A DNA stretch of 64,000 nt, taken from assembly GCF_036014015.1 (NCBI RefSeq), contig NZ_CP107905.1, positions 7,626,001-7,690,000 on the forward strand, written 5' to 3'. This document shows positions 1 through 64,000 of this stretch, in pieces; within the stretch, counting starts at the first letter, position 1; every line of letters starts with the position of its first letter. Source of the DNA: Streptomyces sp. NBC_00457 (GTDB lineage: Bacteria > Actinomycetota > Actinomycetes > Streptomycetales > Streptomycetaceae). The position numbers and the translations under genes were made by a program. The notes under the pieces were generated by a model, which was not told where the DNA came from, did no database searches, and worked only from the letters and a program-made list of their open reading frames with translations.

Positions 1-167
1 GGTCGTACGCCACACGGTTCGCCGGGGTCGTTTACCCGGGCGAGACCCTGCGCATCCGCATGTGGCGCGAGGGCGCAGATGCCGTCCGGGTCGCCGTCAG
101 CGCGGTCGAGCGGGACGACGCGCCCGTCCTCGCCGACACAGTCGTCACCATCGCCGAACACCCGTGA
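1..167 (+). CDS. MaoC-like dehydratase, 3' end only
   Basis: Only the last 54 codons lie in the window, read in the frame that stops with TGA at 165-167. The peptide has the segment RFAGVVYPGETLRIRMW, which matches the C-terminal part of the hot-dog fold in MaoC-like (R)-specific enoyl-CoA hydratases. Such enzymes hydrate trans-2-enoyl-CoA during fatty-acid or steroid side-chain breakdown. The next two genes on the same strand, a zinc alcohol dehydrogenase and a Fox2-like SDR, fit one catabolic operon. The catalytic Asp/His pair would lie upstream, outside the window, so activity cannot be judged. Confidence 0.75.
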   Translation, partial: SYATRFAGVVYPGETLRIRMWREGADAVRVAVSAVERDDAPVLADTVVTIAEHP

Positions 168-216
168 GCACCGTCCAGCACTCGTGAGCCAAGAGCCTTC
201 CGAGGGGAGCCGCACC

Positions 217-1293
217 ATGCGCGCAGCCGTACTGCACGAGATCGGCCAGGACAAACTCGACGTCCTCGACGACGTCGAGGCGGTGGGCTTCGGCCCCGGA
301 CGGGTCAGGGTCCGGGTGCGGGCCACCGGGCTGTGCCACTCGGACCTGTCCGCGATGAACGGCGTACTGCCCCAGCCCGCGCCCTTCGTGCCGGGCCACG
401 AGGGCGCGGGCGAGGTCCTCGAAGTCGGCGACGGTGTAACCGACTTGAGCGTCGGCGACCGGGTGGTCCTGTGCTGGCTGCCCGCCTGCGGCACCTGCCC
501 CGCCTGCAAGCGCGGACAGACCGAGCTGTGTCTGGCCGGGTTCATGAACGCGGGCACCCCCAACTTCAAGCGCCCCGGCGGTGACGTCTTCGGCATGGCG
601 GGCACCGGAACCTTCACCGAGGAGGTCGTCGTCGACGCCCGGTGCGCGGTGCCGATCCCGGACGACGTGCCCTTCGACATCGCCGCGCTCATCGGCTGCG
701 GCGTGACGACTGGGCTGGGCGCGGCTCTCAACACGGCCGATGTGGAGGCCGGTTCGTCGGTCGCCGTGATCGGGTGCGGCGGGGTCGGGGTCTCCGCCAT
801 CCAGGGGGCCCGGCTGAAGGGCGCCGCCGAGATAGTCGCCGTGGACCCGGTCGCCTCGCGCCGCGAGTCCGCGCTCAAGTTCGGTGCCACGAAGGCCGTT
901 TCGCCGGACGAGCTGCCCGACGTCAAGCAGCACGTCACCGCCGGCGAGGGCTTCGACTACGTCTTCGAGGTCGTCGGCAAGGCCGCCACCGCCCGCACCG
1001 CCTACGAGAACACCCGGCGCGGCGGCACCCTCGTCGTCGTCGGCGCGGGCGCCATGGACGACTTCCTCCAGCTCAACATGTTCGAGCTGTTCTTCGACGA
1101 GAAGCGCATCCTGCCGTCCCTGTACGGCGGCGGCGACGTCCTGCGCTCCTACGAGCGGACGATCTCCCTCTGGCGGGCCGGCCGGATCGACCTGGAGGGA
1201 CTGATCACGCACCGCGTCCCGTTCGCCGACATCAACGAGGCCCTCGACCAGATGCGGACGGGCACGGCACTGCGCACGTGCATCGAGATCTGA
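217..1293 (+). CDS. Zn-dependent alcohol dehydrogenase (MDR family)
   Basis: A 358-aa medium-chain dehydrogenase. The catalytic-zinc cysteine is in GLCHSD near residue 38, followed by PGHEGAGEV. The four structural-zinc cysteines are in the segment CGTCPACKRGQTELC near residues 91-105. The nucleotide-binding fold has the glycine motif GCGGVGVSAIQG near residue 190. The ATG at 217 follows the purine-rich GAGGGGAG; upstream in-frame codons are low-complexity and belong to the tail of the preceding gene's shadow. It probably oxidises a primary alcohol or hydroxyacyl substrate with NAD(P). It lies 49 bp after the MaoC gene and 33 bp before the SDR gene. The substrate is not predictable. Confidence 0.9.
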   Translation: MRAAVLHEIGQDKLDVLDDVEAVGFGPGRVRVRVRATGLCHSDLSAMNGVLPQPAPFVPGHEGAGEVLEVGDGVTDLSVGDRVVLCWLPACGTCPACKRGQTELCLAGFMNAGTPNFKRPGGDVFGMAGTGTFTEEVVVDARCAVPIPDDVPFDIAALIGCGVTTGLGAALNTADVEAGSSVAVIGCGGVGVSAIQGARLKGAAEIVAVDPVASRRESALKFGATKAVSPDELPDVKQHVTAGEGFDYVFEVVGKAATARTAYENTRRGGTLVVVGAGAMDDFLQLNMFELFFDEKRILPSLYGGGDVLRSYERTISLWRAGRIDLEGLITHRVPFADINEALDQMRTGTALRTCIEI

Positions 1294-1326
1294 GCAACGT
1301 CTGTAGCCCTTCGCGAAAGGACCTTG

Positions 1327-2256
1327 ATGTCACTGCCACTTGAGGGCCTGTCGGCCGTCGTCACCGGCGCCGGACGCGGTCTGGGCCGGGCCGAGGCGCT
1401 GGAACTCGCCCGGCTCGGCGCGGCCGTCGTCGTCAACGACTACGGACAGCCCGGCCGCGACGGCTCCGGCGAGGCGTCCGCCGCCCCCGCCGAGGAGGTC
1501 GCCGCCGAGATCCGCAAGGCGGGCGGCACGGCACTCGCCCACACCGCGGACGTCGCCGACTTCCAACAGGCCCGCGCACTCGTGGAGTTGGCGGTCGAGG
1601 AGTTCGGCAAGCTGGACATCCTCGTCAACAACGCGGGCATCCTGCGCGACCGTATGGTCTTCTCCATGACCGAGGACGAGTGGGACTCGGTGATACGGGT
1701 CCACCTCAAGGGCCACTTCAACACCACCCACTTCGCCTCCGCACACTGGCGCGAGCGCTCCAAGGCGGCCGGCGGGCCGGTGTACGGGCGGATCGTGAAC
1801 ACCTCCTCGGAGGCCTTCCTCGCCGGCTCCGCGGGACAGCCCAACTACGCGGCCGCAAAGGGCGGAATCGTCGGCCTCACCACCTCCACCGCCCTCGCCC
1901 TGGCCAAGTACGGCGTGACGGCCAACGCGATCTGCCCGCGCGCCCGCACCCGGATGACGGAGGACGTCTTCCCCGACGTGTCCGACGGCGGTCTCGACCC
2001 CCTCGCCCCCGAACACGTCGCCCCCCTCGTCGGCTACCTGGCCTCCCCGGCCGCCGCCCGCGTCAACGGCCAGCTGCTCGTCGTCCACGGCGGCATGGTC
2101 GCGATCGTCGAACGGCCGCGTGTCCAGGCGCAGTTCGACAGCAAGCAGGAGGCCTTCACGTACGAGGAGCTGGACGCCGTACTCACGCAGCACTACGCGG
2201 ACACGAAGGGGGAGACGTTCGCGGCGACGGAAGTGCTCGGTCTCAAACGCGGGTAG
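1327..2256 (+). CDS. SDR family 3-hydroxyacyl-CoA dehydrogenase-like oxidoreductase
   Basis: A 309-aa short-chain dehydrogenase. The cofactor motif GAGRGLGRAEA is near residue 13, NNAG near residue 100, and the catalytic Ser-Tyr-Lys appear as NTSSEA and YAAAKGG near 158-180. The insertion NDYGQPGRDGSG after strand 2 is characteristic of the (3R)-hydroxyacyl-CoA dehydrogenase domain of peroxisomal multifunctional (Fox2/MFE-2) enzymes. Those enzymes are normally coupled to a MaoC hydratase, and one is encoded two genes upstream. ATG at 1327 is preferred over TTG at 1324 because GAAAGGA lies 6 nt before it. The stop is 42 bp from a terminator now split by an insertion sequence. Confidence 0.88.
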   Translation: MSLPLEGLSAVVTGAGRGLGRAEALELARLGAAVVVNDYGQPGRDGSGEASAAPAEEVAAEIRKAGGTALAHTADVADFQQARALVELAVEEFGKLDILVNNAGILRDRMVFSMTEDEWDSVIRVHLKGHFNTTHFASAHWRERSKAAGGPVYGRIVNTSSEAFLAGSAGQPNYAAAKGGIVGLTTSTALALAKYGVTANAICPRARTRMTEDVFPDVSDGGLDPLAPEHVAPLVGYLASPAAARVNGQLLVVHGGMVAIVERPRVQAQFDSKQEAFTYEELDAVLTQHYADTKGETFAATEVLGLKRG

Positions 2257-2297
2257 CGCGTTCTGCAGCCCGTTCTGCAGCTCCTTTCTACGACAAC

Positions 2298-2318
2298 GGC
2301 CCCGCCCGTCCACTGGAC
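2298..2318. terminator. Left half of an IS-interrupted bidirectional terminator
   Basis: If the element at 2319-4120 and one copy of its 11-bp flanking duplication are removed, 2298-2318 joins 4132-4141. The result is an inverted repeat with arms GGCCCCGC and GCGGGGCC, inner arms CGTCC and GGACG, and loop ACT. It lies between the convergent SDR gene and the 51-aa gene at 4155-4310, as a shared terminator would. The strong stem is visible in the sequence; terminator function is inferred. Confidence 0.7.
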
Positions 2319-2341
2319 GGACGCTGTTGGTTAATTCGGGG
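2319..2341 (+). repeat. Left terminal inverted repeat of the IS
   Basis: It begins GGACGCTGTTGG and is the exact reverse complement of 4098-4120. It contains the transposase stop codon (TTA at 2331-2333 on the plus strand). Confidence 0.92.
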
Positions 2342-4040
2342 CCGGGCACTTCGCCCCGCTGGCCGCTTCTTGGTCGGCGGGGCGAAGTGCTGCGAAGTGG
2401 CTGATGCGAGTGCGGGCTCGTGGTGTGTCGATGAGGTGGGCGTCGATGCGGGCGAGGTTGATCGCGGCGCCAGTGAGCTGGTGCTGGAGGCTGGTTTTGG
2501 CCAGGCCTCGGTAGCGGGACCTGCGCAGGCCGCAGCGTAGGACGGCCTGGGACATGGTGCCCTCGACACCGGCGCGGATCTGGTAGCGCTCCTTCCAGGC
2601 GTCGGTCTGCTGTTCCGCCCTGGCCGCATGCAGCGCGTGGTGTTCGTCCTGGCGGCGTAGCCGCAGTTCACGGGGTCGTTTGGCGTTGGTGGTGTTGATG
2701 CACGCCTGTCGCATGGTGCAGGGGCGGCAGTCGCTCGCCGAGAAGACCACCCGGAGTACCGGCTGGCCGCGCTGGGAGAGCCGTTCGCTCCAGGTGGTGC
2801 TGGTGTGGCCGCCAGGGCAGGCGGCCTGCTGCTTGTTCCAGTCGATGGTGAAGGCGTCTTGGGCGAAGCCGTCTTCGGCGCTGGTCTGGGCGCTGTTGTC
2901 GGCTTGGATGGGTCCGTGCAGGGCGATGCCGTGGTCGCGTCGGGCGCTGACCAGGGCGGGGGCGGTGGGATAGCCGGCGTCCACCCAGTGTTCGGCGGGC
3001 AGGCAGTCACGTGCGGCAAGCTGGGTGTGGATCGTCTCGGCCATCGACCGGTCCTGGACGGTGGCCACGGTCGTGGTGACGTTCGTGATCAGGTTCGGGG
3101 CGTCCGGCTCGCAGGTCTCGGTGAAGTGGACCTTGTAGCCGTCCCACATGATGTCGCGTTTGACGCTGCCACGTGCGTCGGTGTCATACGGGGTGACCAG
3201 GCGCGTCGCGTTCGGCGGGCGGTCTTTTGGGTCCCTGCGCCGCACCTCGCCCTCCACCAGGTGAAAGTGCTGGATCCACATCTGCCGCAGGACCTCCACC
3301 TTGTTCAGGTCGCGCAGGCCATCGGGAGAACGGGGGTCGAAGACAGCTGCCAGCAAGCGCATCCCGTCCCGGCCGATCCGCTCGGCCACCTCGGCCCGCT
3401 TCGCGCGGGAGGCGGGAAACCGGGTGTCATCGATCCGGGTGGCGTAGTGCTGGAACCAGTCCGGCTCGGCAATGTCGGCCAGCCAGTCCGGGGCGTTGTG
3501 GGCGACCGCGTTGAGTGCCGCACGCAGGGTCTCGGCCACCATCTCCAGCCAGTTCAGCTCCCGTGCGGCGGACAGCACGTGGGTGGAGTCGGTGCGGGCC
3601 CGGCCCGAGCTTTTGAGCAGTCCTCGTTCCCTGGCCGCGGCCAGGACACCGTCCATCACCCGCCGCCCGCCGTCCGTGCCGGTCAGGCGGTCTCTGAACT
3701 CCGACAGCACCGAGAAGTCGAATCCCGGGTCGTCGAGCTCCAGCCCGAGCGCGTACTTGAAGTCGATCCTGGCGCGGACCGCTTCCGCCGCCTGCCGGTC
3801 GGTCAGCCCCTCAACGAACTGCAACACCAGCACCAGCGCCAGCCGCCCCGGCGACCACGCATGCCTGCCCCGGGACGGGAAGAGATCAGCGAACTGCTCA
3901 TCGGTGAACAACACGCCCAGTTCATCCCGCAGCCGGGTCGCCAGACTGCCCTTCGGGAACGCCGCCCGCGCTACCCGCACCGTCTCCCCGGGGATCTCCC
4001 CATCCCCGGCCGAACGCATCGACATCAACACCCACCCCAT
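2331..4040 (-). CDS. IS1182-type DDE transposase
   Basis: A 569-aa transposase. Residues about 25-115 form the DUF772-type N-terminal domain typical of the IS1182/IS5-like group. The DDE catalytic triad is readable: the first Asp in RTDSTHV near residue 165, the second Asp in WVDAGYPT near 350, and the Glu in YQIRAGVEGTM near 485. A cysteine cluster (CPGGH and CRPCTMRQAC) lies between them, as in many IS1182 members. No frameshift or internal stop is present, so the gene looks functional. The ATG at 4040 is the first in frame; ATGs at 4025 and 4019 are alternatives. A 17-bp palindrome lies directly upstream. Confidence 0.93.
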   Translation of the reverse strand: MGWVLMSMRSAGDGEIPGETVRVARAAFPKGSLATRLRDELGVLFTDEQFADLFPSRGRHAWSPGRLALVLVLQFVEGLTDRQAAEAVRARIDFKYALGLELDDPGFDFSVLSEFRDRLTGTDGGRRVMDGVLAAARERGLLKSSGRARTDSTHVLSAARELNWLEMVAETLRAALNAVAHNAPDWLADIAEPDWFQHYATRIDDTRFPASRAKRAEVAERIGRDGMRLLAAVFDPRSPDGLRDLNKVEVLRQMWIQHFHLVEGEVRRRDPKDRPPNATRLVTPYDTDARGSVKRDIMWDGYKVHFTETCEPDAPNLITNVTTTVATVQDRSMAETIHTQLAARDCLPAEHWVDAGYPTAPALVSARRDHGIALHGPIQADNSAQTSAEDGFAQDAFTIDWNKQQAACPGGHTSTTWSERLSQRGQPVLRVVFSASDCRPCTMRQACINTTNAKRPRELRLRRQDEHHALHAARAEQQTDAWKERYQIRAGVEGTMSQAVLRCGLRRSRYRGLAKTSLQHQLTGAAINLARIDAHLIDTPRARTRISHFAALRPADQEAASGAKCPAPN

Positions 4041-4046
4041 ACGACA

Positions 4047-4089
4047 ACGTCGGTCTTCAAGACCACAACCGAGTCTTGAAGACCGACGT
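4047..4089. promoter_or_regulatory. Long palindrome upstream of the transposase
   Basis: Perfect 17-nt arms (4047-4063 and 4073-4089) with a 9-nt spacer lie between the transposase start and the right terminal repeat. In RNA they would form a strong hairpin just before the transposase start. Hairpins at this position in other insertion sequences block expression from transcripts that enter from outside. That role is inferred here. It could also be a binding site. Confidence 0.6.
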
Positions 4090-4097
4090 CACGCAGA

Positions 4098-4120
4098 CCC
4101 CGAATTAACCAACAGCGTCC
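4098..4120 (-). repeat. Right terminal inverted repeat of the IS
   Basis: Exact reverse complement of 2319-2341. It is immediately followed by the second copy of the 11-bp flanking direct repeat (4121-4131). Confidence 0.92.
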
Positions 4121-4154
4121 GTCCACTGGACGAGCGGGGCCGATCGACCTACCG

Positions 4155-4310
4155 TCAGGCAGCCGTCTCGGTCTGCTGCTCCACCGGCTTGCGATGACGG
4201 CCGCGCGGGGCGGCCTCACCCTCGTGGGACGAGACCGGACCCCGGTGCTTGCCGCGACCGGCGGACTCCTGGGTCTGGGCAGGCTGCTGGGTCGTAGTGG
4301 CGTCACTCAT
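4155..4310 (-). CDS. Small hydrophilic protein, 51 aa, unknown function
   Basis: The reading frame gives a 51-aa protein beginning MSDATTTQQPAQTQES. It is rich in Gln, Thr, Arg and His, with two similar basic motifs (GRGKHRG and PRGRHRK). There is no hydrophobic stretch, so it should be cytosolic and probably disordered. The frame is closed upstream by a TGA seven codons before the ATG. The ribosome site is weak: GGGGTGA lies about 12 nt upstream. It converges on the SDR gene and shared the IS-interrupted terminator. The basic repeats could bind nucleic acid, but I know no family for it. Confidence 0.6.
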   Translation of the reverse strand: MSDATTTQQPAQTQESAGRGKHRGPVSSHEGEAAPRGRHRKPVEQQTETAA

Positions 4311-4415
4311 CGGAAGAAATTCACCCCGTCAACATGATCCTTCTTACAGCCGGGCAAGCGTAACCAGCACCCCACGCACCGAATCCAGCCGCACACGCCA
4401 ACCGCCACGAATTCG

Positions 4416-5636
4416 TTACTCGGCGGCCATACGTCCCGTAAGTGGAGCCTGCTGCAACGGGATGGGACGTTGTGGCTCCGCGGGTTGTGCCGGGTTCTGT
4501 TGGTGGTTCTCTGCGGCTTCGTCGTGGCTGGTCGCTCCCCCACTCTCGGCTTCGCTCGAGCGGGGGGACCCCCATCGCGGCGGAGCCGCAGATCGACACA
4601 GCCCCGCGCCCCTTTGGGGCGCCTCCCATCGCGCCAATCCGCAGGGCACCGTCCGGGTCGCGTACGGCAGTTGCAGCACCCCGTCCCGCGTGAACACCCC
4701 CGCTCCCGCCAACCACCCCTCGGGCCCCGGAAGATGACGCACCCGGCGCTCGCTCGGCCGCCACAGCCCCAGCCAGCTGCTCACCGGCCCGTCGACGCGG
4801 AGCGCCACCGCACAGCTCTCCGGCATCAGCATCTGCCCCGGCTGGACGGCGAACGGCGTGACCGTGCAGTCCGCCACCCGCAGGCTCTCCGGGAATCGCA
4901 CCGGCAGCGTGCTGCCGAGCACCCCCCAGCCCAGCCGGGCCTGCCCCGGCGAGGGCGCGTCGGAGCTGATCAGCAGGAGTCCGCTGTCGGGGTCGGCGAG
5001 CAGGAGCCGGTCGTCGCTGTCCGCGGCGATCTGCAGCAGCGGGGACACCTCGCCGCCGCGTTCCAGGTCGACGACGACGGTCTTGGTCCGCCCGCCGGCC
5101 TCCCGGTCGAGGGCCAGTATCCGCCCCGTGCGGTCCAGCCACACCCCGCCCGAGCAGCGCCCGGGGATCTCGGCGAGCTGCTCGGGCCCGAAGGCACCGC
5201 CCGCCACCAGCCACACGGCGCTGGAACGCCGGCCCACGGCGACGGCGTACGCCTTGTCGCCGCCCGGCGCGGGCGGCAGCAGCCGCAGCCGGGAGCCGGG
5301 GTCCGGGCACTCCACGGCCCCCAGCGGCAGCTCACCGGTGCCGGGCCCGGTCGGGTAGAGCAGCGCGAAGACATGCCGTCCGTCCGTGAGGCGCCGGATC
5401 AGGACCCGGCCGTCGCTCATCGGCTGCACCTCGGTGCCGGGCTCCTCGGGCTGGTTGCCGGGCAGCGGCACGGCGTACGGCTCGGGTCCGTCCAGGGTCC
5501 AGCGCTCCGGGAACAGGGAGTCGCCGTCCGCGGCGAGGCGTGCGGCGTAGCAGCCGTCCACGGTGATCGCGCACCCCGGCGGCGGGGTCGGGTCGTCCTC
5601 GTTCTCCGCGGTGGGTTCGATCGCACAGGCCGTCAT
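4416..5636 (-). CDS. Conserved hypothetical protein, beta-propeller-like, extended C-terminus
   Basis: The frame encodes 406 aa. The ATG at 5636 has an excellent ribosome site (GGAGGTGA, 8 nt spacing). Residues 1 to about 325 are Asp/Gly/Leu-rich with repeated short segments such as GRVLIRRLTDGRHVFAL and GRILALDREAG, suggesting a WD40/NHL-like propeller. No signal peptide or membrane segment is seen, so it is probably cytosolic. Residues about 330-406 are of a different, Pro/Ala/Gln-rich composition and are encoded by a dispersed non-coding repeat (4525-4623). The original stop was probably lost and the gene reads through that repeat. It is divergent from the NIF3 gene. Confidence 0.7.
   Translation of the reverse strand: MTACAIEPTAENEDDPTPPPGCAITVDGCYAARLAADGDSLFPERWTLDGPEPYAVPLPGNQPEEPGTEVQPMSDGRVLIRRLTDGRHVFALLYPTGPGTGELPLGAVECPDPGSRLRLLPPAPGGDKAYAVAVGRRSSAVWLVAGGAFGPEQLAEIPGRCSGGVWLDRTGRILALDREAGGRTKTVVVDLERGGEVSPLLQIAADSDDRLLLADPDSGLLLISSDAPSPGQARLGWGVLGSTLPVRFPESLRVADCTVTPFAVQPGQMLMPESCAVALRVDGPVSSWLGLWRPSERRVRHLPGPEGWLAGAGVFTRDGVLQLPYATRTVPCGLARWEAPQRGAGLCRSAAPPRWGSPRSSEAESGGATSHDEAAENHQQNPAQPAEPQRPIPLQQAPLTGRMAAE
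4525..4623 (+). repeat. Dispersed Streptomyces intergenic repeat, copy 1
   Basis: It contains TGGCTGGTCGC, GCGGCGGAGCCGCA and CCCCGCGCCCC followed by a short GGGGCG hairpin arm. The same blocks recur at 41266-41330 and, inverted and shorter, at 56368-56417 and 60208-60260. This copy also holds an inserted hairpin (CCCCCACTCTCGGCTTCGC to GCGGGGGG). It lies inside the 3' end of the gene at 4416-5636. Confidence 0.8.
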
Positions 5637-5834
5637 CGGTCGATCACCTCCGGCGACGAAGCTAGTTTTCGTACGCACAGACGGGGGACCGCCGGGCACC
5701 CGTTTCACACATATGGATGGCCACGATTCGATTCGCCTGAGGAAACGGGGGCGGATGTGCTGGACGGGGCGGCGGCCCCGGTGGGCCCCCGGCGCAGGTT
5801 CAGCGGCACAGAACCTCCAGGTAGCCTTTGGCGT

Positions 5835-6674
5835 GTGCCCCGTCTGTCTGAAGTCATCGCCGCGCTGGAGAACGTGTGGCCCGCCGAGCGGGCCGAGTCC
5901 TGGGACGCGGTCGGCACCGTCGTGGGCGACCCCGGCCAGGAGGTCGTGAGGGTCCTTTTCGCCGTCGACCCGGTCCAGGAGATCGTCGACGAGGCGGTGA
6001 AGCTGGACGCCGACCTGCTGGTCACCCACCATCCGCTCTACCTTCGCGGTACGACGACGGTCGCGGCGTCCCACTTCAAGGGCCGCGTGGTGCACACCCT
6101 GATCAAGAACGACATCGCGCTGCACGTCGCCCACACCAACGCCGACACCGCCGACCCGGGCGTCTCCGACGCGCTCGCCGGCGCCCTGGACCTTCGGGTC
6201 GTACGACCGCTCGTGCCGGACCCGACCGACCCGTCCGGGCGTCGGGGCCTGGGCCGGATCTGCGAGCTTGACCATCCGCTGCCCCTGCGCGAGTTCGCCG
6301 CGCGGGCCGCCGAACGTCTGCCCGCCACCGCGCAGGGCATCCGCGTCGCGGGCGACCCCGAGGCGGTCGTACGGACGATCGCGGTCAGCGGCGGCTCCGG
6401 CGACGGCCTCTTCGACGACGTACGCGCGTCCGGTGTCGACGCCTACCTCACCGCAGACCTGCGACACCACCCGGTGTCCGAGGCCCGCGCCCACAGTCCT
6501 CTCGCGCTGCTCGACGCGGCGCACTGGGCCACCGAGTGGCCCTGGTGCGAGCTGGCAGCAGCCCAGCTCGACGAGATCTCCGACCGGAATGGCTGGGACC
6601 TGCGTGTCCATGTGTCCAAGACGGTCACCGACCCGTGGACCATCCACTCACCGTCAATGGGAGCCCCCAACTGA
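5835..6674 (+). CDS. NIF3-like dinuclear metal protein
   Basis: A 279-aa protein of the NIF3/YbgI family, near the usual 250-280 aa. Metal-ligand motifs are visible: VTHHPLYL near residue 63 and HVAHTNAD near residue 97, plus a C-terminal LLDAAHWATEW block near residue 232. Members form hexameric toroids binding two metal ions; some behave as GTP cyclohydrolase I type 2-like hydrolases, but the cellular role is unsettled. GTG at 5835 gives the N-terminus MPRLSEVIAALE, which fits family starts. Its stop overlaps the start of the next gene, so the two are probably translationally coupled. Confidence 0.9.
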   Translation: MPRLSEVIAALENVWPAERAESWDAVGTVVGDPGQEVVRVLFAVDPVQEIVDEAVKLDADLLVTHHPLYLRGTTTVAASHFKGRVVHTLIKNDIALHVAHTNADTADPGVSDALAGALDLRVVRPLVPDPTDPSGRRGLGRICELDHPLPLREFAARAAERLPATAQGIRVAGDPEAVVRTIAVSGGSGDGLFDDVRASGVDAYLTADLRHHPVSEARAHSPLALLDAAHWATEWPWCELAAAQLDEISDRNGWDLRVHVSKTVTDPWTIHSPSMGAPN

Positions 6675-7414
6675 ACGCCGCGCCCGCCGACCAGATCCGA
6701 CTCCTCGACGTCCAGGACCTCGACGTCCGCCTCCAGCAGCTCGCCCACAAGCGGCGGTCGCTCCCCGAGCACGCCGAGATCGAGTCGCTGACCAAGGACC
6801 TCACCCAGCTGCGCGACCTGCTCGTGGCCGCGCAGACCGAGGAGAGCGACTGCGCCCGCGAGCAGATCAAGGCCGAACAGGACGTCGACCAGGTGCGCCA
6901 GCGCGCCGTCCGCGACCAGCAGCGCCTCGACTCCGGCGCCGTCACCTCGCCGAAGGACCTGGAGAACCTCCAGCGCGAGATCGCCTCCCTCGCCAAGCGG
7001 CAGGGTGACCTCGAGGACGTCGTCCTGGAGGTCATGGAACGCCGCGAGTCCGCACAGGAGCGGGTCGCCGAGCTGACCGAGCGGGTCTCCTCCGTCCAGT
7101 CGAAGATCGACGACGCGACGGCCCGCCGGGACGCGGCGTTCGAGTCGCTGGACGGGGACATCGCCTCGGCGACCAAGGAGCGCGAGGTCATCGCCGGGTC
7201 CGTCCCCGCCGATCTGCTCAAGCTCTACGAGAAGCTGCGCGAGCAGCAGGGCGGCGTCGGCGCGGCCAAGCTCTACCAGCGCACCTGCCAGGGCTGCCGC
7301 CAGGAGCTGGCCATCACCGACATCAACGAGATCCGCGCCGCCGCGCCGGACACGGTGGTGCGGTGCGAGAACTGCCGGCGCATTCTGGTGCGTACGTCCG
7401 AGTCGGGCCTCTAG
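6671..7414 (+). CDS. CT398-like coiled-coil zinc-ribbon protein
   Basis: A 247-aa protein. Residues about 10-185 are almost continuous charged heptads, a long coiled coil. The C-terminus carries a C4 zinc ribbon (CQGCRQEL and CENCRRI near residues 203 and 232). This is the architecture of Chlamydia CT398 and actinobacterial DUF164 proteins, whose job is not established. The best start is a CTG at 6671: it overlaps the NIF3 stop as CTGA and has GGGAG 8 nt before it. The only in-frame ATG is far upstream inside NIF3. It sits between NIF3 and RNase H in one operon. Confidence 0.85.
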   Translation: MNAAPADQIRLLDVQDLDVRLQQLAHKRRSLPEHAEIESLTKDLTQLRDLLVAAQTEESDCAREQIKAEQDVDQVRQRAVRDQQRLDSGAVTSPKDLENLQREIASLAKRQGDLEDVVLEVMERRESAQERVAELTERVSSVQSKIDDATARRDAAFESLDGDIASATKEREVIAGSVPADLLKLYEKLREQQGGVGAAKLYQRTCQGCRQELAITDINEIRAAAPDTVVRCENCRRILVRTSESGL

Positions 7415-7425
7415 GAGTCTTTCCG

Positions 7426-8760
7426 GTGTCTCCAGTGCGGGAGTTCATCGTCGAGGCCGACGGCGGGTCACGGGGCAATCCCGGGCCCGCGGGCTACGGC
7501 GCCGTGGTGACCGACGCGGCGACCGGGGAGACGCTGGCGGAAGCGTCCGAGTACCTCGGCATCGCGACGAACAACGTCGCCGAGTACCGGGGGCTGCTGG
7601 CGGGCCTGCGCGCCGCCCACGCCCTCGACCCCGCCGCCACGGTCCATGTCCGGATGGACTCCAAGCTCGTCGTCGAGCAGATGTCGGGCCGCTGGAAGAT
7701 CAAGCACCCTGCCATGAAGCCGCTGGCCGCGGAGGCGGCGGCGGTGTTCGGGGCGGGCCAGGTGACGTACGAGTGGATTCCGCGAGAGCTGAACAGACGG
7801 GCGGACCGGTTGGCGAACGAGGCGATGGACACCGGTGGTTCCGCGAGTTCTCTGCGCAAGGGAGCGGCGGAGGGGTCGGGCGGCGGACCGGCGGAGGCCG
7901 ATGCCGAGGGGCCGGGCGCCGGAGGTGCGAAGGCTGACGCCGATGTCCGGGCTGGGAAGGGTGGCGCCGATGTCCGTGCGGCGAAGGCTGGCACCGACGT
8001 CCATGCCGGAAAGGCTGACGCCGACGTTCGCGCTGCAAAGGCCGGCGCCGATGTCCGTGCCGCGAAGGCAGATGCCGACGTCCGCGCCGCGCGGAACGTG
8101 GCGACGCCGACTGTCGGGTGGGGTGGCGCCGACCTCGGTGCGCCCGCCACGTTCGTGCTGTTGAGGCACGGCGAGACGCCCCTGACGCCGCAGAAGCGTT
8201 TCTCGGGGCGTGGCGGTAGCGACCCGTCGTTGTCCGACGTCGGCAGGGAACAGGCCGAACGCGTGGCGGCCGCGCTCGCCCGGCGCGGGACGATCGAGAC
8301 CGTCCTCGCGTCCCCCCTCGCCCGCACCCGCGAGACCGCCTCAATCGTCGCCGCCCGTCTGGGCCTCGACGTCACCATCGAGGACGGGCTGATCGAGACG
8401 GACTTCGGCGCCTGGGAGGGCCTCACCTTCGCCGAGGTGCAGGTGCGCCAACCCGACGACCTGAACGCCTGGCTCGCCTCCCCGGACGCCGAACCGACCG
8501 GCGGCGGCGAGAGCTTCGCGGCGACGGCGACGCGGATCGCGGCCACGAGAGACAAGCTGGTGGCGGCGTACGCGGGCCACACGGTCCTGCTGGTCACCCA
8601 CGTCACACCGATCAAGACGCTCGTACGACTCGCCCTCGGCGCCCCGCCCGAGTCCCTGTTCCGCATGGAACTCTCGGCGGCCTCACTGTCCGCGGTGGCG
8701 TACTACGCGGACGGCAACGCGAGCGTACGGCTCCTCAACGACACGTCGCACCTGCGCTGA
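7426..8760 (+). CDS. Bifunctional RNase H / acid phosphatase
   Basis: A 444-aa fusion. The N-terminal type I RNase H domain (residues 1 to about 140) keeps the acidic residues: Asp in EADGGSRGNPG, Glu in NNVAEYRGL, Asp in RMDSKLVVEQ and Asp in NRRADRLAN. The C-terminal histidine-phosphatase domain (from about 240) starts with the phosphohistidine motif LLRHGETPL and has the second His in VTHVTP. A two-domain protein of this type from S. coelicolor has been characterised. GTG at 7426 has TAGGAG 8 nt upstream, which rules out the GTG at 7435. The linker is an unusual nonapeptide repeat array. The 3' end overlaps convergent eda by 26 bp. Confidence 0.95.
   Translation: MSPVREFIVEADGGSRGNPGPAGYGAVVTDAATGETLAEASEYLGIATNNVAEYRGLLAGLRAAHALDPAATVHVRMDSKLVVEQMSGRWKIKHPAMKPLAAEAAAVFGAGQVTYEWIPRELNRRADRLANEAMDTGGSASSLRKGAAEGSGGGPAEADAEGPGAGGAKADADVRAGKGGADVRAAKAGTDVHAGKADADVRAAKAGADVRAAKADADVRAARNVATPTVGWGGADLGAPATFVLLRHGETPLTPQKRFSGRGGSDPSLSDVGREQAERVAAALARRGTIETVLASPLARTRETASIVAARLGLDVTIEDGLIETDFGAWEGLTFAEVQVRQPDDLNAWLASPDAEPTGGGESFAATATRIAATRDKLVAAYAGHTVLLVTHVTPIKTLVRLALGAPPESLFRMELSAASLSAVAYYADGNASVRLLNDTSHLR
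7927..8088 (+). repeat. Six in-frame 27-bp repeats in the RNase H/phosphatase linker
   Basis: Six consecutive nonapeptides follow the pattern A-K-A-(D/G)-A-D-V-R-A, with variants GKGGADVRA and AKAGTDVHA. The DNA copies differ mainly at third positions. They expand the spacer between the two catalytic domains and should form a flexible or amphipathic helical linker. Confidence 0.85.
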
Positions 8761-9370
8761 GCGCCGCCGCCTCCCGGGCCAGCGACTCGATCCGCCCCCA
8801 GTCCCGCGCGGCCACCGCATCCTCCGGAAGCATCCAAGTCCCGCCCACACAACCGACGTTGGGCAACGCCAGATACTCGGGAGCCGACGCGAGCCCGATC
8901 CCCCCGGTCGGGCAGAACCGCGCCTGCGGCAACGGCCCGGCCAGCGACTTCAGATAGGCCGTACCGCCCGCCGCCTGCGCCGGAAAGAACTTCATCTCCG
9001 TCACGCCCCGCTCCAACAGCGCCACGACCTCCGACGTCGTCGACACCCCCGGCAGAAACGGCACCCCGGACGCCCGCATCGCCTCCAGCAGTACGTCCGT
9101 CCAGCCCGGGCTCACCAGAAACCGCGCCCCGGCGGCTATGGACTCGTTCACCTGCTCCGGCGTGATGACCGTGCCGGCCCCGACCATCGCGTCCGGTACC
9201 TCCCCGGCGATCGCCCGTATCGCGTCCAGCGCGACCGGCGTGCGCAACGTCACCTCGATCGCCGGCAGCCCACCCGCGACCAGCGCCCGCGCGAGCGGAA
9301 CGGCGTCGGCGGCGTCCTGCACGACGACTACGGGAATGACGGGGGCGAGATCGAGGAGGGAGGCGCTCAT
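8735..9370 (-). CDS. eda: 2-keto-3-deoxy-6-phosphogluconate aldolase
   Basis: A 211-aa class I aldolase of the KDPG/KHG family, the usual size. It cleaves KDPG to pyruvate and glyceraldehyde 3-phosphate, or 2-keto-4-hydroxyglutarate to pyruvate and glyoxylate. The catalytic Glu is in IEVTLRT near residue 42. The GAGTV motif is near 72, and the Schiff-base Lys is in EMKFFPA near 130, followed by CPTGGIG. ATG at 9370 is preferred over an upstream in-frame ATG at 9406, which lies in the palindrome region. The gene converges on RNase H. A 13-bp-arm palindrome lies 24 bp upstream and could be its operator. Confidence 0.92.
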   Translation of the reverse strand: MSASLLDLAPVIPVVVVQDAADAVPLARALVAGGLPAIEVTLRTPVALDAIRAIAGEVPDAMVGAGTVITPEQVNESIAAGARFLVSPGWTDVLLEAMRASGVPFLPGVSTTSEVVALLERGVTEMKFFPAQAAGGTAYLKSLAGPLPQARFCPTGGIGLASAPEYLALPNVGCVGGTWMLPEDAVAARDWGRIESLAREAAALSAGATCR

Positions 9371-9393
9371 GGTCAGTATCGTGCCGTCGGCGA

Positions 9394-9425
9394 GCATCAT
9401 GCGCAAAGCTCATTGCGCATGATGC
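9394..9425. promoter_or_regulatory. Perfect 13-bp inverted repeat upstream of eda
   Basis: The arms GCATCATGCGCAA and TTGCGCATGATGC are exact complements with a 6-nt spacer (AGCTCA). It lies between the stop of yaaA and the start of eda. The size and symmetry fit a dimeric repressor operator, and its position would overlap the eda promoter. As RNA it could also terminate yaaA transcription, although no T-run follows. Confidence 0.7.
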
Positions 9426-9443
9426 AACGATCGAGATTGATGA

Positions 9444-10226
9444 TCAGTGAATCTCGTCCACCAGCACATCCAGCGCCCAAGCCGCCCCCGCCTTCACCGG
9501 CCGCTCCGCCTCCACCACATACCGGAGGTCCCGCAGCGCCTCCACCAGCTCAGCCGGCCCCTTCGGCGAAACCCCGCCCGCCAGCAGACTCCGTACGATC
9601 CGCCCCTTCGTCGCCTTGTTGAAGTGGCTGACGACCTTCCGTGTCGGCGCATGCAGCACCCGCACGGTCGCCGTCCGCCCGGCCACCTCACCCTTCGGCT
9701 TCCAGGCAGCCGCATAGGCGGAAGACCGCAGATCCAGCACCAGCCCACTCCCAGCGACTTCGGGCAGAACGTCGGCCATCGGCGCACGCCAGTGCGCGCC
9801 CAGCGCCCCGAGCCCCGGCAGCTTCACACCCATCGAGCAGCGGTACGAGGGAATCCGGTCCGTCACCCGCACGGCACCCCAGAGCCCCGAGAAGACCAGC
9901 AGAGAGCGCCCCGCCCGCCGCTTCGCCGCCGTATCGAGGGAGGCCAGGTCCAGAGCGTCGTACAACACACCGGTGTAGATCTCCCCGGCGGACCGCGTCC
10001 CCGCCGTCCGCAGCTCCGTGTTCTTGGCGGCCTCGCCCCGCAGCCCCTCACTCAGCCCGAGCACCTCGCGCGCCTTCTCCTCGTCCCCCGCGCACAGCTC
10101 GACGAGTTCGCCGAGAACGGCCTCACGGGCCGGCGTCAGCCCGGGCAGCGACAGCGACTCAAGCTTCAGCGGGGCGCCACGGCCGGACGAGGCCTTGCCT
10201 TCGGAAGGCGGCAGCAGGACGAGCAC
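9444..10226 (-). CDS. yaaA: Peroxide stress protein YaaA (UPF0246)
   Basis: A 260-aa protein of the YaaA/DUF328 family. It begins with the family signature LVLLPPSEGK and has the later blocks FSGLWGAVR near residue 118 and FNKATKGRIVR near residue 210. In E. coli YaaA lowers intracellular free iron under hydrogen-peroxide stress and binds DNA; that role is by homology only here. GTG at 10226 is chosen because AAGGAG lies 6 nt before it and the protein then starts at the family signature. It lies upstream of eda on the same strand, separated by 73 bp that contain a palindrome. Confidence 0.9.
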   Translation of the reverse strand: MLVLLPPSEGKASSGRGAPLKLESLSLPGLTPAREAVLGELVELCAGDEEKAREVLGLSEGLRGEAAKNTELRTAGTRSAGEIYTGVLYDALDLASLDTAAKRRAGRSLLVFSGLWGAVRVTDRIPSYRCSMGVKLPGLGALGAHWRAPMADVLPEVAGSGLVLDLRSSAYAAAWKPKGEVAGRTATVRVLHAPTRKVVSHFNKATKGRIVRSLLAGGVSPKGPAELVEALRDLRYVVEAERPVKAGAAWALDVLVDEIH

Positions 10227-10311
10227 GGGTTCTCCTTCGGTTTCGGGCTTCGCGACAGCGTACGGCTCACATCGACAGGGCCCCGCACCGGCATACAAGC
10301 CGAATTGTGCC

Positions 10312-10317
10312 TAGGCT
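10312..10317 (+). promoter_or_regulatory. -10 element of a leaderless promoter for the RNB gene
   Basis: TAGGCT lies 7 nt before the ATG at 10325, so transcription would start at or next to the start codon. No convincing -35 element is visible. Confidence 0.5.
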
Positions 10318-10324
10318 CATGGGT

Positions 10325-11746
10325 ATGCCCCGCCGCCACATCCGCGTGACCGGCGCCCCCGAAGCCCCCCTCCGGGCCGCCCTCACCGCGCTGCGTACCG
10401 AACTCGGCGTCTCCGAGAGCTTCCCGCCCGAAGCCGTCCCGGCCACACCCGCCGTGCCGGAGTACGACGCCACCGACATCCCCCTCTTCACCATCGACCC
10501 ACCCACCTCCACCGACCTCGACCAGGCGATGCACCTCTCCCGCCAGGGCACCGGCTACCGCGTCCGGTACGCCATCGCCGACGTCGCCGCCTTCGTCGTA
10601 CCCGGGTCACCGCTGGACCTGGAGACCCACCGCCGCGTGACCACCCTGTACTTCCCGGACGGAAAGATCCCGCTGCACCCGGTGCTGCTGAGCGAAGGCG
10701 CGGCGAGTCTGCTGCCGGACCAGCCCCGCCCGGCCGCCCTGTGGACCATCGACCTCGACGCGGACGGCCGCACGCTCGCCGTCGACGTCCGCCGGGCCCT
10801 GGTCCGCAGCCGCGCCAAGCTGGACTACGCGGGCGTACAGAAGCAGATCGACGCCAGGACGGCCGAGGAACCGCTCGCGCTGCTCAAGGAGATCGGGGAG
10901 ACGAGGGAACGCCTGGAGATCGAACGCGGCGGCATCTCGCTCACCGTGCCCGAGCAGGAGATCGTAGAGCGCGACCACACCTACGAACTGAACTACCGCG
11001 CCCCACTCCCCGCCGACGGCTGGAACGCCCAGATCTCCCTGCTCACGGGAATGGCGGCCGCGGATCTGATGCTGGGCGCCGGCACCGGCGTACTCCGCAC
11101 CCTGCCCGCCGCCCCCGACGGCGCCGTCGGCCGCCTCCGCCGTACCGCCCACGCCCTGCACATCAACTGGCCGCACCATGTCTCGTACGCGGCCCTGATC
11201 CGCTCCCTCGACCCGCACCGCCCGCACCACGCGGCGTTCCTCCTCGAGTGCACGACGCTGCTGCGCGGCGCGGGCTACACGGTCTTCTGGAACGGCCTCC
11301 TGCCGGACATCACCACGCACTCCGCGGTCGCGGCCCCCTACGCCCACTGCACGGCCCCCCTCCGCCGCCTCGCCGACCGCTACGCCACCGAGATCTGCCT
11401 GGCGACGGTTTCCGGAGGTGCCGTGCCCGAATGGGTACTCGCCGCCCTCGACACCCTCCCCAAGGAGATGGCCGACGGCACGCGGAGGGCGGGCCAGGTG
11501 GAGCGCGCCTGCGTGGACACCGTGGAGGCGGCGCTGCTCAAGGACCGGGTGGGGGAGTTCTTCGACGGGTGCGTGGTGGATGTGGAGGAACGCCGTCCGA
11601 CGGTGGGGAAGGTCCAGTTGGACTCCCCGGCGGTGGTCGCCCCCATCGAGAGCGACGCCGAGCCCCTGCCCCTCGGCGAACGCCTCCGCGTCCGTCTCAC
11701 CCAAGCGGATCCGGCAGCGGCGAGGGTGCGTTTCGCGCCTGCGTGA
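10325..11746 (+). CDS. RNB-domain exoribonuclease (RNase II/R family)
   Basis: A 473-aa protein with one RNB catalytic domain. The acidic metal-binding cluster is seen as IDPPTSTDLDQA near residue 58, matching the RNase II/R motif. The later HCTAPLRRLADR (near 342) is the conserved catalytic Arg region. It lacks recognisable N-terminal cold-shock domains and has only a short C-terminal OB/S1-like stretch, so it is a compact actinobacterial type. The ATG at 10325 is chosen over 10319 because the likely -10 box ends at 10317. It should degrade single-stranded RNA 3' to 5'. The last 50 bp overlap the convergent membrane-protein gene. Confidence 0.88.
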   Translation: MPRRHIRVTGAPEAPLRAALTALRTELGVSESFPPEAVPATPAVPEYDATDIPLFTIDPPTSTDLDQAMHLSRQGTGYRVRYAIADVAAFVVPGSPLDLETHRRVTTLYFPDGKIPLHPVLLSEGAASLLPDQPRPAALWTIDLDADGRTLAVDVRRALVRSRAKLDYAGVQKQIDARTAEEPLALLKEIGETRERLEIERGGISLTVPEQEIVERDHTYELNYRAPLPADGWNAQISLLTGMAAADLMLGAGTGVLRTLPAAPDGAVGRLRRTAHALHINWPHHVSYAALIRSLDPHRPHHAAFLLECTTLLRGAGYTVFWNGLLPDITTHSAVAAPYAHCTAPLRRLADRYATEICLATVSGGAVPEWVLAALDTLPKEMADGTRRAGQVERACVDTVEAALLKDRVGEFFDGCVVDVEERRPTVGKVQLDSPAVVAPIESDAEPLPLGERLRVRLTQADPAAARVRFAPA

Positions 11747-12314
11747 CCGCTTCTTTAATTTCCTGTACGAGGCTGTCGGCGTCGTCGGCGTGCAGCCGGA
11801 CGAGTCGGATGGTCTTCTGCCGCCCGAAGAAGGTGAAGTGGGTGACGGGCTCGGTGAGTTCGATCGTGACATCGGTCTGCGAGCCGACGGGGATGTCGAG
11901 TTCACCGTCGGTGCGCTGGTGCGTGGTCCGCAGCTCCCGTCGTACGGAAGCGATGTGGGTGACGGGGATGCGCAGATCGACGTGAGCGGCGTAACGGACG
12001 CGGAGCGAGCCGTCGTTGAGCACATGGGGCCGTACGACCGAGGCGGCGTGCAGGCCGACGATGACGACGACGCCGTACAGGTCCAGGACGAGCACGATCC
12101 GGTCGACGGTCGGCCAGTGACGCAGCAGGACGGACATCGTCAGCGTCTCGATCACGCACACGAACGCGAACCCGAACATCACGGCGCCCTGCCCGCGCGC
12201 GTAGCCGAAGGCCTGCCCGCCGCCGCCCGTCCCGTGCCGTCGCTTGGTGACCCACAGCACCAGGCTGACGAGCAGCCGCAGCTCATGCCGGAGGAGGGCA
12301 AGGACTGTCCTCAT
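11697..12314 (-). CDS. Membrane protein, unknown function (paired with MerR)
   Basis: A 205-aa protein with two likely membrane segments: about residues 45-65 (VMFGFAFVCVIETLTMSVLL) and 73-92 (IVLVLDLYGVVVIVGLHAAS). They are followed by a soluble, PH-like, beta-rich domain that resembles bacterial PH or DUF304-type domains. The gene starts within the stop of the MerR gene (ATGA at 12311-12314), so it is translated as part of that operon. Its product may be the effector or target of the regulator. I do not recognise a precise family. Confidence 0.7.
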   Translation of the reverse strand: MRTVLALLRHELRLLVSLVLWVTKRRHGTGGGGQAFGYARGQGAVMFGFAFVCVIETLTMSVLLRHWPTVDRIVLVLDLYGVVVIVGLHAASVVRPHVLNDGSLRVRYAAHVDLRIPVTHIASVRRELRTTHQRTDGELDIPVGSQTDVTIELTEPVTHFTFFGRQKTIRLVRLHADDADSLVQEIKEAVTQARNAPSPLPDPLG

Positions 12315-13066
12315 CGGGCCTCCCCGGTCACGATCCGCAGCGCGCGCCGGATCGCCTCCGCCTGCGCGGGCGCGAAGTCGGCGTAGAAGGCGCGCAGGAA
12401 GCTGTCGTCGTGGTCGATACCGATGTCGTCAGGGAGCAGCTCGCGGGGGATGCAGTCGGCGAGGGCGCGGGCGGCCTCGTCCACGCGGGGGTCGTCGGTG
12501 GGGGAGTCGGCGAGGGCGTCGAGGAGGGCGTAGACCGCGAGGGCCTGTTCGACACCGCCGGGTGTGGCCAGGGCACTGCCGAGCAGGCCCATCAGCCGCG
12601 CGCGTTCCTCCGGGTGGGCCGTGGTCTCGATGAGCGCGAGCAGCTCGCGGTCCTTGGCGGCCATGGGGGATGCGTCGGGGTGGGCCATCTCGGCGAACAG
12701 CGCGGTCAGTTCGGGCGAGACCGGCCCTTCGGCGGGCAGCTCCTCCTCGGAGTCGAGGAGCGCACGGAGCCGCGCCCGGCGATCCCGGATGGCTGCTTCC
12801 TGCCGGGCCAGATCCTCGTCCAGCTCGGTGAGCACCTCGGCGAGGTCCCGGCCCGCGTCATCCGCGAGGACGTCCCGCACCTCCGTGAGCCCGAGCCCCA
12901 GCTCGGTCAGCCGCCGGATCCGGGCGAGCACGACGGCGTGCCGCAGCGTGTAATTCCGGTAGCCGTTCGACAGCCGCTCCGGCTCGGGCAGCAGGCCCAG
13001 GTGGTGATAATGCCGCACGGTGCGCGTGGTGACACCGACGGCTGTGGCGAGTTCTCCGATCCGCAT
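12311..13066 (-). CDS. MerR-family transcriptional regulator
   Basis: A 251-aa regulator. The N-terminal winged helix reads MRIGELATAVGVTTRTVRHY, with the following HHLGLLPEP and NGYRNY blocks typical of MerR. A dimerisation helix rich in Glu and Arg spans residues about 80-125. The C-terminal half is long and mostly helical, with no Cys-rich metal loop, so the effector is unlikely to be a thiol-bound metal. The promoter at 13073-13103 has the 19-bp spacer typical of MerR targets and would give a leaderless mRNA, which supports autoregulation. The membrane-protein gene follows with a 4-bp overlap. Confidence 0.9.
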   Translation of the reverse strand: MRIGELATAVGVTTRTVRHYHHLGLLPEPERLSNGYRNYTLRHAVVLARIRRLTELGLGLTEVRDVLADDAGRDLAEVLTELDEDLARQEAAIRDRRARLRALLDSEEELPAEGPVSPELTALFAEMAHPDASPMAAKDRELLALIETTAHPEERARLMGLLGSALATPGGVEQALAVYALLDALADSPTDDPRVDEAARALADCIPRELLPDDIGIDHDDSFLRAFYADFAPAQAEAIRRALRIVTGEAR

Positions 13067-13072
13067 GGCTTC

Positions 13073-13103
13073 AGTAGAGACGTTGACGTTGCGGCAGGGT
13101 CAA
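13073..13103 (-). promoter_or_regulatory. MerR-type promoter (19-bp spacer) of the MerR operon
   Basis: On the minus strand a -35 TTGACC (13098-13103) and a -10 TCTACT (13073-13078) are 19 bp apart. That overlong spacer is what MerR activators untwist. The start point would be at or next to the ATG at 13066, giving a leaderless transcript. Repeats of the core ACGT occur inside the spacer. Confidence 0.65.
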
Positions 13104-13225
13104 GCGAGACGTGTCCTGACGGTGATCGTGATCGTGTGCCACGATCGAGGGAACAGTTCCCGATCTCATGGACGGGAGAATCCCCGATGTCCGAGTCTGG
13201 CGACCGACCGAGGGAGGGGCGTGAC

Positions 13226-13804
13226 ATGACTGCCATGGCACACGAGTCGCTCACGCAGGCGGAGGTCCTGCTGGAGGGCTTTCTGGCCCTGGACACACCG
13301 GAGGGTTTCCGGGCGGAACTGATCGAGGGGGAGATCGTTGTGACGCCGCCGCCGGACGGGGATCACGAGGACTACATCGGGCTGATCGTGAACCAGGTGA
13401 TCAGGCGGTCCCGCACCGACATGCAGTTCTCCGGGAACAAGGGGTTGAAGCTGCGAAGCGGAGGTGGCTGCCCCAAGGACCACGTGATCCCGGACGGCAC
13501 GTTCGCTCCCATGGAACTGCGGCTCTACCGTGGCGCCGACTCCTGGATGCCGTGCGACGGCGTCGCCATGGTGCTGGAGGTGACCTCCACCAAGCCCAAG
13601 GCCGACCGCGAGACCAAACGTCGCTGCTACGCCCGCGGCGGCATCCCTCTCTACCTGCTCGTCGACCGCGAGGCTGCTCAGATCACGCTGTTCAGCGAAC
13701 CGGAGAAGGACGACTACCGCCAGCACTGCACACTCCCCCTGGGTAAAGGGCTGGCCCTCCCTGAGCCCTTCGCCTTCGAACTGGACACCACCGAGTTCCT
13801 CTGA
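13226..13804 (+). CDS. Uma2-family restriction-endonuclease-like protein
   Basis: A 192-aa protein of the Uma2 (DUF820) family with a PD-(D/E)XK fold. Visible elements are AELIEGEIVVTPPP near residue 32, the catalytic-type Asp in VIPDGTF near 90, and VLEVTSTKPKADRETK near 117, which supplies the E-x-K part. The family is abundant in Streptomyces and cyanobacteria and is of unproven function. ATG at 13226 has GGGAGG 8 nt before it, better than the ATG at 13187. It lies alone between the divergent MerR gene and the AraC gene. Confidence 0.85.
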   Translation: MTAMAHESLTQAEVLLEGFLALDTPEGFRAELIEGEIVVTPPPDGDHEDYIGLIVNQVIRRSRTDMQFSGNKGLKLRSGGGCPKDHVIPDGTFAPMELRLYRGADSWMPCDGVAMVLEVTSTKPKADRETKRRCYARGGIPLYLLVDREAAQITLFSEPEKDDYRQHCTLPLGKGLALPEPFAFELDTTEFL

Positions 13805-13829
13805 TCCCCTCGGACTGAGGGGGTGCGAG

Positions 13830-14660
13830 GTGAGTACACGGGAACAGGCCAGCTGGACCAGGGCGCGGCTCGGTCACTGTGGTCCACCGCTCGATCTGCT
13901 GACCGCCCGCTTCGACCGGCACGTCTACGCCTCGCACACGCACGAGGAATTCAGCATCGGCATCTGCGTCGGCGGCTCCGAGGTCATCGACTACCGGGGC
14001 GACCACCTCCGCCCCGGCCCGGGCTCCATCGTCGTACTCGCCCCCGGCGAGATGCACACCGGCCGCCCCGCCGCGTCCGACGGCTACGCCTACCGAGCCC
14101 TGTACCCCGACCCGTCCCTCCTCACCGAAGGCACCCTCGGCAACGGCCTCCCGTACTTCCGCGAGCCCCTCCTCGACGACCCCGAACTCGCCACCGCCCT
14201 CAGCCGCGCCCACACCGAACTCAGCGCCTGCCCCGACCCGTTGGAGGCCGAGTCCCGCCTCCCGTGGCTGCTCACGGCGCTGACCCGCCGCCACTCGACG
14301 GCCCGAGCGGCGAAGGACGTCGTGCCCGGTGCCGCGCACATCGCCCATGTCGTACGCGACCGGCTCGCCGACGAGCTCCTGGCGCCCCCTTCCCTCGCCG
14401 AGCTCGCCGCCGACCTGGGGCTGTCCCGCTACCAACTCCTCCGGGCCTTCCGTACGACGATGGGGATACCGCCGTACGCATGGCTGGCCCAGCACCGGGT
14501 GGGCCGGGCCCGCGGACTGCTGGAGTCCGGAATGCGGCCGGGTGAGGTCGCGGGGGCGGTAGGCTTCGCCGATCAGGCGCATCTGACCCGCTGGTTCCGG
14601 CGGGTGCTGGGGGTGACGCCGGCGGCGTACCGCAACAGCGTTCAAGACGGGCGCCGCTGA
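13830..14660 (+). CDS. AraC-family transcriptional regulator
   Basis: A 276-aa regulator. Residues about 15-100 are a cupin ligand-binding domain (HTHEEFSIGICVGG and LAPGEMHTGRP). The C-terminus holds two helix-turn-helix motifs: SLAELAADLGLSRYQLLRAF near residue 190 and EVAGAVGFADQAHLTRWFRR near 240, ending in the typical VTPAAYR. GTG at 13830 has TGAGGGGG 6 nt upstream. The downstream transporter gene starts 18 bp after the stop. Regulators of this type next to EamA exporters often control them, so a paired efflux system is likely. The inducer is unknown. Confidence 0.9.
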   Translation: MSTREQASWTRARLGHCGPPLDLLTARFDRHVYASHTHEEFSIGICVGGSEVIDYRGDHLRPGPGSIVVLAPGEMHTGRPAASDGYAYRALYPDPSLLTEGTLGNGLPYFREPLLDDPELATALSRAHTELSACPDPLEAESRLPWLLTALTRRHSTARAAKDVVPGAAHIAHVVRDRLADELLAPPSLAELAADLGLSRYQLLRAFRTTMGIPPYAWLAQHRVGRARGLLESGMRPGEVAGAVGFADQAHLTRWFRRVLGVTPAAYRNSVQDGRR

Positions 14661-14678
14661 TCCGGTGAGCATGGCCGC

Positions 14679-15698
14679 ATGACTGCACGCGGCTGGTTTC
14701 TGTTCTCCCTGATGGGAGTGGTCTGGGGCATCCCCTACCTGCTGATCAAGGTGGCGGTGGACGCGGACTTGTCCCCGTCGACGGTGGTGTTCACGCGCTG
14801 CGCGCTAGGCGCTGCCCTGCTCCTGCCCTTCGCGATACGCCAGGGCGGCCTGCCCGGCACGATACGGACGCACTGGCGCCCGATGCTCGCCTTCGCGTGC
14901 ATCGAGATCATCGGCCCCTGGTGGACCCTGACCGACGCCGAACGCCACCTGTCCAGCTCCACGGCGGGCCTGCTGATCGCCGGAGTCCCGATCGTGGGAC
15001 TGGCCCTGGCCCGCTTCTTCGGTGACACGGAGAGGCTGGGGGTACGGCGTGCGACGGGCCTCGCGCTCGGGTTGGCCGGCGTGGGAGTCCTCACGGTCCC
15101 GCACCTGACCGGCGGCGACGCCCGCTCCCTGGCCGAGGTCTTCGTCACGGTGCTCGGCTACGCGACCGCCCCCCTGATCGCCGCGCGCTACCTCAAGGAC
15201 GTCCCGACCCTCCAGCTCATCGCCCCGTGCCTGGCCCTCGCGGCCCTGGTCTACGCCCCCGCGGCAGCGGTGACCCGGCCGCCCGCGATGCCCTCGACCT
15301 CGGTCCTGGCCGCCTTGGCCGCCCTGGGTGCCGTCTGCACCGCGGTCGCCTTCGTGGCCTTCCTGGAGCTGATCAAGGAGGCGGGCCCGACCAGGGCGAC
15401 GGTCTTCACGTACGTCAACCCGGCGGTCGCGGTGGCAGCGGGTGCGATCTTCCTCGACGAGCCGCTGACGGCGGGCATCGCCGCGGCGTTCACGCTGATC
15501 CTGGCGGGCTCGGTGCTGGCGACGTCGGCGGCGGGCCCGAGGGAGGGATCGAGGAACGGATCTAGGAAGGGATCGAGGAAGGCCCCACGCCCGGTAGCAT
15601 GGTCGACACGGCAGACGAGCCGGGCGGACGGCCGCGTGGAGGTTCCTATGGACCTCCCCGAGGAACGTCCGGGCTCCACAGGGCAGGGTGGTGGCTAA
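14679..15698 (+). CDS. EamA/DMT-family transporter, C-terminus runs into rnpB
   Basis: A 339-aa transporter with about ten hydrophobic segments in two EamA repeats. The first starts FLFSLMGVVWGIPYLLIKVA. The second covers residues about 150-285, with FLELIKEAGPTRATVFTYVN before the last pair. It would export a small metabolite or amino acid. Residues after about 287 are not membrane-like: an SR/GSRK-rich tail is followed by residues encoded by the first 86 bp of rnpB, up to TAA at 15696-15698. The ancestral stop was probably near residue 287. The C-terminal 50 residues should be treated as doubtful. It is probably co-transcribed with the AraC gene. Confidence 0.8.
   Translation: MTARGWFLFSLMGVVWGIPYLLIKVAVDADLSPSTVVFTRCALGAALLLPFAIRQGGLPGTIRTHWRPMLAFACIEIIGPWWTLTDAERHLSSSTAGLLIAGVPIVGLALARFFGDTERLGVRRATGLALGLAGVGVLTVPHLTGGDARSLAEVFVTVLGYATAPLIAARYLKDVPTLQLIAPCLALAALVYAPAAAVTRPPAMPSTSVLAALAALGAVCTAVAFVAFLELIKEAGPTRATVFTYVNPAVAVAAGAIFLDEPLTAGIAAAFTLILAGSVLATSAAGPREGSRNGSRKGSRKAPRPVAWSTRQTSRADGRVEVPMDLPEERPGSTGQGGG
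15595..15600 (+). promoter_or_regulatory. -10 element of the rnpB promoter
   Basis: TAGCAT ends 12 nt before the first base of the P1 helix of RNase P RNA. It lies inside the 3' coding part of the EamA gene. The -35 region is not obvious. Confidence 0.5.
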
Positions 15699-16028
15699 CG
15701 GCCACCCGGGGTGACCCGCGGGACAGTGCCACAGAAAGCAAACCGCCCAGCGTTCAGGCGCTGGGTAAGGGTGAAACGGTGGTGTAAGAGACCACCAGCG
15801 CCTGAGGTGACTCAGGCGGCTAGGTAAACCCCACCCGGAGCAAGGTCAAGAGGAGCCGCCTCTTCGAAAAGAAGAGCGACTCTGCGCGGACGTCCGAGGG
15901 CTGCCCGCCCGAGTCCGCGGGTAGACCGCACGAGACCGGCGGCAACGCCGGTCCTAGATGGATGGCCGTCGCTCCAGGGTCCGCGAGGACCCCGGAGGAC
16001 AGAACCCGGCGTACAGCCCGACTCGTCT
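15613..16028 (+). ncRNA. rnpB: RNase P RNA (type A, actinobacterial)
   Basis: About 416 nt with the hallmarks of bacterial RNase P RNA. The 5' strand of P1 (AGACGAGCCGGGC) pairs with the 3' end (GCCCGACTCGTCT). The universally conserved CR-I block is GAGGAACGTCCGGGCTCC. It is followed by CAGGGTGGTGGCTAACGGCC, the AGAAAGCAAACCGCC block, AGGGTGAAACGGTGGTGTAA, GAGACC and ACAGAACCCGGCGTACAG near the end. It is the catalytic RNA that matures tRNA 5' ends. The ends are set by P1 pairing and could be off by a few bases. Its 3' end recurs twice downstream, suggesting use as an attachment site. Confidence 0.96.
16005..16027 (+). other. Candidate attachment core att1 (3' end of rnpB)
   Basis: The last 23 nt of rnpB include the block CGTACAGCCCGACTCGTC. 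The same block occurs with one change at 27621-27638 and more diverged at 22021-22038, all in the same orientation. RNA-gene 3' ends are common integrase targets. No integrase gene is visible, so the role is inferred from the repeats. Confidence 0.6.
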
Positions 16029-16042
16029 GTCGGCAGGGCTCT

Positions 16043-16064
16043 GACCTGGGCTTATGGCCCGGTC
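16043..16064 (+). terminator. Terminator hairpin after rnpB
   Basis: GACC and GGGC pair with GCCC and GGTC around a TTATG loop, followed by GGGGCCTTTTCCC. A diverged copy with the same TTAT loop follows the second rnpB-end repeat at about 22055-22075. Confidence 0.6.
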
Positions 16065-16220
16065 GGGGCCTTTTCCCGCGTTCGGGCCCATCCCGCTTCT
16101 GCCTGCGAGTTCCCGGGAGTTCCGGGAGTTCCCGCGCCAGTGTGCAGAGGGACTTCGCGGGGACTTCGCGCCGCAGGGCGGAGCCGGCACGGTCAGTACG
16201 CTCCGTAGCGCAATGCCGGC

Positions 16221-17009
16221 TCAAGCTGCGATGTCGGCTTCGGGCTGGAGGGCAGGGCCGAGCAGTAGACCCCCGTCCAGGACGAATTCGGAGCCCGTGG
16301 CGAAAGACGCGTCCTGGGAGGTGATGAAGAGCAACAGGCGGGTGATGTCGGCGGGTTCGGCCAGGCGGGGGATGGCGAAGGGGGCGGGTGAATAGAAGTC
16401 GGCGATGGCCGGCTGGCCTGCGACGGTGGGTTCGTTGATCAGCGGTGTGGAGACGACGCCGGGGTGGATCGAGTTGACCCGGATGTTGTCCCGTCCCAGC
16501 TCCAGCGCGGCCGTCTTGGTCAGCCCGCGCACGGCCCACTTGCTGGCGGTGTAGGGGGCGTAGAAAGCCGTGCCTACGTGGGCCATGGTCGAGGCGATGT
16601 TGACGATGGTTCCGCCGCCGCCCCTGCGCATCGACGGAGCCACAGCCCTGATGCCGAGGAACTGACCGGTGACGTTGACACTGAAGGTCTGCTCCCAGGC
16701 ACGGAGTTCGGTGTGTTCGATAGGGGCCGCCGGGTTCTGGACGCCCGCGTTGTTCACCAGGATGCTGACCGGCCCGAAGTGGCCTTCGACTTCGCGCACC
16801 GCCGCCGCCCAGTCGTCCTCGCTGGCGACATCCAGGTGAACGGACAGAGCCCGATGACCGAGCTGAGCAGCGAGTTCGCGGCCGGCGTCGTCGTCGCGGC
16901 CGGCGATGACGACGTTCGCCCCCTCGGCGTGGTAGCCCCGCACATGGCTGCTGCCCATGCCGCCGCTGCCGCCCGTGACGATGACGGTCTGGCCCTCGAA
17001 GCGTCCCAT
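16221..17009 (-). CDS. SDR-family oxidoreductase
   Basis: A 262-aa classical short-chain dehydrogenase. The cofactor motif TGGSGGMGS is near residue 12, and AGRDDD at the end of strand 2 suggests NAD preference. NNAGV is near 88, and the catalytic Ser and YxxxK are in NIASTM and YTASKWAVRG near 137-155. The C-terminal FVLDGGLLL is family-typical. It is divergent from a TetR gene, with two perfect palindromes in the 122-bp gap, so the TetR protein most likely represses it. It is the first gene of accessory cassette 1 after rnpB. The substrate is unknown. Confidence 0.9.
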   Translation of the reverse strand: MGRFEGQTVIVTGGSGGMGSSHVRGYHAEGANVVIAGRDDDAGRELAAQLGHRALSVHLDVASEDDWAAAVREVEGHFGPVSILVNNAGVQNPAAPIEHTELRAWEQTFSVNVTGQFLGIRAVAPSMRRGGGGTIVNIASTMAHVGTAFYAPYTASKWAVRGLTKTAALELGRDNIRVNSIHPGVVSTPLINEPTVAGQPAIADFYSPAPFAIPRLAEPADITRLLLFITSQDASFATGSEFVLDGGLLLGPALQPEADIAA

Positions 17010-17036
17010 GATGCGTCCTTCCAGGTTTGCATGAAT

Positions 17037-17056
17037 GGTGAGTCGAGTGACTCACC
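17037..17056. promoter_or_regulatory. TetR operator 1
   Basis: Perfect dyad GGTGAGTC / GACTCACC with a 4-nt spacer (GAGT), 28 bp upstream of the SDR start. It is nearly identical to the second site at 17084-17107. Confidence 0.8.
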
Positions 17057-17083
17057 TCCTCTCTCAAGGTAAGAGCGGAACTA

Positions 17084-17107
17084 GAGGTGAGTCAAGTGAC
17101 TCACCTC
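17084..17107. promoter_or_regulatory. TetR operator 2
   Basis: Perfect dyad GAGGTGAGTC / GACTCACCTC with spacer AAGT, 25 bp upstream of the TetR start. The centres of the two sites are 49 bp apart. Confidence 0.8.
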
Positions 17108-17131
17108 GCAGCGAGGGGCATACTGGAGGGC

Positions 17132-17782
17132 ATGACGGCACAGCCTTCGGAATACCACCGGCGCGTGGCGGCGCAGAAGCGGACGGCCATCGTCGAGGCA
17201 GCGACGAAGCTGTTCCTCGACTCCGGCTACGACGGCACCTCGCTGGCCCGTATCGCCGAGGAGGCCGGAGTGTCGAGGGCGACTCTGTTCAAGCAGTTCA
17301 CCACCAAGGCGGCCCTGTTCGAGGCGATCGTCACCGAACACTGGAAGGTCGACGACGAGGAGGCGCCACTTCCCGAGCCGGGCAACCTCCGCGCAGGGCT
17401 CGAGGTCCTCGGACGCCGGTACGTTGCGCTGCTCACGCGGCCCGGCATGGCCGCCCTCCACCGCATCGTCATCGCCGAGGTGCCGCGCTTCCCGGAGCTC
17501 GGCGCGACCCAGTTCAAGCTCGGCAAGATGCCCTACTTCGAATCGGTCCGCCGCTACCTGGCAGCGGAAAACGCCGCCGGTACAGCCGTGCTCGACGATG
17601 CGGAGATGGCAGCGACCCAATTCCTTGGGATGATCTCCAACTACGTGTTCTGGCCGCGGATGCTGCTCGCCCGCTGGGAACCCGACGACTCCTCCGTCAT
17701 GAACGCGGTCGATCAAGCGGTGCAGACCATGCTCGCCCGATACGGGGCGCCGGGACTCGCGGCACCTGAGACGCCTGAGTGA
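17132..17782 (+). CDS. TetR-family repressor
   Basis: A 216-aa regulator. The N-terminal TetR helix-turn-helix covers residues about 15-60, with GTSLARIAEEAGVSRATLFKQF as the DNA-reading part. The C-terminal ligand-binding half resembles the TetR_C_33/AefR-like type (LTRPGMAALHRIVIAEVPRF near residue 105). ATG at 17132 has GGAGGG upstream; in-frame codons before it run through the operator region. It is divergent from the SDR gene and flanked by two matching operators, so it likely represses itself and the SDR gene. The inducer is unknown. Confidence 0.92.
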   Translation: MTAQPSEYHRRVAAQKRTAIVEAATKLFLDSGYDGTSLARIAEEAGVSRATLFKQFTTKAALFEAIVTEHWKVDDEEAPLPEPGNLRAGLEVLGRRYVALLTRPGMAALHRIVIAEVPRFPELGATQFKLGKMPYFESVRRYLAAENAAGTAVLDDAEMAATQFLGMISNYVFWPRMLLARWEPDDSSVMNAVDQAVQTMLARYGAPGLAAPETPE

Positions 17783-17854
17783 GTGGGGAGGTGCGCGACT
17801 CCCAGGAGCAGCACGGTCTCCCTCGCCACGACACTCGCGGGTCATCATCGGCCC

Positions 17855-18241
17855 ATGCGCTACAAAAACAGCACTCTGAAGATCATCGCGCCTCTTGTGG
17901 GTGCGGCCGCAGTGGTGGCCTGTCAGCAGGCGCCTGGGGAACGAGCTGGGGAACAACAGGGCCCCGGTGTGCCGGTGACGTACGTCGGGATGTGGGTCAC
18001 CGCGGACAATCACATCCGGCAGGAACTCCTCCCGAACGGTCGTTACGACGAGGCTCGGGGCGGGCGCGGAAGCGCGTATACCGGCCGCTACTGGGTGAAC
18101 GGAAATCACATCGAGTACGCGGACGACACGGGTTTCACCGCCGACGGAGAGTTCGAGGGCGACATCCTTCACCACGGTGGCTACGTCTTCTACCGCGAGG
18201 ACAGCCCGGCCCACCGCAAGGCCACCGGCAAAGACGCATGA
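17855..18241 (+). CDS. Lipoprotein with Atu4866-like domain
   Basis: A 128-aa secreted lipoprotein. Residues 1-23 form a signal with lipobox AAVVAC, so Cys23 should be lipidated. Residues about 42-120 match the Atu4866 fold known from Agrobacterium: GMWVTADNHIRQELLPNGRY, then GRYWVNGNHIEYADDTGFTADG, a small beta-barrel of unknown function. The ATG at 17855 is chosen because the signal peptide begins there; the upstream frame has no such feature. It sits between the TetR and XRE genes in cassette 1, close enough to the TetR stop (72 bp) to share a transcript. Confidence 0.8.
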   Translation: MRYKNSTLKIIAPLVGAAAVVACQQAPGERAGEQQGPGVPVTYVGMWVTADNHIRQELLPNGRYDEARGGRGSAYTGRYWVNGNHIEYADDTGFTADGEFEGDILHHGGYVFYREDSPAHRKATGKDA

Positions 18242-18348
18242 GGGAGCAACCCAGCCGCAGCTTCTGTCCGTCATCGGCACCAGCCTAGGAGTATCGCGGC
18301 CACCTTGGGCTGCTGCGTCGGACGTGCGGCGGGACTACCGTCGATGGC

Positions 18349-19218
18349 ATGGACAGCGACAACCTTCTGGGGCAGTTTCTGCGAGCTCGACGCGGCCTTG
18401 TGCGGCCCGAGGAACAGGGCGTTCCCGTGATTGGCCACCGCCGCGTGGCGGGTCTGCGCCGGGAGGAAGTGGCCATGCTGTCCGGGCTGAGCACCGACTA
18501 CTACGTGCGCCTGGAACAGGGCCGCGAGAGGAATCCGTCGGTGCAGGTGGTCGACGCGCTGGCCCGCACGCTGATGCTGGACGACGAAGGGATCGCCCAT
18601 CTGCACCAGCTGGCCCGGCCCATGCCGGGACGCTCCCGCAAGAGCACCCGGCGCCAGCCGGTCAGCCCCTCGCTGCTGCAGATGATGAACGGCTGGACCG
18701 ACACCCCTGCCGTGATCCTGGGGCGTTGTATGGACGTACTGGCGCACAACGCCCTGGGCGGCGCCCTGTTCGCCGGCCACACCTACAGCGGGGACCTGAT
18801 GCGGCTCGTCTTCCTCGACCCCGACGCCCGGGACTTCTACCCGGACTGGGACCGGGTCGCCGCCAACACGGTCGGCGGTCTGCGCGAGGCGGCGGGAACC
18901 GACTACGACGACCCGCAGTTGATCGAGCTGGTCGGCGAACTGTCGCTCAAGAGCGAAGAGTTCCGCAGGCTGTGGGCGCGTCATGACATCCGCCAGAAGA
19001 GGCACGAGACCAAACGCTTCCGGCACCCGGTCGTCGGCGAACTCACCCTGGCCTACGAGTCGTTGACCATCAACAGCGCCCCGGGTCAGCAACTGGTCGT
19101 CTACCAGGCCGAGCCCGCCGGCCCCTCCGCCCACGCACTGTCACTGCTCGGCAGCCTCACCGCGACGGAGACGGCGCGGAATTCGGATTCCGCGCAACAG
19201 GACATCACCACAGACTGA
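18349..19218 (+). CDS. XRE-family regulator with MmyB-like ligand-binding domain
   Basis: A 289-aa regulator. Residues about 8-75 are an XRE helix-turn-helix (RVAGLRREEVAMLSGLSTDY followed by YVRLEQGRERNPS). Residues about 105-265 form the MmyB-type PAS-like domain (WTDTPAVILGRCMDVLAHN and FRHPVVGELTLAYESL). MmyB-like proteins bind fatty-acid-like ligands and usually control a neighbouring dehydrogenase gene. The SDR gene at 19407 is the nearest candidate but is convergent. The ATG at 18349 is the first in frame and fits family N-termini. Confidence 0.9.
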   Translation: MDSDNLLGQFLRARRGLVRPEEQGVPVIGHRRVAGLRREEVAMLSGLSTDYYVRLEQGRERNPSVQVVDALARTLMLDDEGIAHLHQLARPMPGRSRKSTRRQPVSPSLLQMMNGWTDTPAVILGRCMDVLAHNALGGALFAGHTYSGDLMRLVFLDPDARDFYPDWDRVAANTVGGLREAAGTDYDDPQLIELVGELSLKSEEFRRLWARHDIRQKRHETKRFRHPVVGELTLAYESLTINSAPGQQLVVYQAEPAGPSAHALSLLGSLTATETARNSDSAQQDITTD

Positions 19219-19300
19219 CCGGCCTCACCCGACCGCCATTCCTTGAAGTCCGCCGCGCCCGTCCGCCGCGCCCGTACGCCGCGGTGTCTACGGTCGAGCG

Positions 19301-19435
19301 ATGAGCGAAGCAGTACGCTCGGCCGTTCATGACTCCACGCCGTCGGCGGGGAACCAACCGGTCCGCGGGGCCGCCGACGGCCGCCTGTCCGCCGACGGCC
19401 GCGCCGCTACGGCCGCTGCCGCGCGGGCCGGATGA
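19301..19435 (+). pseudogene. Possible truncated N-terminus of a lost gene
   Basis: A 44-codon frame begins ATG at 19301 with MSEAVRSAVHDSTPSAGNQP and stops at 19433-19435, antisense to the end of the SDR gene. The N-terminus resembles the cytoplasmic leader of MFS exporters, but no membrane segment follows. It may be a remnant left where cassette cargo was exchanged. Equally it may be chance. Confidence 0.25.
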
Positions 19436-20168
19436 CCATCTCGTTGACGTCGACATCCGCCGGCTGGCCGATCGCGTAGGAGATCGCACGAGCAATGGCA
19501 TCGGGCGGGATGGCAGCCGAGCGGTAGGTCTTCATCGCCGCCGCGGCTCCCGGTTCGGTGATGGTGTCGGCCAGTTCGGACTCGACGACGCCGGGTGAGA
19601 CGGTGGTGACCCTGATGAACGGCTCGGCCTCCTGCCGCAGGCCTTCGGTGATCGCCCGGGCCGCGTACTTCGTGGCGCAGTACACCGCGGCCGTGGGGAC
19701 CACGGAGTAGGCGCCGACCGACGCGATGGTGATGAAGTGCCCGCTGCTCTGGCGCTGGAAGTGCGGCATGGCCGCGGCGATGCCGTGCAGCAGCCCGTTG
19801 ACGTTGACGTTGATCATCCGGTCCCACTCGTCCACCAGCAGCGAGTCCAGGCGCGACAGCGGCATCACACCGGCGTTGTTGACCATCACGTCGATATGCC
19901 CCTGATCGGCAACCGTCTCGTCGACGAACCTGGCCACGTCGGCCCGGTCGGTGACGTCGAGACGGCGTACGTCGATGCTGCCGCCGTCAGCTCGGATGCT
20001 CTTGGCCAGGCTGGTCAGCCGATCCTCCCGACGCCCACCGGCAACGACGTGATGCCCTTCCGCGGCAAGCCGCCTGGCGATGCCTTCACCGATGCCACTC
20101 GTGGCACCCGTGACGAGCACGACCTTGCGGCCGCCCTGCTCTGTGGTCCGAGACGTTGTCCGTGTCAC
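19407..20168 (-). CDS. SDR-family oxidoreductase
   Basis: A 253-aa classical short-chain dehydrogenase. TGATSGIGEG is near residue 20. GGRRED after strand 2 suggests NADP use. NNAGV is near 95, the catalytic Ser is in IASVGAY near 145, and YCATKYAARA near 159. It is of the type often annotated as clavaldehyde dehydrogenase/YdfG-like. The start is the GTG at 20168, which begins a 15-residue Thr/Arg-rich leader before the first strand; no better start is seen. It lies between the XRE gene and the ATPase gene. The substrate is unknown. Confidence 0.88.
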   Translation of the reverse strand: MTRTTSRTTEQGGRKVVLVTGATSGIGEGIARRLAAEGHHVVAGGRREDRLTSLAKSIRADGGSIDVRRLDVTDRADVARFVDETVADQGHIDVMVNNAGVMPLSRLDSLLVDEWDRMINVNVNGLLHGIAAAMPHFQRQSSGHFITIASVGAYSVVPTAAVYCATKYAARAITEGLRQEAEPFIRVTTVSPGVVESELADTITEPGAAAAMKTYRSAAIPPDAIARAISYAIGQPADVDVNEMVIRPARQRP

Positions 20169-20365
20169 GGCGTCCTCCTTGTCCAGTCAGGGCCCAAGCC
20201 CCGTCGGCACTTCGTTCACCTGCGAACTTGCCGTGTTTTGGAGGGCGGGAGAAGGCCGGGATCTTCCTAGGAGCCCCGCACCCACCACCTGACGTCGGCT
20301 CGCGATGTCAGGTCCGGCCTGACGGGCTGCGGCAGGGCCATTTTCCATCGTCGAGGACATCCAAG

Positions 20366-20380
20366 GTAGATTTAATCTAC
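20366..20380. promoter_or_regulatory. Palindromic operator before the DUF234-type ATPase
   Basis: GTAGATTTAATCTAC is a perfect 7-bp-arm palindrome around one T, 40 bp before the ATG at 20420. It is strikingly AT-rich for this genome. The following bases (CTACGTAAGACGTTGCCTACG) repeat the half-site CTACG. Confidence 0.65.
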
Positions 20381-20419
20381 GTAAGACGTTGCCTACGTTT
20401 ATCTCTAAGAGGACCGCCG

Positions 20420-21856
20420 ATGGACTTCAAAGGCAGAGCGGCCGATCTCGATTTGTTGAGCCAGCAGCTCGGGTTGGTGATCGAAGGCGCGGGAGGCACC
20501 CGAGGGCAGGCCGTGATCATGACCGGGCGGCGGCGTGTGGGGAAGTCCCGTCTGGTTCAGGAGTTCTGCGACCGGTCCGGGGTTCCGTACGTGGTGTTCC
20601 AGGCGACCCGGGGCCGTAATGCCGTGGCCGAGCGGGCGGACTTCACCGCGGCGCTGGCGCAGTCCGCCGCTCTGCCGGGAGCGGAGCTGGTGGCGGGGTT
20701 GCAGGCCGCGGACTGGAATCAGGCGCTGCGCTCACTGGCCATCGCGCTACCGGACGACGCCCCGAGCATCGCTGTGATCGACGAGGTGCCGTGGCTGGTG
20801 GAGCAGGACGCGGAGTTCGAGGGGGCGCTGCAGACGGTCTGGGACCGTCATCTCTCCGCCAAGCCGGTCCTGCTCGTCCTGGTCGGCAGTGACATGTCGG
20901 TGATGGAGGCCCTGCAGTCCTACGGCCGTCCGTTCTTCGGGCGGGCGACGAAGATGACCGTCCAGCCGCTGCACCTGGCCGATGTGCAGGCGATGACGGA
21001 ACTCGACGCAGCAAACGCGGTGGACGCGTTGCTGATCACGGGAGGCTTTCCGGAGATCGTCCAGTCGTGGCGGCCGGGGATGAGCCGGGCGGACTTCCTG
21101 CGGGCGGCGGTGAACAACCCGCTGTCGCCGTTGCTGGTAGCGGGTGAGCTGTCGCTCCTCGGGGAGTTTCCCGAAGCTTCGCTGTCGCGGGCGGTGCTGG
21201 AGGCGGTGGGCAGTGGCGAGCGGACCTTCTCCGCCATCGCCGCCCAGGCCGGCGGGGCGGGAGCGCTGCCGTCGGGCACGCTGTCTCCGTTGCTGAACAC
21301 CCTGCAGGCCAAGCGGGTCCTGGCGGCCGACCTGCCCCTGTCCGGGAAGGCCGACACCAAGAACAAGCGCTACCGCATCGCCGATCCGTACCTGCGGTTC
21401 TGGCTGGCCTTCCTGCAGCGAGGAATCCCGCTCATCGAACGCGGCCGTGGCGATCTGGCCCTGGAGCGCATCGAGCGCTCATGGACGACCTGGCGGGGAC
21501 GCGCCGTCGAGCCGGTCGTTCGCGAGTCACTCCTACGGTTGCTGCCCGACGAGCACTGGCCTGAGACAGAGGCGGTGGGCGGTTGGTGGAACCGGCAGAA
21601 CAACCCCGAGGTCGACCTGATCGGCGCGGACCGCGAACCCGTGGCGGGCGCGGTGCACTTCGTCGGCTCCATCAAGTGGCTGGAGTCCCAGCCTTTCGGC
21701 AGACGTGAATACGACACTCTCGTCCGGGACGTGCCGGCCGTACCCGGCGCCGGCCCGGACACCCCGCTGGTCGCAGTGTCCCGCAGCGGCGTGACCGACG
21801 ATCTTCCCCTTGCGGCGCACTGGGGACCCGAAGAACTGGTACGGGCTTGGCAGTAG
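20420..21856 (+). CDS. ATP-binding protein of the archaeal-ATPase/DUF234 type
   Basis: A 478-aa protein. The STAND-like AAA ATPase domain has Walker A GRRRVGKSRLVQEF near residue 36 and Walker B SIAVIDEVPWL near 116. A helical region follows, then a winged helix near 260-330 (YRIADPYLRFWLAFL). The C-terminal DUF234 domain has a PD-(D/E)XK-like signature, NPEVDLIG near 395 with GSIKW near 414, so it may be a nuclease. Family members are common in archaea and sporadic in Streptomyces; their role is unproven. ATG at 20420 has AAGAGGA before it. It is the last gene of cassette 1. Confidence 0.85.
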   Translation: MDFKGRAADLDLLSQQLGLVIEGAGGTRGQAVIMTGRRRVGKSRLVQEFCDRSGVPYVVFQATRGRNAVAERADFTAALAQSAALPGAELVAGLQAADWNQALRSLAIALPDDAPSIAVIDEVPWLVEQDAEFEGALQTVWDRHLSAKPVLLVLVGSDMSVMEALQSYGRPFFGRATKMTVQPLHLADVQAMTELDAANAVDALLITGGFPEIVQSWRPGMSRADFLRAAVNNPLSPLLVAGELSLLGEFPEASLSRAVLEAVGSGERTFSAIAAQAGGAGALPSGTLSPLLNTLQAKRVLAADLPLSGKADTKNKRYRIADPYLRFWLAFLQRGIPLIERGRGDLALERIERSWTTWRGRAVEPVVRESLLRLLPDEHWPETEAVGGWWNRQNNPEVDLIGADREPVAGAVHFVGSIKWLESQPFGRREYDTLVRDVPAVPGAGPDTPLVAVSRSGVTDDLPLAAHWGPEELVRAWQ

Positions 21857-21946
21857 CCGGGGGCGCGGCACAGGGTTCGTATTTCAGGGGGTGGTGCGCG
21901 GAAGGCATGTCGTGAGCGGATGGTTTCCATAGACTTGCTCGCGGTT

Positions 21947-22038
21947 TGCACGGCTACTGGTCAGGCGGAACATCGACGCAGCTCAGAGGTCGATTTCAGT
22001 AGTACGGGACCTATCCCCGGCGTATAGCCCGGCCCGCC
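21947..22038 (+). repeat. Cassette right-end repeat R1 with candidate att2
   Basis: About 92 bp that align end to end, with a single 1-bp gap, with 27546-27638. Shared blocks include TGCACG, CAGGCGGAAC, GCAG-TCAGA and CGTATAGCCCG. The last 23 bp (22016-22038) are a diverged copy of the rnpB 3' end. Confidence 0.65.
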
Positions 22039-22155
22039 TGCCTTCGGTGTTCTGACCGGGACTTATGGCCTGGTCGGGGCCCTTCTCGTGTCTGTACGCT
22101 TCCTGCTTCCACCTGGGAATTCCCGGGAGCTCCCGCGGCAGTGTGCCCGTGTTGT
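22039..22155 (+). repeat. Cassette left-end repeat L2 (resembles the sequence after rnpB)
   Basis: It matches 16028-16150: TCTGACC, CTTATGGCC, GGTCGGGGCC, TTCCCGGGAG and CAGTGTGC occur in the same order and spacing. It includes the counterpart of the rnpB terminator. The rest of 21857-22274 shows no gene. Confidence 0.65.
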
Positions 22156-22274
22156 GCAGGCAAGTCCCGGATGCGTTGCTGCACTTCTCGAATCGGCGTG
22201 AACTCGGCAAGGTCCTGGGCCCACCGGGAGGCGCTGACGGCCCGCCCCCAAGGGACAGGTCATCGTGATGCCGC

Positions 22275-22748
22275 TCAGCGTGAGGCGCCCTCGGGCCACA
22301 ACACCCGTACGGGGACGCCGTTGCGTTCGGCGTAGTTCACGACGTCCGCCGTCCCGCCGTAGCCCCGCGCGGGTTTCCCGTCCCACACGGCCAGCAGCTC
22401 ATCCACCAGGCCGACGAGGATTTCGCTGCCCGCCTGGTGGGCCTCGGACGTCGACTCGCTCATGCCGGTTTCGTGCACGTCGGCAGCCTGCCGGATCAGC
22501 TTGTCGTACGTGTCGTGATGCCACTCGGGGAGGCTGTCGCGGTACTCAGTGGCCGGAATGACGACTTCGAGGCGCCCGCCGTGCGCCAGGACCGCCTCCG
22601 CGAACCAGGCATCGGGACCGTCGGCGATGCACGAGACGGCGACCAGCTCTGAGGTGTCGTAGCCGCGTACCGCTGCGTCGAGCATCGCTCGCACACGTTC
22701 CTCGACCTCCGCGCTCAGCCCGCGGTGTCCCGTGATCCCCACCCGCAC
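22275..22748 (-). CDS. SLOG-like (TIR/MoCo-carrier-type Rossmann) protein
   Basis: A 157-aa single-domain protein beginning VRVGITGHRGL, the glycine/arginine loop that starts many SLOG-superfamily nucleotide-binding proteins. The second conserved block is ELVAVSCIADGPDAWFAEAVL near residue 33. ELLAVWDGKPARGYGGTADVV near 115 resembles the family's substrate-binding loop. GTG at 22748 has AAGGAGG 6 nt upstream. It is 11 bp after the XRE/TPR regulator in the same operon, divergent from the graspetide genes. It may sense or make a nucleotide signal for that cluster; this is inference. Confidence 0.75.
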   Translation of the reverse strand: MRVGITGHRGLSAEVEERVRAMLDAAVRGYDTSELVAVSCIADGPDAWFAEAVLAHGGRLEVVIPATEYRDSLPEWHHDTYDKLIRQAADVHETGMSESTSEAHQAGSEILVGLVDELLAVWDGKPARGYGGTADVVNYAERNGVPVRVLWPEGASR

Positions 22749-22759
22749 TGTGTACCTCC

Positions 22760-24013
22760 TTACAGGTAGACGCCGTGCAGTTGCTCGTCGAAGTCCCGTA
22801 CCACCTTGGGCGGTGCGGTGGTCGTGAGAGTACGGCGCATGGTGCGCGCCCGCTCCACGATCCGCCCCGACCGGTATTTGAGCCCGGTGTTCAGCGCGCG
22901 GGAGGCGAGGGCGAACGCCGCCTCGACGCGTCCTGAGGCGAGATGGCCGGAAGCGATGTCGAGCACCAGCAGGGCGCGCTGTTTCTCGTGGCCGGTGGCA
23001 AGCGCCTCGGTGTCCTCGGAGAGCACCCAGTCGGCGAGGCCGAGCCGTGCGCCGCAGGCCACTCGGGCGGCGGCGACCTTCGTTTCGGTGAAGGTGAACA
23101 CCCATGGCCATGGCGGCGGTTCTTGACCGTTCAGGGTTGCAACGGAGGCCCGTGACGATGTCAGCGACCGGTCGGCACGGCGTCGGTCTCCGACAGTCGC
23201 GTGTGCCAGGGCCTCGACGCTGGAGAGCCACGCGTCCGCGATGGCGGGGCGCTGGTCGCCGAGCGCGCGGCGGGCCTTCGCCGCGAGGTTCAGGCCCTGG
23301 ACGCCGTTACCCGCATAGGCCTCGAACTGGGCCAGACTGCCGGTCTGGTAGGCCATCAGCAGCGGATTGCCGGCCGCCTTGGCGGCCTTGATGGCGGAGC
23401 CGTACCAGGTGCGTGCGCTGCCGTTGTCGCCCATGTCCCACGCGAGCCACCCGGCGAGGCTTGCCGCCTCGCTGCCGACGGCCGCGAGGCGGGGACGCTG
23501 CTCGGCGCCCGCGTCGCGGGTGATGCTCTGGATCAGGCGCACGTGGGCGCGTACGGACTCCTCCAGGTCCCGGGAGGGGGTTGAGCCGTCGAGCCGCCTG
23601 TAGGCGGACGTGCTCAGACGGAGGGCTGCCGCCTGCCCACTGGTCGTGTCGGCTGCGTCGGGCAGTGCGGCCAGAGCTGGGGTCGCGGCCACGGCCACGG
23701 CCACGGCCCCGCCGAGGAAGCGGCGTCGGTCCACGTCGTCAGACCCGTCCTTCGCGTGTGTCTGGGGGTGGCTGTCGGCGAGTCCGACCAGTGTCGGCGG
23801 GATCTCCAGGTGTGCGGCAGCCGTCGCCAGAATGTCGGTGCTGTAGGCCGCGGTTCCCTTCTTCTCCAGACGGGACACGGCGGACTGGCTCATGCCCAGG
23901 GCCTGGCCCAAGGCAGTCTGCGTGATCCGCCGGTCGGTGCGGACGAGTTCGATCACCCGCCCGTAATTCCCGGCCCGGGATGCCTCTCGGATCGGCCTTG
24001 TCTGGAAATCCAC
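22760..24013 (-). CDS. XRE-family regulator with TPR-like domain (graspetide cluster)
   Basis: A 417-aa regulator. Residues about 20-75 are an XRE helix-turn-helix (ITQTALGQALGMSQSAVSRLEKKG). Residues about 95-120 include RRRFLGGAVAVAVAATPALAAL, which looks like a twin-arginine signal but sits inside the protein; the same odd feature is common in this Streptomyces family. The remainder is helical TPR-like repeats that probably bind a peptide or small molecule. The start is the GTG at 24013. It is divergent from the HATPase-tgm genes and is their likely regulator. Confidence 0.88.
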   Translation of the reverse strand: MDFQTRPIREASRAGNYGRVIELVRTDRRITQTALGQALGMSQSAVSRLEKKGTAAYSTDILATAAAHLEIPPTLVGLADSHPQTHAKDGSDDVDRRRFLGGAVAVAVAATPALAALPDAADTTSGQAAALRLSTSAYRRLDGSTPSRDLEESVRAHVRLIQSITRDAGAEQRPRLAAVGSEAASLAGWLAWDMGDNGSARTWYGSAIKAAKAAGNPLLMAYQTGSLAQFEAYAGNGVQGLNLAAKARRALGDQRPAIADAWLSSVEALAHATVGDRRRADRSLTSSRASVATLNGQEPPPWPWVFTFTETKVAAARVACGARLGLADWVLSEDTEALATGHEKQRALLVLDIASGHLASGRVEAAFALASRALNTGLKYRSGRIVERARTMRRTLTTTAPPKVVRDFDEQLHGVYL

Positions 24014-24078
24014 GACCTACCCCCACGCTACGAGTCTCCACGGCACCGCGCGTCTACCCCTACCCGCTGAGCGCATAT

Positions 24079-24088
24079 CCGCATGCGG
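24079..24088. promoter_or_regulatory. Candidate operator between the XRE gene and the tgm operon
   Basis: The perfect palindrome CCGCATGCGG is followed at once by a second CCGCATG (24092-24098) and preceded by GCGCATAT. The cluster of CGCAT elements lies 66 bp upstream of the XRE start and 166 bp upstream of the HATPase start. A TTGACT at 24128 could be a -35 for the tgm direction. Confidence 0.45.
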
Positions 24089-24253
24089 GTGCCGCATGTG
24101 TGATGGTCCCACGTCACACAGTGATCGTTGACTAGGTGTCAGCACAACGCCCGTCTCTCCAGCGGGAGTTCGGGCGCCTGTGCGACGGCGGTACGCCCCC
24201 AGTTCTTGGCCGGGGACGAACCGTCCCCCCGCACCCGGACCAAGGCGTGATCC

Positions 24254-24700
24254 ATGACGATGACGGCGACCAGGCCCCGCCCCAAGGGGCACCCCGGCTA
24301 CAGCGAAACCCACCCCCGCATCGAAGCGACGGCGCCCCAGGCCCGTGGCCTGGTCCGCACCGCCTGCGCCATATGGGGCCTCCCGGACGAGGTGACCGAG
24401 GCGGCGTCTGTAGTGATGGCCGAACTCGTCTCCAACGCGGTGCGTCACGCCTCAGGCCCATCAGTGCGGGTCACCGTCGACCGGCTCGGCCACGAACGCG
24501 TGCGCCTGGCGGTCGTCGACCGCGCTCCCCACCGGCTTCCGGACCTGTGCGCCCCGGAGGATGAGGAGCAGAGCGGGCGCGGGCTGGTTCTCGTCGAGGC
24601 CATGAGCGATCGGTGGGGCTACGACCTGCTCGGCCCCGCCCGCCGCCCGTGGGGCAAGCGCTGCTGGGCCGAACTCGCCGTGAAGCAGGTAGCTCTGTGA
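24254..24700 (+). CDS. HATPase_c anti-sigma-factor-like ATP-binding protein
   Basis: A 148-aa protein of the RsbW/SpoIIAB-like HATPase_c group that is abundant in Streptomyces. The N-box is VVMAELVSNAVRHASG near residue 53, the G1 box VDRAPHRLPDL near 89, and the G2 box GRGLVLVEAMSDRWG near 109. It probably binds ATP and a partner regulatory protein. It is the first gene on the graspetide side and overlaps the next gene by 4 bp, so it is in the same operon. The second ATG at 24260 is an alternative start. Confidence 0.85.
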   Translation: MTMTATRPRPKGHPGYSETHPRIEATAPQARGLVRTACAIWGLPDEVTEAASVVMAELVSNAVRHASGPSVRVTVDRLGHERVRLAVVDRAPHRLPDLCAPEDEEQSGRGLVLVEAMSDRWGYDLLGPARRPWGKRCWAELAVKQVAL

Positions 24701-24864
24701 TCCTCGACGGCTTGGACGCAGACCTGGAGGAGGAGCGGTCCTGGCCATCGCGCTGGCCCCGAAGAATCCGGATCGCATGGAGACAGGTAGCGGTCCAGCT
24801 CCTCTTCGTCATCGCGGTCACTGCTTTCGTGCTCGCCCTGTTCTCCTGCGGCGCCGACTGGTGA
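24697..24864 (+). CDS. Small membrane protein, 55 aa
   Basis: The frame starts with GTG at 24697, overlapping the HATPase stop as GTGA. It encodes an acidic/basic N-terminus (DLEEERSWPSRWPRRIRIAW) and one membrane segment (VAVQLLFVIAVTAFVLALFS) ending CGADW. The overlap and clean hydrophobic segment support a real gene. It may help export or tether the graspetide machinery, but no family is recognised. Confidence 0.6.
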   Translation: MILDGLDADLEEERSWPSRWPRRIRIAWRQVAVQLLFVIAVTAFVLALFSCGADW

Positions 24865-24982
24865 TCTCCAGCGGTCCGCCCCCTCATCCCTGTCCCGTCG
24901 ACGAGAGCACCTACCAGTGCACCAGGCAAGGCGAAGCCGAGCAGAGTGCACACCTATGGATCACACGAAGGAGAGATGACAC

Positions 24983-25240
24983 ATGACAGCAGCAGAGCAG
25001 CTCGCTCCCGCCCGCCCGTGGGGCGCCGGCCGCCTCGCCCCGTACCCGACCACGGTGAACCTGCCGTTCACGTCGGTCACGATCGACCCGGCGACGCAGA
25101 CCGGCGTGCTCCGCGACGGTGAAGGGTTGGTAGTGGAGATGGGCAAGCACGGCACCAGTTCCGCGACTTCGACGACCACCGTGACCAACCTGGATTCGCG
25201 CAACGACCAGGGATCCGACCAGGACTCACAGCAGGACTGA
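24983..25240 (+). CDS. tgmA: Putative ATP-grasp-modified RiPP precursor (graspetide)
   Basis: An 85-aa precursor. The leader (residues about 1-52) carries the family block LPFTSVTIDPATQTGVLRDG, recognised by the maturase. The core (from about residue 53) is rich in Thr/Ser (SSATSTTTVTN) followed by Asp-rich LDSRNDQGSDQDSQQD, giving hydroxyl donors and acidic acceptors for side-chain ester links. It lacks cysteines, as expected for this class. ATG at 24983 has AAGGAGAG upstream. tgmB starts 6 bp after the stop. Confidence 0.9.
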   Translation: MTAAEQLAPARPWGAGRLAPYPTTVNLPFTSVTIDPATQTGVLRDGEGLVVEMGKHGTSSATSTTTVTNLDSRNDQGSDQDSQQD

Positions 25241-25245
25241 CGCGT

Positions 25246-26208
25246 ATGGCCGAGACCGACAGGCCCGTCCTCGTGGCCACCGAAGCCTTCGATCTGACCG
25301 CCGACATGGTGATCACCGAACTCAACCGCAAGGGCATTCCGGTGGTCCGCTTCAACCCTGCTGACATCGGTAGGGACCTGACGGTCTCGGCTCAGTTCGG
25401 TGTCTGCCCGACCCTCGTGGCCGGGCAACTTCGCACTACGTCGAGAACTGCCGACCTGGAGCACGTCAGAGCGGTGTACTGGCGCCGCCCCGTCTGGCCC
25501 GCCTTCGAGAACCTGGAGGCCGACGATGCTCGATTCGCCGCCGCCCAGGTCCGTTGCGGGCTTGGCGGCATCCTCTACGCCCTCGACGGCCCACTGTGGT
25601 TGAACCACCCTCTGAGGGAAGCGGCTGCCGATTACAAGCCCGCCCAACTCGCCCTGGCCCAGCGTCTGGGCCTCAAGGTGCCGCCAACCATTGTCACGAA
25701 CGACCCTGACGCCGCACGGGAGTTCATCCAGGAACACGGTCAAGTGATCTACAAGACGCTGCGGTGGACGCCGTACGAGCGAGACGGAATCGGTCTCACC
25801 TCGTGGGCGGAGCCGGTCAGCTCCGACGAGATCACCGAAGCCGTGCGCGTCACCCCGCACTTGTTTCAGGCCCGTGTGGTCAAGACGGCGGATCTGCGGG
25901 TTCTCCTCGTCGGCGAGCGGGTGTTCGCCGTACGGATCGACTCCGGTCTGTTGGACTGGCGCAAGGACTACAGCGCGCTCACGTACCACGTGGTAGACCT
26001 GCCCGATCGCCTGACGAAGACCCTGCGCGCCTACCTCGACCACTACGGTCTCACTTCCGGCAGCTTCGACCTTGCCGTCGACCGCGCCGGCGAACCGCAC
26101 TGGCTGGAGCTGAACCCCAACGGCCAGTGGGGCTGGCTGGAGGAGAACACCGGGCTGCCTATGGCTGCCGCGTTCGCCGACCTGCTCACCCGAGGAGAAC
26201 CCCGATGA
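25246..26208 (+). CDS. tgmB: ATP-grasp ribosomal peptide maturase
   Basis: A 320-aa ATP-grasp ligase of the MvdD/PsnB-like type. The N-terminal pre-ATP-grasp region (residues 1 to about 95) includes AVYWRRPVWP. The ATP-binding and metal sites follow, with VIYKTLRW near 166 and the metal motif HWLELNPNGQWGWLE near 284. It activates acidic side chains of the precursor as acyl phosphates and joins them to Thr/Ser hydroxyls as omega-esters (known for the family). The stop overlaps tgmC by 4 bp. Confidence 0.92.
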   Translation: MAETDRPVLVATEAFDLTADMVITELNRKGIPVVRFNPADIGRDLTVSAQFGVCPTLVAGQLRTTSRTADLEHVRAVYWRRPVWPAFENLEADDARFAAAQVRCGLGGILYALDGPLWLNHPLREAAADYKPAQLALAQRLGLKVPPTIVTNDPDAAREFIQEHGQVIYKTLRWTPYERDGIGLTSWAEPVSSDEITEAVRVTPHLFQARVVKTADLRVLLVGERVFAVRIDSGLLDWRKDYSALTYHVVDLPDRLTKTLRAYLDHYGLTSGSFDLAVDRAGEPHWLELNPNGQWGWLEENTGLPMAAAFADLLTRGEPR

Positions 26209-27413
26209 CTCAGACCGCTCCACAGCGACGCGCACTTGCCGAACGGCTCCAGGCGGCCGGAGTCCTCACAACCGCCGCATGGCGGGCTGCCGTCGAGGCC
26301 GTACCGCGTGAACTGTTCCTCAATCCGGGTGTGTTCCTGCCCGCCGAAGGCGGACTCTGGCGCTCTGTAACGGCCCTCGGTACCGACCCTGCCGAGTGGG
26401 CCGAGATCGCCTACAGCGACCAGTCCCTGGCCACTCAGCTCGATGGACACCTGACCGCCGACCAGACCGGTGAGCCGGTCCGCGGCACACCCACCTCGTC
26501 CTCGACCACGCCCGTGACGGTGGTCGGCATGATCGAACATCTCGACGTCGACGACGGGCATACGGTGCTGGAGATCGGCACCGGCACCGGCTACTCGACC
26601 GCCCTGATGTGTCACCGGCTCGGCGAGGACAACGTCACCACGATCGAGGTGGACCAGCAGGTCGCGGCCCGTGCGGATGCTGCACTGGAAGAGGCCGGGT
26701 TCTCCACGTGGACCGTGACCGGTGACGGGCTTCTCGGCCACCCTCGCCGGGCACCGTACGACCGGGTGATCGCCACTTGTGCCGTACGCCGCATCCCGTA
26801 CACATGGGTACGCCAGACCCGGCCGGGCGGGATCATTCTCGCCACCGTCGGCTCATGGGCGTACGGGACCGGCCTCGCGAAGGTCACTGTCAACGAAGCC
26901 GGTTCAGCTGAGGGGCGCATCATCGGCCGGTCGTCCTTCATGCACGCTCGCGCACAGGCCGCCGTACCTCTGGCCGGGGATCTGTCGGCCCGCACCGCCT
27001 ACGCCGACACCGAGCGGGAGGCGAAGGTGCCACCGACGCTGCTGGACGACTGGATGCCCGCCTTCCTCGCCCAGCTTGCCGCCCCGAGGGCCCAGTTCGT
27101 GAAAGCAGCCAGCGCAGACGGAACGCTGTCGCTGTACCTGTTCGACGCAGACCGCGAGTCGTTCGCAGCCTTCACCGAGGGCGCCTCCGGCTGGACGGTC
27201 CGCCAAGGCGGCCCCGTCTCCCTGTGGGACGACGTCGAAGCGGCCCTAACCGCGTGGCAGGACGCCGGACAGCCCGACATCAGCGCGATACGCGTTCACA
27301 TCACCGAGCGGGCTCACACGTACTGGATCGGAGGACAGCGGATCACCACGCCGAGCGGTGAGAAGTGGATCGGGGAGAAGCCGGTACTGCGGTGGGAACA
27401 CCCCATCCGCTGA
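26205..27413 (+). CDS. tgmC: ATP-grasp-peptide-associated PIMT-like methyltransferase
   Basis: A 402-aa protein with an L-isoaspartyl O-methyltransferase-like domain. The SAM motif I is VLEIGTGTGYSTAL near residue 123, with the PIMT-typical YSDQSLATQL near 72. Residues after about 240 form an extra C-terminal domain absent from housekeeping PIMT but present in graspetide-cluster methyltransferases. In the fuscimiditide pathway such an enzyme methylates an Asp of the cross-linked peptide, which closes to an aspartimide. The same outcome is plausible here but inferred. It is the last gene of the operon, followed by a strong hairpin. Confidence 0.9.
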   Translation: MTQTAPQRRALAERLQAAGVLTTAAWRAAVEAVPRELFLNPGVFLPAEGGLWRSVTALGTDPAEWAEIAYSDQSLATQLDGHLTADQTGEPVRGTPTSSSTTPVTVVGMIEHLDVDDGHTVLEIGTGTGYSTALMCHRLGEDNVTTIEVDQQVAARADAALEEAGFSTWTVTGDGLLGHPRRAPYDRVIATCAVRRIPYTWVRQTRPGGIILATVGSWAYGTGLAKVTVNEAGSAEGRIIGRSSFMHARAQAAVPLAGDLSARTAYADTEREAKVPPTLLDDWMPAFLAQLAAPRAQFVKAASADGTLSLYLFDADRESFAAFTEGASGWTVRQGGPVSLWDDVEAALTAWQDAGQPDISAIRVHITERAHTYWIGGQRITTPSGEKWIGEKPVLRWEHPIR

Positions 27414-27427
27414 CCGCTGACATTCGT

Positions 27428-27460
27428 TCGGGCCCCAGCTAGTTCCGCGCCGGGGCCCGA
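27428..27460 (+). terminator. Terminator after tgmC
   Basis: A perfect 9-bp stem TCGGGCCCC / GGGGCCCGA with a 15-nt loop begins 14 bp after the tgmC stop. There is no T-run, as is usual in Streptomyces. Confidence 0.7.
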
Positions 27461-27545
27461 GCCTTACGCCGTTCCCGAGTAGCGGGATTCACTTGGCGCC
27501 GGCCCGGCTGAGCAGCAGATCAGCCGTGGCAGTGTGCACACGAGG

Positions 27546-27638
27546 TGCACGACCTCTGGCCAGGCGGAACGCTCGCGCAGGTCAGACGCCGTGGTCACGA
27601 ATCACATGGCTGTCCCCGGGCGTATAGCCCGACTCGTC
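27546..27638 (+). repeat. Cassette right-end repeat R2 with candidate att3
   Basis: It aligns with 21947-22038 over its whole length. Its last 18 bases differ from the rnpB 3' end at one position (CGTATAGCCCGACTCGTC). It marks the end of cassette 2. The region 27639-28062 that follows shows no convincing gene on either strand, only a promoter-poor spacer with possible gene debris. Confidence 0.65.
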
Positions 27639-28062
27639 GGCGGCTCTGCATCTCCACAGGCCAGAGGCCGTGGTTTCCGGTGAATCAACGCCCAGGTCGA
27701 ATTCGGGCCTTGCCGGATGAGTGGGAAGGTGAAGATCGGCGCTCGGTTGGCCGCAGCGTGCAGCCTGAACGGGCTGCGCCAGGGGCCCTGACACCGGAGG
27801 GCAACGGGGTCAACGCACGACGCGAGTTCTTCCACGTCCCCCTGGCTCCGTTCCGTGACGCCCTCGCCCGTCTGCCCAGGCCAGCACCTTCTGTAGTTCT
27901 ACGAAGAACCGGACGCCCCGGAATGGCGAGTCGTGTCGGCGCGACGCACCGCTGACGGATATCTGGGGTGGCAGGGGAGATCGGGCACCGAATTTGCTGC
28001 CGCCACTTTGACCACCCGTACGACTGCCAGTACCGCCAGGTACGCTTAAACACATCGTCAAC

Positions 28063-28154
28063 GCGGCCCGACGGGCTTCCGCTCCACCCCGGTGGAGTCT
28101 CGAAGGACATGCCCCCACCCGCACGAGTCTTTTCGTGCTGCCTGGGGGAAGTCC
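28063..28154 (+). promoter_or_regulatory. Conserved hairpin leader 1 (sequesters the ribosome-binding site)
   Basis: It starts with GCGGCCCGACGGGCTTCC (28063-28080), which recurs exactly at 30164-30181. The hairpin at 28112-28148 pairs CCCCCA with TGGGGG and GCACGA with TCGTGC. The 3' arm TGGGGG plus AA is the ribosome-binding site for the TTG start at 28155. Folding would hide that site. Confidence 0.7.
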
Positions 28155-30065
28155 TTGCTGTTCCGCGCGTCCGCGAAAACGGTCGCCGTCATGGCACTCG
28201 ACGGTTCGTTGTTCCTGCACCTCACCGACCAGTTCGTCCACATGCACGGCTATCGGCCCGGAGCCTCGGAGATGCGTTCCTGGGAGCGCAGCATCCCTCT
28301 GCTGACCGCCGCGCTGAACGACGCCGGCTTGGGCGACGTCGAGGTCATGCTGGAGTACGCGCTACCGCTGAACAGCAAGCGTGCCGACGTCGTCCTCGCC
28401 GGCTTGCACCCGGTCACGCAGGAGCCGTCCTACGTCGTGGTCGAGCTGAAGCAGTGGAGCCAGGCGACTCCGCACGAGGACGACCCCACCCTTTGCCATG
28501 TCGACGCCTACGCGCACCCCGTGCTCAACCCGATCGAGCAGGTGCGGCGATACTGCGACTACCTGGTCAACTTCAACGGCGCGGTGGCCGAGCACGGCGA
28601 GCGGATCCACGGAGTGGCCTTCCTGCACAACGCCACTGAGTTCGGGGTGACGGGACTGCGTGAGATCGAGCGCGACGGGCAGGGGCGGCTCTTCACGGGG
28701 GAGCGTCGCGGTGCGTTTCTGGACCACCTCCGGTCGAAGCTGAGCGACAAGCACGCCGGTGCCCGTGCGGCGGACGAACTGCTCGCGGGCGCCACCGTGC
28801 CCTCTAAGCAGTTGATGTCCGTAGCAGCTCAGGAAGTCCGGGAGCGACAGCAGTTCGTCCTCCTCGACGAGCAGCAGGTCGCCTACCGCATGGTGCTCAA
28901 CGCAGTGGAGAGGGCGAAGCGCGCCGACCACAAGGAAGTCGTCATCGTCACCGGCGGCCCCGGTACCGGCAAGAGTGTGATTGCGCTCCAACTGCTCGGC
29001 GAGCTCTACCGGAGGGGTGTGGCTGCAGTCCACGCGACCGGCTCGCAGTCGTTCACCAAGACGATGCGCAAGGTGGCCGGCTCCCGGAAACGGGAAGTCC
29101 AGGATCTCTTCAAGTACTTCAACAGCTTCATGACCACGGAGAAGAACAGCCTGGGTGCTCTGATCTGTGACGAGGCGCACCGCATCCGGGAGACTTCCGC
29201 CAACCGCTACACCCGCGCGGCACTGCGGACCGGCAGGGCACAGATCGACGAACTCATCGATGTCGCCCACGTACCGGTCTTCTTCCTCGACGAGCACCAA
29301 GTGGTGCGTCCCGGCGAGATGGGCACCGTGGGCGAAATCCGTGAGGCCGCGTCCAGACGGGGCATCGACTGCCATGTCGTCCCCCTGGACAGCCAGTTCC
29401 GCTGCGGGGGCAGCGACGCGTACCTCCGCTGGGTGGTCCGGCTCCTTGGCCTTGAGCCCGGCGGGCCGGTCGTGTGGGAGCCCGACGGCCGTATGCAGTT
29501 GCTGGTCGCCGACAGCCCTGAAGAACTGGAGGCGTTCCTCGACGCCCGGCGCGCCGAATACGGTGCCCGGATGTCCGCGGGCTATTGCTGGCAGTGGTCC
29601 CCGGAACCCAAGCCCGGCGACCCACTGCCTCTCGACGTCGTCATCGGGGGCTGGGCCCGGCCTTGGAACCTGCGCGGGGACCGGTCGGTCTCTGGGGCGC
29701 CCCCGTCCGCGCTGTGGGCCACCGACCCCGCGGGCTTCGGGCAGATCGGCTGCGTCTACACCGCCCAGGGGTTCGAGTACGACTGGTCGGGCGTCATCAT
29801 CGGCCCGGACCTGGTTTGGCGGGGTGACCGCTGGATAACCGACCGCACCGCGTCCAAGGATCCGGTGTTCAAGAAGTCCACACCAGACACCGATGTGGAC
29901 CGTCTCATCCGGAACACGTACAAGGTGCTGCTGACGCGGGGGATGGTCGGCACGATCGTATACTCGACCGATCCGAAGACCCGGGAGAAGCTGCGGGAAC
30001 TGGTGTCCAGCCGACCGGCTCCACAGCCTGCCGCGATCGAGGAGGAGCCCTCTCTGCGGCGGTGA
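28155..30065 (+). CDS. PD-(D/E)XK nuclease plus DUF2075 helicase protein 1
   Basis: A 636-aa predicted nuclease-helicase. Residues about 60-110 hold a PD-(D/E)XK-type core: Asp78 in KRADVVLAG and Glu97-Leu-Lys99 in YVVVELKQW. The C-terminal two thirds is a DUF2075 SF1-like helicase: Walker A GGPGTGKS (267-274), Walker B LICDEAHR (336-343), FFLDEHQVV (377-385), QFRCGGSDAYLRWV, then VYTAQGFEYDW and LLTRGMVGTIVYS near the end. TTG at 28155 follows GGGGGAA at 6 nt and keeps the N-terminal helix; ATG at 28191 is the alternative. It is one of a tandem paralogous pair, likely DNA- or RNA-targeting defence proteins. The role is inferred. Confidence 0.8.
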   Translation: MLFRASAKTVAVMALDGSLFLHLTDQFVHMHGYRPGASEMRSWERSIPLLTAALNDAGLGDVEVMLEYALPLNSKRADVVLAGLHPVTQEPSYVVVELKQWSQATPHEDDPTLCHVDAYAHPVLNPIEQVRRYCDYLVNFNGAVAEHGERIHGVAFLHNATEFGVTGLREIERDGQGRLFTGERRGAFLDHLRSKLSDKHAGARAADELLAGATVPSKQLMSVAAQEVRERQQFVLLDEQQVAYRMVLNAVERAKRADHKEVVIVTGGPGTGKSVIALQLLGELYRRGVAAVHATGSQSFTKTMRKVAGSRKREVQDLFKYFNSFMTTEKNSLGALICDEAHRIRETSANRYTRAALRTGRAQIDELIDVAHVPVFFLDEHQVVRPGEMGTVGEIREAASRRGIDCHVVPLDSQFRCGGSDAYLRWVVRLLGLEPGGPVVWEPDGRMQLLVADSPEELEAFLDARRAEYGARMSAGYCWQWSPEPKPGDPLPLDVVIGGWARPWNLRGDRSVSGAPPSALWATDPAGFGQIGCVYTAQGFEYDWSGVIIGPDLVWRGDRWITDRTASKDPVFKKSTPDTDVDRLIRNTYKVLLTRGMVGTIVYSTDPKTREKLRELVSSRPAPQPAAIEEEPSLRR

Positions 30066-30163
30066 GCGCGCGGTATCCGGCCATGATGCCCGTGCTTCCA
30101 GCCGACCGATGTGTCATATGCGCCGGGACGGGACGTCACTTGTCTAAGATCCCAGGCGTCATT

Positions 30164-30237
30164 GCGGCCCGACGGGCTTCCCCACGTGGACATGCCCCCA
30201 TCCGCACGAGTCACTCGTGCCCTGGGGGATCCACCTC
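30164..30237 (+). promoter_or_regulatory. Conserved hairpin leader 2 (sequesters the ribosome-binding site)
   Basis: It has the same 18-nt block as leader 1, then a hairpin at 30195-30228. CCCCCA pairs with TGGGGG and GCACGAGT with ACTCGTGC around a single C. TGGGGGA is the ribosome-binding site for GTG at 30238. Loop bases differ from leader 1 while pairing is kept. TAAGAT at 30146-30151 is a possible -10. Confidence 0.7.
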
Positions 30238-32361
30238 GTGTCCATGCTCCTGCTGAAACTGGCAGCGCGGGATCTGCTGAACCTGAACTCAAGACGCCGT
30301 ATGGTGCCCCACCTCGCCGCGAGGTGGAAGCACTTCCTCAGCACCGACGCTTCGTTGACCGAACGTTCCGCCTGGGCAGAGAGCCTGGTTCATCTTGCCG
30401 AGGATCTGGTTGCCGCCGACCGTGGGAACGTCGAAATGGTCGTCGAGTGCGCGGCCACGCTCGACGAGATCGACCGCGCCGGGGACCCGAGGCTCATAGA
30501 CGTCGTCCTCGTGGGCCATCATCCCGAGGAGAACGGGCTGTCCGTCCAACTCGTCGAGCTGAAGCGGTGGTCGACGGTGACCCGGGTGGAGCGAGCCACC
30601 GCCGAGCTGGTGCATGTCCCCGGCATGGGGGAGAAGAAGCATCCTGCGCTGCAACTGCGCGAATATTACGAGGCGTTCACGAGTGACAGAGGTCCGTTGT
30701 ACGGACTGGACTTCGAGTGCGGCGGCTTCGCCTATATGCACAACGCCACCGACGCCTCGGTGCTTCCGCTGGTCGGCGTGGACGCGCCGACCGGTTCCTA
30801 CGCGCGTGTCTACACGAACGACCGCCGCCCCCAGCTGCTGTCGGACTTGAGGAGCAGCTTCGCCGCCGACGGTGCCGACTCGGCGGCCGAGATCCTGCTG
30901 CGGAGCATGGGTCTGCGCAATACCCCGCTGCTCGACGCCATGATCCGCTCCAGCGGCGAGGACACGGTCTTCACCCTGCGCGGCCGTCAAAAGAAGGTCT
31001 CGGACCAGATCCTCGACACGGCCGCCAAGGTGCTTCCCGATCCCCAGCGGCCCACGCTCATCCCCGATGAAGGACGGGTGGTGTTCCTGGTCACGGGCGG
31101 TGCCGGTACGGGCAAGAGCGCCATCGGACTCCAGCTCAAGGCTGAACTGGAGGCGGCGGGCCGCACGGTCAAGTACGCGAGCGGTAGCAGGGCCTTCAAC
31201 GGCGCTCTCCAGGAGCATGTCGGCTTCGGCGACCGGGAGTTCAAGGAGACCTTCACCTACTTCAGTAACTTCGTCACCCCGCCCGACCCGCCGCTGGACG
31301 TGCTGATCTGCGACGAGGCCCACCGCCTGCGCGACCGCTCCACCAACCGCTTCTGGAAACCCGAGGACTGGGGCACCAAGCCTCAGGTGGACGAGCTTCT
31401 CGACGCCTCCCGGTTGACGGTGTTCTTCCTCGACGAGGGTCAGTCCGTGCGCCCGCAGGAGGTCGGTACCGCCGCTCTCGTGGAGGACGCGGCACGGCGC
31501 TACGACGCCCACCTGGTCCGTTGGCGCCTGCGGGAACAGTTTCGGTGCGGCGGCAGCGACGCCTACATCCGCTGGGTGCGCGGTGCGCTGGGAGTGTCCG
31601 ACGCGGAGTCGGAGCCGTGGACCCCGGACGGACTGATGCATGTCGAGGTCGTGGACAGCCCGGCGGAACTCGAGCGGATCATCCGTTCCGAGGCCGGGGC
31701 GGGAGCGTCCGCACGCATGGTCGCCGGATACTGCTGGCCCTGGACGAAGCCCCTGGGCAAGGAGAAGCGACTTGAGCCCGACGTCCGGATCGGTGACTGG
31801 CATCGGCCGTGGAACGCGGACAGTGATTCCTTCTGCGAGAACAAGACCGTCCCGCCTTCCAAGATCTGGTCCGTGCACGAGAACGGCCTCGGCCAGATCG
31901 GGTGTGTGTACACCGCGCAGGGTCTGGAGTGGGACTGGTGCGGCGTGATCATGGGTGAGGACATGGTGCGCCGCGGCGATCGCTGGGTGTTCCGCCGGGG
32001 CAAGGAGAGGGCGGACAAGGAGGCGGGCGTCAAGCGGGTAGCCGTTCCCGGGTCGTTCGATCCCAAGGTGAAGCCGAAGAGCGTGCACGATGACGAGTTC
32101 GCCCGCCTCGTCCGGCACGCGTACCACGTGCTGATGACCCGGGCGAGCCGGGCGACCGTGCTCTACTCCACGGACGAGGAGACCCGGGACTACCTGAAGG
32201 GACTCGTCGGCGACGTTGCGATCCACGGTCTGCGACCCACCTGGGAGAACCTGCCGGAGCAGGCGCGACAGCCACATCTGCCCCGTCCCGGCCGAGGAGG
32301 GCGCCGCCGCAGGAAGCGTCAGAAGAAGGACGCTCCGCCCGGAGAGATGCGCCTTTTCTGA
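30238..32361 (+). CDS. PD-(D/E)XK nuclease plus DUF2075 helicase protein 2
   Basis: A 707-aa paralogue of the preceding gene, with the same layout and clear divergence. The nuclease core has Asp88 in LIDVVLVG and Glu107-Leu-Lys109 in VQLVELKRW. Walker A is GGAGTGKS (287-294), Walker B LICDEAHR (356-363). Later motifs FFLDEGQSV, QFRCGGSDAYIRWV and VYTAQGLEWDWCGVI match protein 1. The C-terminus adds a basic tail (RGGRRRRKRQKK). GTG at 30238 is 8 nt after GGGGGA; ATG at 30244 is the alternative. The two genes are 172 bp apart and each has its own leader. Predicted to unwind and cut nucleic acid; no substrate can be named. Confidence 0.8.
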   Translation: MSMLLLKLAARDLLNLNSRRRMVPHLAARWKHFLSTDASLTERSAWAESLVHLAEDLVAADRGNVEMVVECAATLDEIDRAGDPRLIDVVLVGHHPEENGLSVQLVELKRWSTVTRVERATAELVHVPGMGEKKHPALQLREYYEAFTSDRGPLYGLDFECGGFAYMHNATDASVLPLVGVDAPTGSYARVYTNDRRPQLLSDLRSSFAADGADSAAEILLRSMGLRNTPLLDAMIRSSGEDTVFTLRGRQKKVSDQILDTAAKVLPDPQRPTLIPDEGRVVFLVTGGAGTGKSAIGLQLKAELEAAGRTVKYASGSRAFNGALQEHVGFGDREFKETFTYFSNFVTPPDPPLDVLICDEAHRLRDRSTNRFWKPEDWGTKPQVDELLDASRLTVFFLDEGQSVRPQEVGTAALVEDAARRYDAHLVRWRLREQFRCGGSDAYIRWVRGALGVSDAESEPWTPDGLMHVEVVDSPAELERIIRSEAGAGASARMVAGYCWPWTKPLGKEKRLEPDVRIGDWHRPWNADSDSFCENKTVPPSKIWSVHENGLGQIGCVYTAQGLEWDWCGVIMGEDMVRRGDRWVFRRGKERADKEAGVKRVAVPGSFDPKVKPKSVHDDEFARLVRHAYHVLMTRASRATVLYSTDEETRDYLKGLVGDVAIHGLRPTWENLPEQARQPHLPRPGRGGRRRRKRQKKDAPPGEMRLF

Positions 32362-32412
32362 AACGGTGCACGGTAGGTGGAGTGGCGGGCTCCCGGGCCC
32401 GCCACCTGCCGG

Positions 32413-32541
32413 TCAGAAGACCAGGCGCGCTACCACGGTAAGGGCCGTCACCATCAGATTGATGATGACTCCCACCGCGACGTCGACCAGAATCTGACGA
32501 ATCCGGTCACGACGTGCAAGCTTGTACTCAACGGGGTTCAT
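32413..32541 (-). CDS. Small membrane peptide, 42 aa
   Basis: The frame encodes a basic N-terminus (MNPVEYKLARRDRIRQILVD) and one membrane helix (VAVGVIINLMVTALTVVARL), ending VF. ATG at 32541 has AGGAG 10 nt upstream. It converges on nuclease-helicase 2, whose stop is 51 bp away. The charge pattern (positive inside, short helix) resembles small membrane toxins and holin-like peptides. A link to the nuclease-helicase genes is speculation. The interval 32542-33009 upstream holds no other supported gene. Confidence 0.6.
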   Translation of the reverse strand: MNPVEYKLARRDRIRQILVDVAVGVIINLMVTALTVVARLVF

Positions 32542-32819
32542 CGGTTTCCACTCCTGAGCGTGAGCTGGGAATGGCAGGGATCGCCCTACCGGGCATCCGC
32601 AGTCACACCGTGTGAAACACGCGGTGGAGACCACTCGTCGCTCATCGCCGAGGACCGGCACCTGGAACACCGCCGACGTACCCTCCGGGAAGGTGCGCAG
32701 CGGGTAACCACGTTAGTGCACGGGCCAGTTGACGCAGATCGATTTTGGACGCCGTGGTGTCTCCGCCCACTCGCCAGACGCGTTGGCACCCGGCGGGACG
32801 GCCTCGATCGCAATGACAT

Positions 32820-32971
32820 CGGCTGTGTGGAGTGGAGTTTGCGCACGCTCACCTGAAGGCGTTGGCGAGGCTCGAGGATATTGGTGGTCCGCGCACCACA
32901 AGTCACCGGAGCCCGGTGATGAGGCGGACCCCTCGCGCCGCGACCGCCTCAAGAAGGTCACCGCCAAGTGA
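32820..32971 (+). pseudogene. Gene remnant with frame change
   Basis: One frame reads HAHLKALARLEDIGG and GPRTTSHRSP, and a second frame continues GDEADPSRRDRLKKVTAK before a TGA at 32969-32971. Each half looks coding but they are in different frames and no start is visible. Probably the decayed 3' end of a gene; the family is not recognised. Confidence 0.3.
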
Positions 32972-33009
32972 GGGCCGAGCGCTCGGCGGAAGAGCCGCAA
33001 CGCTCGACA

Positions 33010-33594
33010 TCAACTCTGCTTCTCACCCAGTGCCGCGCGCAGCCAGTCCAACGACCCTGTGTCCAGCACCGCGTCAGCGAGAGCCTGGCCCGTCTTCGTG
33101 ACGAGCCGCCCCCGGCTGTTGTCGATCCACCGCTGGGCGTTGGCGTAGCCCTGGTCCCGGTACTCGATGCCCTGGATCATGCACTCCAGCTTGTCGGCGT
33201 CCCGTGCGCAGATCGCTTCCAGGGACTCCTTGGCCTCGTACTCAGCGACCAGGTGGCGCACGGCTTCGGCAAGGAGCTCCGGCATGCCCGCCACCTGGTC
33301 GGCTGTGATGTCACGAGGGTCGGCCTCTCCGATGGTGTACTTCTTGCCGAGGTGGTTGACGTCTCCGGTACGGGTCTCTTGGGAGTCGTGCCAGACGGCG
33401 AGGAACGCCGCCCGGGCGGGGTCGGCGCCCTCCAGCTTCGCGATGATCGTTGCGATGAGGGCGGTACGCCATGAGTGCTCGGCTACTGACTCGGGGTGCT
33501 GCACGCCTGCCATCCACCATCCGGTGCGAGCGGTGTTCTTCAGCGTGCCTGCCTCGTACAGGAAACGGGCAACCGCGGTCAGGTCCTCGGACAC
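33010..33594 (-). CDS. HD-domain hydrolase (YfbR/HDDC2-like)
   Basis: A 194-aa HD-domain protein. The metal and catalytic residues are in HPESVAEHSWRTAL near residue 34, AVWHDSQETRTGD near 65 (the HD pair) and CARDADKLECMIQG near 130. YfbR/HDDC2 proteins are 5'-deoxynucleotidases, and the size fits. GTG at 33594 has GAGAGGAG 9 nt upstream; longer in-frame starts are unsupported. It follows the nuclease-helicase region on the opposite strand. A nucleotide-depleting role beside a nuclease system would be interesting but is not shown. Confidence 0.85.
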   Translation of the reverse strand: MSEDLTAVARFLYEAGTLKNTARTGWWMAGVQHPESVAEHSWRTALIATIIAKLEGADPARAAFLAVWHDSQETRTGDVNHLGKKYTIGEADPRDITADQVAGMPELLAEAVRHLVAEYEAKESLEAICARDADKLECMIQGIEYRDQGYANAQRWIDNSRGRLVTKTGQALADAVLDTGSLDWLRAALGEKQS

Positions 33595-33607
33595 CGTGCG
33601 GCTCCTC

Positions 33608-33945
33608 TCACGCCTCGGCGAGGCGGATCGCGTACCGGATGCTTTCCAACTCCCCTCGCCCGCTCGACGAGAGCTCACGGCTATCCAACATCACGGGGAG
33701 CCGGTCGAGCAGTTGCCCAGGCTGCCGCGCCTGATTGCAGCAGGTTGGGTCGGATCTGCTGAGCGACCACAGTGTATGGATGTTGAGGTCGCTGTAGCCG
33801 TGGTGCGGTACGAGGCCTTGGACGAGGTGTGCGAGGAACTGTCGCAGGGCCACGGTCGGGGTGTGCGGTCGGCGATGAACTCGTCCGTCAGTTCCACGTG
33901 GCGCGTGCGACTGCGCCCGAAGCCCCGCTTGTCCCCCTCGTGAGC
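33608..33945 (-). pseudogene. Frameshifted remnant of a conserved hypothetical gene
   Basis: Read from high to low coordinates, one frame gives VAHEGDKRGFGRSRTRHVELTDEFIADRTP. A second frame continues VALRQFLAHLVQGLVPHHGYSDLNIHTLWS and ends SIRYAIRLAEA before a stop at 33608. Both parts look coding but need a frameshift near 33850. It ends 14 bp from the HD gene start, so it may once have been the preceding gene of that operon. The family is not recognised. Confidence 0.45.
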
Positions 33946-34030
33946 CACACGCAAGTGCGCGCCAGGGAGTGACGATTTCGTGCCTGGCTTTCCATAGCGT
34001 TCTGGTCGTGGCCGCAGAGCCCCGAAACAG

Positions 34031-34077
34031 ACACCGCTTTGAAATACACACCGCATTTGAAATGCGCACCGCTTTTT
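34031..34077 (+). repeat. Three direct repeats before the lipoprotein hydrolase gene
   Basis: ACACCGCTTTGAAATAC, ACACCGCATTTGAAATGC and GCACCGCTTTTTGG begin at 34031, 34048 and 34066, a 17-18 bp period. The last one abuts the ribosome-binding site. The spacing suggests a regulator bound on one helix face, for example the NarL-type response regulator encoded at 36605. Confidence 0.55.
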
Positions 34078-34088
34078 GGAGGCAAGGG

Positions 34089-35024
34089 ATGAACCGCAGG
34101 ATCAAGGCAACCGCCATCGCCGCACTCTCCTCCGTCGTGGTCGGCGCCGCGCTCATCGCCTGCGACGGACCCGTGTCGACCGCTGAGAAGGTCACCGAGG
34201 AGACCACCGGCAAGGTCACCGAGGAGACCGCGGAGAAGAACCTCGGGGACGAGGGCCGGGACGGGGACAACTTCTCCGGCACCAAGAAGATCCGGCTCGG
34301 AAAGCACTCCGTAAACGTCTCCTGCTCGGGCGATGCGACGGAGGGCAAGCCACTCGTCATGCTGATGGCCGGCGGCGGCGACGGACTGGACACCATGGCC
34401 GGCCTGCAGAAGACACTGAGTGAGAAGGGCCGGGTCTGCTCCTACGACCGGCTCGGCGAAGGCAAGAGCGACCAGCCGAAGGGCACCCAGACCATCGACG
34501 ACAGCGCCAAGATCCTCACCGGCGTTCTGGACCGCCTCGCCGGTGACCGCTCCGTCGTCCTGGCCGGCCATTCGCTGGGCGGGTACATCGCCGCCCGGTA
34601 CGCCCCCGGCCACCCGGACCGGATCAAGGGACTGGTGCTCATGGACGCCACCATCCCTGCGCTGACCGCCGGCATTTCGAAGGCGATCCCCGAGTCGGCC
34701 ACCGGCATGGCGGCCGAACTGCGCGACCAGACCATGGCGGTCAACGAGGGCCAGAACCCGGAGCAGTTCATCATCGCCGACACGAAGGTCCGCTCCGCCG
34801 GGAAGATCCCGGTGCAGATCATCAAGCACGAGTCCCAGTACGCCGAGGTCCCCGAGTACGGGCCCGCGCTGGAACAGATGTGGTCCAAGGGCCAGCAGCA
34901 GTGGCGCGCGCTGTCCTCCCGCAGCAAGCTCAGCACCGCTCCGGGGACCGGCCACTACATCCACGTCGACCGCCCGGACATCGCCGTCAAGGCCATCCAG
35001 CGCGTCACCGCACAGGCCGCATAG
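34089..35024 (+). CDS. Alpha/beta-hydrolase lipoprotein
   Basis: A 311-aa secreted lipoprotein. The signal MNRRIKATAIAALSSVVVGA ends in lipobox LIAC (Cys about 24). A Thr/Glu-rich linker (residues about 28-55) contains the repeat EKVTEETTGKVTEETAEK. The hydrolase domain has the nucleophile elbow LAGHSLGGYIAARYAPGHPDR near residue 160 and an active His in GTGHYIHVDRPD near 290. The ATG at 34089 has GGAGG 6 nt upstream. Downstream come a CPBP remnant and a two-component system on the same strand. The substrate is unknown. Confidence 0.85.
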   Translation: MNRRIKATAIAALSSVVVGAALIACDGPVSTAEKVTEETTGKVTEETAEKNLGDEGRDGDNFSGTKKIRLGKHSVNVSCSGDATEGKPLVMLMAGGGDGLDTMAGLQKTLSEKGRVCSYDRLGEGKSDQPKGTQTIDDSAKILTGVLDRLAGDRSVVLAGHSLGGYIAARYAPGHPDRIKGLVLMDATIPALTAGISKAIPESATGMAAELRDQTMAVNEGQNPEQFIIADTKVRSAGKIPVQIIKHESQYAEVPEYGPALEQMWSKGQQQWRALSSRSKLSTAPGTGHYIHVDRPDIAVKAIQRVTAQAA

Positions 35025-35025
35025 G

Positions 35026-35421
35026 CCCCAAAGGCCGCACGGGCCGCCGGGCCCGAACGCGAGCCTGTGGGGCGCCTTCGCCATCGCGGTCGAGGCCGGC
35101 GGCATGCTCACCGCCGCGTACGTCGCCACCCGCAGGCTCTGGGTGCCGATCGGCGTGCACTTCGGCTGGAACTTCGCCGCGTCCGGCATCTTCAGCACCG
35201 AGGTCTCCGGCAACGACACCCCGCAGGGCCTGCTGAACTCCTCGATGTCGGGCCCGGAACTGCTCACCGGCGGCGACTTCGGCCCGGAGGGAAGTGTGTA
35301 CGCGATCCTGTTCGGCGTGCTCGTGACGATCGCGTTCATGTGGCTGGCCCACCGGCGCGGCCACGTGGTGCCCCGCCGACGCGCCGACCGGAACGACGCC
35401 GCCACTAGGCTCGTCCGGTGA
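35026..35421 (+). pseudogene. 5'-truncated CPBP intramembrane metalloprotease
   Basis: An open frame with no proper start encodes the C-terminal third of a CPBP (CAAX/Abi) protease: NASLWGAFAIAVEAGGMLTA, then the zinc-ligand motif VPIGVHFGWNF, then a last membrane segment AILFGVLVTIAFMWLAHRRG. The segments with the EExxR and first His motifs are missing, and the 5' edge joins the hydrolase 3' end within a few bases, so it looks like a deletion scar. The stop overlaps the start of the kinase gene (GTGA). ATG at 35104 could still give a 105-aa peptide. Confidence 0.75.
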
Positions 35422-36608
35422 TCGCCCTCCGGAGAGCCCTCCTCCGCATCCGGGTCCGCCGGACCCCGGGCCAGTGGCTCCAGTTCGACGTGACGGCCTG
35501 GTACCTCGTCCTCGGCCCGCTGCTGCTGGCCGCGTCGTTCCTCCCCTCGCTGCAGAGCCACGGCACACAACTCGGCGGCGTCCCGAACCGGCCCTGGGAC
35601 GGGCTGGCCGTAGTGGTCATCGCCCTGGAGAGCCTCCCGCTGATGATGTGCCGCCGATGGCCGGTGGCCTGCGTGGCACTGGTGTCGGTGGGCTTCGCCC
35701 TGGACCAACTGCTCGGCTACCACTCGCTGGCCGGTACGGCGCTGGCCCTCGCGCTGCTGGGTGCCGGGTCCCGGGTGGAACAGCACCGCCGCGCCACCGC
35801 CCTCGCCCTCTCCGTGGCGTACGTACCGCTGGCCGTCGTCCTCTCCCGGCTCGGCTCGGGCGAGTCGACGAGCGGGTTCGTGATGTTCTACGTGGCGACG
35901 GCCCTGGTCTGGGGCATGGGGGCGTGGCTGCGCGCCGCCCGCATCGCGGAAGCCGACCGCCGGCGCCGCGTCGCCGAGGAGACCCGCACCGCCGAACGCA
36001 CCCGTATCGCCCGCGAGTTGCACGACGTGGTGACCCACCATGTGACGGCGATGGTCGTGCAGACCGAGGCGGCCCGCTATCTGACCTCCGCTCCCGAGCG
36101 CCTCGAACAAGCCCTGACCGCCGTCTCGGAAACCGGCCGGCAGGCCATCGGCGACCTGCGGCACCTGCTCGACCTGCTCAACCCCGATCACAGCCCGCAG
36201 CCGACCGAGGACATGACCCCGCAGGCCGGCACCCTCGGCACCCTGGTGGAACAGACGCGCAGGGCGGGCCAGCCGGTGGAGTTCACCGAGGAGGGCACCC
36301 CGCCGGAGTCCACCGGCAGCGCCCACCTGGTGGCCTACCGGGTGGTGCAGGAAGCCCTGACGAACGCCCTCAAGTACGCCCACGGCATTCGCACTTCGGT
36401 TATGGTGCGCCACGGCGACAAGGAGATAACCGTGGAAGTCACTACGGAGGCATCCGGCTCGCGGGCGACATCCCCCGGCGGCAGCGGACGCGGCCTGGCC
36501 GGGCTGCGGGAGCGGGTCGACGTCCTGGGTGGCGAGTTCAGCGCGGGTCGGCGCACGGGCGGCGGGTTCGTGGTGCGGGCACGCATCCCCGCAAAGGCCC
36601 CCTCGTGA
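35418..36608 (+). CDS. Sensor histidine kinase, NarL/DesK type
   Basis: A 396-aa kinase. Residues about 20-175 contain five or six hydrophobic segments (for example WYLVLGPLLLAASFL and FVMFYVATALVWGMGAWL) with little extracytoplasmic sequence. The HisKA_3 phosphoacceptor box is ARELHDVVTHHVTAMVV near residue 198, and the HATPase has VVQEALTNALKYAHG near 310 and SGRGLAGLRERV near 355. GTG at 35418 overlaps the CPBP remnant stop, and the response-regulator gene overlaps its own stop. The stimulus is probably membrane-associated, by analogy with DesK-like kinases. Confidence 0.92.
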   Translation: MIALRRALLRIRVRRTPGQWLQFDVTAWYLVLGPLLLAASFLPSLQSHGTQLGGVPNRPWDGLAVVVIALESLPLMMCRRWPVACVALVSVGFALDQLLGYHSLAGTALALALLGAGSRVEQHRRATALALSVAYVPLAVVLSRLGSGESTSGFVMFYVATALVWGMGAWLRAARIAEADRRRRVAEETRTAERTRIARELHDVVTHHVTAMVVQTEAARYLTSAPERLEQALTAVSETGRQAIGDLRHLLDLLNPDHSPQPTEDMTPQAGTLGTLVEQTRRAGQPVEFTEEGTPPESTGSAHLVAYRVVQEALTNALKYAHGIRTSVMVRHGDKEITVEVTTEASGSRATSPGGSGRGLAGLRERVDVLGGEFSAGRRTGGGFVVRARIPAKAPS

Positions 36609-37267
36609 CAGTGCCGATCCGGGTCGTGGTCTGCGACGACCAACTACTGATCCGCACTGGGCTGGTGACGATCATCGACGCCCAGCCCGACATGGAGGTG
36701 GCCGGCGAGTGCGGCGACGGACAGGCCGCCGTCGATCTCGTCCGCCGGCTGCGTCCGGACGTCGTCGTGATGGACATCCGTATGCCGGGACTCGACGGCA
36801 TCGGGGCCACCCGGCTGCTGGCCGGGTCCGGGGTGCCGCACCCCGCCAAGGTGCTCGTGGTGACGACGTTCAACCTCGACGAGTACGTCTACGAGGCGCT
36901 GCGCGCCGGGGCCAGCGGGTTCCTGCTCAAGGACGCGCCCCCCGACCGGCTGCTCCACGGCATCCGCACCGTGGCCATGGGCGCCGCCCTGCTGGACCCC
37001 GAGGTGACACGTCAACTGGTGGGCAAGTACGCCGCCCGTATCCGTCCCGCCGAGGACGGCCCGGCCCAGAACATTCCGCTGACCCCCCGCGAACTGGAGG
37101 TCCTGCGCCTGATCGCGGACGGCCTGTCCAACAGCGAGATCGCCGCGGCCCTGATGATCAGCCGGGAGACCGTCAAGACGTTCGTCTCCCGCATCCTCAC
37201 CAAGCTCGGCCTCCGCGACCGCGTCCAAGCCGTCGTCTACGCCTACCGGCACGGGCTGGTGACCTGA
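36605..37267 (+). CDS. NarL-family response regulator
   Basis: A 220-aa regulator. The receiver domain (residues 1-125) has the acidic pair in VVCDDQ near residue 9, the phospho-Asp in VVMDIRMPG near 57, the Thr in VTTFNLDEY and Lys in FLLKDA near 107. The LuxR-type helix-turn-helix follows (LTPRELEVLRLIADGLSNSE near 160). Its GTG start overlaps the kinase stop (GTGA), so the pair is translationally coupled. Likely targets are the genes upstream, whose promoter carries three direct repeats. Confidence 0.93.
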   Translation: MTVPIRVVVCDDQLLIRTGLVTIIDAQPDMEVAGECGDGQAAVDLVRRLRPDVVVMDIRMPGLDGIGATRLLAGSGVPHPAKVLVVTTFNLDEYVYEALRAGASGFLLKDAPPDRLLHGIRTVAMGAALLDPEVTRQLVGKYAARIRPAEDGPAQNIPLTPRELEVLRLIADGLSNSEIAAALMISRETVKTFVSRILTKLGLRDRVQAVVYAYRHGLVT

Positions 37268-37595
37268 CGACCGGCGGTCGATGACCAACGGTCGGGGCGG
37301 CGTAGGGCCGGGGCGCCTTCGTTCCGCGAGCAGCTGGCGCGGGGGCGATTCGTGCGCGAGTCCCGGGCCCGCGACTTCCCTCGCGCTCGAACCCCGCCAG
37401 GACTGACGGCCGCCCTTTCGCGACAGCGCCGTTCCCGGTCGGCTGCATCGAAGGATGTACGGCGGTTTCCTCCGGCCGCACGACGATCGCCCCGCGAAGC
37501 GCCGAGAGCCTGGAGGTATGCCCAACAGCCTCCGCGCGTCCAAGGGCGACGCGTCCACCGCCCTTTCCTCCGCCGGTTGATCGTTCAGCGCGTCT

Positions 37596-37633
37596 TCGCC
37601 GATCAGCCGAGTCGTCGCCGATCAGTCGAGTCG
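37596..37633 (+). repeat. Tandem 19-bp repeat at the end of the MazG-like gene
   Basis: TCGCCGATCAGCCGAGTCG is followed directly by TCGCCGATCAGTCGAGTCG, one base different, ending 4 bp before the MazG-like stop. The rest of 37268-37637 shows no supported gene; a 20-codon frame at 37518 has a ribosome site too close to its ATG. Confidence 0.7.
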
Positions 37634-37637
37634 ACGC

Positions 37638-37985
37638 TCAGGACGCTCCCAGCGAACGCTCCTTCACCCTCGCCAGATGCCGCGTGAACACCTCGCGCGT
37701 GTCCGGAGTCAGCGTGCGCAGCGCCACCAGTGCCGTGATGACCACGTCGCAGAGTTCCGACTGGACGTCGTCCCAGGTGTGGGTCGTCCCCTTGCGCGGG
37801 TTCTGGCCGGTCGCGCCGATCACCGCCTGGGCGACCTCGCCGACCTCCTCCGACAGCTTGAGCATGCGCAGCAGCAGGCCTTCCTGGCCGCCGTGTGCGC
37901 GGTTCTCGTCCAGCCAGGTCCACAGGGCGTCGATGTCGGTCCAGAGGTCGGCGGAGGTCTCGGTGGAGGCGCACTGATCAGTCAT
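37638..37985 (-). CDS. MazG-like nucleotide pyrophosphohydrolase
   Basis: A 115-aa all-alpha NTP pyrophosphatase. The metal-binding EExxE motif is in KLSEEVGEVAQAV near residue 46 and the downstream ExxD in SELCDVVITAL near 80, as in the MazG-like/RS21-C6 group. Such proteins remove pyrophosphate from (d)NTPs, often non-canonical ones. ATG at 37985 gives the short family N-terminus. It is followed on the same strand, after a gap, by no operon partner; the DoxX gene upstream ends 49 bp before it. Confidence 0.85.
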   Translation of the reverse strand: MTDQCASTETSADLWTDIDALWTWLDENRAHGGQEGLLLRMLKLSEEVGEVAQAVIGATGQNPRKGTTHTWDDVQSELCDVVITALVALRTLTPDTREVFTRHLARVKERSLGAS

Positions 37986-38034
37986 GTGGGCAGCTTGGCA
38001 TGGCATGCCGTGGCTGTTCCGTGAGTAGACCCTC

Positions 38035-38601
<567 letters not shown>

Positions 38602-38730
38602 GGTCACTCCCGGAGCAGGCATCAAGGACAGTCCCACGGGTTTCCACCGTCCCACCGATGACACCCACCCGGCCTCCCCGGACCGCCGTACGGGTGGCGC
38701 GGTCCGGGTCGCGGTGTTTGTCTGGCAGTC

Positions 38731-39057
38731 ATGACGATTCAGCCCAAGAACCTCAGCGACCCGGCCGTCCGGGACTTCGTCAGCGCCGTCAACGCGCACG
38801 ACCGCGACGCGTTCCTCGCGCTCCTCACCCCGGACGCGACGATGGCGGACGACGGCTCCGACCGTGACCTCGATGACTGGATCAACCGGGAGATCTTCGA
38901 CTCCCACGGCCACATGGAGGTCGACCGCGAGTCCGACGGCGGCCGTGCTCTCGTCGCCCGCTACAGCAACGACACCTGGGGCGAGATGCGCACCCGGTGG
39001 CGGTTCGACGTCGACGACAGCGGCAAGATCCGGCGCTTCGAGACCGGCCAGGCGTGA
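38731..39057 (+). CDS. SnoaL/NTF2-like domain protein
   Basis: A 108-aa protein with the NTF2-like cone fold: helix VRDFVSAVNAHDRDAFLALL near residue 13, TPDATMADDG near 33 and the beta-rich end WRFDVDDSGKIRRFETGQA. It is a single cytosolic domain of the size of SnoaL-like isomerases and non-catalytic ligand binders. There is no operon link: the DoxX gene is divergent and the aldo/keto reductase has its own promoter. Its substrate or role cannot be predicted. Confidence 0.8.
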   Translation: MTIQPKNLSDPAVRDFVSAVNAHDRDAFLALLTPDATMADDGSDRDLDDWINREIFDSHGHMEVDRESDGGRALVARYSNDTWGEMRTRWRFDVDDSGKIRRFETGQA

Positions 39058-39098
39058 ACGGACCCTGATACTGCAACGAAGTTCCGCTCAGAAAGCCC

Positions 39099-39129
39099 TT
39101 GCCCTAGAGTGCGCTCCAACCCATAGCGT
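39099..39129 (+). promoter_or_regulatory. MerR-type promoter of the aldo/keto reductase gene
   Basis: TTGCCC (39099-39104) and TAGCGT (39124-39129) are separated by 19 bp that contain TAGAGTGCGCTCCAAC. That overlong spacer and AGTGCGCTCC core resemble MerR-activated promoters of actinobacterial reductase genes. The start point would be about 2 bp before the ATG, so the mRNA is practically leaderless. Confidence 0.6.
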
Positions 39130-39137
39130 CCCGGGTC

Positions 39138-40133
39138 ATGGAGACGATCTCGCACACCAGGACCCTCGGCCGCACCGGCATCGAAGTCAGCGCTCTCGGC
39201 TTCGGCTGCTGGGCCATCGGCGGTGAGTGGCAGGACCCGGACGGGCAGCCGCTCGGCTGGGGCGCGGTCGACGACGAGGAGTCCGTGCGGGCCGTCCGGC
39301 GCGCACTCGACCTCGGCGTCACCTTCTTCGACACCGCCGACACCTATGGCGCGGGGCACAGTGAGCGCGTCCTCGGCCGCGCGCTCGGCAAGCGCCGCGC
39401 CGACGTGGTCCTCGCCACCAAGTGGGGCAACATCTTCGACGAGGAGACCCGCACCCTCACCGGCAGTGACGACTCCCCGGCGTACGCCCGCCGCGCCCTG
39501 ACCGCCTCACTGCGCCGCCTCGACACCGACTACGTCGACCTCTACCAGCTGCACCTCTCCGACGCCGACCCCGAGAAGGCCGCCGAACTCCGGGAGGCGT
39601 GCGAGGAGTTCGTGAGTGAGGGGCTCATACGGTCGTACGCCTGGAGCACCGACGATCCCGCCCGCGCCGCCGTCTTCGCGGAGGGCGCGCACTGTGCCGC
39701 CGTACAGCATCGGCTCAACATCCTTCAGGACGCGCCCGAAATGCTCGCTCTGTGCGAGGAGTTGGGGCTTGCCAGCATCAACCGGAGTCCGCTGGCGATG
39801 GGGTTGCTGACCGGGAAGCGGGCCGCCGGGCAGGCGCTTGAGGCCGGGGACATCCGCAGCGCCCCGCCCGCCTGGCTGCCGGGCTTCTCGCAGGGTGCGG
39901 GCGCGGACCCGGAGTGGGTCCAGCGGGTCGACGCGCTCAAGGACATCCTCACCAGTGGCGGCCGTACGCTCGCCCAGGGCGCCCTCGCCTGGGTCTGGGC
40001 GCGCAGTCCGCGCACCGTGCCGATCCCGGGGTTCCGTACGGTCGCCCAGGCCGAGCAGAACGCCGGCGCGCTCGCCCAAGGGCCGCTGACCGCCGCCCAG
40101 TTGGCCGAGATCGACGGCATTCTGGGGCGGTGA
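39138..40133 (+). CDS. Aldo/keto reductase
   Basis: A 331-aa TIM-barrel NADPH-dependent reductase. The catalytic tetrad is visible: Asp and Tyr in FDTADTYGAGHSE near residue 61, Lys in VVLATKWGN near 94, and His in YQLHLSD near 138. The C-terminal cofactor block is VPIPGFRTVAQAEQN near 295. It likely reduces small aldehydes or ketones. A MerR-like promoter precedes it but no adjacent merR gene is present, so the regulator lies elsewhere. The 294 bp that follow contain a long hairpin and no gene. Confidence 0.93.
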   Translation: METISHTRTLGRTGIEVSALGFGCWAIGGEWQDPDGQPLGWGAVDDEESVRAVRRALDLGVTFFDTADTYGAGHSERVLGRALGKRRADVVLATKWGNIFDEETRTLTGSDDSPAYARRALTASLRRLDTDYVDLYQLHLSDADPEKAAELREACEEFVSEGLIRSYAWSTDDPARAAVFAEGAHCAAVQHRLNILQDAPEMLALCEELGLASINRSPLAMGLLTGKRAAGQALEAGDIRSAPPAWLPGFSQGAGADPEWVQRVDALKDILTSGGRTLAQGALAWVWARSPRTVPIPGFRTVAQAEQNAGALAQGPLTAAQLAEIDGILGR

Positions 40134-40148
40134 GCGAACCGGCCTTAT

Positions 40149-40229
40149 GGCAGCCGTTCCACGGTTCGGTGAGCACCTCGCGGTCCCGCGCGAGGCCGCC
40201 CCCCAGCCCGGTGCCGTGGAACAGCTGCC
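40149..40229. terminator. Long imperfect hairpin between convergent genes
   Basis: GGCAGCCGTTCCACGG (40149-40164) pairs with CCGTGGAACAGCTGCC (40214-40229) with one mismatch. The 49-nt loop contains a second hairpin (CCTCGCG / CGCGAGG). It sits between the convergent aldo/keto reductase and SDR genes and probably ends transcription both ways. It could also be a structured RNA. Confidence 0.6.
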
Positions 40230-40427
40230 ATGTCCCCCCTGTCCCCCCTCACAGTGGCTGACGGGAGCTGAACGCTCCGACTGTGAAGCTCTTGTGGAGA
40301 GGAGTTGAGCATAAGCCTCCCACCGGCCGCAATGCAGCGGACTGTCACATTCCGGTTGTGCACGTTGTGAAGCCTGTGGGCTGGGGGTGCGCCAGGAATG
40401 CGCCAGGAGTGCCCTCGGGTGGTGTGC

Positions 40428-41210
40428 TCAGCCGCGTCCGACGTACGGCATCGCCGTCGCCAGCACCGTCGCGAACTGCACGTTCGCCTCCAGCGGCAGC
40501 TCCGCCATGTGCCGCACCGTGCGCGCCACATCGGCCACGTCCATCACGGGTTCCGGTGCGACCTCGCCGTTCGCCTGCAGCGCCCCCGTCCGCATCCGGG
40601 CCGTCATGTCCGTCGCCGCGTTGCCGATGTCGATCTGCCCGACCGCGATGTTGTACGGCCGCCCGTCCAGCGACAGTGACTTCGTCAGGCCGGTCAGCGC
40701 GTGCTTGGTCGCCGTGTAGGCGACGGAGTGCGGGCGGGGTGTATGGGCGGAAATCGACCCGTTGTTGATGATTCGGCCGCCCTGTGGGTCCTGGGTCTTC
40801 ATCTCGCGGTACGCCGCCTGCGCGCACAGGAACGCTCCGTTGAGGTTGGTGTCCACGACGTGGCGCCAGGCGTCGTACGGCAGGTCTTCCACCGGTACGC
40901 CGCCGGGGCCGAACGTTCCCGCGTTGTTGAACAGCAGGTCCACCCGTCCGAACCGGTCCTTGGCCGCGGTGAACAGGGCGGTGACGTCCTCCGGTTGTGA
41001 CACGTCCGTCCGTACGGTGAGGGCGGCGGCCTCGGGTGCGAGTGCGGCCGTTTCCGTCAGGGTCTCGGGGTGTCTTCCGGCCAGGGCCACGGACCAGCCG
41101 GTGCGCAGTAGTTCTACGGCTACTGCTCGGCCGATGCCGGAGCCGGCGCCGGTGACTACGGCGATGCGGGTTCCGTTGCCGGGTTGCGTGGTCGTTTGCG
41201 TGGCGTTCAT
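40428..41210 (-). CDS. SDR-family oxidoreductase
   Basis: A 260-aa classical short-chain dehydrogenase. [10 protein letters not shown] is near residue 22, AGRHPE after strand 2 suggests [13 protein letters not shown] is near 98, and the catalytic Ser and YxxxK are in NGSISAH and [10 protein letters not shown] near 152-170. It starts at ATG 41210. It converges on the aldo/keto reductase. A dispersed repeat lies just upstream (41266-41330), between it and the divergent phosphatase gene. The substrate is unknown. Confidence 0.9.
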
Positions 41211-41265
41211 GGGGCCGGAGCGTAGTAGTGCCGCTGTTGGTCGTTGGTCGTCTGCGGGTTCGTTG

Positions 41266-41330
41266 TGGCTGGTCGCGCCCACGCGGCGGAGCCGCATATC
41301 GATACAGCCCCGCGCCCCTGACGGGGCGCT
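41266..41330 (+). repeat. Dispersed Streptomyces intergenic repeat, copy 2
   Basis: It shares TGGCTGGTCGC, ACGCGGCGGAGCCGCA and CAGCCCCGCGCCCC with copy 1 at 4525-4623, but lacks that copy's extra hairpin. It ends in a CCCCTGACGGGG hairpin. Confidence 0.8.
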
Positions 41331-41441
41331 GTCGAACCGGAGTCTCATTGGGTCGTCATCTGGGTGTTGTGTACGTGCCAAGCGGGGGTCGTTCTGGGTC
41401 ACTCCAATCGTCCTGCATCCCATTGCCAGGGGAGGACCAGG

Positions 41442-43064
41442 ATGTCCCAGCACACCCCCGAACTCCGTGCCGTCGCCCGCCACTTGGGCCGTCGTCGTTT
41501 TCTGACCGTCACCGGCGCGGCTGCCGCGCTCGCGTTCGCGGTGAATCTGCCTGCCGGAGGCACCGCCAGTGCCGCTGAGCTCGACGCGGCGCAGATCGTC
41601 GAGGACCCGTTCACGCTCGGCGTCGCTTCCGGCGACCCGCAGCCCGGGTCCGTACTTCTGTGGACGCGGCTGGCGCCCGCACCGTTTCAGCCGGACAGCG
41701 GTCTGCCCGCCGCGCGTGTCACCGTCCAGTGGGAGGTGGCGCGTGATGAGAAGTTCCGTCGGATCGCCAGACGTGGTGCGGCGATCGCGCACCCCGAGTT
41801 CCACCACACCGTGCATGTCGCGGTCGACGGCCTGGACGAGGGCCGTGTGTACTACTACCGCTTCCGGGTGGGCCGTTGGGTCAGTCCGGTCGGCCGCACC
41901 CGGACCGCTCCCGGCCTCGGCAGCAAGGTCTCCGCGCTGACCTTCGGCGTGGTCTCCTGCCAGCGCTACGACCAGGCCTACTTCACCGCCTACCGGCATC
42001 TCGCCGAGGACGACGTGGACCTCGTCTTCCACCTCGGCGACTACCTCTACGAGTACCCGGTCAGCTCCGTCGGCGGCGCCCGCGCCTACCCGGCGGGCAC
42101 CTTGCCCGACCTGCTCAACCGCGAGACGGTGACGCTGGAGGACTACCGGCTGCGGTACGCGCTGTACAAGTCGGACGCCGACCTCGCCGCCGCGCACGCG
42201 GCGCACCCGTTCATCGTCACCTGGGACGACCACGAGACCGAGAACAACTACGCCGACGACATCCCGGAGAACAGCGTCCCGCCGGAGGAGTTCCTGATCC
42301 GCCGGGCCGCCGCCTACCGCGCCTACTGGGAGAACATGCCGCTGCGCCGCCCCCAGCTGCCCGACGGCCCCGACCTCCAGCTCTACCGGCGGCTGCACTG
42401 GGGCCGGCTCGCCCAGTTCGATGTGCTGGACACCCGGCAGTACCGCTCCAACCAGGCGTACGGCGACGGCTGGCAGCTGCCCGGGCCCGAGTCCGAGGAC
42501 CCGGCGCGCACGCTGACCGGTGACGCGCAGGAGCAGTGGCTGATCGACGGCTGGCACCGCTCGCGCGCGCTGTGGAACGTGGTCCCGCAGCAGGTCACCT
42601 TCTCCCGCCGGCACAACACCACGATGCCGCCCTCCCCGGTCTCGATGGACTCCTGGGACGGTTACCCGGCCTCCCGCGAGCGCGTTCTCGCGGGCGCGGA
42701 GGCGGCCGGGATCGAGAACCTCATGGTCCTCACCGGCGACGTCCACGTGGGCTACGGCTTCGACATCAAGCGGGACTTCGCCGACCCCGACTCACCGACC
42801 GTGGGCACGGAGATCGTCGCCACCTCGATCGCCAGCGGCGGCAACGGCTCCGAGAAGCCCGCCAACTGGGCCACTTACCTGGCCGCCAACCCGCACATGA
42901 AGTTCTACAACGGGCTGCGCGGCTATGCGACGGTCGCGCTGGGCCGGGAGTCGGCGCGGGCCGACTTCAAGACGCTGGCTTACGCGACGACGCCGGGCGC
43001 ACCGGTGACGACCGCCGCGTCCTTCGTGACGGAGGCGAGGGCGCCGGGGCTCAAGCCGGTGTAG
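41442..43064 (+). CDS. phoD: Secreted PhoD-type alkaline phosphatase
   Basis: A 540-aa exported phosphodiesterase/alkaline phosphatase. The twin-arginine signal [18 protein letters not shown] is near residue 17 and probably cleaves after TASA. The mature enzyme has an N-terminal Ig-like domain, then the PhoD metallophosphatase core: [11 protein letters not shown] near 172, [13 protein letters not shown] near 193, [11 protein letters not shown] near 260 and [10 protein letters not shown] near 431. It releases phosphate from organic phosphates outside the cell during phosphate limitation. ATG at 41442 has GGGGAGG upstream. No convincing PHO box was found by eye. Confidence 0.93.
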
Positions 43065-43091
43065 GCGCCGGGGCGTTGCCCTCGCCGGGGC

Positions 43092-44129
43092 TCACGCCGG
43101 TGTGACGGCCGGTGCGGCTTCCCGGTCGGCCTCGCCCTCACCGGGGTAGCGGACGCCGATGCGGTCCCGTATCGCGTCGAGCGTCCGCATCACGGCGAGG
43201 GTGCCGTCGAGCGGAACGAGCGAGGACTCGGTCTCGCCGGCCCGCAGGGCCCGCATCACCTCACGGGCCTCGTACTTGAGGCTGTTGTGCGGGTCGGCGG
43301 CCGTGTCGTGGGCGAACACCTCCGGTTCACGGCCGTCGCGGTGCAGGACGAAGCGGTCGGCGTGGAAGAAGCCGTACGGGATGTCGATGCGGCCCTGCGA
43401 GCCGGTGACCGACGCGGAGACGGACGTACCGCCGACGACGGAGCAGTGCACCGAAGCAAGAGCGCCGCTCTCCCACGAGAGCAGCGCACCCGTCTGGAGA
43501 TCGACGCCCTCGTCCGAGAGCACTGCTCGCGCCGCGATGTCCGACGGCTCCCCGAGCAGCAGCTGCGCGAATGACACCGGGTACACCCCGAGGTCGAGCA
43601 GCGCGCCGCCGCCCTGTGCGGGGTCGCGGAGGCGGTGCGAGGGCGGGAAGGGGCCCGCAAGGCCGAAGTCGGCCTGCACGGTGCGTACTTCGCCGATCCC
43701 GCCGTCGTCGACGAGGGCCTTCAGCCGCCGGATCACGGGATTGCAGTACATCCACATGGCCTCCATCAGGAAGCTCCCGCGCGCCCGCGCCAGCGCGACC
43801 AGCTCCTCGGCCTCGCGCACGTTCAGCGTGAACGCCTTCTCGCACAGCACGTTCCGCCCGGCCTCCAGACAGAGACCGGCGGCGGCCCGGTGTGCCGCGT
43901 GCGGGGTGGCGACGTACACGACATCGATGTCCTCGTCGGCCGCGAGGGAGGCCCAGTCGCCGTACGCCCGGGGGATCCCGAACCGTTCCGCGAACGCCTT
44001 CGCCGAGTCCGCGGAGCGCGAGGCCACCGCCACCACGTCCGCGTCCGGCAGATCCACCAGATCCGCCGTGAACGCGGCCGCGATCCCGCCCGTCGCGAGG
44101 ATCCCCCACCGCACGTTCTCCGCCGTCAT
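43092..44129 (-). CDS. Gfo/Idh/MocA-family oxidoreductase
   Basis: A 345-aa NAD(P)-dependent oxidoreductase. The N-terminal Rossmann fold starts RWGILATGGIAAAF near residue 7. The family's EKP motif appears as LCEKAF near 95, with Lys retained. The C-terminal alpha/beta domain has GGGALLDLGVYPVSFAQLLLG near 180, including the conserved Asp-x-x-x-Tyr region. It is similar to trans-1,2-dihydrobenzene-1,2-diol dehydrogenase-like sugar oxidoreductases. ATG at 44129 gives the family N-terminus; the divergent exporter gene starts 86 bp away. Confidence 0.9.
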   Translation of the reverse strand: MTAENVRWGILATGGIAAAFTADLVDLPDADVVAVASRSADSAKAFAERFGIPRAYGDWASLAADEDIDVVYVATPHAAHRAAAGLCLEAGRNVLCEKAFTLNVREAEELVALARARGSFLMEAMWMYCNPVIRRLKALVDDGGIGEVRTVQADFGLAGPFPPSHRLRDPAQGGGALLDLGVYPVSFAQLLLGEPSDIAARAVLSDEGVDLQTGALLSWESGALASVHCSVVGGTSVSASVTGSQGRIDIPYGFFHADRFVLHRDGREPEVFAHDTAADPHNSLKYEAREVMRALRAGETESSLVPLDGTLAVMRTLDAIRDRIGVRYPGEGEADREAAPAVTPA

Positions 44130-44215
44130 CCCGTCCCGCCCTCGTTCGTGTGACCCCAGCCACTGTGTTCGAACTGAGAGCATAGGGGCCGTATCGCAAG
44201 GAGAGGGAGGGGCGC

Positions 44216-45547
44216 ATGCCCGAACGTGGGGCATCCAGGGCAGCCACATCGAAAACATCGAACGAGACGCAGAACGAGACGCAGGCGGCCGTACCGGCAC
44301 CGAAGCCGGAACCGGCCGTCCGTGCTGTGCGCCGCACCGGCATGCTCGTCACCCTCATCCTCGGCGGAATGACCGCCGTGCCGCCGCTGACCATGGACAT
44401 GTACCTCCCGGCGCTGCCGCAGGTCACCGAGTCCCTGCACGCGTCCGCCGCGACCGTCCAGCTCACGCTCACCGGCTGTCTGGCCGGCATGGCGCTCGGG
44501 CAGCTGGTCGTCGGACCGATGAGCGACAAATGGGGGCGGCGGCGCCCGCTGCTCATCGGTCTCGCGGTCTACGTCGTCGCCACCGCACTGTGCGCGTTCG
44601 CCCCCACCGTCGAGACGCTGGTCGCCTTCCGGCTGGTGCAGGGGCTCGCGGGCGCGGCCGGGATCGTGATCGCGCGGGCGGTCGTACGGGATCTGTACGA
44701 CGGCATGGACATGGCCCGCTTCCTCTCCACCCTCATGCTGATCTCCGGGGTCGCGCCGATCGTGGCGCCGCTGATCGGCGGGCAGATCCTGCAAGTGACC
44801 GACTGGCGGGGCGTGTTCGTCGTGCTCACGGTCGTGGGCGTGGCGCTGGCCGCCGTCGTCTGGGCGAAGCTGCCGGAGACGCTGCCGCCCGGCGAACGGC
44901 ACGACGGCGGGGTGGGCGAGGCCCTGCGCTCGATGCGGCGGCTGCTCGCCGACCGCGCCTTCTCCGGCTACATGATCGCGGGCGGCTTCGCCTTCGCCTC
45001 CCTCTTCGCCTACATAGCCGCCTCGCCGTTCGTGATCCAGGAGATCTACGGGGCCTCGCCGCAGACGTTCAGCGTGCTGTTCGGGATCAACTCGGTCGGG
45101 CTGATCGCCGTCGGCCAGCTCAACGGGAAGGTGCTGGTCGGGCGGGTCGACCTCGACAAGGTGCTGGCCGTCGGGCTGGTGATCGTCATCGCCGCCGCGA
45201 CCGCGCTGCTGGTGATGTCGCTCGACGTGTTCGGCGAGGTGGGGCTGGTGCCGGTGGCCGCCGCGCTGTTCGTGCTGATGTCCGCGATGGGCATCACCCT
45301 GCCGAACACCCAGGCCCTCGCCCTCATGCGGACCCGGCACGCCGCAGGCTCCGCCTCCGCGCTGCTCGGCACGACCTCCTTCCTCGTCGGCGCGATCGCC
45401 TCCCCGCTGGTCGGTGTCGCCGGGGAGGACACCGCCGTCCCGATGGCCGTCGTCCAACTGGCGGCCGCACTGGTGGCACTGGCCTGCTTCGTGGGAATGT
45501 GCCGTCCTTGGAACACGCGTACGGATTCGGAGGGAGCAGGGAGCTGA
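44216..45547 (+). CDS. Bcr/CflA-type MFS drug-resistance transporter
   Basis: A 443-aa MFS protein with a 40-residue cytoplasmic leader and 12 predicted membrane segments. Motif A reads GPMSDKWGRRRPLLIG near residue 100. The Bcr/CflA pattern TMDMYLPALPQVTESL near 58 and LQGLAGAAGIVIARAVVRDL near 142 supports a proton-driven multidrug or sulfonamide/bicyclomycin-type exporter. ATG at 44216 has AAGGAGAGGGAGG upstream. The stop overlaps the CTG start of the next gene, so the two are coupled. Confidence 0.92.
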   Translation: MPERGASRAATSKTSNETQNETQAAVPAPKPEPAVRAVRRTGMLVTLILGGMTAVPPLTMDMYLPALPQVTESLHASAATVQLTLTGCLAGMALGQLVVGPMSDKWGRRRPLLIGLAVYVVATALCAFAPTVETLVAFRLVQGLAGAAGIVIARAVVRDLYDGMDMARFLSTLMLISGVAPIVAPLIGGQILQVTDWRGVFVVLTVVGVALAAVVWAKLPETLPPGERHDGGVGEALRSMRRLLADRAFSGYMIAGGFAFASLFAYIAASPFVIQEIYGASPQTFSVLFGINSVGLIAVGQLNGKVLVGRVDLDKVLAVGLVIVIAAATALLVMSLDVFGEVGLVPVAAALFVLMSAMGITLPNTQALALMRTRHAAGSASALLGTTSFLVGAIASPLVGVAGEDTAVPMAVVQLAAALVALACFVGMCRPWNTRTDSEGAGS

Positions 45548-46674
45548 GCGCGCCGAGACTGCGCAACGGCACAGCGGAACGGGCCGGACTCGACCCCGGG
45601 GAACTGAGCCGCCTCGTCCGTGAGGTGAGCGGCCTCACCACCGGTGAACGCCCCTGGGCGGCGGGCGCCGTCGTGGTCGCCGGGCGCGGGCCGGTCATCG
45701 CCGTCGAGGAGGCGGTGGGGTGGGCCGTACGGTACGAGGGCTACGACGCCGAGGCCGACGCGGGCGTGGAGCTGCCGTCGTCCGAACGGGTCCCCATGAC
45801 GACCGGCACCCCCTTCGACCTCGCCTCCCTGACCAAGCTGTTCACGGCCGTCGCCGCCGTGCAGCAGATCGAGCGGGGGACGCTCGGCATCGACGCGCGC
45901 GTGGGTGCGTATCTGCCCGACTTCACGGCCGCCGCCGCGCACGGCATCACCGTGCGGCAGCTGCTCACCCACACCTCCGGGCTGCGGCCCGAACTCCCGC
46001 TGTACGACTGCGCCGACGCGCCCGAACGGCTGGCGCTGCTGCGGGCGGAGGCGCCGGTCGGAGTGCCCGGCACGTACTGCTACTCCGATCTGAATCCCTT
46101 GCTGCTCCAGCAGGTGCTGGAACGCATCACGGGCCGTGCGCTCGATGTCCTGATCCGCGACGGCATCACGCGTCCGCTGGGGATGACGGCGACGGGCTAT
46201 GGCCCCCGCCCCGATGCGGCGGCCACGGAGGATCAGCGTCGGCCGTGGGCAAAGGTGGACCGGGGGATGCTGCGGGGGGTCGTCCACGACGAGAACGCCT
46301 GGGCGCTGGGCGGGGTGGCCGGTCATGCGGGTCTGTTCTCGACGGGGCGGGATCTGGCCGTGTTCTGCCGGGCGCTGCTTGCGGGCGGTTCCTACGGTCC
46401 CGCGCGCATCCTCGGTCCCGACTTCGTGGAGCTGCTGCTGACGCCGCCCGGGCTGGGCTTCGCGGTGGATCAGCCGTGGTTCATGGGGGAGCTGGCGGGG
46501 GAGGGGGCGGCCGGGCATACGGGGTTCACGGGGACGTCGCTGGTGCTGGATCCGGCGACGGACACGTTTCTGGTGCTGCTGGCGAACGCGGTGCATCCGC
46601 GCAGGCGCGCCGCGGACAGCAGGCCGAGGGCGCGGGCGGGGACGCGGGTGGCACGGGCGGTGCGGGGGCTGTAG
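45544..46674 (+). CDS. Serine hydrolase, beta-lactamase/EstB family
   Basis: A 376-aa class C-like serine hydrolase. The nucleophile motif SxxK is SLTK in DLASLTKLFTA near residue 95. The Tyr motif is YSD in YCYSDLNPLLL near 180 and the third box HTG in AGHTGFTGTS near 323. No signal peptide is seen, so it is probably a cytosolic esterase or D-aminopeptidase-like enzyme rather than a secreted beta-lactamase. The likely start is CTG at 45544, overlapping the exporter stop as CTGA with GGAGGGAGCAGGGAG upstream. GTG at 45499 inside the exporter gene is an alternative. Confidence 0.85.
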   Translation: MSAPRLRNGTAERAGLDPGELSRLVREVSGLTTGERPWAAGAVVVAGRGPVIAVEEAVGWAVRYEGYDAEADAGVELPSSERVPMTTGTPFDLASLTKLFTAVAAVQQIERGTLGIDARVGAYLPDFTAAAAHGITVRQLLTHTSGLRPELPLYDCADAPERLALLRAEAPVGVPGTYCYSDLNPLLLQQVLERITGRALDVLIRDGITRPLGMTATGYGPRPDAAATEDQRRPWAKVDRGMLRGVVHDENAWALGGVAGHAGLFSTGRDLAVFCRALLAGGSYGPARILGPDFVELLLTPPGLGFAVDQPWFMGELAGEGAAGHTGFTGTSLVLDPATDTFLVLLANAVHPRRRAADSRPRARAGTRVARAVRGL

Positions 46675-46725
46675 GGATGCGGCGGGGCGAGGAAAGGCGA
46701 GGGCCGCCGTCGCGTCCGGCGCTCG

Positions 46726-46731
46726 TAGAAT
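46726..46731 (+). promoter_or_regulatory. -10 element of a leaderless promoter
   Basis: TAGAAT lies 6 nt before the GTG at 46738, so transcription should begin at the start codon. No ribosome-binding site precedes the gene, in agreement. Confidence 0.6.
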
Positions 46732-46737
46732 CGGTGG

Positions 46738-47730
46738 GTGAATGTCCCCGTGCGCCCGGCCGAGACTCTGCGTGACGCCCTCGCCGCCCTCCTCGATGGC
46801 CTTCCGTCACGCCAGGCCGCGCAGGCCGTCGACCGGCTGATCGCCAACTATCGCGGCGCGACCCCGACCGACACCCCGATCCTCCGCGACCGAGCCGATG
46901 TGGCGGCCTACGCGGCGTACCGCATGCCCGCGACCTTCGAGGCGACCCACTCCGCGTTGGAGGCGTTCGCGCAGGCCGTGCCGGAGTGGGCGCCCGGCAG
47001 TCATATCGACGTCGGCGGCGGGACCGGCGCCGCGACCTGGGCCGTCACCGCGACCTGGCCCGGCGAGCGCAGCGTCACGGTGCTGGACTGGGCCGAGCCC
47101 GCGCTCGCGCTCGGCAGGGAGATCGCCGCCGCCAACCCGGCGCTGCGGGCCGTACGCTGGCAGCGCTCTCGTATCGGATCGGCGCTCACCATAGAGAGCA
47201 CTGATCTCGTCACCGTCTCCTACGTCCTCAACGAACTCACCGCCCCCGACCGAGCCGCCCTCATCGACGCCGCCGCCACCGCCGCCCAGGCCGTGGTGAT
47301 CGTCGAACCCGGCACTCCCGCCGGCTACACCCGGATCATCGAGGCCCGCGACCGCCTCATCACCGCCGGCTTCCACATCGCCGCCCCCTGCCCGCACAGC
47401 GCGGCCTGTCCCATCGTCCCGGGAACAGACTGGTGCCACTTCTCGGCCCGGGTCAGCCGTTCCTCACTCCACCGCCAGGTCAAGGGCGGCTCCCTCGCCT
47501 ACGAGGACGAGAAGTTCGCCTACGTCGCCGCCACCCGCCTCCCGGTCAGCCCGGCCCCCTCCCGCGTCGTACGCAAACCACAGATCCGCAAGGGCCAGGT
47601 CCTCCTCGACCTCTGCGAGACCGACCCCTCCCTGCGCCGGGTCACCATCACCAAACGCCACGGGGACATGTACAAGGCCGCCCGCGACGCCGACTGGGGC
47701 GACCCGTGGCCCCCGGACACCCGGGACTAG
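46738..47730 (+). CDS. Rsm22-like methyltransferase
   Basis: A 330-aa SAM-dependent methyltransferase of the Rsm22/METTL17 family, linked to the ribosomal small subunit. SAM motif I is HIDVGGGTGAATWAV near residue 88. TVSYVLNEL near 158 is family-specific. The metal-binding cysteines are in CPHSAACPI and DWCHFSAR near 221-236. In this family the cysteines bind an iron-sulfur cluster or zinc. GTG at 46738 is supported by the -10 box that makes the mRNA leaderless. The gene converges on the S37 peptidase, and their stop codons overlap. Confidence 0.88.
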   Translation: MNVPVRPAETLRDALAALLDGLPSRQAAQAVDRLIANYRGATPTDTPILRDRADVAAYAAYRMPATFEATHSALEAFAQAVPEWAPGSHIDVGGGTGAATWAVTATWPGERSVTVLDWAEPALALGREIAAANPALRAVRWQRSRIGSALTIESTDLVTVSYVLNELTAPDRAALIDAAATAAQAVVIVEPGTPAGYTRIIEARDRLITAGFHIAAPCPHSAACPIVPGTDWCHFSARVSRSSLHRQVKGGSLAYEDEKFAYVAATRLPVSPAPSRVVRKPQIRKGQVLLDLCETDPSLRRVTITKRHGDMYKAARDADWGDPWPPDTRD

Positions 47731-49079
47731 GACACGTCTGCCACGCCTGCCCAGCGGCGCACGGTGGCGACGGCCGCCGCGTGGTCGGCGGGGGACAGGT
47801 CCTCCAGCCTGACGTGGTGGTTCGTGTCGGGCGCCCACAGGACGCGTGAGTCGTGTGCGCCGGGACGGAAGGGCTCGGCGACCGCCGGGTCCATCGCGCC
47901 GTTGACGAACAGCAGCCGGCTGCCGCGCCGGCGGACCCAGCGGTCGATGTCCGGCATGGCGGCGGAGTCGAAGCGCAGGGGGATGTCACGCGGCACGAAA
48001 CTGCGGGGTTCGATGGCCCGCGGATGGCGCAGCAATCCGGTCAGGTGGGCGGTGGGGACGCTCAAGTACCCCAGCTGGGTGCCTAGTTGGTACCAGTAGG
48101 GGATGTAGTGCGTCGCCACCTCGTCGGCATAGACAGACAGCGCGGCGGTGCGCTCCAGCCATGCGTACAGCTCGTCGGTCGTGGCGGCCGGGCCGGGGAT
48201 GGTGCTGCCGTCCCCCGTGCCGTTCTGCCAGAACATGAACAGCACGCGCAGGACGGCGATCTCGAGCGCCTTGTCCGCGCTGCCGACGATGCGGAAGCCG
48301 GTGCCGGTGGACGCCGCCCATGCCTCGTAACGGGCGACCACGTCGGAACGGCGCAGCAGGATCTCCCGCTGGGCCGCCTTCAGCGCGTCGCGCGTCCCGG
48401 CGGTGCCGATGGTCTGCAGGAAGCGGAGATAGGCGGAGTCGTCCCGGTCGTCGACGTTGTTCGGCGCGGAGTAGGCGACGGTGCCGTCCACGTCGTACGG
48501 ATGGAAGCGGCGGTGGTAGACGCTCGCCATACCGCCCTTGCTGCCGCCGGTCGAGATCCACGCGCCGCCGTACAGGCGACGGAAGAGGCGGACGACGCGG
48601 TGGTGGTCGTCGGCGGCCTGCCGGATCGTCAGGTGGGTGTAGTCGGGGGCCGGTGGGCGGGACGTACCGAAGTAGCGGTGCTCGACCTGGAGTTGGTTGG
48701 CGTCGAGCAGGACGGCCGGCTCCGACCGGTATGGGGTGAGGGTCGCCTCGTAGCCCGTCGTGAACAGGACCGTCGGCCGGTCTGTCGAGGTGTGCAGCAG
48801 GGTGAGGCGCTGCTCGAAGGTGCCGGCCGTGGGGTCCGTGTGGTCGACGGGCTGGCGCAGGCCGAGGACGAAGAAGCGGTACCCGGGCTCGGCGCCCGGC
48901 CGTTCCTCGATCACCCGCAGTCCGGGCAGGGCCCGTAAGGCGTCCAGTACGTCGTCGTTTCCGGCGCGGGAGCCGCCCGTTGCCGCCCGCGAGGGAACAG
49001 TGGTCGCGACGGCCAGACCCGCTGCCGAAGCTGCCGAGGCCGTCGAGGTGAGCAGACGTCGTCTCGTCCACATGCGCAT
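47727..49079 (-). CDS. Secreted S37-family peptidase (PS-10 type)
   Basis: A 450-aa exported peptidase. The twin-arginine leader MRMWTRRRLLTSTASAASAA continues to a likely cleavage near ATTVPSRA. The alpha/beta-hydrolase core has the catalytic Ser in ISTGGSKGGMA near residue 172, an Asp in NGAMDPA near 405 and a His in DTNHHVRLEDL near 430. S37 enzymes such as S. lividans PS-10 are prolyl tri/tetrapeptidyl aminopeptidases. ATG at 49079 has GGGGAGGAAT upstream. The gene converges on the Rsm22-like gene. Confidence 0.9.
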   Translation of the reverse strand: MRMWTRRRLLTSTASAASAAGLAVATTVPSRAATGGSRAGNDDVLDALRALPGLRVIEERPGAEPGYRFFVLGLRQPVDHTDPTAGTFEQRLTLLHTSTDRPTVLFTTGYEATLTPYRSEPAVLLDANQLQVEHRYFGTSRPPAPDYTHLTIRQAADDHHRVVRLFRRLYGGAWISTGGSKGGMASVYHRRFHPYDVDGTVAYSAPNNVDDRDDSAYLRFLQTIGTAGTRDALKAAQREILLRRSDVVARYEAWAASTGTGFRIVGSADKALEIAVLRVLFMFWQNGTGDGSTIPGPAATTDELYAWLERTAALSVYADEVATHYIPYWYQLGTQLGYLSVPTAHLTGLLRHPRAIEPRSFVPRDIPLRFDSAAMPDIDRWVRRRGSRLLFVNGAMDPAVAEPFRPGAHDSRVLWAPDTNHHVRLEDLSPADHAAAVATVRRWAGVADVS

Positions 49080-49189
49080 CGTGATTCCTCCCCGGTGTCG
49101 GTCGCTGACCGCTTCAGTACAGCGACCCGACACCGGGGGAGGATCCCGCGTGCAGGGGGGACGATCTCCCCCGGGCGGGGGAGGTCCGT

Positions 49190-49384
49190 TCACGATGACT
49201 CGTCTGCGGTGCGTTCCTCCTCGCGTTTCTCCTGGAGCTTGCGCAGCAGCTCCCGCTTCTGAGCCTGGGGGTCGACGGACCCTCCGACCCGGCTGCCTCG
49301 TGCGCTGCCGCGCAGCGCGTCCCGGCCGAGCTTCCTGCGGGTGCCGCCGACTCCGAGCATGTTTCCGGCTCCGCCTCGCGTCAT
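49190..49384 (-). CDS. DUF6243-type small basic protein, 64 aa
   Basis: A 64-aa soluble protein starting MTRGGAGNMLGVGGTRRKLG with a C-terminal charged helix (QKRELLRKLQEKREEERTAD). ATG at 49384 has AAAGGAG 7 nt upstream. It is divergent from a TetR gene. Two palindromes and two 18-bp direct repeats fill the 140-bp gap, so it is probably the regulated partner. Small proteins of this kind are common in Streptomyces; the function is unknown. Confidence 0.8.
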   Translation of the reverse strand: MTRGGAGNMLGVGGTRRKLGRDALRGSARGSRVGGSVDPQAQKRELLRKLQEKREEERTADESS

Positions 49385-49398
49385 GGCGGGCTCCTTTC

Positions 49399-49437
49399 TG
49401 ACGGACGTACTGCAACTCTTGACGGACGTACTGCAAC
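49399..49437. repeat. Two 18-bp direct repeats upstream of the DUF6243 gene
   Basis: TGACGGACGTACTGCAAC occurs exactly at 49399-49416 and 49420-49437, 3 bp apart. They lie 15 bp from the DUF6243 start and probably cover its promoter. Confidence 0.8.
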
Positions 49438-49445
49438 GTATTGCA

Positions 49446-49462
49446 CGAGACGTATCGTCTCG
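49446..49462. promoter_or_regulatory. TetR operator, DUF6243 side
   Basis: CGAGACG-TAT-CGTCTCG is a perfect dyad. A near copy is at 49487-49503. Confidence 0.75.
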
Positions 49463-49486
49463 TCTCTGACGCTCCCCACTGTCCGG

Positions 49487-49503
49487 CGAGACGCATCGTC
49501 TTG
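49487..49503. promoter_or_regulatory. TetR operator, tetR side
   Basis: CGAGACG-CAT-CGTCTTG matches the first site with one arm mismatch. It precedes a TGATAAAT -10-like element (49510-49517) that would give a leaderless tetR mRNA starting at 49525. Confidence 0.75.
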
Positions 49504-49524
49504 TCAACCTGATAAATTCGGCCC

Positions 49525-50148
49525 ATGGCCAAGAACCCCGCCTCCGCCCCCGACTCCACCCGCCGCAGCGAGAAGTCCCGTCGCGCCATCTATGACGCCG
49601 CACTCGAACTGGTCGCGGAGGTCGGCTACCCCAAGACCACCATCGAGGGCATCGCCGCCCGCGCCGGTGTCGGCAAGCAGACGATCTACCGGTGGTGGTC
49701 GTCGAAGGCGGACGTCCTGCTGGAGGCGTTCCTCGATCTGAGCGAGCAGGCGTCGCGGGAGGCGGGCGCGGAGGAGCCGTACGTCATTCCGGACACCGGC
49801 GACCTCGCCGCCGACCTCAAGGCCGTGCTGCGGCTCACCGTCGACCAGCTCAAGGACCCCCGCTTCGAGGCCCCGTCCCGCGCTCTGGCCGCCGAAGGCG
49901 TGGTCGACGAGAAACTGGGCCGGATCTTCATGACCAAGCTCCTCGAACCGTCGCTCCAGCTGTACGTCGACCGCGTGCGGGCCGCACAGGACGCCGGGCA
50001 GGTGCGCCAGGACGTCGACCCGCGCATCGCCCTCGAACTCTGGGTCTCCCCCCTCGCCCAGCGCTGGCTGCAGTACACGGGCCCGATCTCGTACGAGTAC
50101 ACGGACACCCTCGTCGACTACGCCCTGCACGGCATCGCGCCCCGGTAA
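49525..50148 (+). CDS. TetR-family repressor
   Basis: A 207-aa regulator. The helix-turn-helix (residues about 18-62) contains TTIEGIAARAGVGKQTIYRWWSSK when read across its two helices. The C-terminal domain is of the TetR_C_16/AcrR-like type (LRLTVDQLKDPRFEAPSRAL near 105). The ATG at 49525 is supported by the -10-like element just upstream. Two matching dyads between it and the divergent DUF6243 gene suggest it represses both. The ligand is unknown. Confidence 0.92.
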   Translation: MAKNPASAPDSTRRSEKSRRAIYDAALELVAEVGYPKTTIEGIAARAGVGKQTIYRWWSSKADVLLEAFLDLSEQASREAGAEEPYVIPDTGDLAADLKAVLRLTVDQLKDPRFEAPSRALAAEGVVDEKLGRIFMTKLLEPSLQLYVDRVRAAQDAGQVRQDVDPRIALELWVSPLAQRWLQYTGPISYEYTDTLVDYALHGIAPR

Positions 50149-50296
50149 ATCCCCCCAAAGCAGCCGATGCCCCCCGATTCGGGAGCCGCACCCGCGTCGC
50201 CCCACCTACCCCGGATGTCAGCTCCGGCCCCCCGGAGCGCAGGATGGTGGGACCATAGGGCATGCTGTCCGCTACCACAGCGAGGCGAGGGGATAG

Positions 50297-51037
50297 ATGA
50301 GCGCGGAGTTCGGCGGTCGTTCCGGCCGGCAGGGCAAAATCTCCCAGTGGCTGCGGGGACGCCGCCCGAAGGGGGCCGTCGGCGACGACGGCCGTGAGGC
50401 CCTGCTGCTCGCCGCCGCCGGGGCGGGCCTGCCGCTCGCGCCCGCCGCGTATCCGGCCGCCGGCTACGGCTGTTCCTGCGACCGCGTCGGCTGTCCCACC
50501 CCGGCCCGGCATCCGGTCTCCTTCGCCTGGCAGACGCAGTCCACCACCGACCGCGCGCAGATCGAGCGCTGGGCCCGGCACCAGCCGCAGGCCAACTTCA
50601 TCACCGCGACCGGCATGGTCCACGACGTCCTCGACGTCCCCCGTGAGGCCGGCCAGGAGGCCATGGAGCGGCTGCTGGCCTCCGGCATCGAGGTCGGCCC
50701 GGTCGCCGAGAGCGACGACGGCCGCCTGCTGTTCTTCACCCTCACCCGCGGCACCCCCGAGGACGAGGACGAGTGGTGGCCCTGCGAGCTGGACTGCCAC
50801 CCCGAGACGATGGACGAGCACCCCGGCCTGCGCTGGCACTGCCGCGGTTCGTACGTCCTGGTGCCGCCCGCCCGGCTCCCCGGCGACGGCGGCCACACCG
50901 TGCACTGGCTGCGCGGCCCGGAGCATCCGCTCCCCGACCCGCTGAGCCTGCTGGAAGTCCTCACCGACGCCTGCGCCCGCTACGTCGGTGAGGACTCCGG
51001 CCATGTGACCGGCGCCGCCTGGCCCCTGCGTCACTGA
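50297..51037 (+). CDS. Bifunctional DNA primase/polymerase-like (prim-pol) protein
   Basis: A 246-aa protein of the chromosomal prim-pol-related family of Streptomyces. The segment ALLLAAAGAGLPLAPAAYPA near residue 33 followed by GCSCDRVGCPTPARHPVSFAW near 58 is the N-terminal prim-pol signature, with zinc-type Cys/His residues. The usual catalytic DxD is not evident (the family shows DVLDVPRE near 108). The C-terminal HCRGSYVLVPPARL near 178 matches the family end. It lacks a helicase domain. Whether it makes primers is doubtful. It stands alone between tetR and the convergent lipoprotein gene. Confidence 0.8.
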   Translation: MSAEFGGRSGRQGKISQWLRGRRPKGAVGDDGREALLLAAAGAGLPLAPAAYPAAGYGCSCDRVGCPTPARHPVSFAWQTQSTTDRAQIERWARHQPQANFITATGMVHDVLDVPREAGQEAMERLLASGIEVGPVAESDDGRLLFFTLTRGTPEDEDEWWPCELDCHPETMDEHPGLRWHCRGSYVLVPPARLPGDGGHTVHWLRGPEHPLPDPLSLLEVLTDACARYVGEDSGHVTGAAWPLRH

Positions 51038-51055
51038 CCGCGGGGGCCGGAGGGG

Positions 51056-52069
51056 CTACTCGCCCTTCGCCGCCGTAAGACCCTGGATCCGGCCGAGGAT
51101 CGTCACCTTGCCGGGCCCCTTCGGGTCCAGCGCCACCTCGTTGGAGACGAACTCCATCGTCAGCGACTGCTTGATCTCACCGGTCGTCAGCGCCAGCACG
51201 TCGTCGTTCGGCGTCGGCACCGACGTACCAGCCGCCGCCGTCTCCTTCTCGTAGTGGCGGGTGGTGAAGAACACCAGCGCCCCGCCGTCCTTCGTGCGCA
51301 CCGCCAGCGGCGCGTAGTCGCCGTCCGTCAGCGGCTCGTCGAGGTACTGGGTGACCAGACCCGGCTTCTTGGCCTCCTGCTGCCGCTCCGTACGCCACCC
51401 GCTGGTGTGCGGGCCCGAAGCGAAGGCCGACTCCCCGCCGTTCTTGAGGTAGTCGGTGTACTCCTCGCCCAACTGGCTGGGCGCGGCGGCCAGTTCGGCG
51501 GAGTTCATGGGCACGGCCTCGGCGAGACCGTCCTTGTCCTTCTTGAGCTCCGGTACGTCGTCGGGCGCGACCAGCGTCAGATAGGCCACCTCCCACGGCT
51601 CCTGAAGCCCGCCCCGGGTGAACACGAACAGCCAGCGCGCGCTGCCGCCCTTGTTGCCCGCGGCGTCGGCGATGAACCAGCGCGGCCAGCCCGCCTTCTT
51701 GACGATCGTGTACTTCACGTCCGACAGCTTCAGCGGCGCGTGGTTCGGATTGCCCTCGGGGCTGCGCGCCTTCCCGGCCTTCAGCCGTGCCGCGTCGATG
51801 TCACCGAGGGCGCCGGCCACATGGTCGGCGTCCAGGGAGCTGTCGTACGCCTTGTCGGCCGCGTTGTACGCGCTCGTGAACTGCTGGAGCGCCTTGGCGG
51901 CTTCGGCCCCGGTGGCGGCGGGGAGCACCTCGCGCTCCCCGTGCACCACCACGCACCCGCTCGCGGTCAGCGACAAAGCGGTCACGGAGGCTGCCAGCAG
52001 TGCGCTCCGGTCAATCCTGCGAAGACTGCGAAGGCTGAGCTGCCTTCGAAGGCCGCGATCCCTGCTCAT
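51056..52069 (-). CDS. Conserved lipoprotein of the efe operon
   Basis: A 337-aa protein with a long N-terminal segment of 20-25 basic residues before LLAASVTALSLTASGC, a lipoprotein signal with the lipid-carrying Cys near residue 39. The rest is a soluble extracytoplasmic domain with no motif I recognise. It starts 59 bp inside efeU, so it is translated from the same mRNA as the last gene of efeO-efeB-efeU. The overlap may mean that a later start (the ATG of residue 1 lies inside efeU) is used, but the signal peptide needs the region. A role in iron uptake is inferred from position only. Confidence 0.7.
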   Translation of the reverse strand: MSRDRGLRRQLSLRSLRRIDRSALLAASVTALSLTASGCVVVHGEREVLPAATGAEAAKALQQFTSAYNAADKAYDSSLDADHVAGALGDIDAARLKAGKARSPEGNPNHAPLKLSDVKYTIVKKAGWPRWFIADAAGNKGGSARWLFVFTRGGLQEPWEVAYLTLVAPDDVPELKKDKDGLAEAVPMNSAELAAAPSQLGEEYTDYLKNGGESAFASGPHTSGWRTERQQEAKKPGLVTQYLDEPLTDGDYAPLAVRTKDGGALVFFTTRHYEKETAAAGTSVPTPNDDVLALTTGEIKQSLTMEFVSNEVALDPKGPGKVTILGRIQGLTAAKGE

Positions 52070-52901
52070 CGGCTACCTTCACCTTCCCCTTCCCGGAGGC
52101 GAACCCTACCGGGGCGAAGAACAACGCGAGCGTCGGGATCAAGTACAGCAGCCACACCGTGACCTGGAGGACGGTCGGATCCGGCTGGAAGTTGAAGACG
52201 CCCTTCAGGAGAGTGCCGTACCAGCTGTCCGGCGGGATCGTGCCGCTGATGTCGAAGGCCTTGTTGTTCAGGCCGGGCAGCCAGTCGGCCTCCTGGAGGT
52301 CGTGGAAGCCGTACGCCAGGACGCCCGCCGCCACGACGACCAGCATGGCGCCGGTCCAGGTGAAGAACTTGGCGAGGTTGATCCGCACCGCGCCCCGGTA
52401 GAACAGCCAGCCGAGCACGACCGCGGTGGCGATGCCCAGGGCCACGCCGACCAGCGGGCGCGGTGTGCCGTCGCCGGCCGCGCGCACCGACGCCCACACG
52501 AACAGGGCCGTCTCCAGGCCCTCACGGCCCACCGCCAGGAAGGCCGTCGCCACCAGCGCGCCCGTGCCCATCTGCAGGGCCGCGTCGAGCTTGCCGTGCA
52601 GGTCCGCCTTCAGATGCCGGGCGGTGCGCCGCATCCAGAACACCATCCACGTCACCAGGCACACCGCGAGGATCGACAACGAGCCGCCGAGCGCCTCCTG
52701 CGCCTCGAACGTCAGCTCCTGGGAGCCGAATTCGAGCGCGCAGCCGAAGCCCAGCGCGAGCGCCGCCGCGACCGCGATGCCGATCCAGATCGGCTTCAGC
52801 GCGTCCCTGCGGTCGGTCTTCACCAGGTAGGCGATGAGGATGCAGACGACGAGGCTGGCCTCCAGGCCCTCGCGCAGTCCGATCAGGTAGTTGGAGAACA
52901 C
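52011..52901 (-). CDS. efeU: Iron permease EfeU (FTR1 family)
   Basis: A 296-aa inner-membrane permease with seven hydrophobic segments. The two REGLE motifs that bind iron during transport are at GLREGLEASLVV near residue 9 and VGREGLETALFV near 128. It takes up the iron delivered by the EfeO/EfeB pair. The start is GTG at 52901, 3 bp after the efeB stop. The tail is basic and soluble. The next gene overlaps its end by 59 bp. Confidence 0.93.
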   Translation of the reverse strand: MFSNYLIGLREGLEASLVVCILIAYLVKTDRRDALKPIWIGIAVAAALALGFGCALEFGSQELTFEAQEALGGSLSILAVCLVTWMVFWMRRTARHLKADLHGKLDAALQMGTGALVATAFLAVGREGLETALFVWASVRAAGDGTPRPLVGVALGIATAVVLGWLFYRGAVRINLAKFFTWTGAMLVVVAAGVLAYGFHDLQEADWLPGLNNKAFDISGTIPPDSWYGTLLKGVFNFQPDPTVLQVTVWLLYLIPTLALFFAPVGFASGKGKVKVADEQGSRPSKAAQPSQSSQD

Positions 52902-52904
52902 GGG

Positions 52905-54152
52905 CTACGCCTCCTCGGAAAACAGCGCCCGGCCCCACCAGTCGTCCTTGTCGCGGACGCCGGGCGGGACCGCGAAGAGCGCCGAACCCACATGCTGGAT
53001 GTACTCGTTGAGGGTGTCCGGCGCCAGGCTGCGCTGGATGGGGATGAAGCCCTTGCGGACGTCCCGCTGGTAGGCGAGGAAGAACAGGCCCGCGTCCAGG
53101 CGGCCCAGCCCGTCCGTGCCGTCGGTGAAGGAGTAGCCGCGGCGCAGGATCGTCGCCCCGTCGTTGGTGTCGGGGTGCGCGAGCCGGACGTGCGCGTTGG
53201 GCAGCATCGCCTTCAGGAACGGCTCGTCACGCTCCTTCGCCTTGCCGACCGGGGCGCCCTCGCCCTTGTCACGGCCGATGATGTCCTCCTGCTCCTGCAG
53301 CGAGGTCCGGTCCCAGGTCTCGATGTGCATACGGATACGCCGGGCGACGAGATAGGACCCGCCGACCATCCACGCGGGACCGTCCGTGCCGGAGACCCAC
53401 ACGAACTTCTTCAGCCGGTCCGTCTCCGTGCCCGCGATGTTGCGGGTGCCGTCCTTGAAGCCCATGAGGTTGCGCGGGGTCTGCTCCTCGGGCGTCGTCG
53501 ACGACGTCTTCCCGAAGCCGAGCTGGGACCACTTGATGACGACCTTGCCGAAGCCGATACGGGCCAGGTTGCGGATGGCGTGCACGGCGACCTGCGGATC
53601 GTCCGCGCAGGCCTGGATGCACAGATCGCCGCCGCTGCGGTTCTTGTCGAGGTTGTCGCCGGAGAACTTCGGCAGGTCGACGAGCGCCTCGGGACGGGCG
53701 TCCGCCAGCCCGAACTTCTCGAACAGGGAAGGCCCGAAGCCGATCGTCAGCGTCAGCCGCGACGGCTTGAGGCCCAGCGCCTCGCCGGTGTCGTCCGGCG
53801 GCGCCTCGGCCAGACCGCCGTACGCGCCCTCACCGACCGTCTGCCCGGCCGCCATCCGGCGCGCGGCGACCGTCCAGTCCTTCAGCATCTGGATGAACTG
53901 CGCGCGGTCGTCGGTCTTCACGTCGAACGCGGCGAAGTGCAGCCGGTCCTGCACCGGCGTGGCGATGCCCGCCTGGTGCGCGCCGTGAAAGGCGACCGCC
54001 GCGCCCGACGCGGCGCCGGCCGGGTCGACATCATCGCCGGTGCGGGCCATCGCCACCGCACTGCCGGCCGCGGCGGCACCGAGCGCGAGCCCGGCACCGC
54101 CCCAGCCGATCAGCGCACGCCGGGACGGAGATCCCGAGGTCTCCTCGGTCAT
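52905..54152 (-). CDS. efeB: Dyp-type haem peroxidase EfeB
   Basis: A 415-aa exported Dyp peroxidase. The twin-arginine signal is SRRALIGWGGAGLALGAAAA near residue 10. Dyp motifs include GFKDGTRN near 237 (catalytic Asp), the proximal haem His in HIETWDRTSLQEQ or HVRLAHPD near 275-320, and the Arg in RRGYSFTDG near 335. It oxidises ferrous iron at the expense of peroxide for EfeO/EfeU. ATG at 54152 begins the Tat signal. It lies 11 bp after efeO and 3 bp before efeU. Confidence 0.93.
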   Translation of the reverse strand: MTEETSGSPSRRALIGWGGAGLALGAAAAGSAVAMARTGDDVDPAGAASGAAVAFHGAHQAGIATPVQDRLHFAAFDVKTDDRAQFIQMLKDWTVAARRMAAGQTVGEGAYGGLAEAPPDDTGEALGLKPSRLTLTIGFGPSLFEKFGLADARPEALVDLPKFSGDNLDKNRSGGDLCIQACADDPQVAVHAIRNLARIGFGKVVIKWSQLGFGKTSSTTPEEQTPRNLMGFKDGTRNIAGTETDRLKKFVWVSGTDGPAWMVGGSYLVARRIRMHIETWDRTSLQEQEDIIGRDKGEGAPVGKAKERDEPFLKAMLPNAHVRLAHPDTNDGATILRRGYSFTDGTDGLGRLDAGLFFLAYQRDVRKGFIPIQRSLAPDTLNEYIQHVGSALFAVPPGVRDKDDWWGRALFSEEA

Positions 54153-54163
54153 GAGGGTGCCCC

Positions 54164-55318
54164 CTACTTCACGACGACTGCGGCGGCCAGCTTGGAGAGG
54201 GGCTCGGCGAGCGCGTTCACCGCGTCCGACAGCTCCTTGCGGTCGGCCTCGCCGACCTTGTCGTACGAGGTGAAGTCGTACGACGTCTTGTCCGCGCGAT
54301 ACTTGTCCAGCAGCCCGTTGAGCGCGCCGAACTGCTTGTCCAGCTCCGTGACCAGCGCCGGATCGTTCTCCTGGGCGACGGACTTCAGCAGCTCGTACGA
54401 CTTCTCCGCGCCCTCGACATTGGCCTTGAAGTCGACCAGGTCGGTGTGGGAGTAGCGCTCCTCCTCGCCGGTGACCTTGCCGGTGGCGACCTCGTCGAGG
54501 AGTTCCTTGGCGCCGTTGGCCATGGAGGTCGGGGTGATCTCGGCCTTGCCGACCCGCTTCTGCCAGTCCTTCAGGTCGGTGATGAGCTGGTCGGCGAGTT
54601 CGGAGTCGCGGGCGGTGAGCTTCTTGTCCTTCCACAGCGAGCGCTCGATGCGGTGCCAGCCGGTCCAGTCCTTCTCCAGGTCCTGGCCCTCCTCCAGACC
54701 GTCCTCGCGCAGGTCGACCTTGGGGTCGATGTCACCGAAGGACTCGGCGACCGGCTCGGTGCGCTCCCAGCCGATACGGGAGGGCGCGTACGCCTTCTTC
54801 GCGGCCTCCATGTCGCCGTCCTTGACCGCCTTGGCGAACACCTCGGCGAGCGGCACCGTCTCGTCGGCCTGCGTCTGGGAGTACTCGCGGTAGGCGGCGA
54901 CGGCCTTGTCGAGACGCGGGTCGCGCTTGGCAGCCGTCCCGCCGGTGACCTTGATGTCCTGGCGGATGCCGTCGCCCTTCATGCCGGGCTTGCAGGCGAT
55001 CTGGTAGTCGCCCGCCTTCACTTCGGCGGTGACGCGCTGCTTGGTGCCGGGGCCGATGTTCTCGCGCTCGGTCACCACCCGGTCGTCCGGGAAGAGGATG
55101 TAGACCTCGTTGACCTTGGAGCCCTTGTTCTCGATGGCGAGCTCGACGTGCCCGGCCGGGACCTCGTTCTTCGACACCTCGCACTTGTCGTCCGTCGCGG
55201 TCACGTTGATCACGTTGTCGCCGCTGCCGGAACCGCCCTTCTCGGTGCAGCCGGTGAGAGCGGTCAGCGCCGCCACGGTGGTGGCGGCGGTGATGACGGA
55301 GAGTCTGGCGGGGCGCAT
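54164..55318 (-). CDS. efeO: Iron-binding lipoprotein EfeO
   Basis: A 384-aa lipoprotein. The signal ends in lipobox LTGC (Cys about 23). Residues about 35-125 are a cupredoxin-like domain (INVTATDDKCEV and YQIACKPGMKG). The C-terminal peptidase-M75-like domain has the HxxE motif in WHRIERSLW near 235. It captures iron for EfeB and EfeU. ATG at 55318 has GGAG upstream. An iron box lies 54 bp upstream at 55372-55390, so the operon is probably repressed by an IdeR/DmdR1-type regulator when iron is plentiful. Confidence 0.93.
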   Translation of the reverse strand: MRPARLSVITAATTVAALTALTGCTEKGGSGSGDNVINVTATDDKCEVSKNEVPAGHVELAIENKGSKVNEVYILFPDDRVVTERENIGPGTKQRVTAEVKAGDYQIACKPGMKGDGIRQDIKVTGGTAAKRDPRLDKAVAAYREYSQTQADETVPLAEVFAKAVKDGDMEAAKKAYAPSRIGWERTEPVAESFGDIDPKVDLREDGLEEGQDLEKDWTGWHRIERSLWKDKKLTARDSELADQLITDLKDWQKRVGKAEITPTSMANGAKELLDEVATGKVTGEEERYSHTDLVDFKANVEGAEKSYELLKSVAQENDPALVTELDKQFGALNGLLDKYRADKTSYDFTSYDKVGEADRKELSDAVNALAEPLSKLAAAVVVK

Positions 55319-55371
55319 ACAGGCTCCATGGGTGTGGCGAGAAATCGCTGACAGGGGATACATAGCTTCGG

Positions 55372-55390
55372 CAAGGCTCGCCTAACTTAA
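55372..55390 (-). promoter_or_regulatory. IdeR/DmdR1-like iron box of the efe operon
   Basis: On the minus strand TTAAGTTAGGCGAGCCTTG matches 14 of 19 positions of the consensus TTAGGTTAGGCTAACCTAA. It sits just before the efeO leader. Confidence 0.7.
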
Positions 55391-55507
55391 CCGAGCCTTA
55401 CCTGCGTGATACCCGTCCGTTCCGTGATTCAGCTCTCATGGACGGTGTATGAGCACGAGCCGATCACGGTGGCTCAAATCGGACCCCACGGAAGGGTCAA
55501 GGAAGCG

Positions 55508-56329
55508 TCAAAGGTCGCGCCTCGGGGTCACCAGGACCGCGCCCGTCCGGGGATGCGGCAGCACCTCGACCTCCTGGTCATAGACCTCCGAGAGCAGCCG
55601 GTCCGAGAACACCTCCCCGGGCGGCCCGTCCGCCACCACCTCCCCGGCACGCAGAACCGCCACCCGGTGCGCATAGGCCGCCGCAAGCCCCAGATCGTGC
55701 AGCACGACCACCACCGCGTCCCCGGCCCGCGCCCGCTCCCGGCACAGCCGCAGCACCAGCTCCTGATGCCTGAGATCCAACGCCGCCGTCGGCTCGTCGA
55801 GCAGCAGCAGCGGCGCCCGCTGAGCAAGCACCCGAGCGAGTGCGACACGGGCTCGCTCACCACCACTGAGCGCGGAGAACGGGCGCGTGGCGAATGCGGC
55901 CACCTCGGCCCGGTCCATCGCCTCGGCCACGGCGGCGTCATCGTCCTCGACCGTGGTCGCGGCCCACGGCGCACGCCCCATCCGGACCACCTCCTCCACC
56001 GTGAACGGGAACGACAACGCCGCCGACTGCGGCAACACGGCCCTCCGCAGGGCCAGTTCAGGCGCGGACCACTCCGACGCCGGACGCCCCAAAATCCGTA
56101 CGACCCCCTCCGCGACCGGAAGATCGGCAGCGAGCGCCCCCAACAGGGTGGACTTACCGGCCCCGTTGGGCCCGACGAGGGCGAGGACCTCACCGGCACG
56201 GGCGGCAACGGACACGCCGTGGAGAACGGCGCGGGACCCGAGCCGGACGTGGAGGCCCTGCGCTTCGGCGAGAACGTCGCCGGGCTGGGCGGGGGCGGGA
56301 GGGGCGGGCCGGGGCCGGAGGAGTCGCAT
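55508..56329 (-). CDS. hmuV: Haemin ABC transporter ATP-binding protein
   Basis: A 273-aa ABC ATPase. Walker A is GPNGAGKSTLLG near residue 54, the Q-loop follows LPQSAALSFPF near 94, the signature is LSGGERARVALARVL near 150, Walker B LLLLDEPTAALD near 170 and the H-loop His in VVLHDLGLA near 206. It has HmuV-family features (PQSAALSFPFTVEEVVRMGR). It powers uptake of haem or siderophore with the FecCD permease encoded 98 bp upstream. The gap between them holds a dispersed repeat. Confidence 0.92.
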   Translation of the reverse strand: MRLLRPRPAPPAPAQPGDVLAEAQGLHVRLGSRAVLHGVSVAARAGEVLALVGPNGAGKSTLLGALAADLPVAEGVVRILGRPASEWSAPELALRRAVLPQSAALSFPFTVEEVVRMGRAPWAATTVEDDDAAVAEAMDRAEVAAFATRPFSALSGGERARVALARVLAQRAPLLLLDEPTAALDLRHQELVLRLCRERARAGDAVVVVLHDLGLAAAYAHRVAVLRAGEVVADGPPGEVFSDRLLSEVYDQEVEVLPHPRTGAVLVTPRRDL

Positions 56330-56367
56330 AGGCAGGGGTCCTTATAGAGGAAGGGGACTGGAGAACC

Positions 56368-56417
56368 TGAAGGGGCGCGGGGAACTGCGCGACCAGCCCC
56401 CACACACCCGCAGACGA
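56368..56417 (-). repeat. Dispersed Streptomyces intergenic repeat, copy 3 (inverted)
   Basis: GGGGCGCGGGGAACTGCGCG and ACCAGCC are followed by CACACACCCGCAGACGAC. It lies between the permease and ATPase genes of the haem ABC operon. Orientation is opposite to copies 1 and 2. Confidence 0.8.
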
Positions 56418-56427
56418 CACACAACCC

Positions 56428-57513
56428 CTAGGCCCAACCCCCCTGCCGCCGCCGAGTCCTCCGCAACAGCCAGAAAAAGAACGGACTACCGATCAGCGCC
56501 GTCAGCACCCCCAGCGGAAGCTCCGCCGGCGCCGCCATAGTCCGTGCAGCCAGATCCGCCCCCAAAAGAACCACCGCACCCCCCACCGCACTGCCCGGCA
56601 CCAGGAAGTGATGCCCGGGCCCAGCCGCCATCCTCAACAGATGCGGCACGACAAGACCGACGAAGACGATGACACCGGACACGCTCACCGCAGCCGCCGT
56701 CAGCAACGCGACGACAAGGATCAGTACGATCCGCAGCCGCTCCACCTCGACCCCCAGATGCCGCGCGGGCCGGTCGCCGAGCGCGAGCAGATCGAGCCGG
56801 CGCGAATACACCGGCGCCACCAGCAGCCCGATCGCCGCACACGGCAGTACCGCCAGCACCTTCGACCAGGTCGCCTGGGAGAGGGAACCCAGCTGCCAGA
56901 AGGTGATCTGGTTCACCGCCGCGGTATCGGCGAGAAAGATGAACAGCCCGACGAGCGCCCCGCAGAACGCGTTCACCGCGATCCCCGTGAGGATCAGCGT
57001 CACGACCTCCGTACGGCCGCCCGAGCGCGACATCCCGTACACCAGCAGCACGGTGCCGAGCCCGGCGACGAAGGCCATGGCGGGGAGCGTCCAGTTGCCG
57101 AAGAAGGACAGGCCGAGCGAGATCGAGGCCACCGCGCCGACCGCCGCGCCCAAGGAGACGCCGATCGTGGCCGGTTCGGCCAGCGGGTTGCCGAACACGC
57201 CCTGCATCAGCGCGCCCGCACAGCCCAGCGAAGCGCCGACGAGCAGTGCGAGCACGATCCGAGGAAAGCGGACGTTCCACAGCACCGACTCCGCGACCCG
57301 GTCCAACTCCCCGCCGCCGAGCCCGACTTTGTGCTGCACGGAGGCGAGGACGTCCCCCACCGGGATCGGGTACGCGCCGATCCCCGCGGCGACCGGGACG
57401 AGGACGAGGAGGCCGGCGACCATGCCGACCATCAGCAGCCAGCCGGTGGTGCGCCGTCTGCGGGGCGGCACGTCGGCCGCCACCTCCCGCTCCGCCTTCT
57501 CCAGTACGGTCAT
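56428..57513 (-). CDS. FecCD-family ABC permease (haem/siderophore)
   Basis: A 361-aa permease with about ten hydrophobic segments after a 30-residue basic leader (PRRRRTTGWLL). The family pattern RFPRIVLALLVGASLGCAGALMQ near residue 95, GNPLAEPATIGVSLGAAVGA near 120 and the coupling-helix region GLVVPHLLRMAAGPGHH near 280 are clear. It would form a homodimer with HmuV. A solute-binding protein gene is not in this window. The iron box at 57541-57559 lies 28 bp upstream. Confidence 0.92.
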   Translation of the reverse strand: MTVLEKAEREVAADVPPRRRRTTGWLLMVGMVAGLLVLVPVAAGIGAYPIPVGDVLASVQHKVGLGGGELDRVAESVLWNVRFPRIVLALLVGASLGCAGALMQGVFGNPLAEPATIGVSLGAAVGAVASISLGLSFFGNWTLPAMAFVAGLGTVLLVYGMSRSGGRTEVVTLILTGIAVNAFCGALVGLFIFLADTAAVNQITFWQLGSLSQATWSKVLAVLPCAAIGLLVAPVYSRRLDLLALGDRPARHLGVEVERLRIVLILVVALLTAAAVSVSGVIVFVGLVVPHLLRMAAGPGHHFLVPGSAVGGAVVLLGADLAARTMAAPAELPLGVLTALIGSPFFFWLLRRTRRRQGGWA

Positions 57514-57540
57514 CCGGCTCTCCTCTTCAGTGATCGAAGC

Positions 57541-57559
57541 TTAGGTTAGCCTTACCTCG
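57541..57559 (-). promoter_or_regulatory. IdeR/DmdR1-like iron box of the haem ABC genes
   Basis: TTAGGTTAGCCTTACCTCG matches the first 9 bases of the consensus and about 15 of 19 overall. It lies between the permease gene and the divergent PhzF gene and could control both. Confidence 0.75.
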
Positions 57560-57590
57560 CTCGTCACCGGTGTGCTGCTTCAATGCCTCT

Positions 57591-58235
57591 GTGACTGATT
57601 ACGACGTGCTCCGTGTCTTCTGCGGCGCCGCGGGCGGATGCGGCAACGAACTCGGCGTCGTGCGCGACGGCTCGCTGATGCCGGAGCGGGAGGAGCGGCA
57701 GGCGTTCGCGGCGAAGCTCGGGTTCAGTGAGACCGTGTTCGTGGATGACCCCGAGCGGGGGATCATCGACATCTACACGCCCAGCACACGGCTGCCCTTC
57801 GCCGGATATCCCTGCGTCGGCACGGCCTGGCTCCTCGATGTCCCCGAACTCGTCACGCCCGCCGGTGTGGTGGGCGCCCGCCTGGACGGGGAGTTCAGCT
57901 GGATCGAGGCGCGGGCGGAGTGGGTTCCGCCGCGCACCCTGCGCCGGTACGCCACGGCCGCCGAGGTCGACGCCCTGCCGGTGCCGCCGCCCGGCGAGTG
58001 GGTGTACGCCTGGGCCTGGGAGGACGAGGCCGCGGGGCGGATCCGGGCCCGTGGCTTTCCCGGTCGCGGTGACGGTGTCGAGGAGGACGAGGCGACCGGG
58101 GCGGCGGCCATGCTGCTCACGGACCAGTTGGGCAGAGCCCTCAACATCACGCAGGGGTCGGGGTCTCAGATCCTCACCGCTCCACAGCCGGGCGGCTGGG
58201 TGGAGGTCGGAGGCCGCGTGTTTCTGGACCGCTGA
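57591..58235 (+). CDS. PhzF-family isomerase-like protein
   Basis: A 214-aa PhzF-like protein, shorter than the usual 260-280 aa. It has the conserved first repeat with VFCGAAGGCGNELGVV near residue 8, FSETVFV near 45 and the second-domain signature TRLPFAGYPCVGTAWLL near 65. The C-terminal half has EDEATGAAAMLLTDQLGR near 165. The catalytic Glu expected near residue 45 appears in FSETVFV. GTG at 57591 is chosen; GTG at 57570 is a weaker alternative. It starts next to the haem ABC iron box but is divergent from those genes. Confidence 0.85.
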   Translation: MTDYDVLRVFCGAAGGCGNELGVVRDGSLMPEREERQAFAAKLGFSETVFVDDPERGIIDIYTPSTRLPFAGYPCVGTAWLLDVPELVTPAGVVGARLDGEFSWIEARAEWVPPRTLRRYATAAEVDALPVPPPGEWVYAWAWEDEAAGRIRARGFPGRGDGVEEDEATGAAAMLLTDQLGRALNITQGSGSQILTAPQPGGWVEVGGRVFLDR

Positions 58236-58286
58236 GCAGTGAACGCACTGATGAGCAGTGAACGCACTGAGCCCTATGCGCTCAGC
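58231..58286. terminator. Terminator region with two tandem 19-bp repeats
   Basis: TGAGCAGTGAACGCACTGA occurs twice in a row (58233-58251 and 58252-58270). Each copy contains the small dyad CAGTG-AACG-CACTG. The outer arms GCTGAGC (58231-58237) and GCTCAGC (58280-58286) enclose both. It lies between the convergent PhzF and haem oxygenase genes and includes both stop codons. Confidence 0.7.
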
Positions 58287-58921
58287 GGAAACTCCTCGCC
58301 CAGCGCCCGGAACACCGCCGTGTTGAGCGCGAACGCCTTCTTGCACTCCGCGATGATGCGCTGCTTCTCCAGGTCGTCCGCGTGGACCTCGTCCAGCAGC
58401 TCCCGGTAACCCCGCTTGAACGCCGCCGGGTTGGCGATCTCCTCGAACACGTAGAAGCGGACGCCGTCGCCCTTCTTCGTGAAGCCCCAGGTCCGTTCCG
58501 CCTTGTCGCGGATGATCTGGCCGCCGGAGAGGTCGCCGAGGTAGCGGGTGTAGTGGTGGGCGATGTAGCCCGCCGGCCAGGTGTCGGCGCATTCGGCGAT
58601 GCGGGTCGCGTAGGCCTGTGTGGCCGGGAGCGCGGTGAGGGTCGGGCGCCAGTCGGCGCCGCGCAGGTGCTCCAGGTCCCGCTCCAGCGCGGGGAGCCGG
58701 AAGAGTCCGGGCTGGATGAAGGGGCCGGCCACCGGGTCCGACGCCAGCCGCTCGGTACCGGTCTCCAGTGCCTCGTACACGAACCACAGTTGCTCGGTGT
58801 AGCGCGCGTACGCGTCGACGCCGAGCCTGCCGCCGAGCAGGTCGCTCATGAACGTCGAGGTCTCCGCCTCCACGTGTTGCTCGTGGGACGCGGTGCGGAT
58901 GAGGGTCGAGAAGGAGTCCAT
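58274..58921 (-). CDS. Haem oxygenase (biliverdin-producing)
   Basis: A 215-aa haem oxygenase of the HmuO type. The haem-ligand His is in TASHEQHVEAETS near residue 12, and the distal-helix glycines are in YLGDLSGGQIIRDK near 130. It opens imported haem to biliverdin, carbon monoxide and ferrous iron, completing the function of the neighbouring haem ABC transporter. ATG at 58921 is supported by the N-terminal motif MDSFSTLIR. An iron box lies 15 bp upstream at 58936-58954, so it is likely iron-repressed. Confidence 0.93.
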   Translation of the reverse strand: MDSFSTLIRTASHEQHVEAETSTFMSDLLGGRLGVDAYARYTEQLWFVYEALETGTERLASDPVAGPFIQPGLFRLPALERDLEHLRGADWRPTLTALPATQAYATRIAECADTWPAGYIAHHYTRYLGDLSGGQIIRDKAERTWGFTKKGDGVRFYVFEEIANPAAFKRGYRELLDEVHADDLEKQRIIAECKKAFALNTAVFRALGEEFPLSA

Positions 58922-58935
58922 GAGCCCTGATTTTC

Positions 58936-58954
58936 TATGGTTAGGCTTACCTAA
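58936..58954 (-). promoter_or_regulatory. IdeR/DmdR1-like iron box of the haem oxygenase gene
   Basis: TATGGTTAGGCTTACCTAA matches 16 of 19 consensus positions, the best of the three iron boxes in the window. Confidence 0.8.
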
Positions 58955-59057
58955 GTCAACCACTTCCCGACCTCTTGTCGGGAAACTTGCCGACGTCCTG
59001 TCGGTAAAAGAGTACAAGAAAAGACCCGCCCCCAGCAGGGGACGGGTCGCACGCTTG

Positions 59058-59915
59058 CTACGGCAGCGTCAGGATCTCCGCCCCCGTCTCCGTCACCACC
59101 AGCGTGTGCTCGAACTGGGCCGTCCGCCTGCGGTCCTTCGTGACGACCGTCCAGCCGTCGTCCCACATGTCGTACTCGTGCGTGCCGAGTGTCAGCATCG
59201 GCTCGATCGTGAAGGTCATGCCGGGCTGCATGATCGTGGTGGCGTGCGGGCTGTCGTAGTGCGGGATGATCAGGCCCGAGTGGAAGGACGAGTTGATGCC
59301 GTGGCCCGTGAAGTCCCGGACGACTCCGTAGCCGAAGCGTTTCGCGTACGACTCGATCACGCGGCCGATGACGTTGATCTGGCGGCCCGGCTTGACCGCC
59401 TTGATCGCGCGGTTCAGGGACTCACGCGTGCGCTCCACCAGCAGGCGGCTCTCCTCGTCGACCTCGCCGACCAGGTACGTCGCGTTGTTGTCGCCGTGCA
59501 CCCCGCCGATGTACGCCGTCACATCGAGGTTGATGATGTCGCCGTCGCGCAGGACGGTGGAGTCGGGGATGCCGTGGCAGATGACCTCGTTGAGGGACGT
59601 GCACAGGGACTTGGGGAAGCCTCGGTAGCCGAGCGTCGACGGGTAGGCGCCGTGGTCGCACATGTAGTCGTGCGCCGCCTTGTCCAGCTCGTCCGTGGTC
59701 ACCCCGGGGGCGATCAGCTTGGCCGCCTCCGCCATCGCCCGCGCGGCGATCCGCCCGGCGACGCGCATCGCCTCGATCGTCTCGGGCGTCTGCACCTCCG
59801 GGCCGGTGTACGGCGTCGGCGCGGGCTTGCCGACATACTCGGGGCGACGGATGTTTCCGGGCACGGGACGGGTGGGGGACAGCTCCCCTGGTACGAGCAG
59901 CGACTGGCCAGACAT
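59058..59915 (-). CDS. map: Methionine aminopeptidase type I
   Basis: A 285-aa type Ib methionyl aminopeptidase with a 45-residue N-terminal extension rich in Pro ([20 protein letters not shown]) that resembles the SH3-binding linker of the actinobacterial form. Metal ligands are visible: Asp in [19 protein letters not shown] near 132-148, His in GHGINSSFH near 206 and Glu in FTIEPMLTL near 238 with the final Glu near 270. It removes N-terminal Met from nascent proteins. ATG at 59915 starts at [12 protein letters not shown]. It is divergent from a small gene. Confidence 0.95.
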
Positions 59916-59973
59916 GCCAGCGAGTCTAGACGGCGGGCATGGGGGAACATGTCTGTGGTGAAAGGAGCCGGTC

Positions 59974-60204
59974 ATGGCCCTGTTCAAGAAGCGGACCGTC
60001 GGAAAGCCGGGCGAGTGGTACTACTGCCTGGAGCACAAGAAGGTGGAAGAGGGGCCCGAGTGCCCCGCCAAGGACCGCTTCGGCCCCTATGCCACCCGCG
60101 CGGAGGCCGACCAAGCGATGGCGACGGCCCGCGAGCGCAACCTGGAATGGGAGAACGACCCCAGGTGGCACGACACCCCAGCAACCAAGACCGACGACGA
60201 CTGA
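59974..60204 (+). CDS. Conserved small protein, 76 aa
   Basis: A 76-aa cytosolic protein. Residues about 1-45 include [20 protein letters not shown], with two Cys and a His that could bind zinc, then [20 protein letters not shown] and an acidic tail ending TKTDDD. The blocks [14 protein letters not shown] and GPYATRAEA recur in Streptomyces genomes. ATG at 59974 has AAAGGAG 7 nt upstream. It is divergent from map and followed by a dispersed repeat. No function is known to me. Confidence 0.75.
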
Positions 60205-60207
60205 AGC

Positions 60208-60260
60208 GCGCCCCAAAGGGGCGCGGGGAACTGCGCGACCAGCCACAACGGCGCCGCACC
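60208..60260 (-). repeat. Dispersed Streptomyces intergenic repeat, copy 4 (inverted)
   Basis: CCCCAAAGGGGCGCGGGGAA then CTGCGCGACCAGCCACAACG. It has the same core as copy 3 and the inverse orientation of copies 1 and 2. It lies after the 76-aa gene and before the MFS gene. Confidence 0.8.
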
Positions 60261-60273
60261 CGAACGACGGACA

Positions 60274-61572
60274 TCACCCTTTAGCCGACGCAGCCAACCC
60301 ACGCTGCCGCACCGCATGCTCATTGGTGCGCTGGTCGTACGTCATCAGCTTCGGCAGACACAGCGCCAGCAACCCCACCGCACCCGCGCACAGCAGCCCT
60401 CCCGACCACACCGACGCCCGTACCCCCCACAGCGCGGCGAAGCCCCCCGCGCGGACCTGCCCGACGGTCGGGCCGACCGAGTACGACAGCAACTCGATCC
60501 CGGCGAGCCGACCCCGCAGCTCGTCCGGGATCGTCTGGTTCCACATGGCCGCGCGGAAGATCCCGCTGACCATGTCGCAGCCGCCCGCCACGGTCAGGAA
60601 CAGCAGCACCAGCCATACGTCGCCGACGACACCGGCGGCCGCGATCGCCAGACCCCAGAGCGCCGCCGACACCACCACCATCCGGCCGTGGCGGTGGACC
60701 CGTGAGGTCCAGCCGCTCGTCAGGCTCACCAGCATCGCGCCGAGCGGGACCGACGCGTACATCAGGCCCAGCGCCCACTCGGCGTCCAACTCGTCCGCGA
60801 GGAACGGCAGTACGGCCAGCGGCATCGCCAGGAACATCGCGGCGAGATCGACGGCGTAGGTGCCCAGCAGCTCCTTGCGGCTCCACGCGTACCGGGCGCC
60901 CTCCGCGATGGCCTTCAGCGACGGCTTCGCCGCCTCGTGGGACGCGGGGGAGGAGGCGATACGGAGGATCAGTACGACGGAGACGACGAAGGTCGCGAGG
61001 TCGGCGCCGTACGCCCAGCCCAGGCCCGCGTACGCGACGACCACGCCCGCCAGGGCCGGGCCCGCGACCCCGCCGAGCGTCCAGCGGAAGGCGTTCAGGG
61101 AGGCCGCCGCCGGCAGGTGCTCGTGGGCCACGATCCGGGGCCAGAGGGAGTCGAGCGCGGGCCGCTGCACGGAGAACAGGGCGGAGGACAGGGCTGCGAC
61201 GACGTACAGCGGCCAGACGGCAGGGTGCGGGAGGAGCACGTTGACCAGCAGGGCCGCGCTGAGCAGGCCCTGGCCGGCCTCGGTCCAGATGATCAGCTTG
61301 CGTTTGTCCAAGGCGTCCGCGAGCGCCCCGCCGTACAGCCCGAAGACCAGCAGCGGTACGAGCTCCACGGCACCGATTGCGCCCACCGCCGCGGCCGATC
61401 CGGTCAGCTCCTTCAGCTGCACCGGCAGCGCGACGAAGGTGAGGAAGCTGCCGAAGTTCGAGATCAGCCCCGAGAACCACAGCCGCCGGAAGTCACGGGA
61501 GGCCCGCCAGGGTGCGAGGTCGGGTAACAGGGCGCTGAGGCCGGAAGGGGCGTCGGGGGCGTCGTCGGTCAC
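60274..61572 (-). CDS. MFS transporter (EntS/YfiS-like)
   Basis: A 432-aa MFS protein with about 11-12 hydrophobic segments. The N-terminal signature SRDFRRLWFSGLISNFGSFLT near residue 23 and GALADALDKRKLIIW near 82 (motif A-like) match the EntS/MFS_3 group that exports enterobactin-like siderophores and drugs. A role in siderophore export would fit the iron neighbourhood but is not shown. The start is GTG at 61572; no strong ribosome site precedes it. The tail ends in a Ser/Ala/Lys segment. Confidence 0.88.
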   Translation of the reverse strand: MTDDAPDAPSGLSALLPDLAPWRASRDFRRLWFSGLISNFGSFLTFVALPVQLKELTGSAAAVGAIGAVELVPLLVFGLYGGALADALDKRKLIIWTEAGQGLLSAALLVNVLLPHPAVWPLYVVAALSSALFSVQRPALDSLWPRIVAHEHLPAAASLNAFRWTLGGVAGPALAGVVVAYAGLGWAYGADLATFVVSVVLILRIASSPASHEAAKPSLKAIAEGARYAWSRKELLGTYAVDLAAMFLAMPLAVLPFLADELDAEWALGLMYASVPLGAMLVSLTSGWTSRVHRHGRMVVVSAALWGLAIAAAGVVGDVWLVLLFLTVAGGCDMVSGIFRAAMWNQTIPDELRGRLAGIELLSYSVGPTVGQVRAGGFAALWGVRASVWSGGLLCAGAVGLLALCLPKLMTYDQRTNEHAVRQRGLAASAKG

Positions 61573-61614
61573 GGTGGCTCATGGTTGGGGACGCCCGGAG
61601 GTGGGGCAACCGAA

Positions 61615-62220
61615 TTACCAGGGGGTGGGGGGCGGTGCGGTCAGCTCGTCCGCCAGCCGCGACAGCCGGTCCCGAAGCCTCCGCCGTCCTCGGGAGACCG
61701 GCAGCGAACTCTCCCCGGCCGCCGCGCTGACCAGGTGCTGCACGGTGTCCAGGTCCAGCTCCGCCGACTTGGGCACGGCCAGCCTCTCGTGCGCCATCGC
61801 CGCCAACTCGCCCTCGTCCGCGCCGAGCGCCAGTACCGTCGCCCCGGCCCGCCGTGCGTCGTGCACCCGCTCGAGGGTGGCGGGCGTGCAGGAGCCCGCC
61901 GGTGAGACCACCAGCAGCGTCTCTCCGCGCCGGGCCGCCGCGAGCCGGCCCAGACCCACGGCCAGGTGCGCCGGATCCGAGGGGCGCGCGTCATGGCGTA
62001 CGAGAGTCGGCGACAGCTCCGGCGTGCCCGACCACGCGGCCTCGTCGACGAGATGGGCGGCGAGATGCCAGGGCTCGTACTCCGGGGTGCCGACCAGCAG
62101 CAGGCCGCCGCCGTGCGACACGACCGAACCGCGCAGCACCCCCGCGAAGCGTCGCGTGGCGCCCAACCACTCGGTCCCGGCGAGCACTTCGCGCAGCAGC
62201 GCGACCCGTACGGCGTCCAT
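61615..62220 (-). CDS. Conserved hypothetical protein, SIS-like fold
   Basis: A 201-aa protein. Residues about 100-160 read like an SIS (sugar isomerase) domain: ETLLVVSPAGSCTPATLERV, then ARRAGATVLALGADEGELAAM. Family substrate residues (Ser in SPAGS and nearby Glu) are partly conserved, but the first SIS strand is divergent. There is no signal or membrane segment. It is 43 bp from the MFS gene on the same strand and may form an operon with it. ATG at 62220 gives MDAVRVALLREV. Confidence 0.6.
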   Translation of the reverse strand: MDAVRVALLREVLAGTEWLGATRRFAGVLRGSVVSHGGGLLLVGTPEYEPWHLAAHLVDEAAWSGTPELSPTLVRHDARPSDPAHLAVGLGRLAAARRGETLLVVSPAGSCTPATLERVHDARRAGATVLALGADEGELAAMAHERLAVPKSAELDLDTVQHLVSAAAGESSLPVSRGRRRLRDRLSRLADELTAPPPTPW

Positions 62221-62331
62221 GCGACGGCATCCTGCCGCAACCCGCGACTTGTGATGTGGAGTTCACCACGAATTCGCCCATGATGGGCAGACGGCCGGAT
62301 CGCCGCCGAACACGTCACGAGGAGTACGCGC

Positions 62332-63399
62332 ATGTCAGAGACCAGCGTCCCGTTCCGTGCGGGCGACGACGGCTACGCCAGCTACCGGATCCCGGCGGTC
62401 GTCGCCACCGCCTCCGGAACGCTGCTCGCCTTCTGCGAGGGCCGTGTCGACTCCGCGAGCGACTACGGGCACATCGACATCGTGCTGAAGCGGTCGACGG
62501 ACGGCGGCCGCACCTGGGGGGCGTTGCAGGTCGCCGCCCGCAACGGCGGCGACCTCGCGGGCAACCCCGCCCCCGTCGTCCTCGACACCGGCCGCGTGCT
62601 GCTCGTCCAGTGCCGTTCCGCCGCCGACGCGGCCGAGAGCGCGATCCTGCGCGGCGAGGTCAAGGACGAGGACGGGCGGCGGGTGTGGGTGCAGCACAGC
62701 GATGATGAAGGGGTGACGTGGTCGGAGCCCCGGGAGATCACGCATCAAGTCAAGGAGCCCGGCTGGCGCTGGTACGCCACCGGGCCCGGCCACGCCCTCC
62801 AGCTGAGCACCGGCCGGGTCGTCGTCCCCGCCAACCACACCGTGCCGCCCACCGGCTCCGACGTCGGCAACGAGCCCCGGTACAACGGCGGCCACTGCCT
62901 GCTCAGCGACGACCGCGGCGAGACCTGGTACCTCGGCTACGTCGACGACAGCCCGACCGACTACCTCAACGCCAACGAGAGCACCGCCGCCGAACTGGCC
63001 GACGGCCGCGTCTACTTCAACACCCGCACCGACTCCCGCTCGCCCGGCAACCGCGCCGACGCCCACTCCGAGGACGGCGGCCGGACCCTGGTGAAGCCGT
63101 TCCGCCCCCAGGCCGGACTGACCGCCCCCGTCTGCCAGGCGAGCCTCCTCCAGCTCCGCGACCCCGACCTGCTCCTGTACTCAGGCCCCGCACACGGCCG
63201 CGCCCTGATGACCCTGCGCGCCTCCACCGACGGCGGCACCACCTGGCGGCCGGCGTTCACCGTCGATGGCCTGCCGGCCGGGTACTCCGACCTGGTCCGC
63301 GTCGACGCGTCCACCGTCGGACTCCTCTACGAGACCGGCGACTTCAACCCCTACGAGACGATCAGCTTCCGGCGCGTCCCCGTGACGGAGCTCACCTGA
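62332..63399 (+). CDS. Exo-alpha-sialidase-like glycoside hydrolase (GH33 type)
   Basis: A 355-aa six-bladed beta-propeller sialidase. The YRIP motif is in SYRIPAVVATASG near residue 17. Asp-box repeats are STDGGRTW near 55, SDDEGVTW near 122, SDDRGETW near 187, SEDGGRTL near 245 and STDGGTTW near 295. The catalytic Tyr/Glu region (NANESTAAELADGRVYFNTR near 213) is present. There is no signal peptide, so it is cytosolic or exported by another route; secreted versions are common in the genus. ATG at 62332 has GAGGAG upstream. Confidence 0.9.
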   Translation: MSETSVPFRAGDDGYASYRIPAVVATASGTLLAFCEGRVDSASDYGHIDIVLKRSTDGGRTWGALQVAARNGGDLAGNPAPVVLDTGRVLLVQCRSAADAAESAILRGEVKDEDGRRVWVQHSDDEGVTWSEPREITHQVKEPGWRWYATGPGHALQLSTGRVVVPANHTVPPTGSDVGNEPRYNGGHCLLSDDRGETWYLGYVDDSPTDYLNANESTAAELADGRVYFNTRTDSRSPGNRADAHSEDGGRTLVKPFRPQAGLTAPVCQASLLQLRDPDLLLYSGPAHGRALMTLRASTDGGTTWRPAFTVDGLPAGYSDLVRVDASTVGLLYETGDFNPYETISFRRVPVTELT

Positions 63400-63424
63400 C
63401 CCGGTGGGGCCGCGGAGGCGGACG

Positions 63425-63430
63425 TAAAGT
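63425..63430 (+). promoter_or_regulatory. -10 element of a leaderless promoter
   Basis: TAAAGT ends 6 nt before the ATG at 63437. No ribosome-binding site lies between them, so the mRNA should be leaderless. Confidence 0.55.
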
Positions 63431-63436
63431 CGGCCC

Positions 63437-64000
63437 ATGACCTCTACCGACAGTGCTGCACAGAAGCCCGCGAAGGCCCCCGCCAAGGACCCCTGGGACC
63501 TGCCCGACGTCTCCGGTCTCGTCGTCGGCGTGCTCGGCGGGACCGGGCCGCAGGGCAAGGGCCTCGCCTACCGGCTCGCCCGGGCCGGCCAGAAGGTGAT
63601 CATCGGCTCGCGGGCCGCCGAGCGCGCGCAGTCCGCCGCCGGGGAGCTGGGGTACGGCGTCGAGGGCGCCGACAACGCCGAGTGCGCGCGCCGCAGCGAC
63701 ATCGTGATCGTCGCCGTCCCCTGGGAGGGGCACGGCAAGACGCTCGAATCCCTGCGTGCCGAGCTGTCCGGCAAGCTCGTCGTCGACTGCGTCAACCCGC
63801 TCGGCTTCGACAAGAAGGGCGCGTACGCCCTGAAGCCGCAGGAGGGCAGCGCCGCCGAGCAGGCCGCCGCGCTGCTGCCGGACTCCCGGGTGACCGCCGC
63901 CTTCCACCATCTGTCGGCGGTGCTCCTTGAGGACCCGGAGGTCGAGGAGATCGACACCGATGTGATGGTGCTGGGGGAGGAGCGCGCCGATGTCGAGATC
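63437..64000 (+). CDS. npdG: NADPH-dependent F420 reductase (5' part)
   Basis: The first 188 codons of an F420H2:NADP+ oxidoreductase; the 3' end is beyond the window. A 28-residue Lys/Ala/Pro-rich leader precedes the Rossmann motif VGVLGGTGPQGKGLAYRL near residue 31. IIGSRAAERA near 55 binds the NADP phosphate, and IVIVAVPWEGHGKTL near 90 and VVDCVNPLGFD near 112 are family blocks. It moves hydride between NADPH and F420. The ATG follows a leaderless-type promoter and is 37 bp after the sialidase stop. Confidence 0.93.
   Translation, partial: MTSTDSAAQKPAKAPAKDPWDLPDVSGLVVGVLGGTGPQGKGLAYRLARAGQKVIIGSRAAERAQSAAGELGYGVEGADNAECARRSDIVIVAVPWEGHGKTLESLRAELSGKLVVDCVNPLGFDKKGAYALKPQEGSAAEQAAALLPDSRVTAAFHHLSAVLLEDPEVEEIDTDVMVLGEERADVEI

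Follow-up and report, generated by a model that had tools for sequence, protein, structure and literature searches.

Probable mobile DNA units stacked behind the RNase P RNA gene of a Streptomyces chromosome

Temperate phages and islands are found in the 3' ends of tRNA or tmRNA genes, where their integration restores the structural RNA gene. In integron cassette arrays, cargo units without an integrase share a direct repeat and gather at one fixed site. Within the genus Streptomyces, accretion and cis-mobilisation of a pathogenicity island have reportedly been described by Zhang and Loria in 2017. Closest to the locus considered here are the CIMEs, which, in the passages of PMC5704250 that deal with tandem accretion, lack an integrase, retain both attL and attR and are stacked with ICEs or IMEs at one site. 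In the literature that we searched for rnpB or RNase P RNA combined with att, integrase and island terms, no report was found of phages or islands attaching at rnpB, and the relevant passages of PMC8776855, PMC10763512, PMC10383233 and PMC6582537 describe no integration at this gene.

The window, a stretch of 64,000 nucleotides from the chromosome of Streptomyces sp. NBC_00457, carries rnpB, which encodes a class A RNase P RNA, at 15616..16029 on the plus strand (RF00010, 298.9 bits). The last 24 nucleotides of the gene (16006..16029, plus strand, delimited by pattern and alignment) constitute the first copy of a core; the second and third copies, located by pattern, letters and position, lie on the same strand at 22017..22040 and 27617..27640. 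The first-pass annotation had proposed that the 3' end of rnpB recurs twice in direct orientation; the recurrence stands, but the copies are not exact, because copy 2 has four and copy 3 three mismatches to the rnpB 3' end. Over the whole 10.8-Mb genome, a degenerate core pattern without mismatches occurs at five sites, all on the plus strand: the three in the window and genome positions 9657899 and 10315680. One mismatch adds four further sites, compared with one forward and one reverse match for a reversed-pattern control. A defined attB is present in at least 193 of the 199 genomes searched, and more than one exact core occurs in 16 of 75 core-bearing genomes (reversed-control matches, 0 in 91). 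Attachment at a tRNA gene was considered and rejected, as neither the window nor loci L014, L016, L018 and L145 contain a tRNA or tmRNA gene.

The DNA on either side of the cores is also repeated. The left end of unit 1 (16030..16150) and that of unit 2 (22041..22160), both on the plus strand and assigned to the end class that we call A, share 75.6% identity over 119 columns (BLAST, E 5e-16), a similarity reached by 0 of 1,000 random stretches. The right ends of unit 1 (21924..22016) and unit 2 (27523..27616, with two GTGCAC-type motifs, identified by letters and alignment), on the same strand and also of class A, were compared by local alignment against random stretches; the 92-bp pair is absent from the BLAST list at an E limit of 1e-3. 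Whereas 0 of 1,000 random window stretches equalled their score, 111 of 1,000 did so in a control comparison that set the right end at copy 2 against the DNA after copy 3. The unit 1 right end resembles the right end at 10315680 as well, again with a score equalled by 0 of 1,000 random stretches. Both resemblances that had been noted at the outset, that of the roughly 120 and 117 bp after copies 1 and 2 and that of the 92 bp before copies 2 and 3, are thus borne out. The unit 1 left end contains a terminator-like hairpin (-28.1 kcal/mol) directly 3' of rnpB and a single outer GTGTGCA motif; judging by the degraded appearance of its outer motifs, this unit is probably no longer mobile. In total, the genome holds three left and three right class-A ends in a single orientation throughout, of which one left and one right end lie outside the window, at distances of 2.0 and 2.7 Mb. 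These two lone ends are 658 kb apart, and a simple insertion at rnpB leaves both unexplained.

The cargo of the two units is, as had been claimed, wholly different, with unrelated genes by domain searches. Unit 1 encodes an SDR oxidoreductase (16221..17009, minus strand; PF13561/PF00106), a TetR regulator with an AefR-like C-terminal domain (17132..17782, plus strand; PF00440 and PF14246, matched on a longer ORF from 17087, the start at 17132 being that of our own gene caller), an MmyB-like XRE regulator (18400..19218, plus strand; PF17765 and PF13560 on a longer ORF from 18349), a second SDR oxidoreductase (19407..20168, minus strand; PF00106) and an ATPase_2/DUF234-type protein (20420..21856, plus strand; PF03008 and PF01637). 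The last resembles the defence candidate PDC-S27 (PADLOC, 1.9e-23) and has relatives in three genomes, that of the window (G000), G184 and G105. Unit 2 begins with an NsdA-family TPR-like regulator on the minus strand (22760..23956; NF053720, 216.5 bits, cut-off 75), followed on the plus strand by a HATPase_c_2 domain protein (24254..24700; PF13581), a graspetide precursor (24983..25240; PF14408 and TIGR04186), an ATP-grasp peptide ligase (25246..26208; TIGR04187, 404 bits) and a PIMT-like methyltransferase of ATP-grasp peptide systems (26331..27413; TIGR04188, 449 bits). TIGR04186, TIGR04187 and TIGR04188 are consecutive and all score over their cut-offs, which identifies a graspetide cluster. 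Relatives of its ATP-grasp protein occur in 79 loci, 16 of which have rnpB at most 8 kb away. When 13 stretches from 10 genomes were compared all against all, with stretch G002 listed but left out for want of called genes, no gene proved common to the class-A units.

Two units in series had been proposed; the tandem arrangement was upheld, but the number was too low, as at least three units are indicated. A class-E-like left end follows copy 3 (27641..27730, plus strand): compared with six left ends of another class, this DNA gave scores that none of 500 random stretches matched in three cases and that were not significant in the other three. Copy 3 would therefore also open a third unit. Its stretch contains two ORFs on the plus strand with mutual DNA similarity (28191-30065 and 30217-32361), both resembling the defence candidate PDC-S41 (PADLOC, 3.1e-20 and 4.3e-6); the former has a Schlafen group 3 helicase domain (PF09848). 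The conserved chromosomal backbone resumes at 37638..39057 (no strand assigned), in the gene order seen at other rnpB loci, with genes named by resemblance as MazG-like (37638-37985), DoxX-like (38035-38607) and SnoaL-like (38731-39057). Even where the native terminator is present, in three of the loci, 3.3-11.1 kb separate rnpB from the SnoaL-like gene, and therefore the length of this interval alone proves nothing.

Comparison with related genomes revealed both empty and occupied alleles. Relative to G004 and G162, G015 carries a precise insertion of 5,979 bp between the rnpB core and the native terminator, which the relatives keep; empty rnpB 3' ends are represented by L089-L091, and the native terminator of empty sites differs in sequence from the class-A left end. 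Cargo turnover behind the same ends is evident too: the strains with one bounded unit or with other cargo that the first-pass annotation suggested looking for exist (G047, G184), and BREX genes lie behind class-A ends in two genomes, G184 (BREX type 2) and G068. Small integrase-less units with intact ends and differing right neighbours occur in G015 and at loci L164, L170, L171, L182 and L211. In HC44, the same modules appear in changed order and orientation, with a decayed graspetide copy behind rnpB and a hybrid arrangement in which a class-A right end comes after a class-C left end; homologous exchange may therefore have shaped the arrays later.

One core is common to five left-end classes. 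The rnpB loci were sampled among the matches listed, ranked by similarity to the left end of the window and not at random, and in most genomes of this ranked sample something other than the native terminator lies behind rnpB. Among 69 left flanks of rnpB, 34 have no class assignment under a common threshold set by a single class-B random score of 86 (the others being 29-31), which probably reflects a random stretch landing on a real class-B end, so that the class counts are conservative; terminator-like hairpins are present in 43 of the 69. The ends carry the class repeats GTGTGCAC, AAGTCCC and GTAGCCAC, which in classes B and C lie on both sides of the core. The contexts behind the counts of motifs and classes and behind the small integrase-less units are not independent, as some from related genomes are nearly identical. 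Among them, the inner motif CAGGTCA precedes 26 of 61 non-rnpB cores (447 of 20,000 random stretches) and TGACCTG follows 37 of 133 cores (468 of 20,000); enrichment is only weak for the class-A outer motifs in their strict form (4 of 133 cores and 3 of 61, compared with 63 of 20,000 random stretches).

Integrases with the rnpB 3' strand as att site, as had been predicted, were found beside cores both in chromosomal islands and in IMG/VR. Tyrosine integrases adjoin the core in islands of 75-132 kb, integrases lie beside cores in G166, G179, G034, G110, G146, G084, G138, G066, G178 and G198, and 20 of 27 IMG/VR stretches have one next to the core. Class D probably comprises temperate phages, with an integrase beside the attP core in viral contigs and phage replication genes; 20 proteins from parts of five of these IMG/VR contigs include RecE, RusA, processivity-factor and repressor-like matches and 0 virion structural genes. 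No PF01580 match (FtsK/TraB-type transfer) was found inside the islands of G166, G084, G146, G110 and G035 or between cores C20 and C28 of G062, and reading the large islands as actinomycete integrative and conjugative elements (AICEs) was rejected for want of this domain. The window itself, as first described, contains no integrase by PF00589 or PF07508, and an integrase profile, weakened by three rows translated on the wrong strand (L113, L116, L122), detected no fragment in it or in 20 kb on either side. Twelve comparison sequences were used for the fragment search, five of them (L116, L118, L122, L125, L126) on the wrong strand and therefore unable to match; a decayed integrase fragment 58.6 kb beyond core 3 is the sole candidate in the vicinity of the array. 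There is no G166-type integrase in this genome at 1e-40 among the matches listed. For class A, no integrase was detected in a PF00589 search of 12 genomes, of which 10 have class-A ends (in G097 and G194 the contig stops about 17 and 33 kb downstream of the core), or by DNA and protein in phage and plasmid records; in IMG/VR the class-A arm pattern has no match, and the class-B and class-C patterns have none either. No autonomous class-A relative was found in the genomes, IMG/VR, phage or plasmid records searched.

Taken as a whole, these results make it very probable that mobile DNA units, at least three in number, were stacked behind rnpB by att-type insertion. The rnpB 3' end would serve as attB for several tyrosine-integrase lineages, in temperate phages and in large Streptomyces islands. 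Recombination at its last ~23 nucleotides would leave rnpB intact and place the left end of the element behind it, where the hairpin that is often present could replace the rnpB terminator, and the second core left at the right end would become the entry point for the next element. The window would then hold two integrase-less class-A units and the start of a class-E-like one, all of which we infer to have entered by integrase-mediated recombination; units without an integrase would be moved in trans, presumably with the help of an integrase from an element or phage in the same cell, or in cis after accretion of an autonomous element beside them. Several results speak against this explanation: no class-A integrase was detected in the 10 genomes with class-A ends or in the IMG/VR, phage and plasmid searches, the G166-type integrase is missing from the matches listed for this genome, the strict outer motifs of class A are weakly enriched, about half of the rnpB left flanks have no class assignment, and the two lone class-A ends are unaccounted for. 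A bolder version, which regards the rnpB 3' end as a permanent platform for cassettes where dedicated integrase-less units are loaded and exchanged in trans by rnpB-specific phage and island integrases, with class-A and small class-C units carrying graspetide, BREX type 2 and Schlafen-type helicase operons, seems rather unlikely to us; if it were true, phages docking at rnpB would help to build the defence and peptide arsenal of the host, and the terminator brought by each unit would keep RNase P RNA production safe.

The decayed outer motifs of unit 1, the distant integrase fragment and the decayed graspetide copy of HC44 lend some credit to a different history, a possible though doubtful one, in which units 1 and 2 are what is left of autonomous class-A elements whose integrase and transfer genes disappeared after insertion and which became fixed, with no mobilisation in trans. 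However, the small integrase-less units with intact ends recur, and the lack of a nearby integrase for the class-A units of all 10 genomes fits a standing integrase-less type. Far less probable is the alternative offered by the first-pass annotation, that the rnpB 3' flank was duplicated in tandem long ago and that homologous recombination between the repeats later exchanged the cargo. The direct orientation of the repeats, an identity that suits old copies and the hybrid arrays of HC44 agree with it; nevertheless, it does not predict lone ends elsewhere, the precise empty site in relatives already weakens it, and it is hard to square with a single core that bears several end classes unrelated to one another and that also lies next to integrases in viral contigs. 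That the left-end repeat is merely the native rnpB terminator, duplicated by need and outside any mobile unit, is scarcely credible: hairpins are frequent in left ends behind rnpB, yet the terminator at empty sites has another sequence and the left ends vary by class. By comparison, the att reading of left end, right end and core proposed at the outset agrees with the precise insertion in G015, the other cargo at the same ends and the core-adjacent integrases.

Stacking by att-type insertion has practical consequences. The core and end classes provide an exact means to cut out and classify such islands, and the core leads one to expect integrases whose defined attB is available in almost all of the genomes searched. 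They also help to account for the repeated presence of one graspetide cluster type beside the RNase P RNA gene, and make the riding of integrase-less units on phage integrases testable.

Among known systems, the rnpB array is best placed with tandem accretion, here with a structural-RNA gene as the site. As with phages and islands at tRNA and tmRNA 3' ends, a core has flanking integrase sites and the gene is restored; here, however, the target is the RNase P RNA, several integrase lineages converge on it and the arrays are long and mixed. Integron cassettes likewise bring integrase-less cargo in direct repeat to a fixed site, whereas the rnpB units span several kilobases, hold whole operons, have two different ends laid out in the phage att manner and are associated with phage-type integrases. 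The Streptomyces pathogenicity island shares site-specific accretion and the genus, and reportedly differs in site and cargo. Like CIMEs, units 1 and 2 keep attL and attR, in the form of a core together with a class-A end at each side, with no integration or transfer genes inside, the latter sought with Pfam on the main ORFs. Strictly, a CIME is mobilisable in cis, and to propose that a unit is mobilised in trans is to say something slightly different. In the accretion passages of PMC5704250, newcomers enter at an att copy, as proposed for rnpB, and the site is a tRNA or protein gene instead of rnpB. The integrase-bearing partners here, in contrast to that system, include phages as well as islands that lack transfer genes of the FtsK type, and in the genomes and records searched the class-A units are never seen with an integrase.

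The reading of the region behind rnpB as a stack of units bounded by attachment sites is strongly supported. In the window (G000:C1:7626001-7690000), rnpB occupies 15616-16029, and its last ~24 nt (16006-16029, hereafter the core), which we read as an attachment site, are followed by two further copies at 22017-22040 and 27617-27640. The recurrence described by the first-pass annotation therefore stands as to the number of copies, but not as exact repetition, as the two copies carry 4 and 3 mismatches over the last 24 nt. The proposed likeness of the ends of units 1 and 2 was borne out: the ~120 bp 3' of copies 1 and 2 reach 75.6% in alignment, and the 92-bp stretches 5' of copies 2 and 3 are similar at a level exceeding that of 1000 random stretches. 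Copy 3 is followed by a left end resembling another class (E), a scan allowing up to 5 mismatches found no right-hand core for this third unit, and genes of the conserved backbone occur from window 37.6 kb onward. By DNA similarity, a 33-bp stretch of a 1.56-Mb plasmid record of Streptomyces sp. NBC_01483 (NZ_CP109439.1:899273-899305; 88%, E 0.2) matches the core of copy 2, and is possibly a core on a large extrachromosomal replicon.

Outside the window, in the 10.8-Mb single-contig source genome (G000), the same left end (82% over 138 bp) stands behind a core at 9657899, and a right end precedes a core at 10315680, directly 3' of a gene that by eye resembles catC, making three left and three right ends in total, all on the + strand. 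These lone class-A ends (loci L002 and L014, and L003 and L016, respectively) lie 658 kb apart in the same orientation, and are either the two parts of a split element, array pieces that have been relocated, or the borders of a single very large segment. In L002, a CAGGTCAGAG motif is present ~0.95 kb 5' of the core as well.

The rnpB site was compared in relatives, which named records with the same arrangement suggest to be Streptomyces. A 147-bp query (rnpB end plus left end) matched 193 of 199 genus genomes; among the matches listed, most cover the rnpB end only, which argues that the left end is not a general rnpB flank. A strict core pattern was present in 75 of 91 genomes, in more than one copy in 16 of the 75, and the reversed-pattern control gave 0 matches in the same 91. 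The native terminator, starting TCGGCCCACGTG, is kept in 3 of the 46 rnpB loci fetched from 45 genomes. An empty rnpB 3' end, which the first-pass annotation had proposed to look for, was found: genome G015 has a 5,979-bp unit exactly between its core and the native terminator plus an Lrp-like gene, both kept in G004 and G162. This comparison is the clean evidence of insertion at the site. A conserved SnoaL-like gene lies 144 bp 3' of the core in G168, 2.0-22.7 kb away in 10 other loci without the native terminator (where the gene was found, window included) and 3.3-11.1 kb off in the three loci that keep this terminator; the size of the interval by itself is therefore no proof of insertion. 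G168 has two inverted rnpB copies ~3.3 kb apart with the same sequence downstream (L066, G168:C29), either a real inverted duplication or an assembly artefact.

We gathered 134 distinct core contexts, 69 of them at rnpB, and classed them by representative ends under one common, conservative threshold. Left flanks at rnpB fell into classes A (8), B (6), C (17) and E (1), with 3 native and 34 in no class; 23 of the 64 other cores were classed (A 6, B 9, C 4, D 2, E 2), with 1 native and 40 in no class, and 24 viral contexts with enough flank gave class D in 13 and no class in 11. CAGGTCA occurs 5' of 26/61 non-rnpB cores versus 447/20000 random stretches, and 3' of 21/133 cores; its inverse, TGACCTG, stands 3' of 37/133 cores (random, 468/20000) and 5' of 1/61 non-rnpB cores. 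Class repeats were counted after and before the core: paired AAGTCCC (9/133, 7/61; random 6/20000), GTAGCCAC (14/133, 10/61; 46/20000), the class-E motif (5/133, 2/61; 12/20000), the class-D motif (5/133, 0/61; 10/20000) and the strict class-A motif GTGTGCAC (just 4/133, 3/61; 63/20000). Repeats common to both ends, clear in B and C and weaker in A and E, would fit arm sites of a tyrosine integrase.

The cargo differs between units. Unit 1 encodes two SDR proteins, two regulators (one TetR, one MmyB-like) and an ATPase resembling defence candidate PDC-S27. In unit 2, a TIGR04186/04187/04188 graspetide cluster is accompanied by a regulator of the NsdA family. The third stretch, from 27641, has two ORFs that are related to each other and resemble PDC-S41, and the first of them contains a Schlafen group 3 helicase domain. 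These adjacent ORFs (28191-30065 and 30217-32361) are diverged copies of each other by DNA, and their relatives in Streptomyces scabichelini HC44 lie inverted beside a graspetide cluster. Other cargo within class-A ends, as anticipated, was found in G184, whose unit carries a BREX type 2 set (PglW, PglX, PglY, PglZ, BrxD, BrxHI); relatives of five of these six genes are in the stretch fetched from G068, PglX as a 374-aa piece only. Behind rnpB in the class-B island of G166 (L073, 7741-14183) are large ORFs of 1029, 421 and 689 aa, the last related to the window methyltransferase; read by eye, they look like a lanthipeptide-type RiPP cluster, a second RiPP cargo kind at rnpB.

Of the 45 genomes from which rnpB loci were fetched, 4, among them that of the window, have the graspetide cluster behind rnpB. 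A scan of genome contigs with the window ATP-grasp gave 139 relatives, from which 79 loci were kept: rnpB is within 8 kb in 16, and a core with up to 2 mismatches is present in 22 and absent from 57, although among the 22 the core in L215 resembles a chance match, and the presence of second copies is uncertain in L174, L216 and L217. Because rough arithmetic puts the chance of rnpB in a 17-kb stretch of a ~8.5-Mb chromosome at ~0.2%, the link is strong, with related hosts making the counts non-independent. As the ends differ in class (A in the window, class-C left ends in the G015 group, a left end matching no class in G058), the cluster was probably captured more than once.

Direct arrays occur elsewhere, in G184 (rnpB, 21.2 kb, core, 9.4 kb, core), G047 (5.5 kb), G193 (7.5 kb), G091, G108, G058 and G066. 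In HC44, the rnpB end region shares 93% identity with that of the window. Along one 47.8-kb contig of this strain, rnpB and its class-C left end come first, then a decayed copy of the graspetide cluster, a class-A junction and a unit of 6.9 kb; beyond a further core lie relatives of the window Schlafen-type genes, inverted, and finally a graspetide cluster that has 95% identity to window 25209-27469. The window modules thus occur in other order and orientation. Locus L134 (G033:C16) has, ~5.9 kb 3' of its first rnpB end, another rnpB-like 3' end at 6776 that is incomplete and bears a class-like left flank, and part of rnpB may have been carried along by a unit. On contigs C20 and C28 of G062 (L130-L133), where left ends of classes E and C occur, the distance between cores is 65 kb and 45 kb; the two contigs may belong to a single very long mixed array that the assembly has split.

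Integrases at the rnpB 3' core, sought on the suggestion of the first-pass annotation, do exist: PF00589 genes adjoin cores in G166 (a 97-kb island), G179 and G034, and relatives of at least 91% identity in G110, G146 and G084 end at a core 102, 106 and 75 kb behind the partner core, which is rnpB itself in G166 and G110 and not in G146. A 131.6-kb class-C island in G035 has a different integrase 0.8 kb 3' of rnpB, at 24-29% to the other correctly translated ones. Because the comparison separates a B/D/G179 group (37-62% between subgroups), the G035 integrase and one from G064 (24-29%), at least two and probably three integrase lineages act at rnpB. The exact core is in 27 IMG/VR stretches (two from one contig), beside an integrase in 20 and with rnpB inside 2. 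Twenty other proteins from five such stretches matched RecE, RusA, processivity-factor, repressor-like, DNA-invertase and unnamed phage families, with no phage structural genes among them, and one such integrase had no relative in INPHARED phages at 1e-20.

Integration at the 3' end would leave rnpB whole, the left end of the unit would take over 3' of it, and units would stack because each right end leaves one more core. A hairpin with a T-run within ~75 nt follows 43/69 rnpB contexts and 25/64 other cores versus 6/300 random stretches, from which we infer that left-end hairpins terminate rnpB transcription. Mobilisation in trans is a plausible prediction for units without an integrase. In the 10 class-A genomes searched, no intact PF00589 match was found within 70 kb of a class-A core, as far as contigs extend. 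The nearest matches are, in G000, a stop-containing fragment 58.6 kb away and an intact gene at 114 kb from the 9.66-Mb lone left end, and, in G002, a weak match at 73 kb on the opposite side of rnpB. The G000 fragment is a decayed C-terminal integrase piece at G000:C1:7712205-7712366 (L145:2100-2357) with 54-56% identity over ~58 aa to the rnpB-specific G166 group, and no core was found near it. The G166 integrase itself has no counterpart in G000 at 1e-40. That the units are former autonomous islands, now decayed, remains a rival explanation. None of the literature searched on point, which was short of most subscription journals, presents rnpB as an attachment site. For cis-mobilisable elements (CIMEs), the definition and the accretion model are those set out in the relevant passages of PMC5704250.
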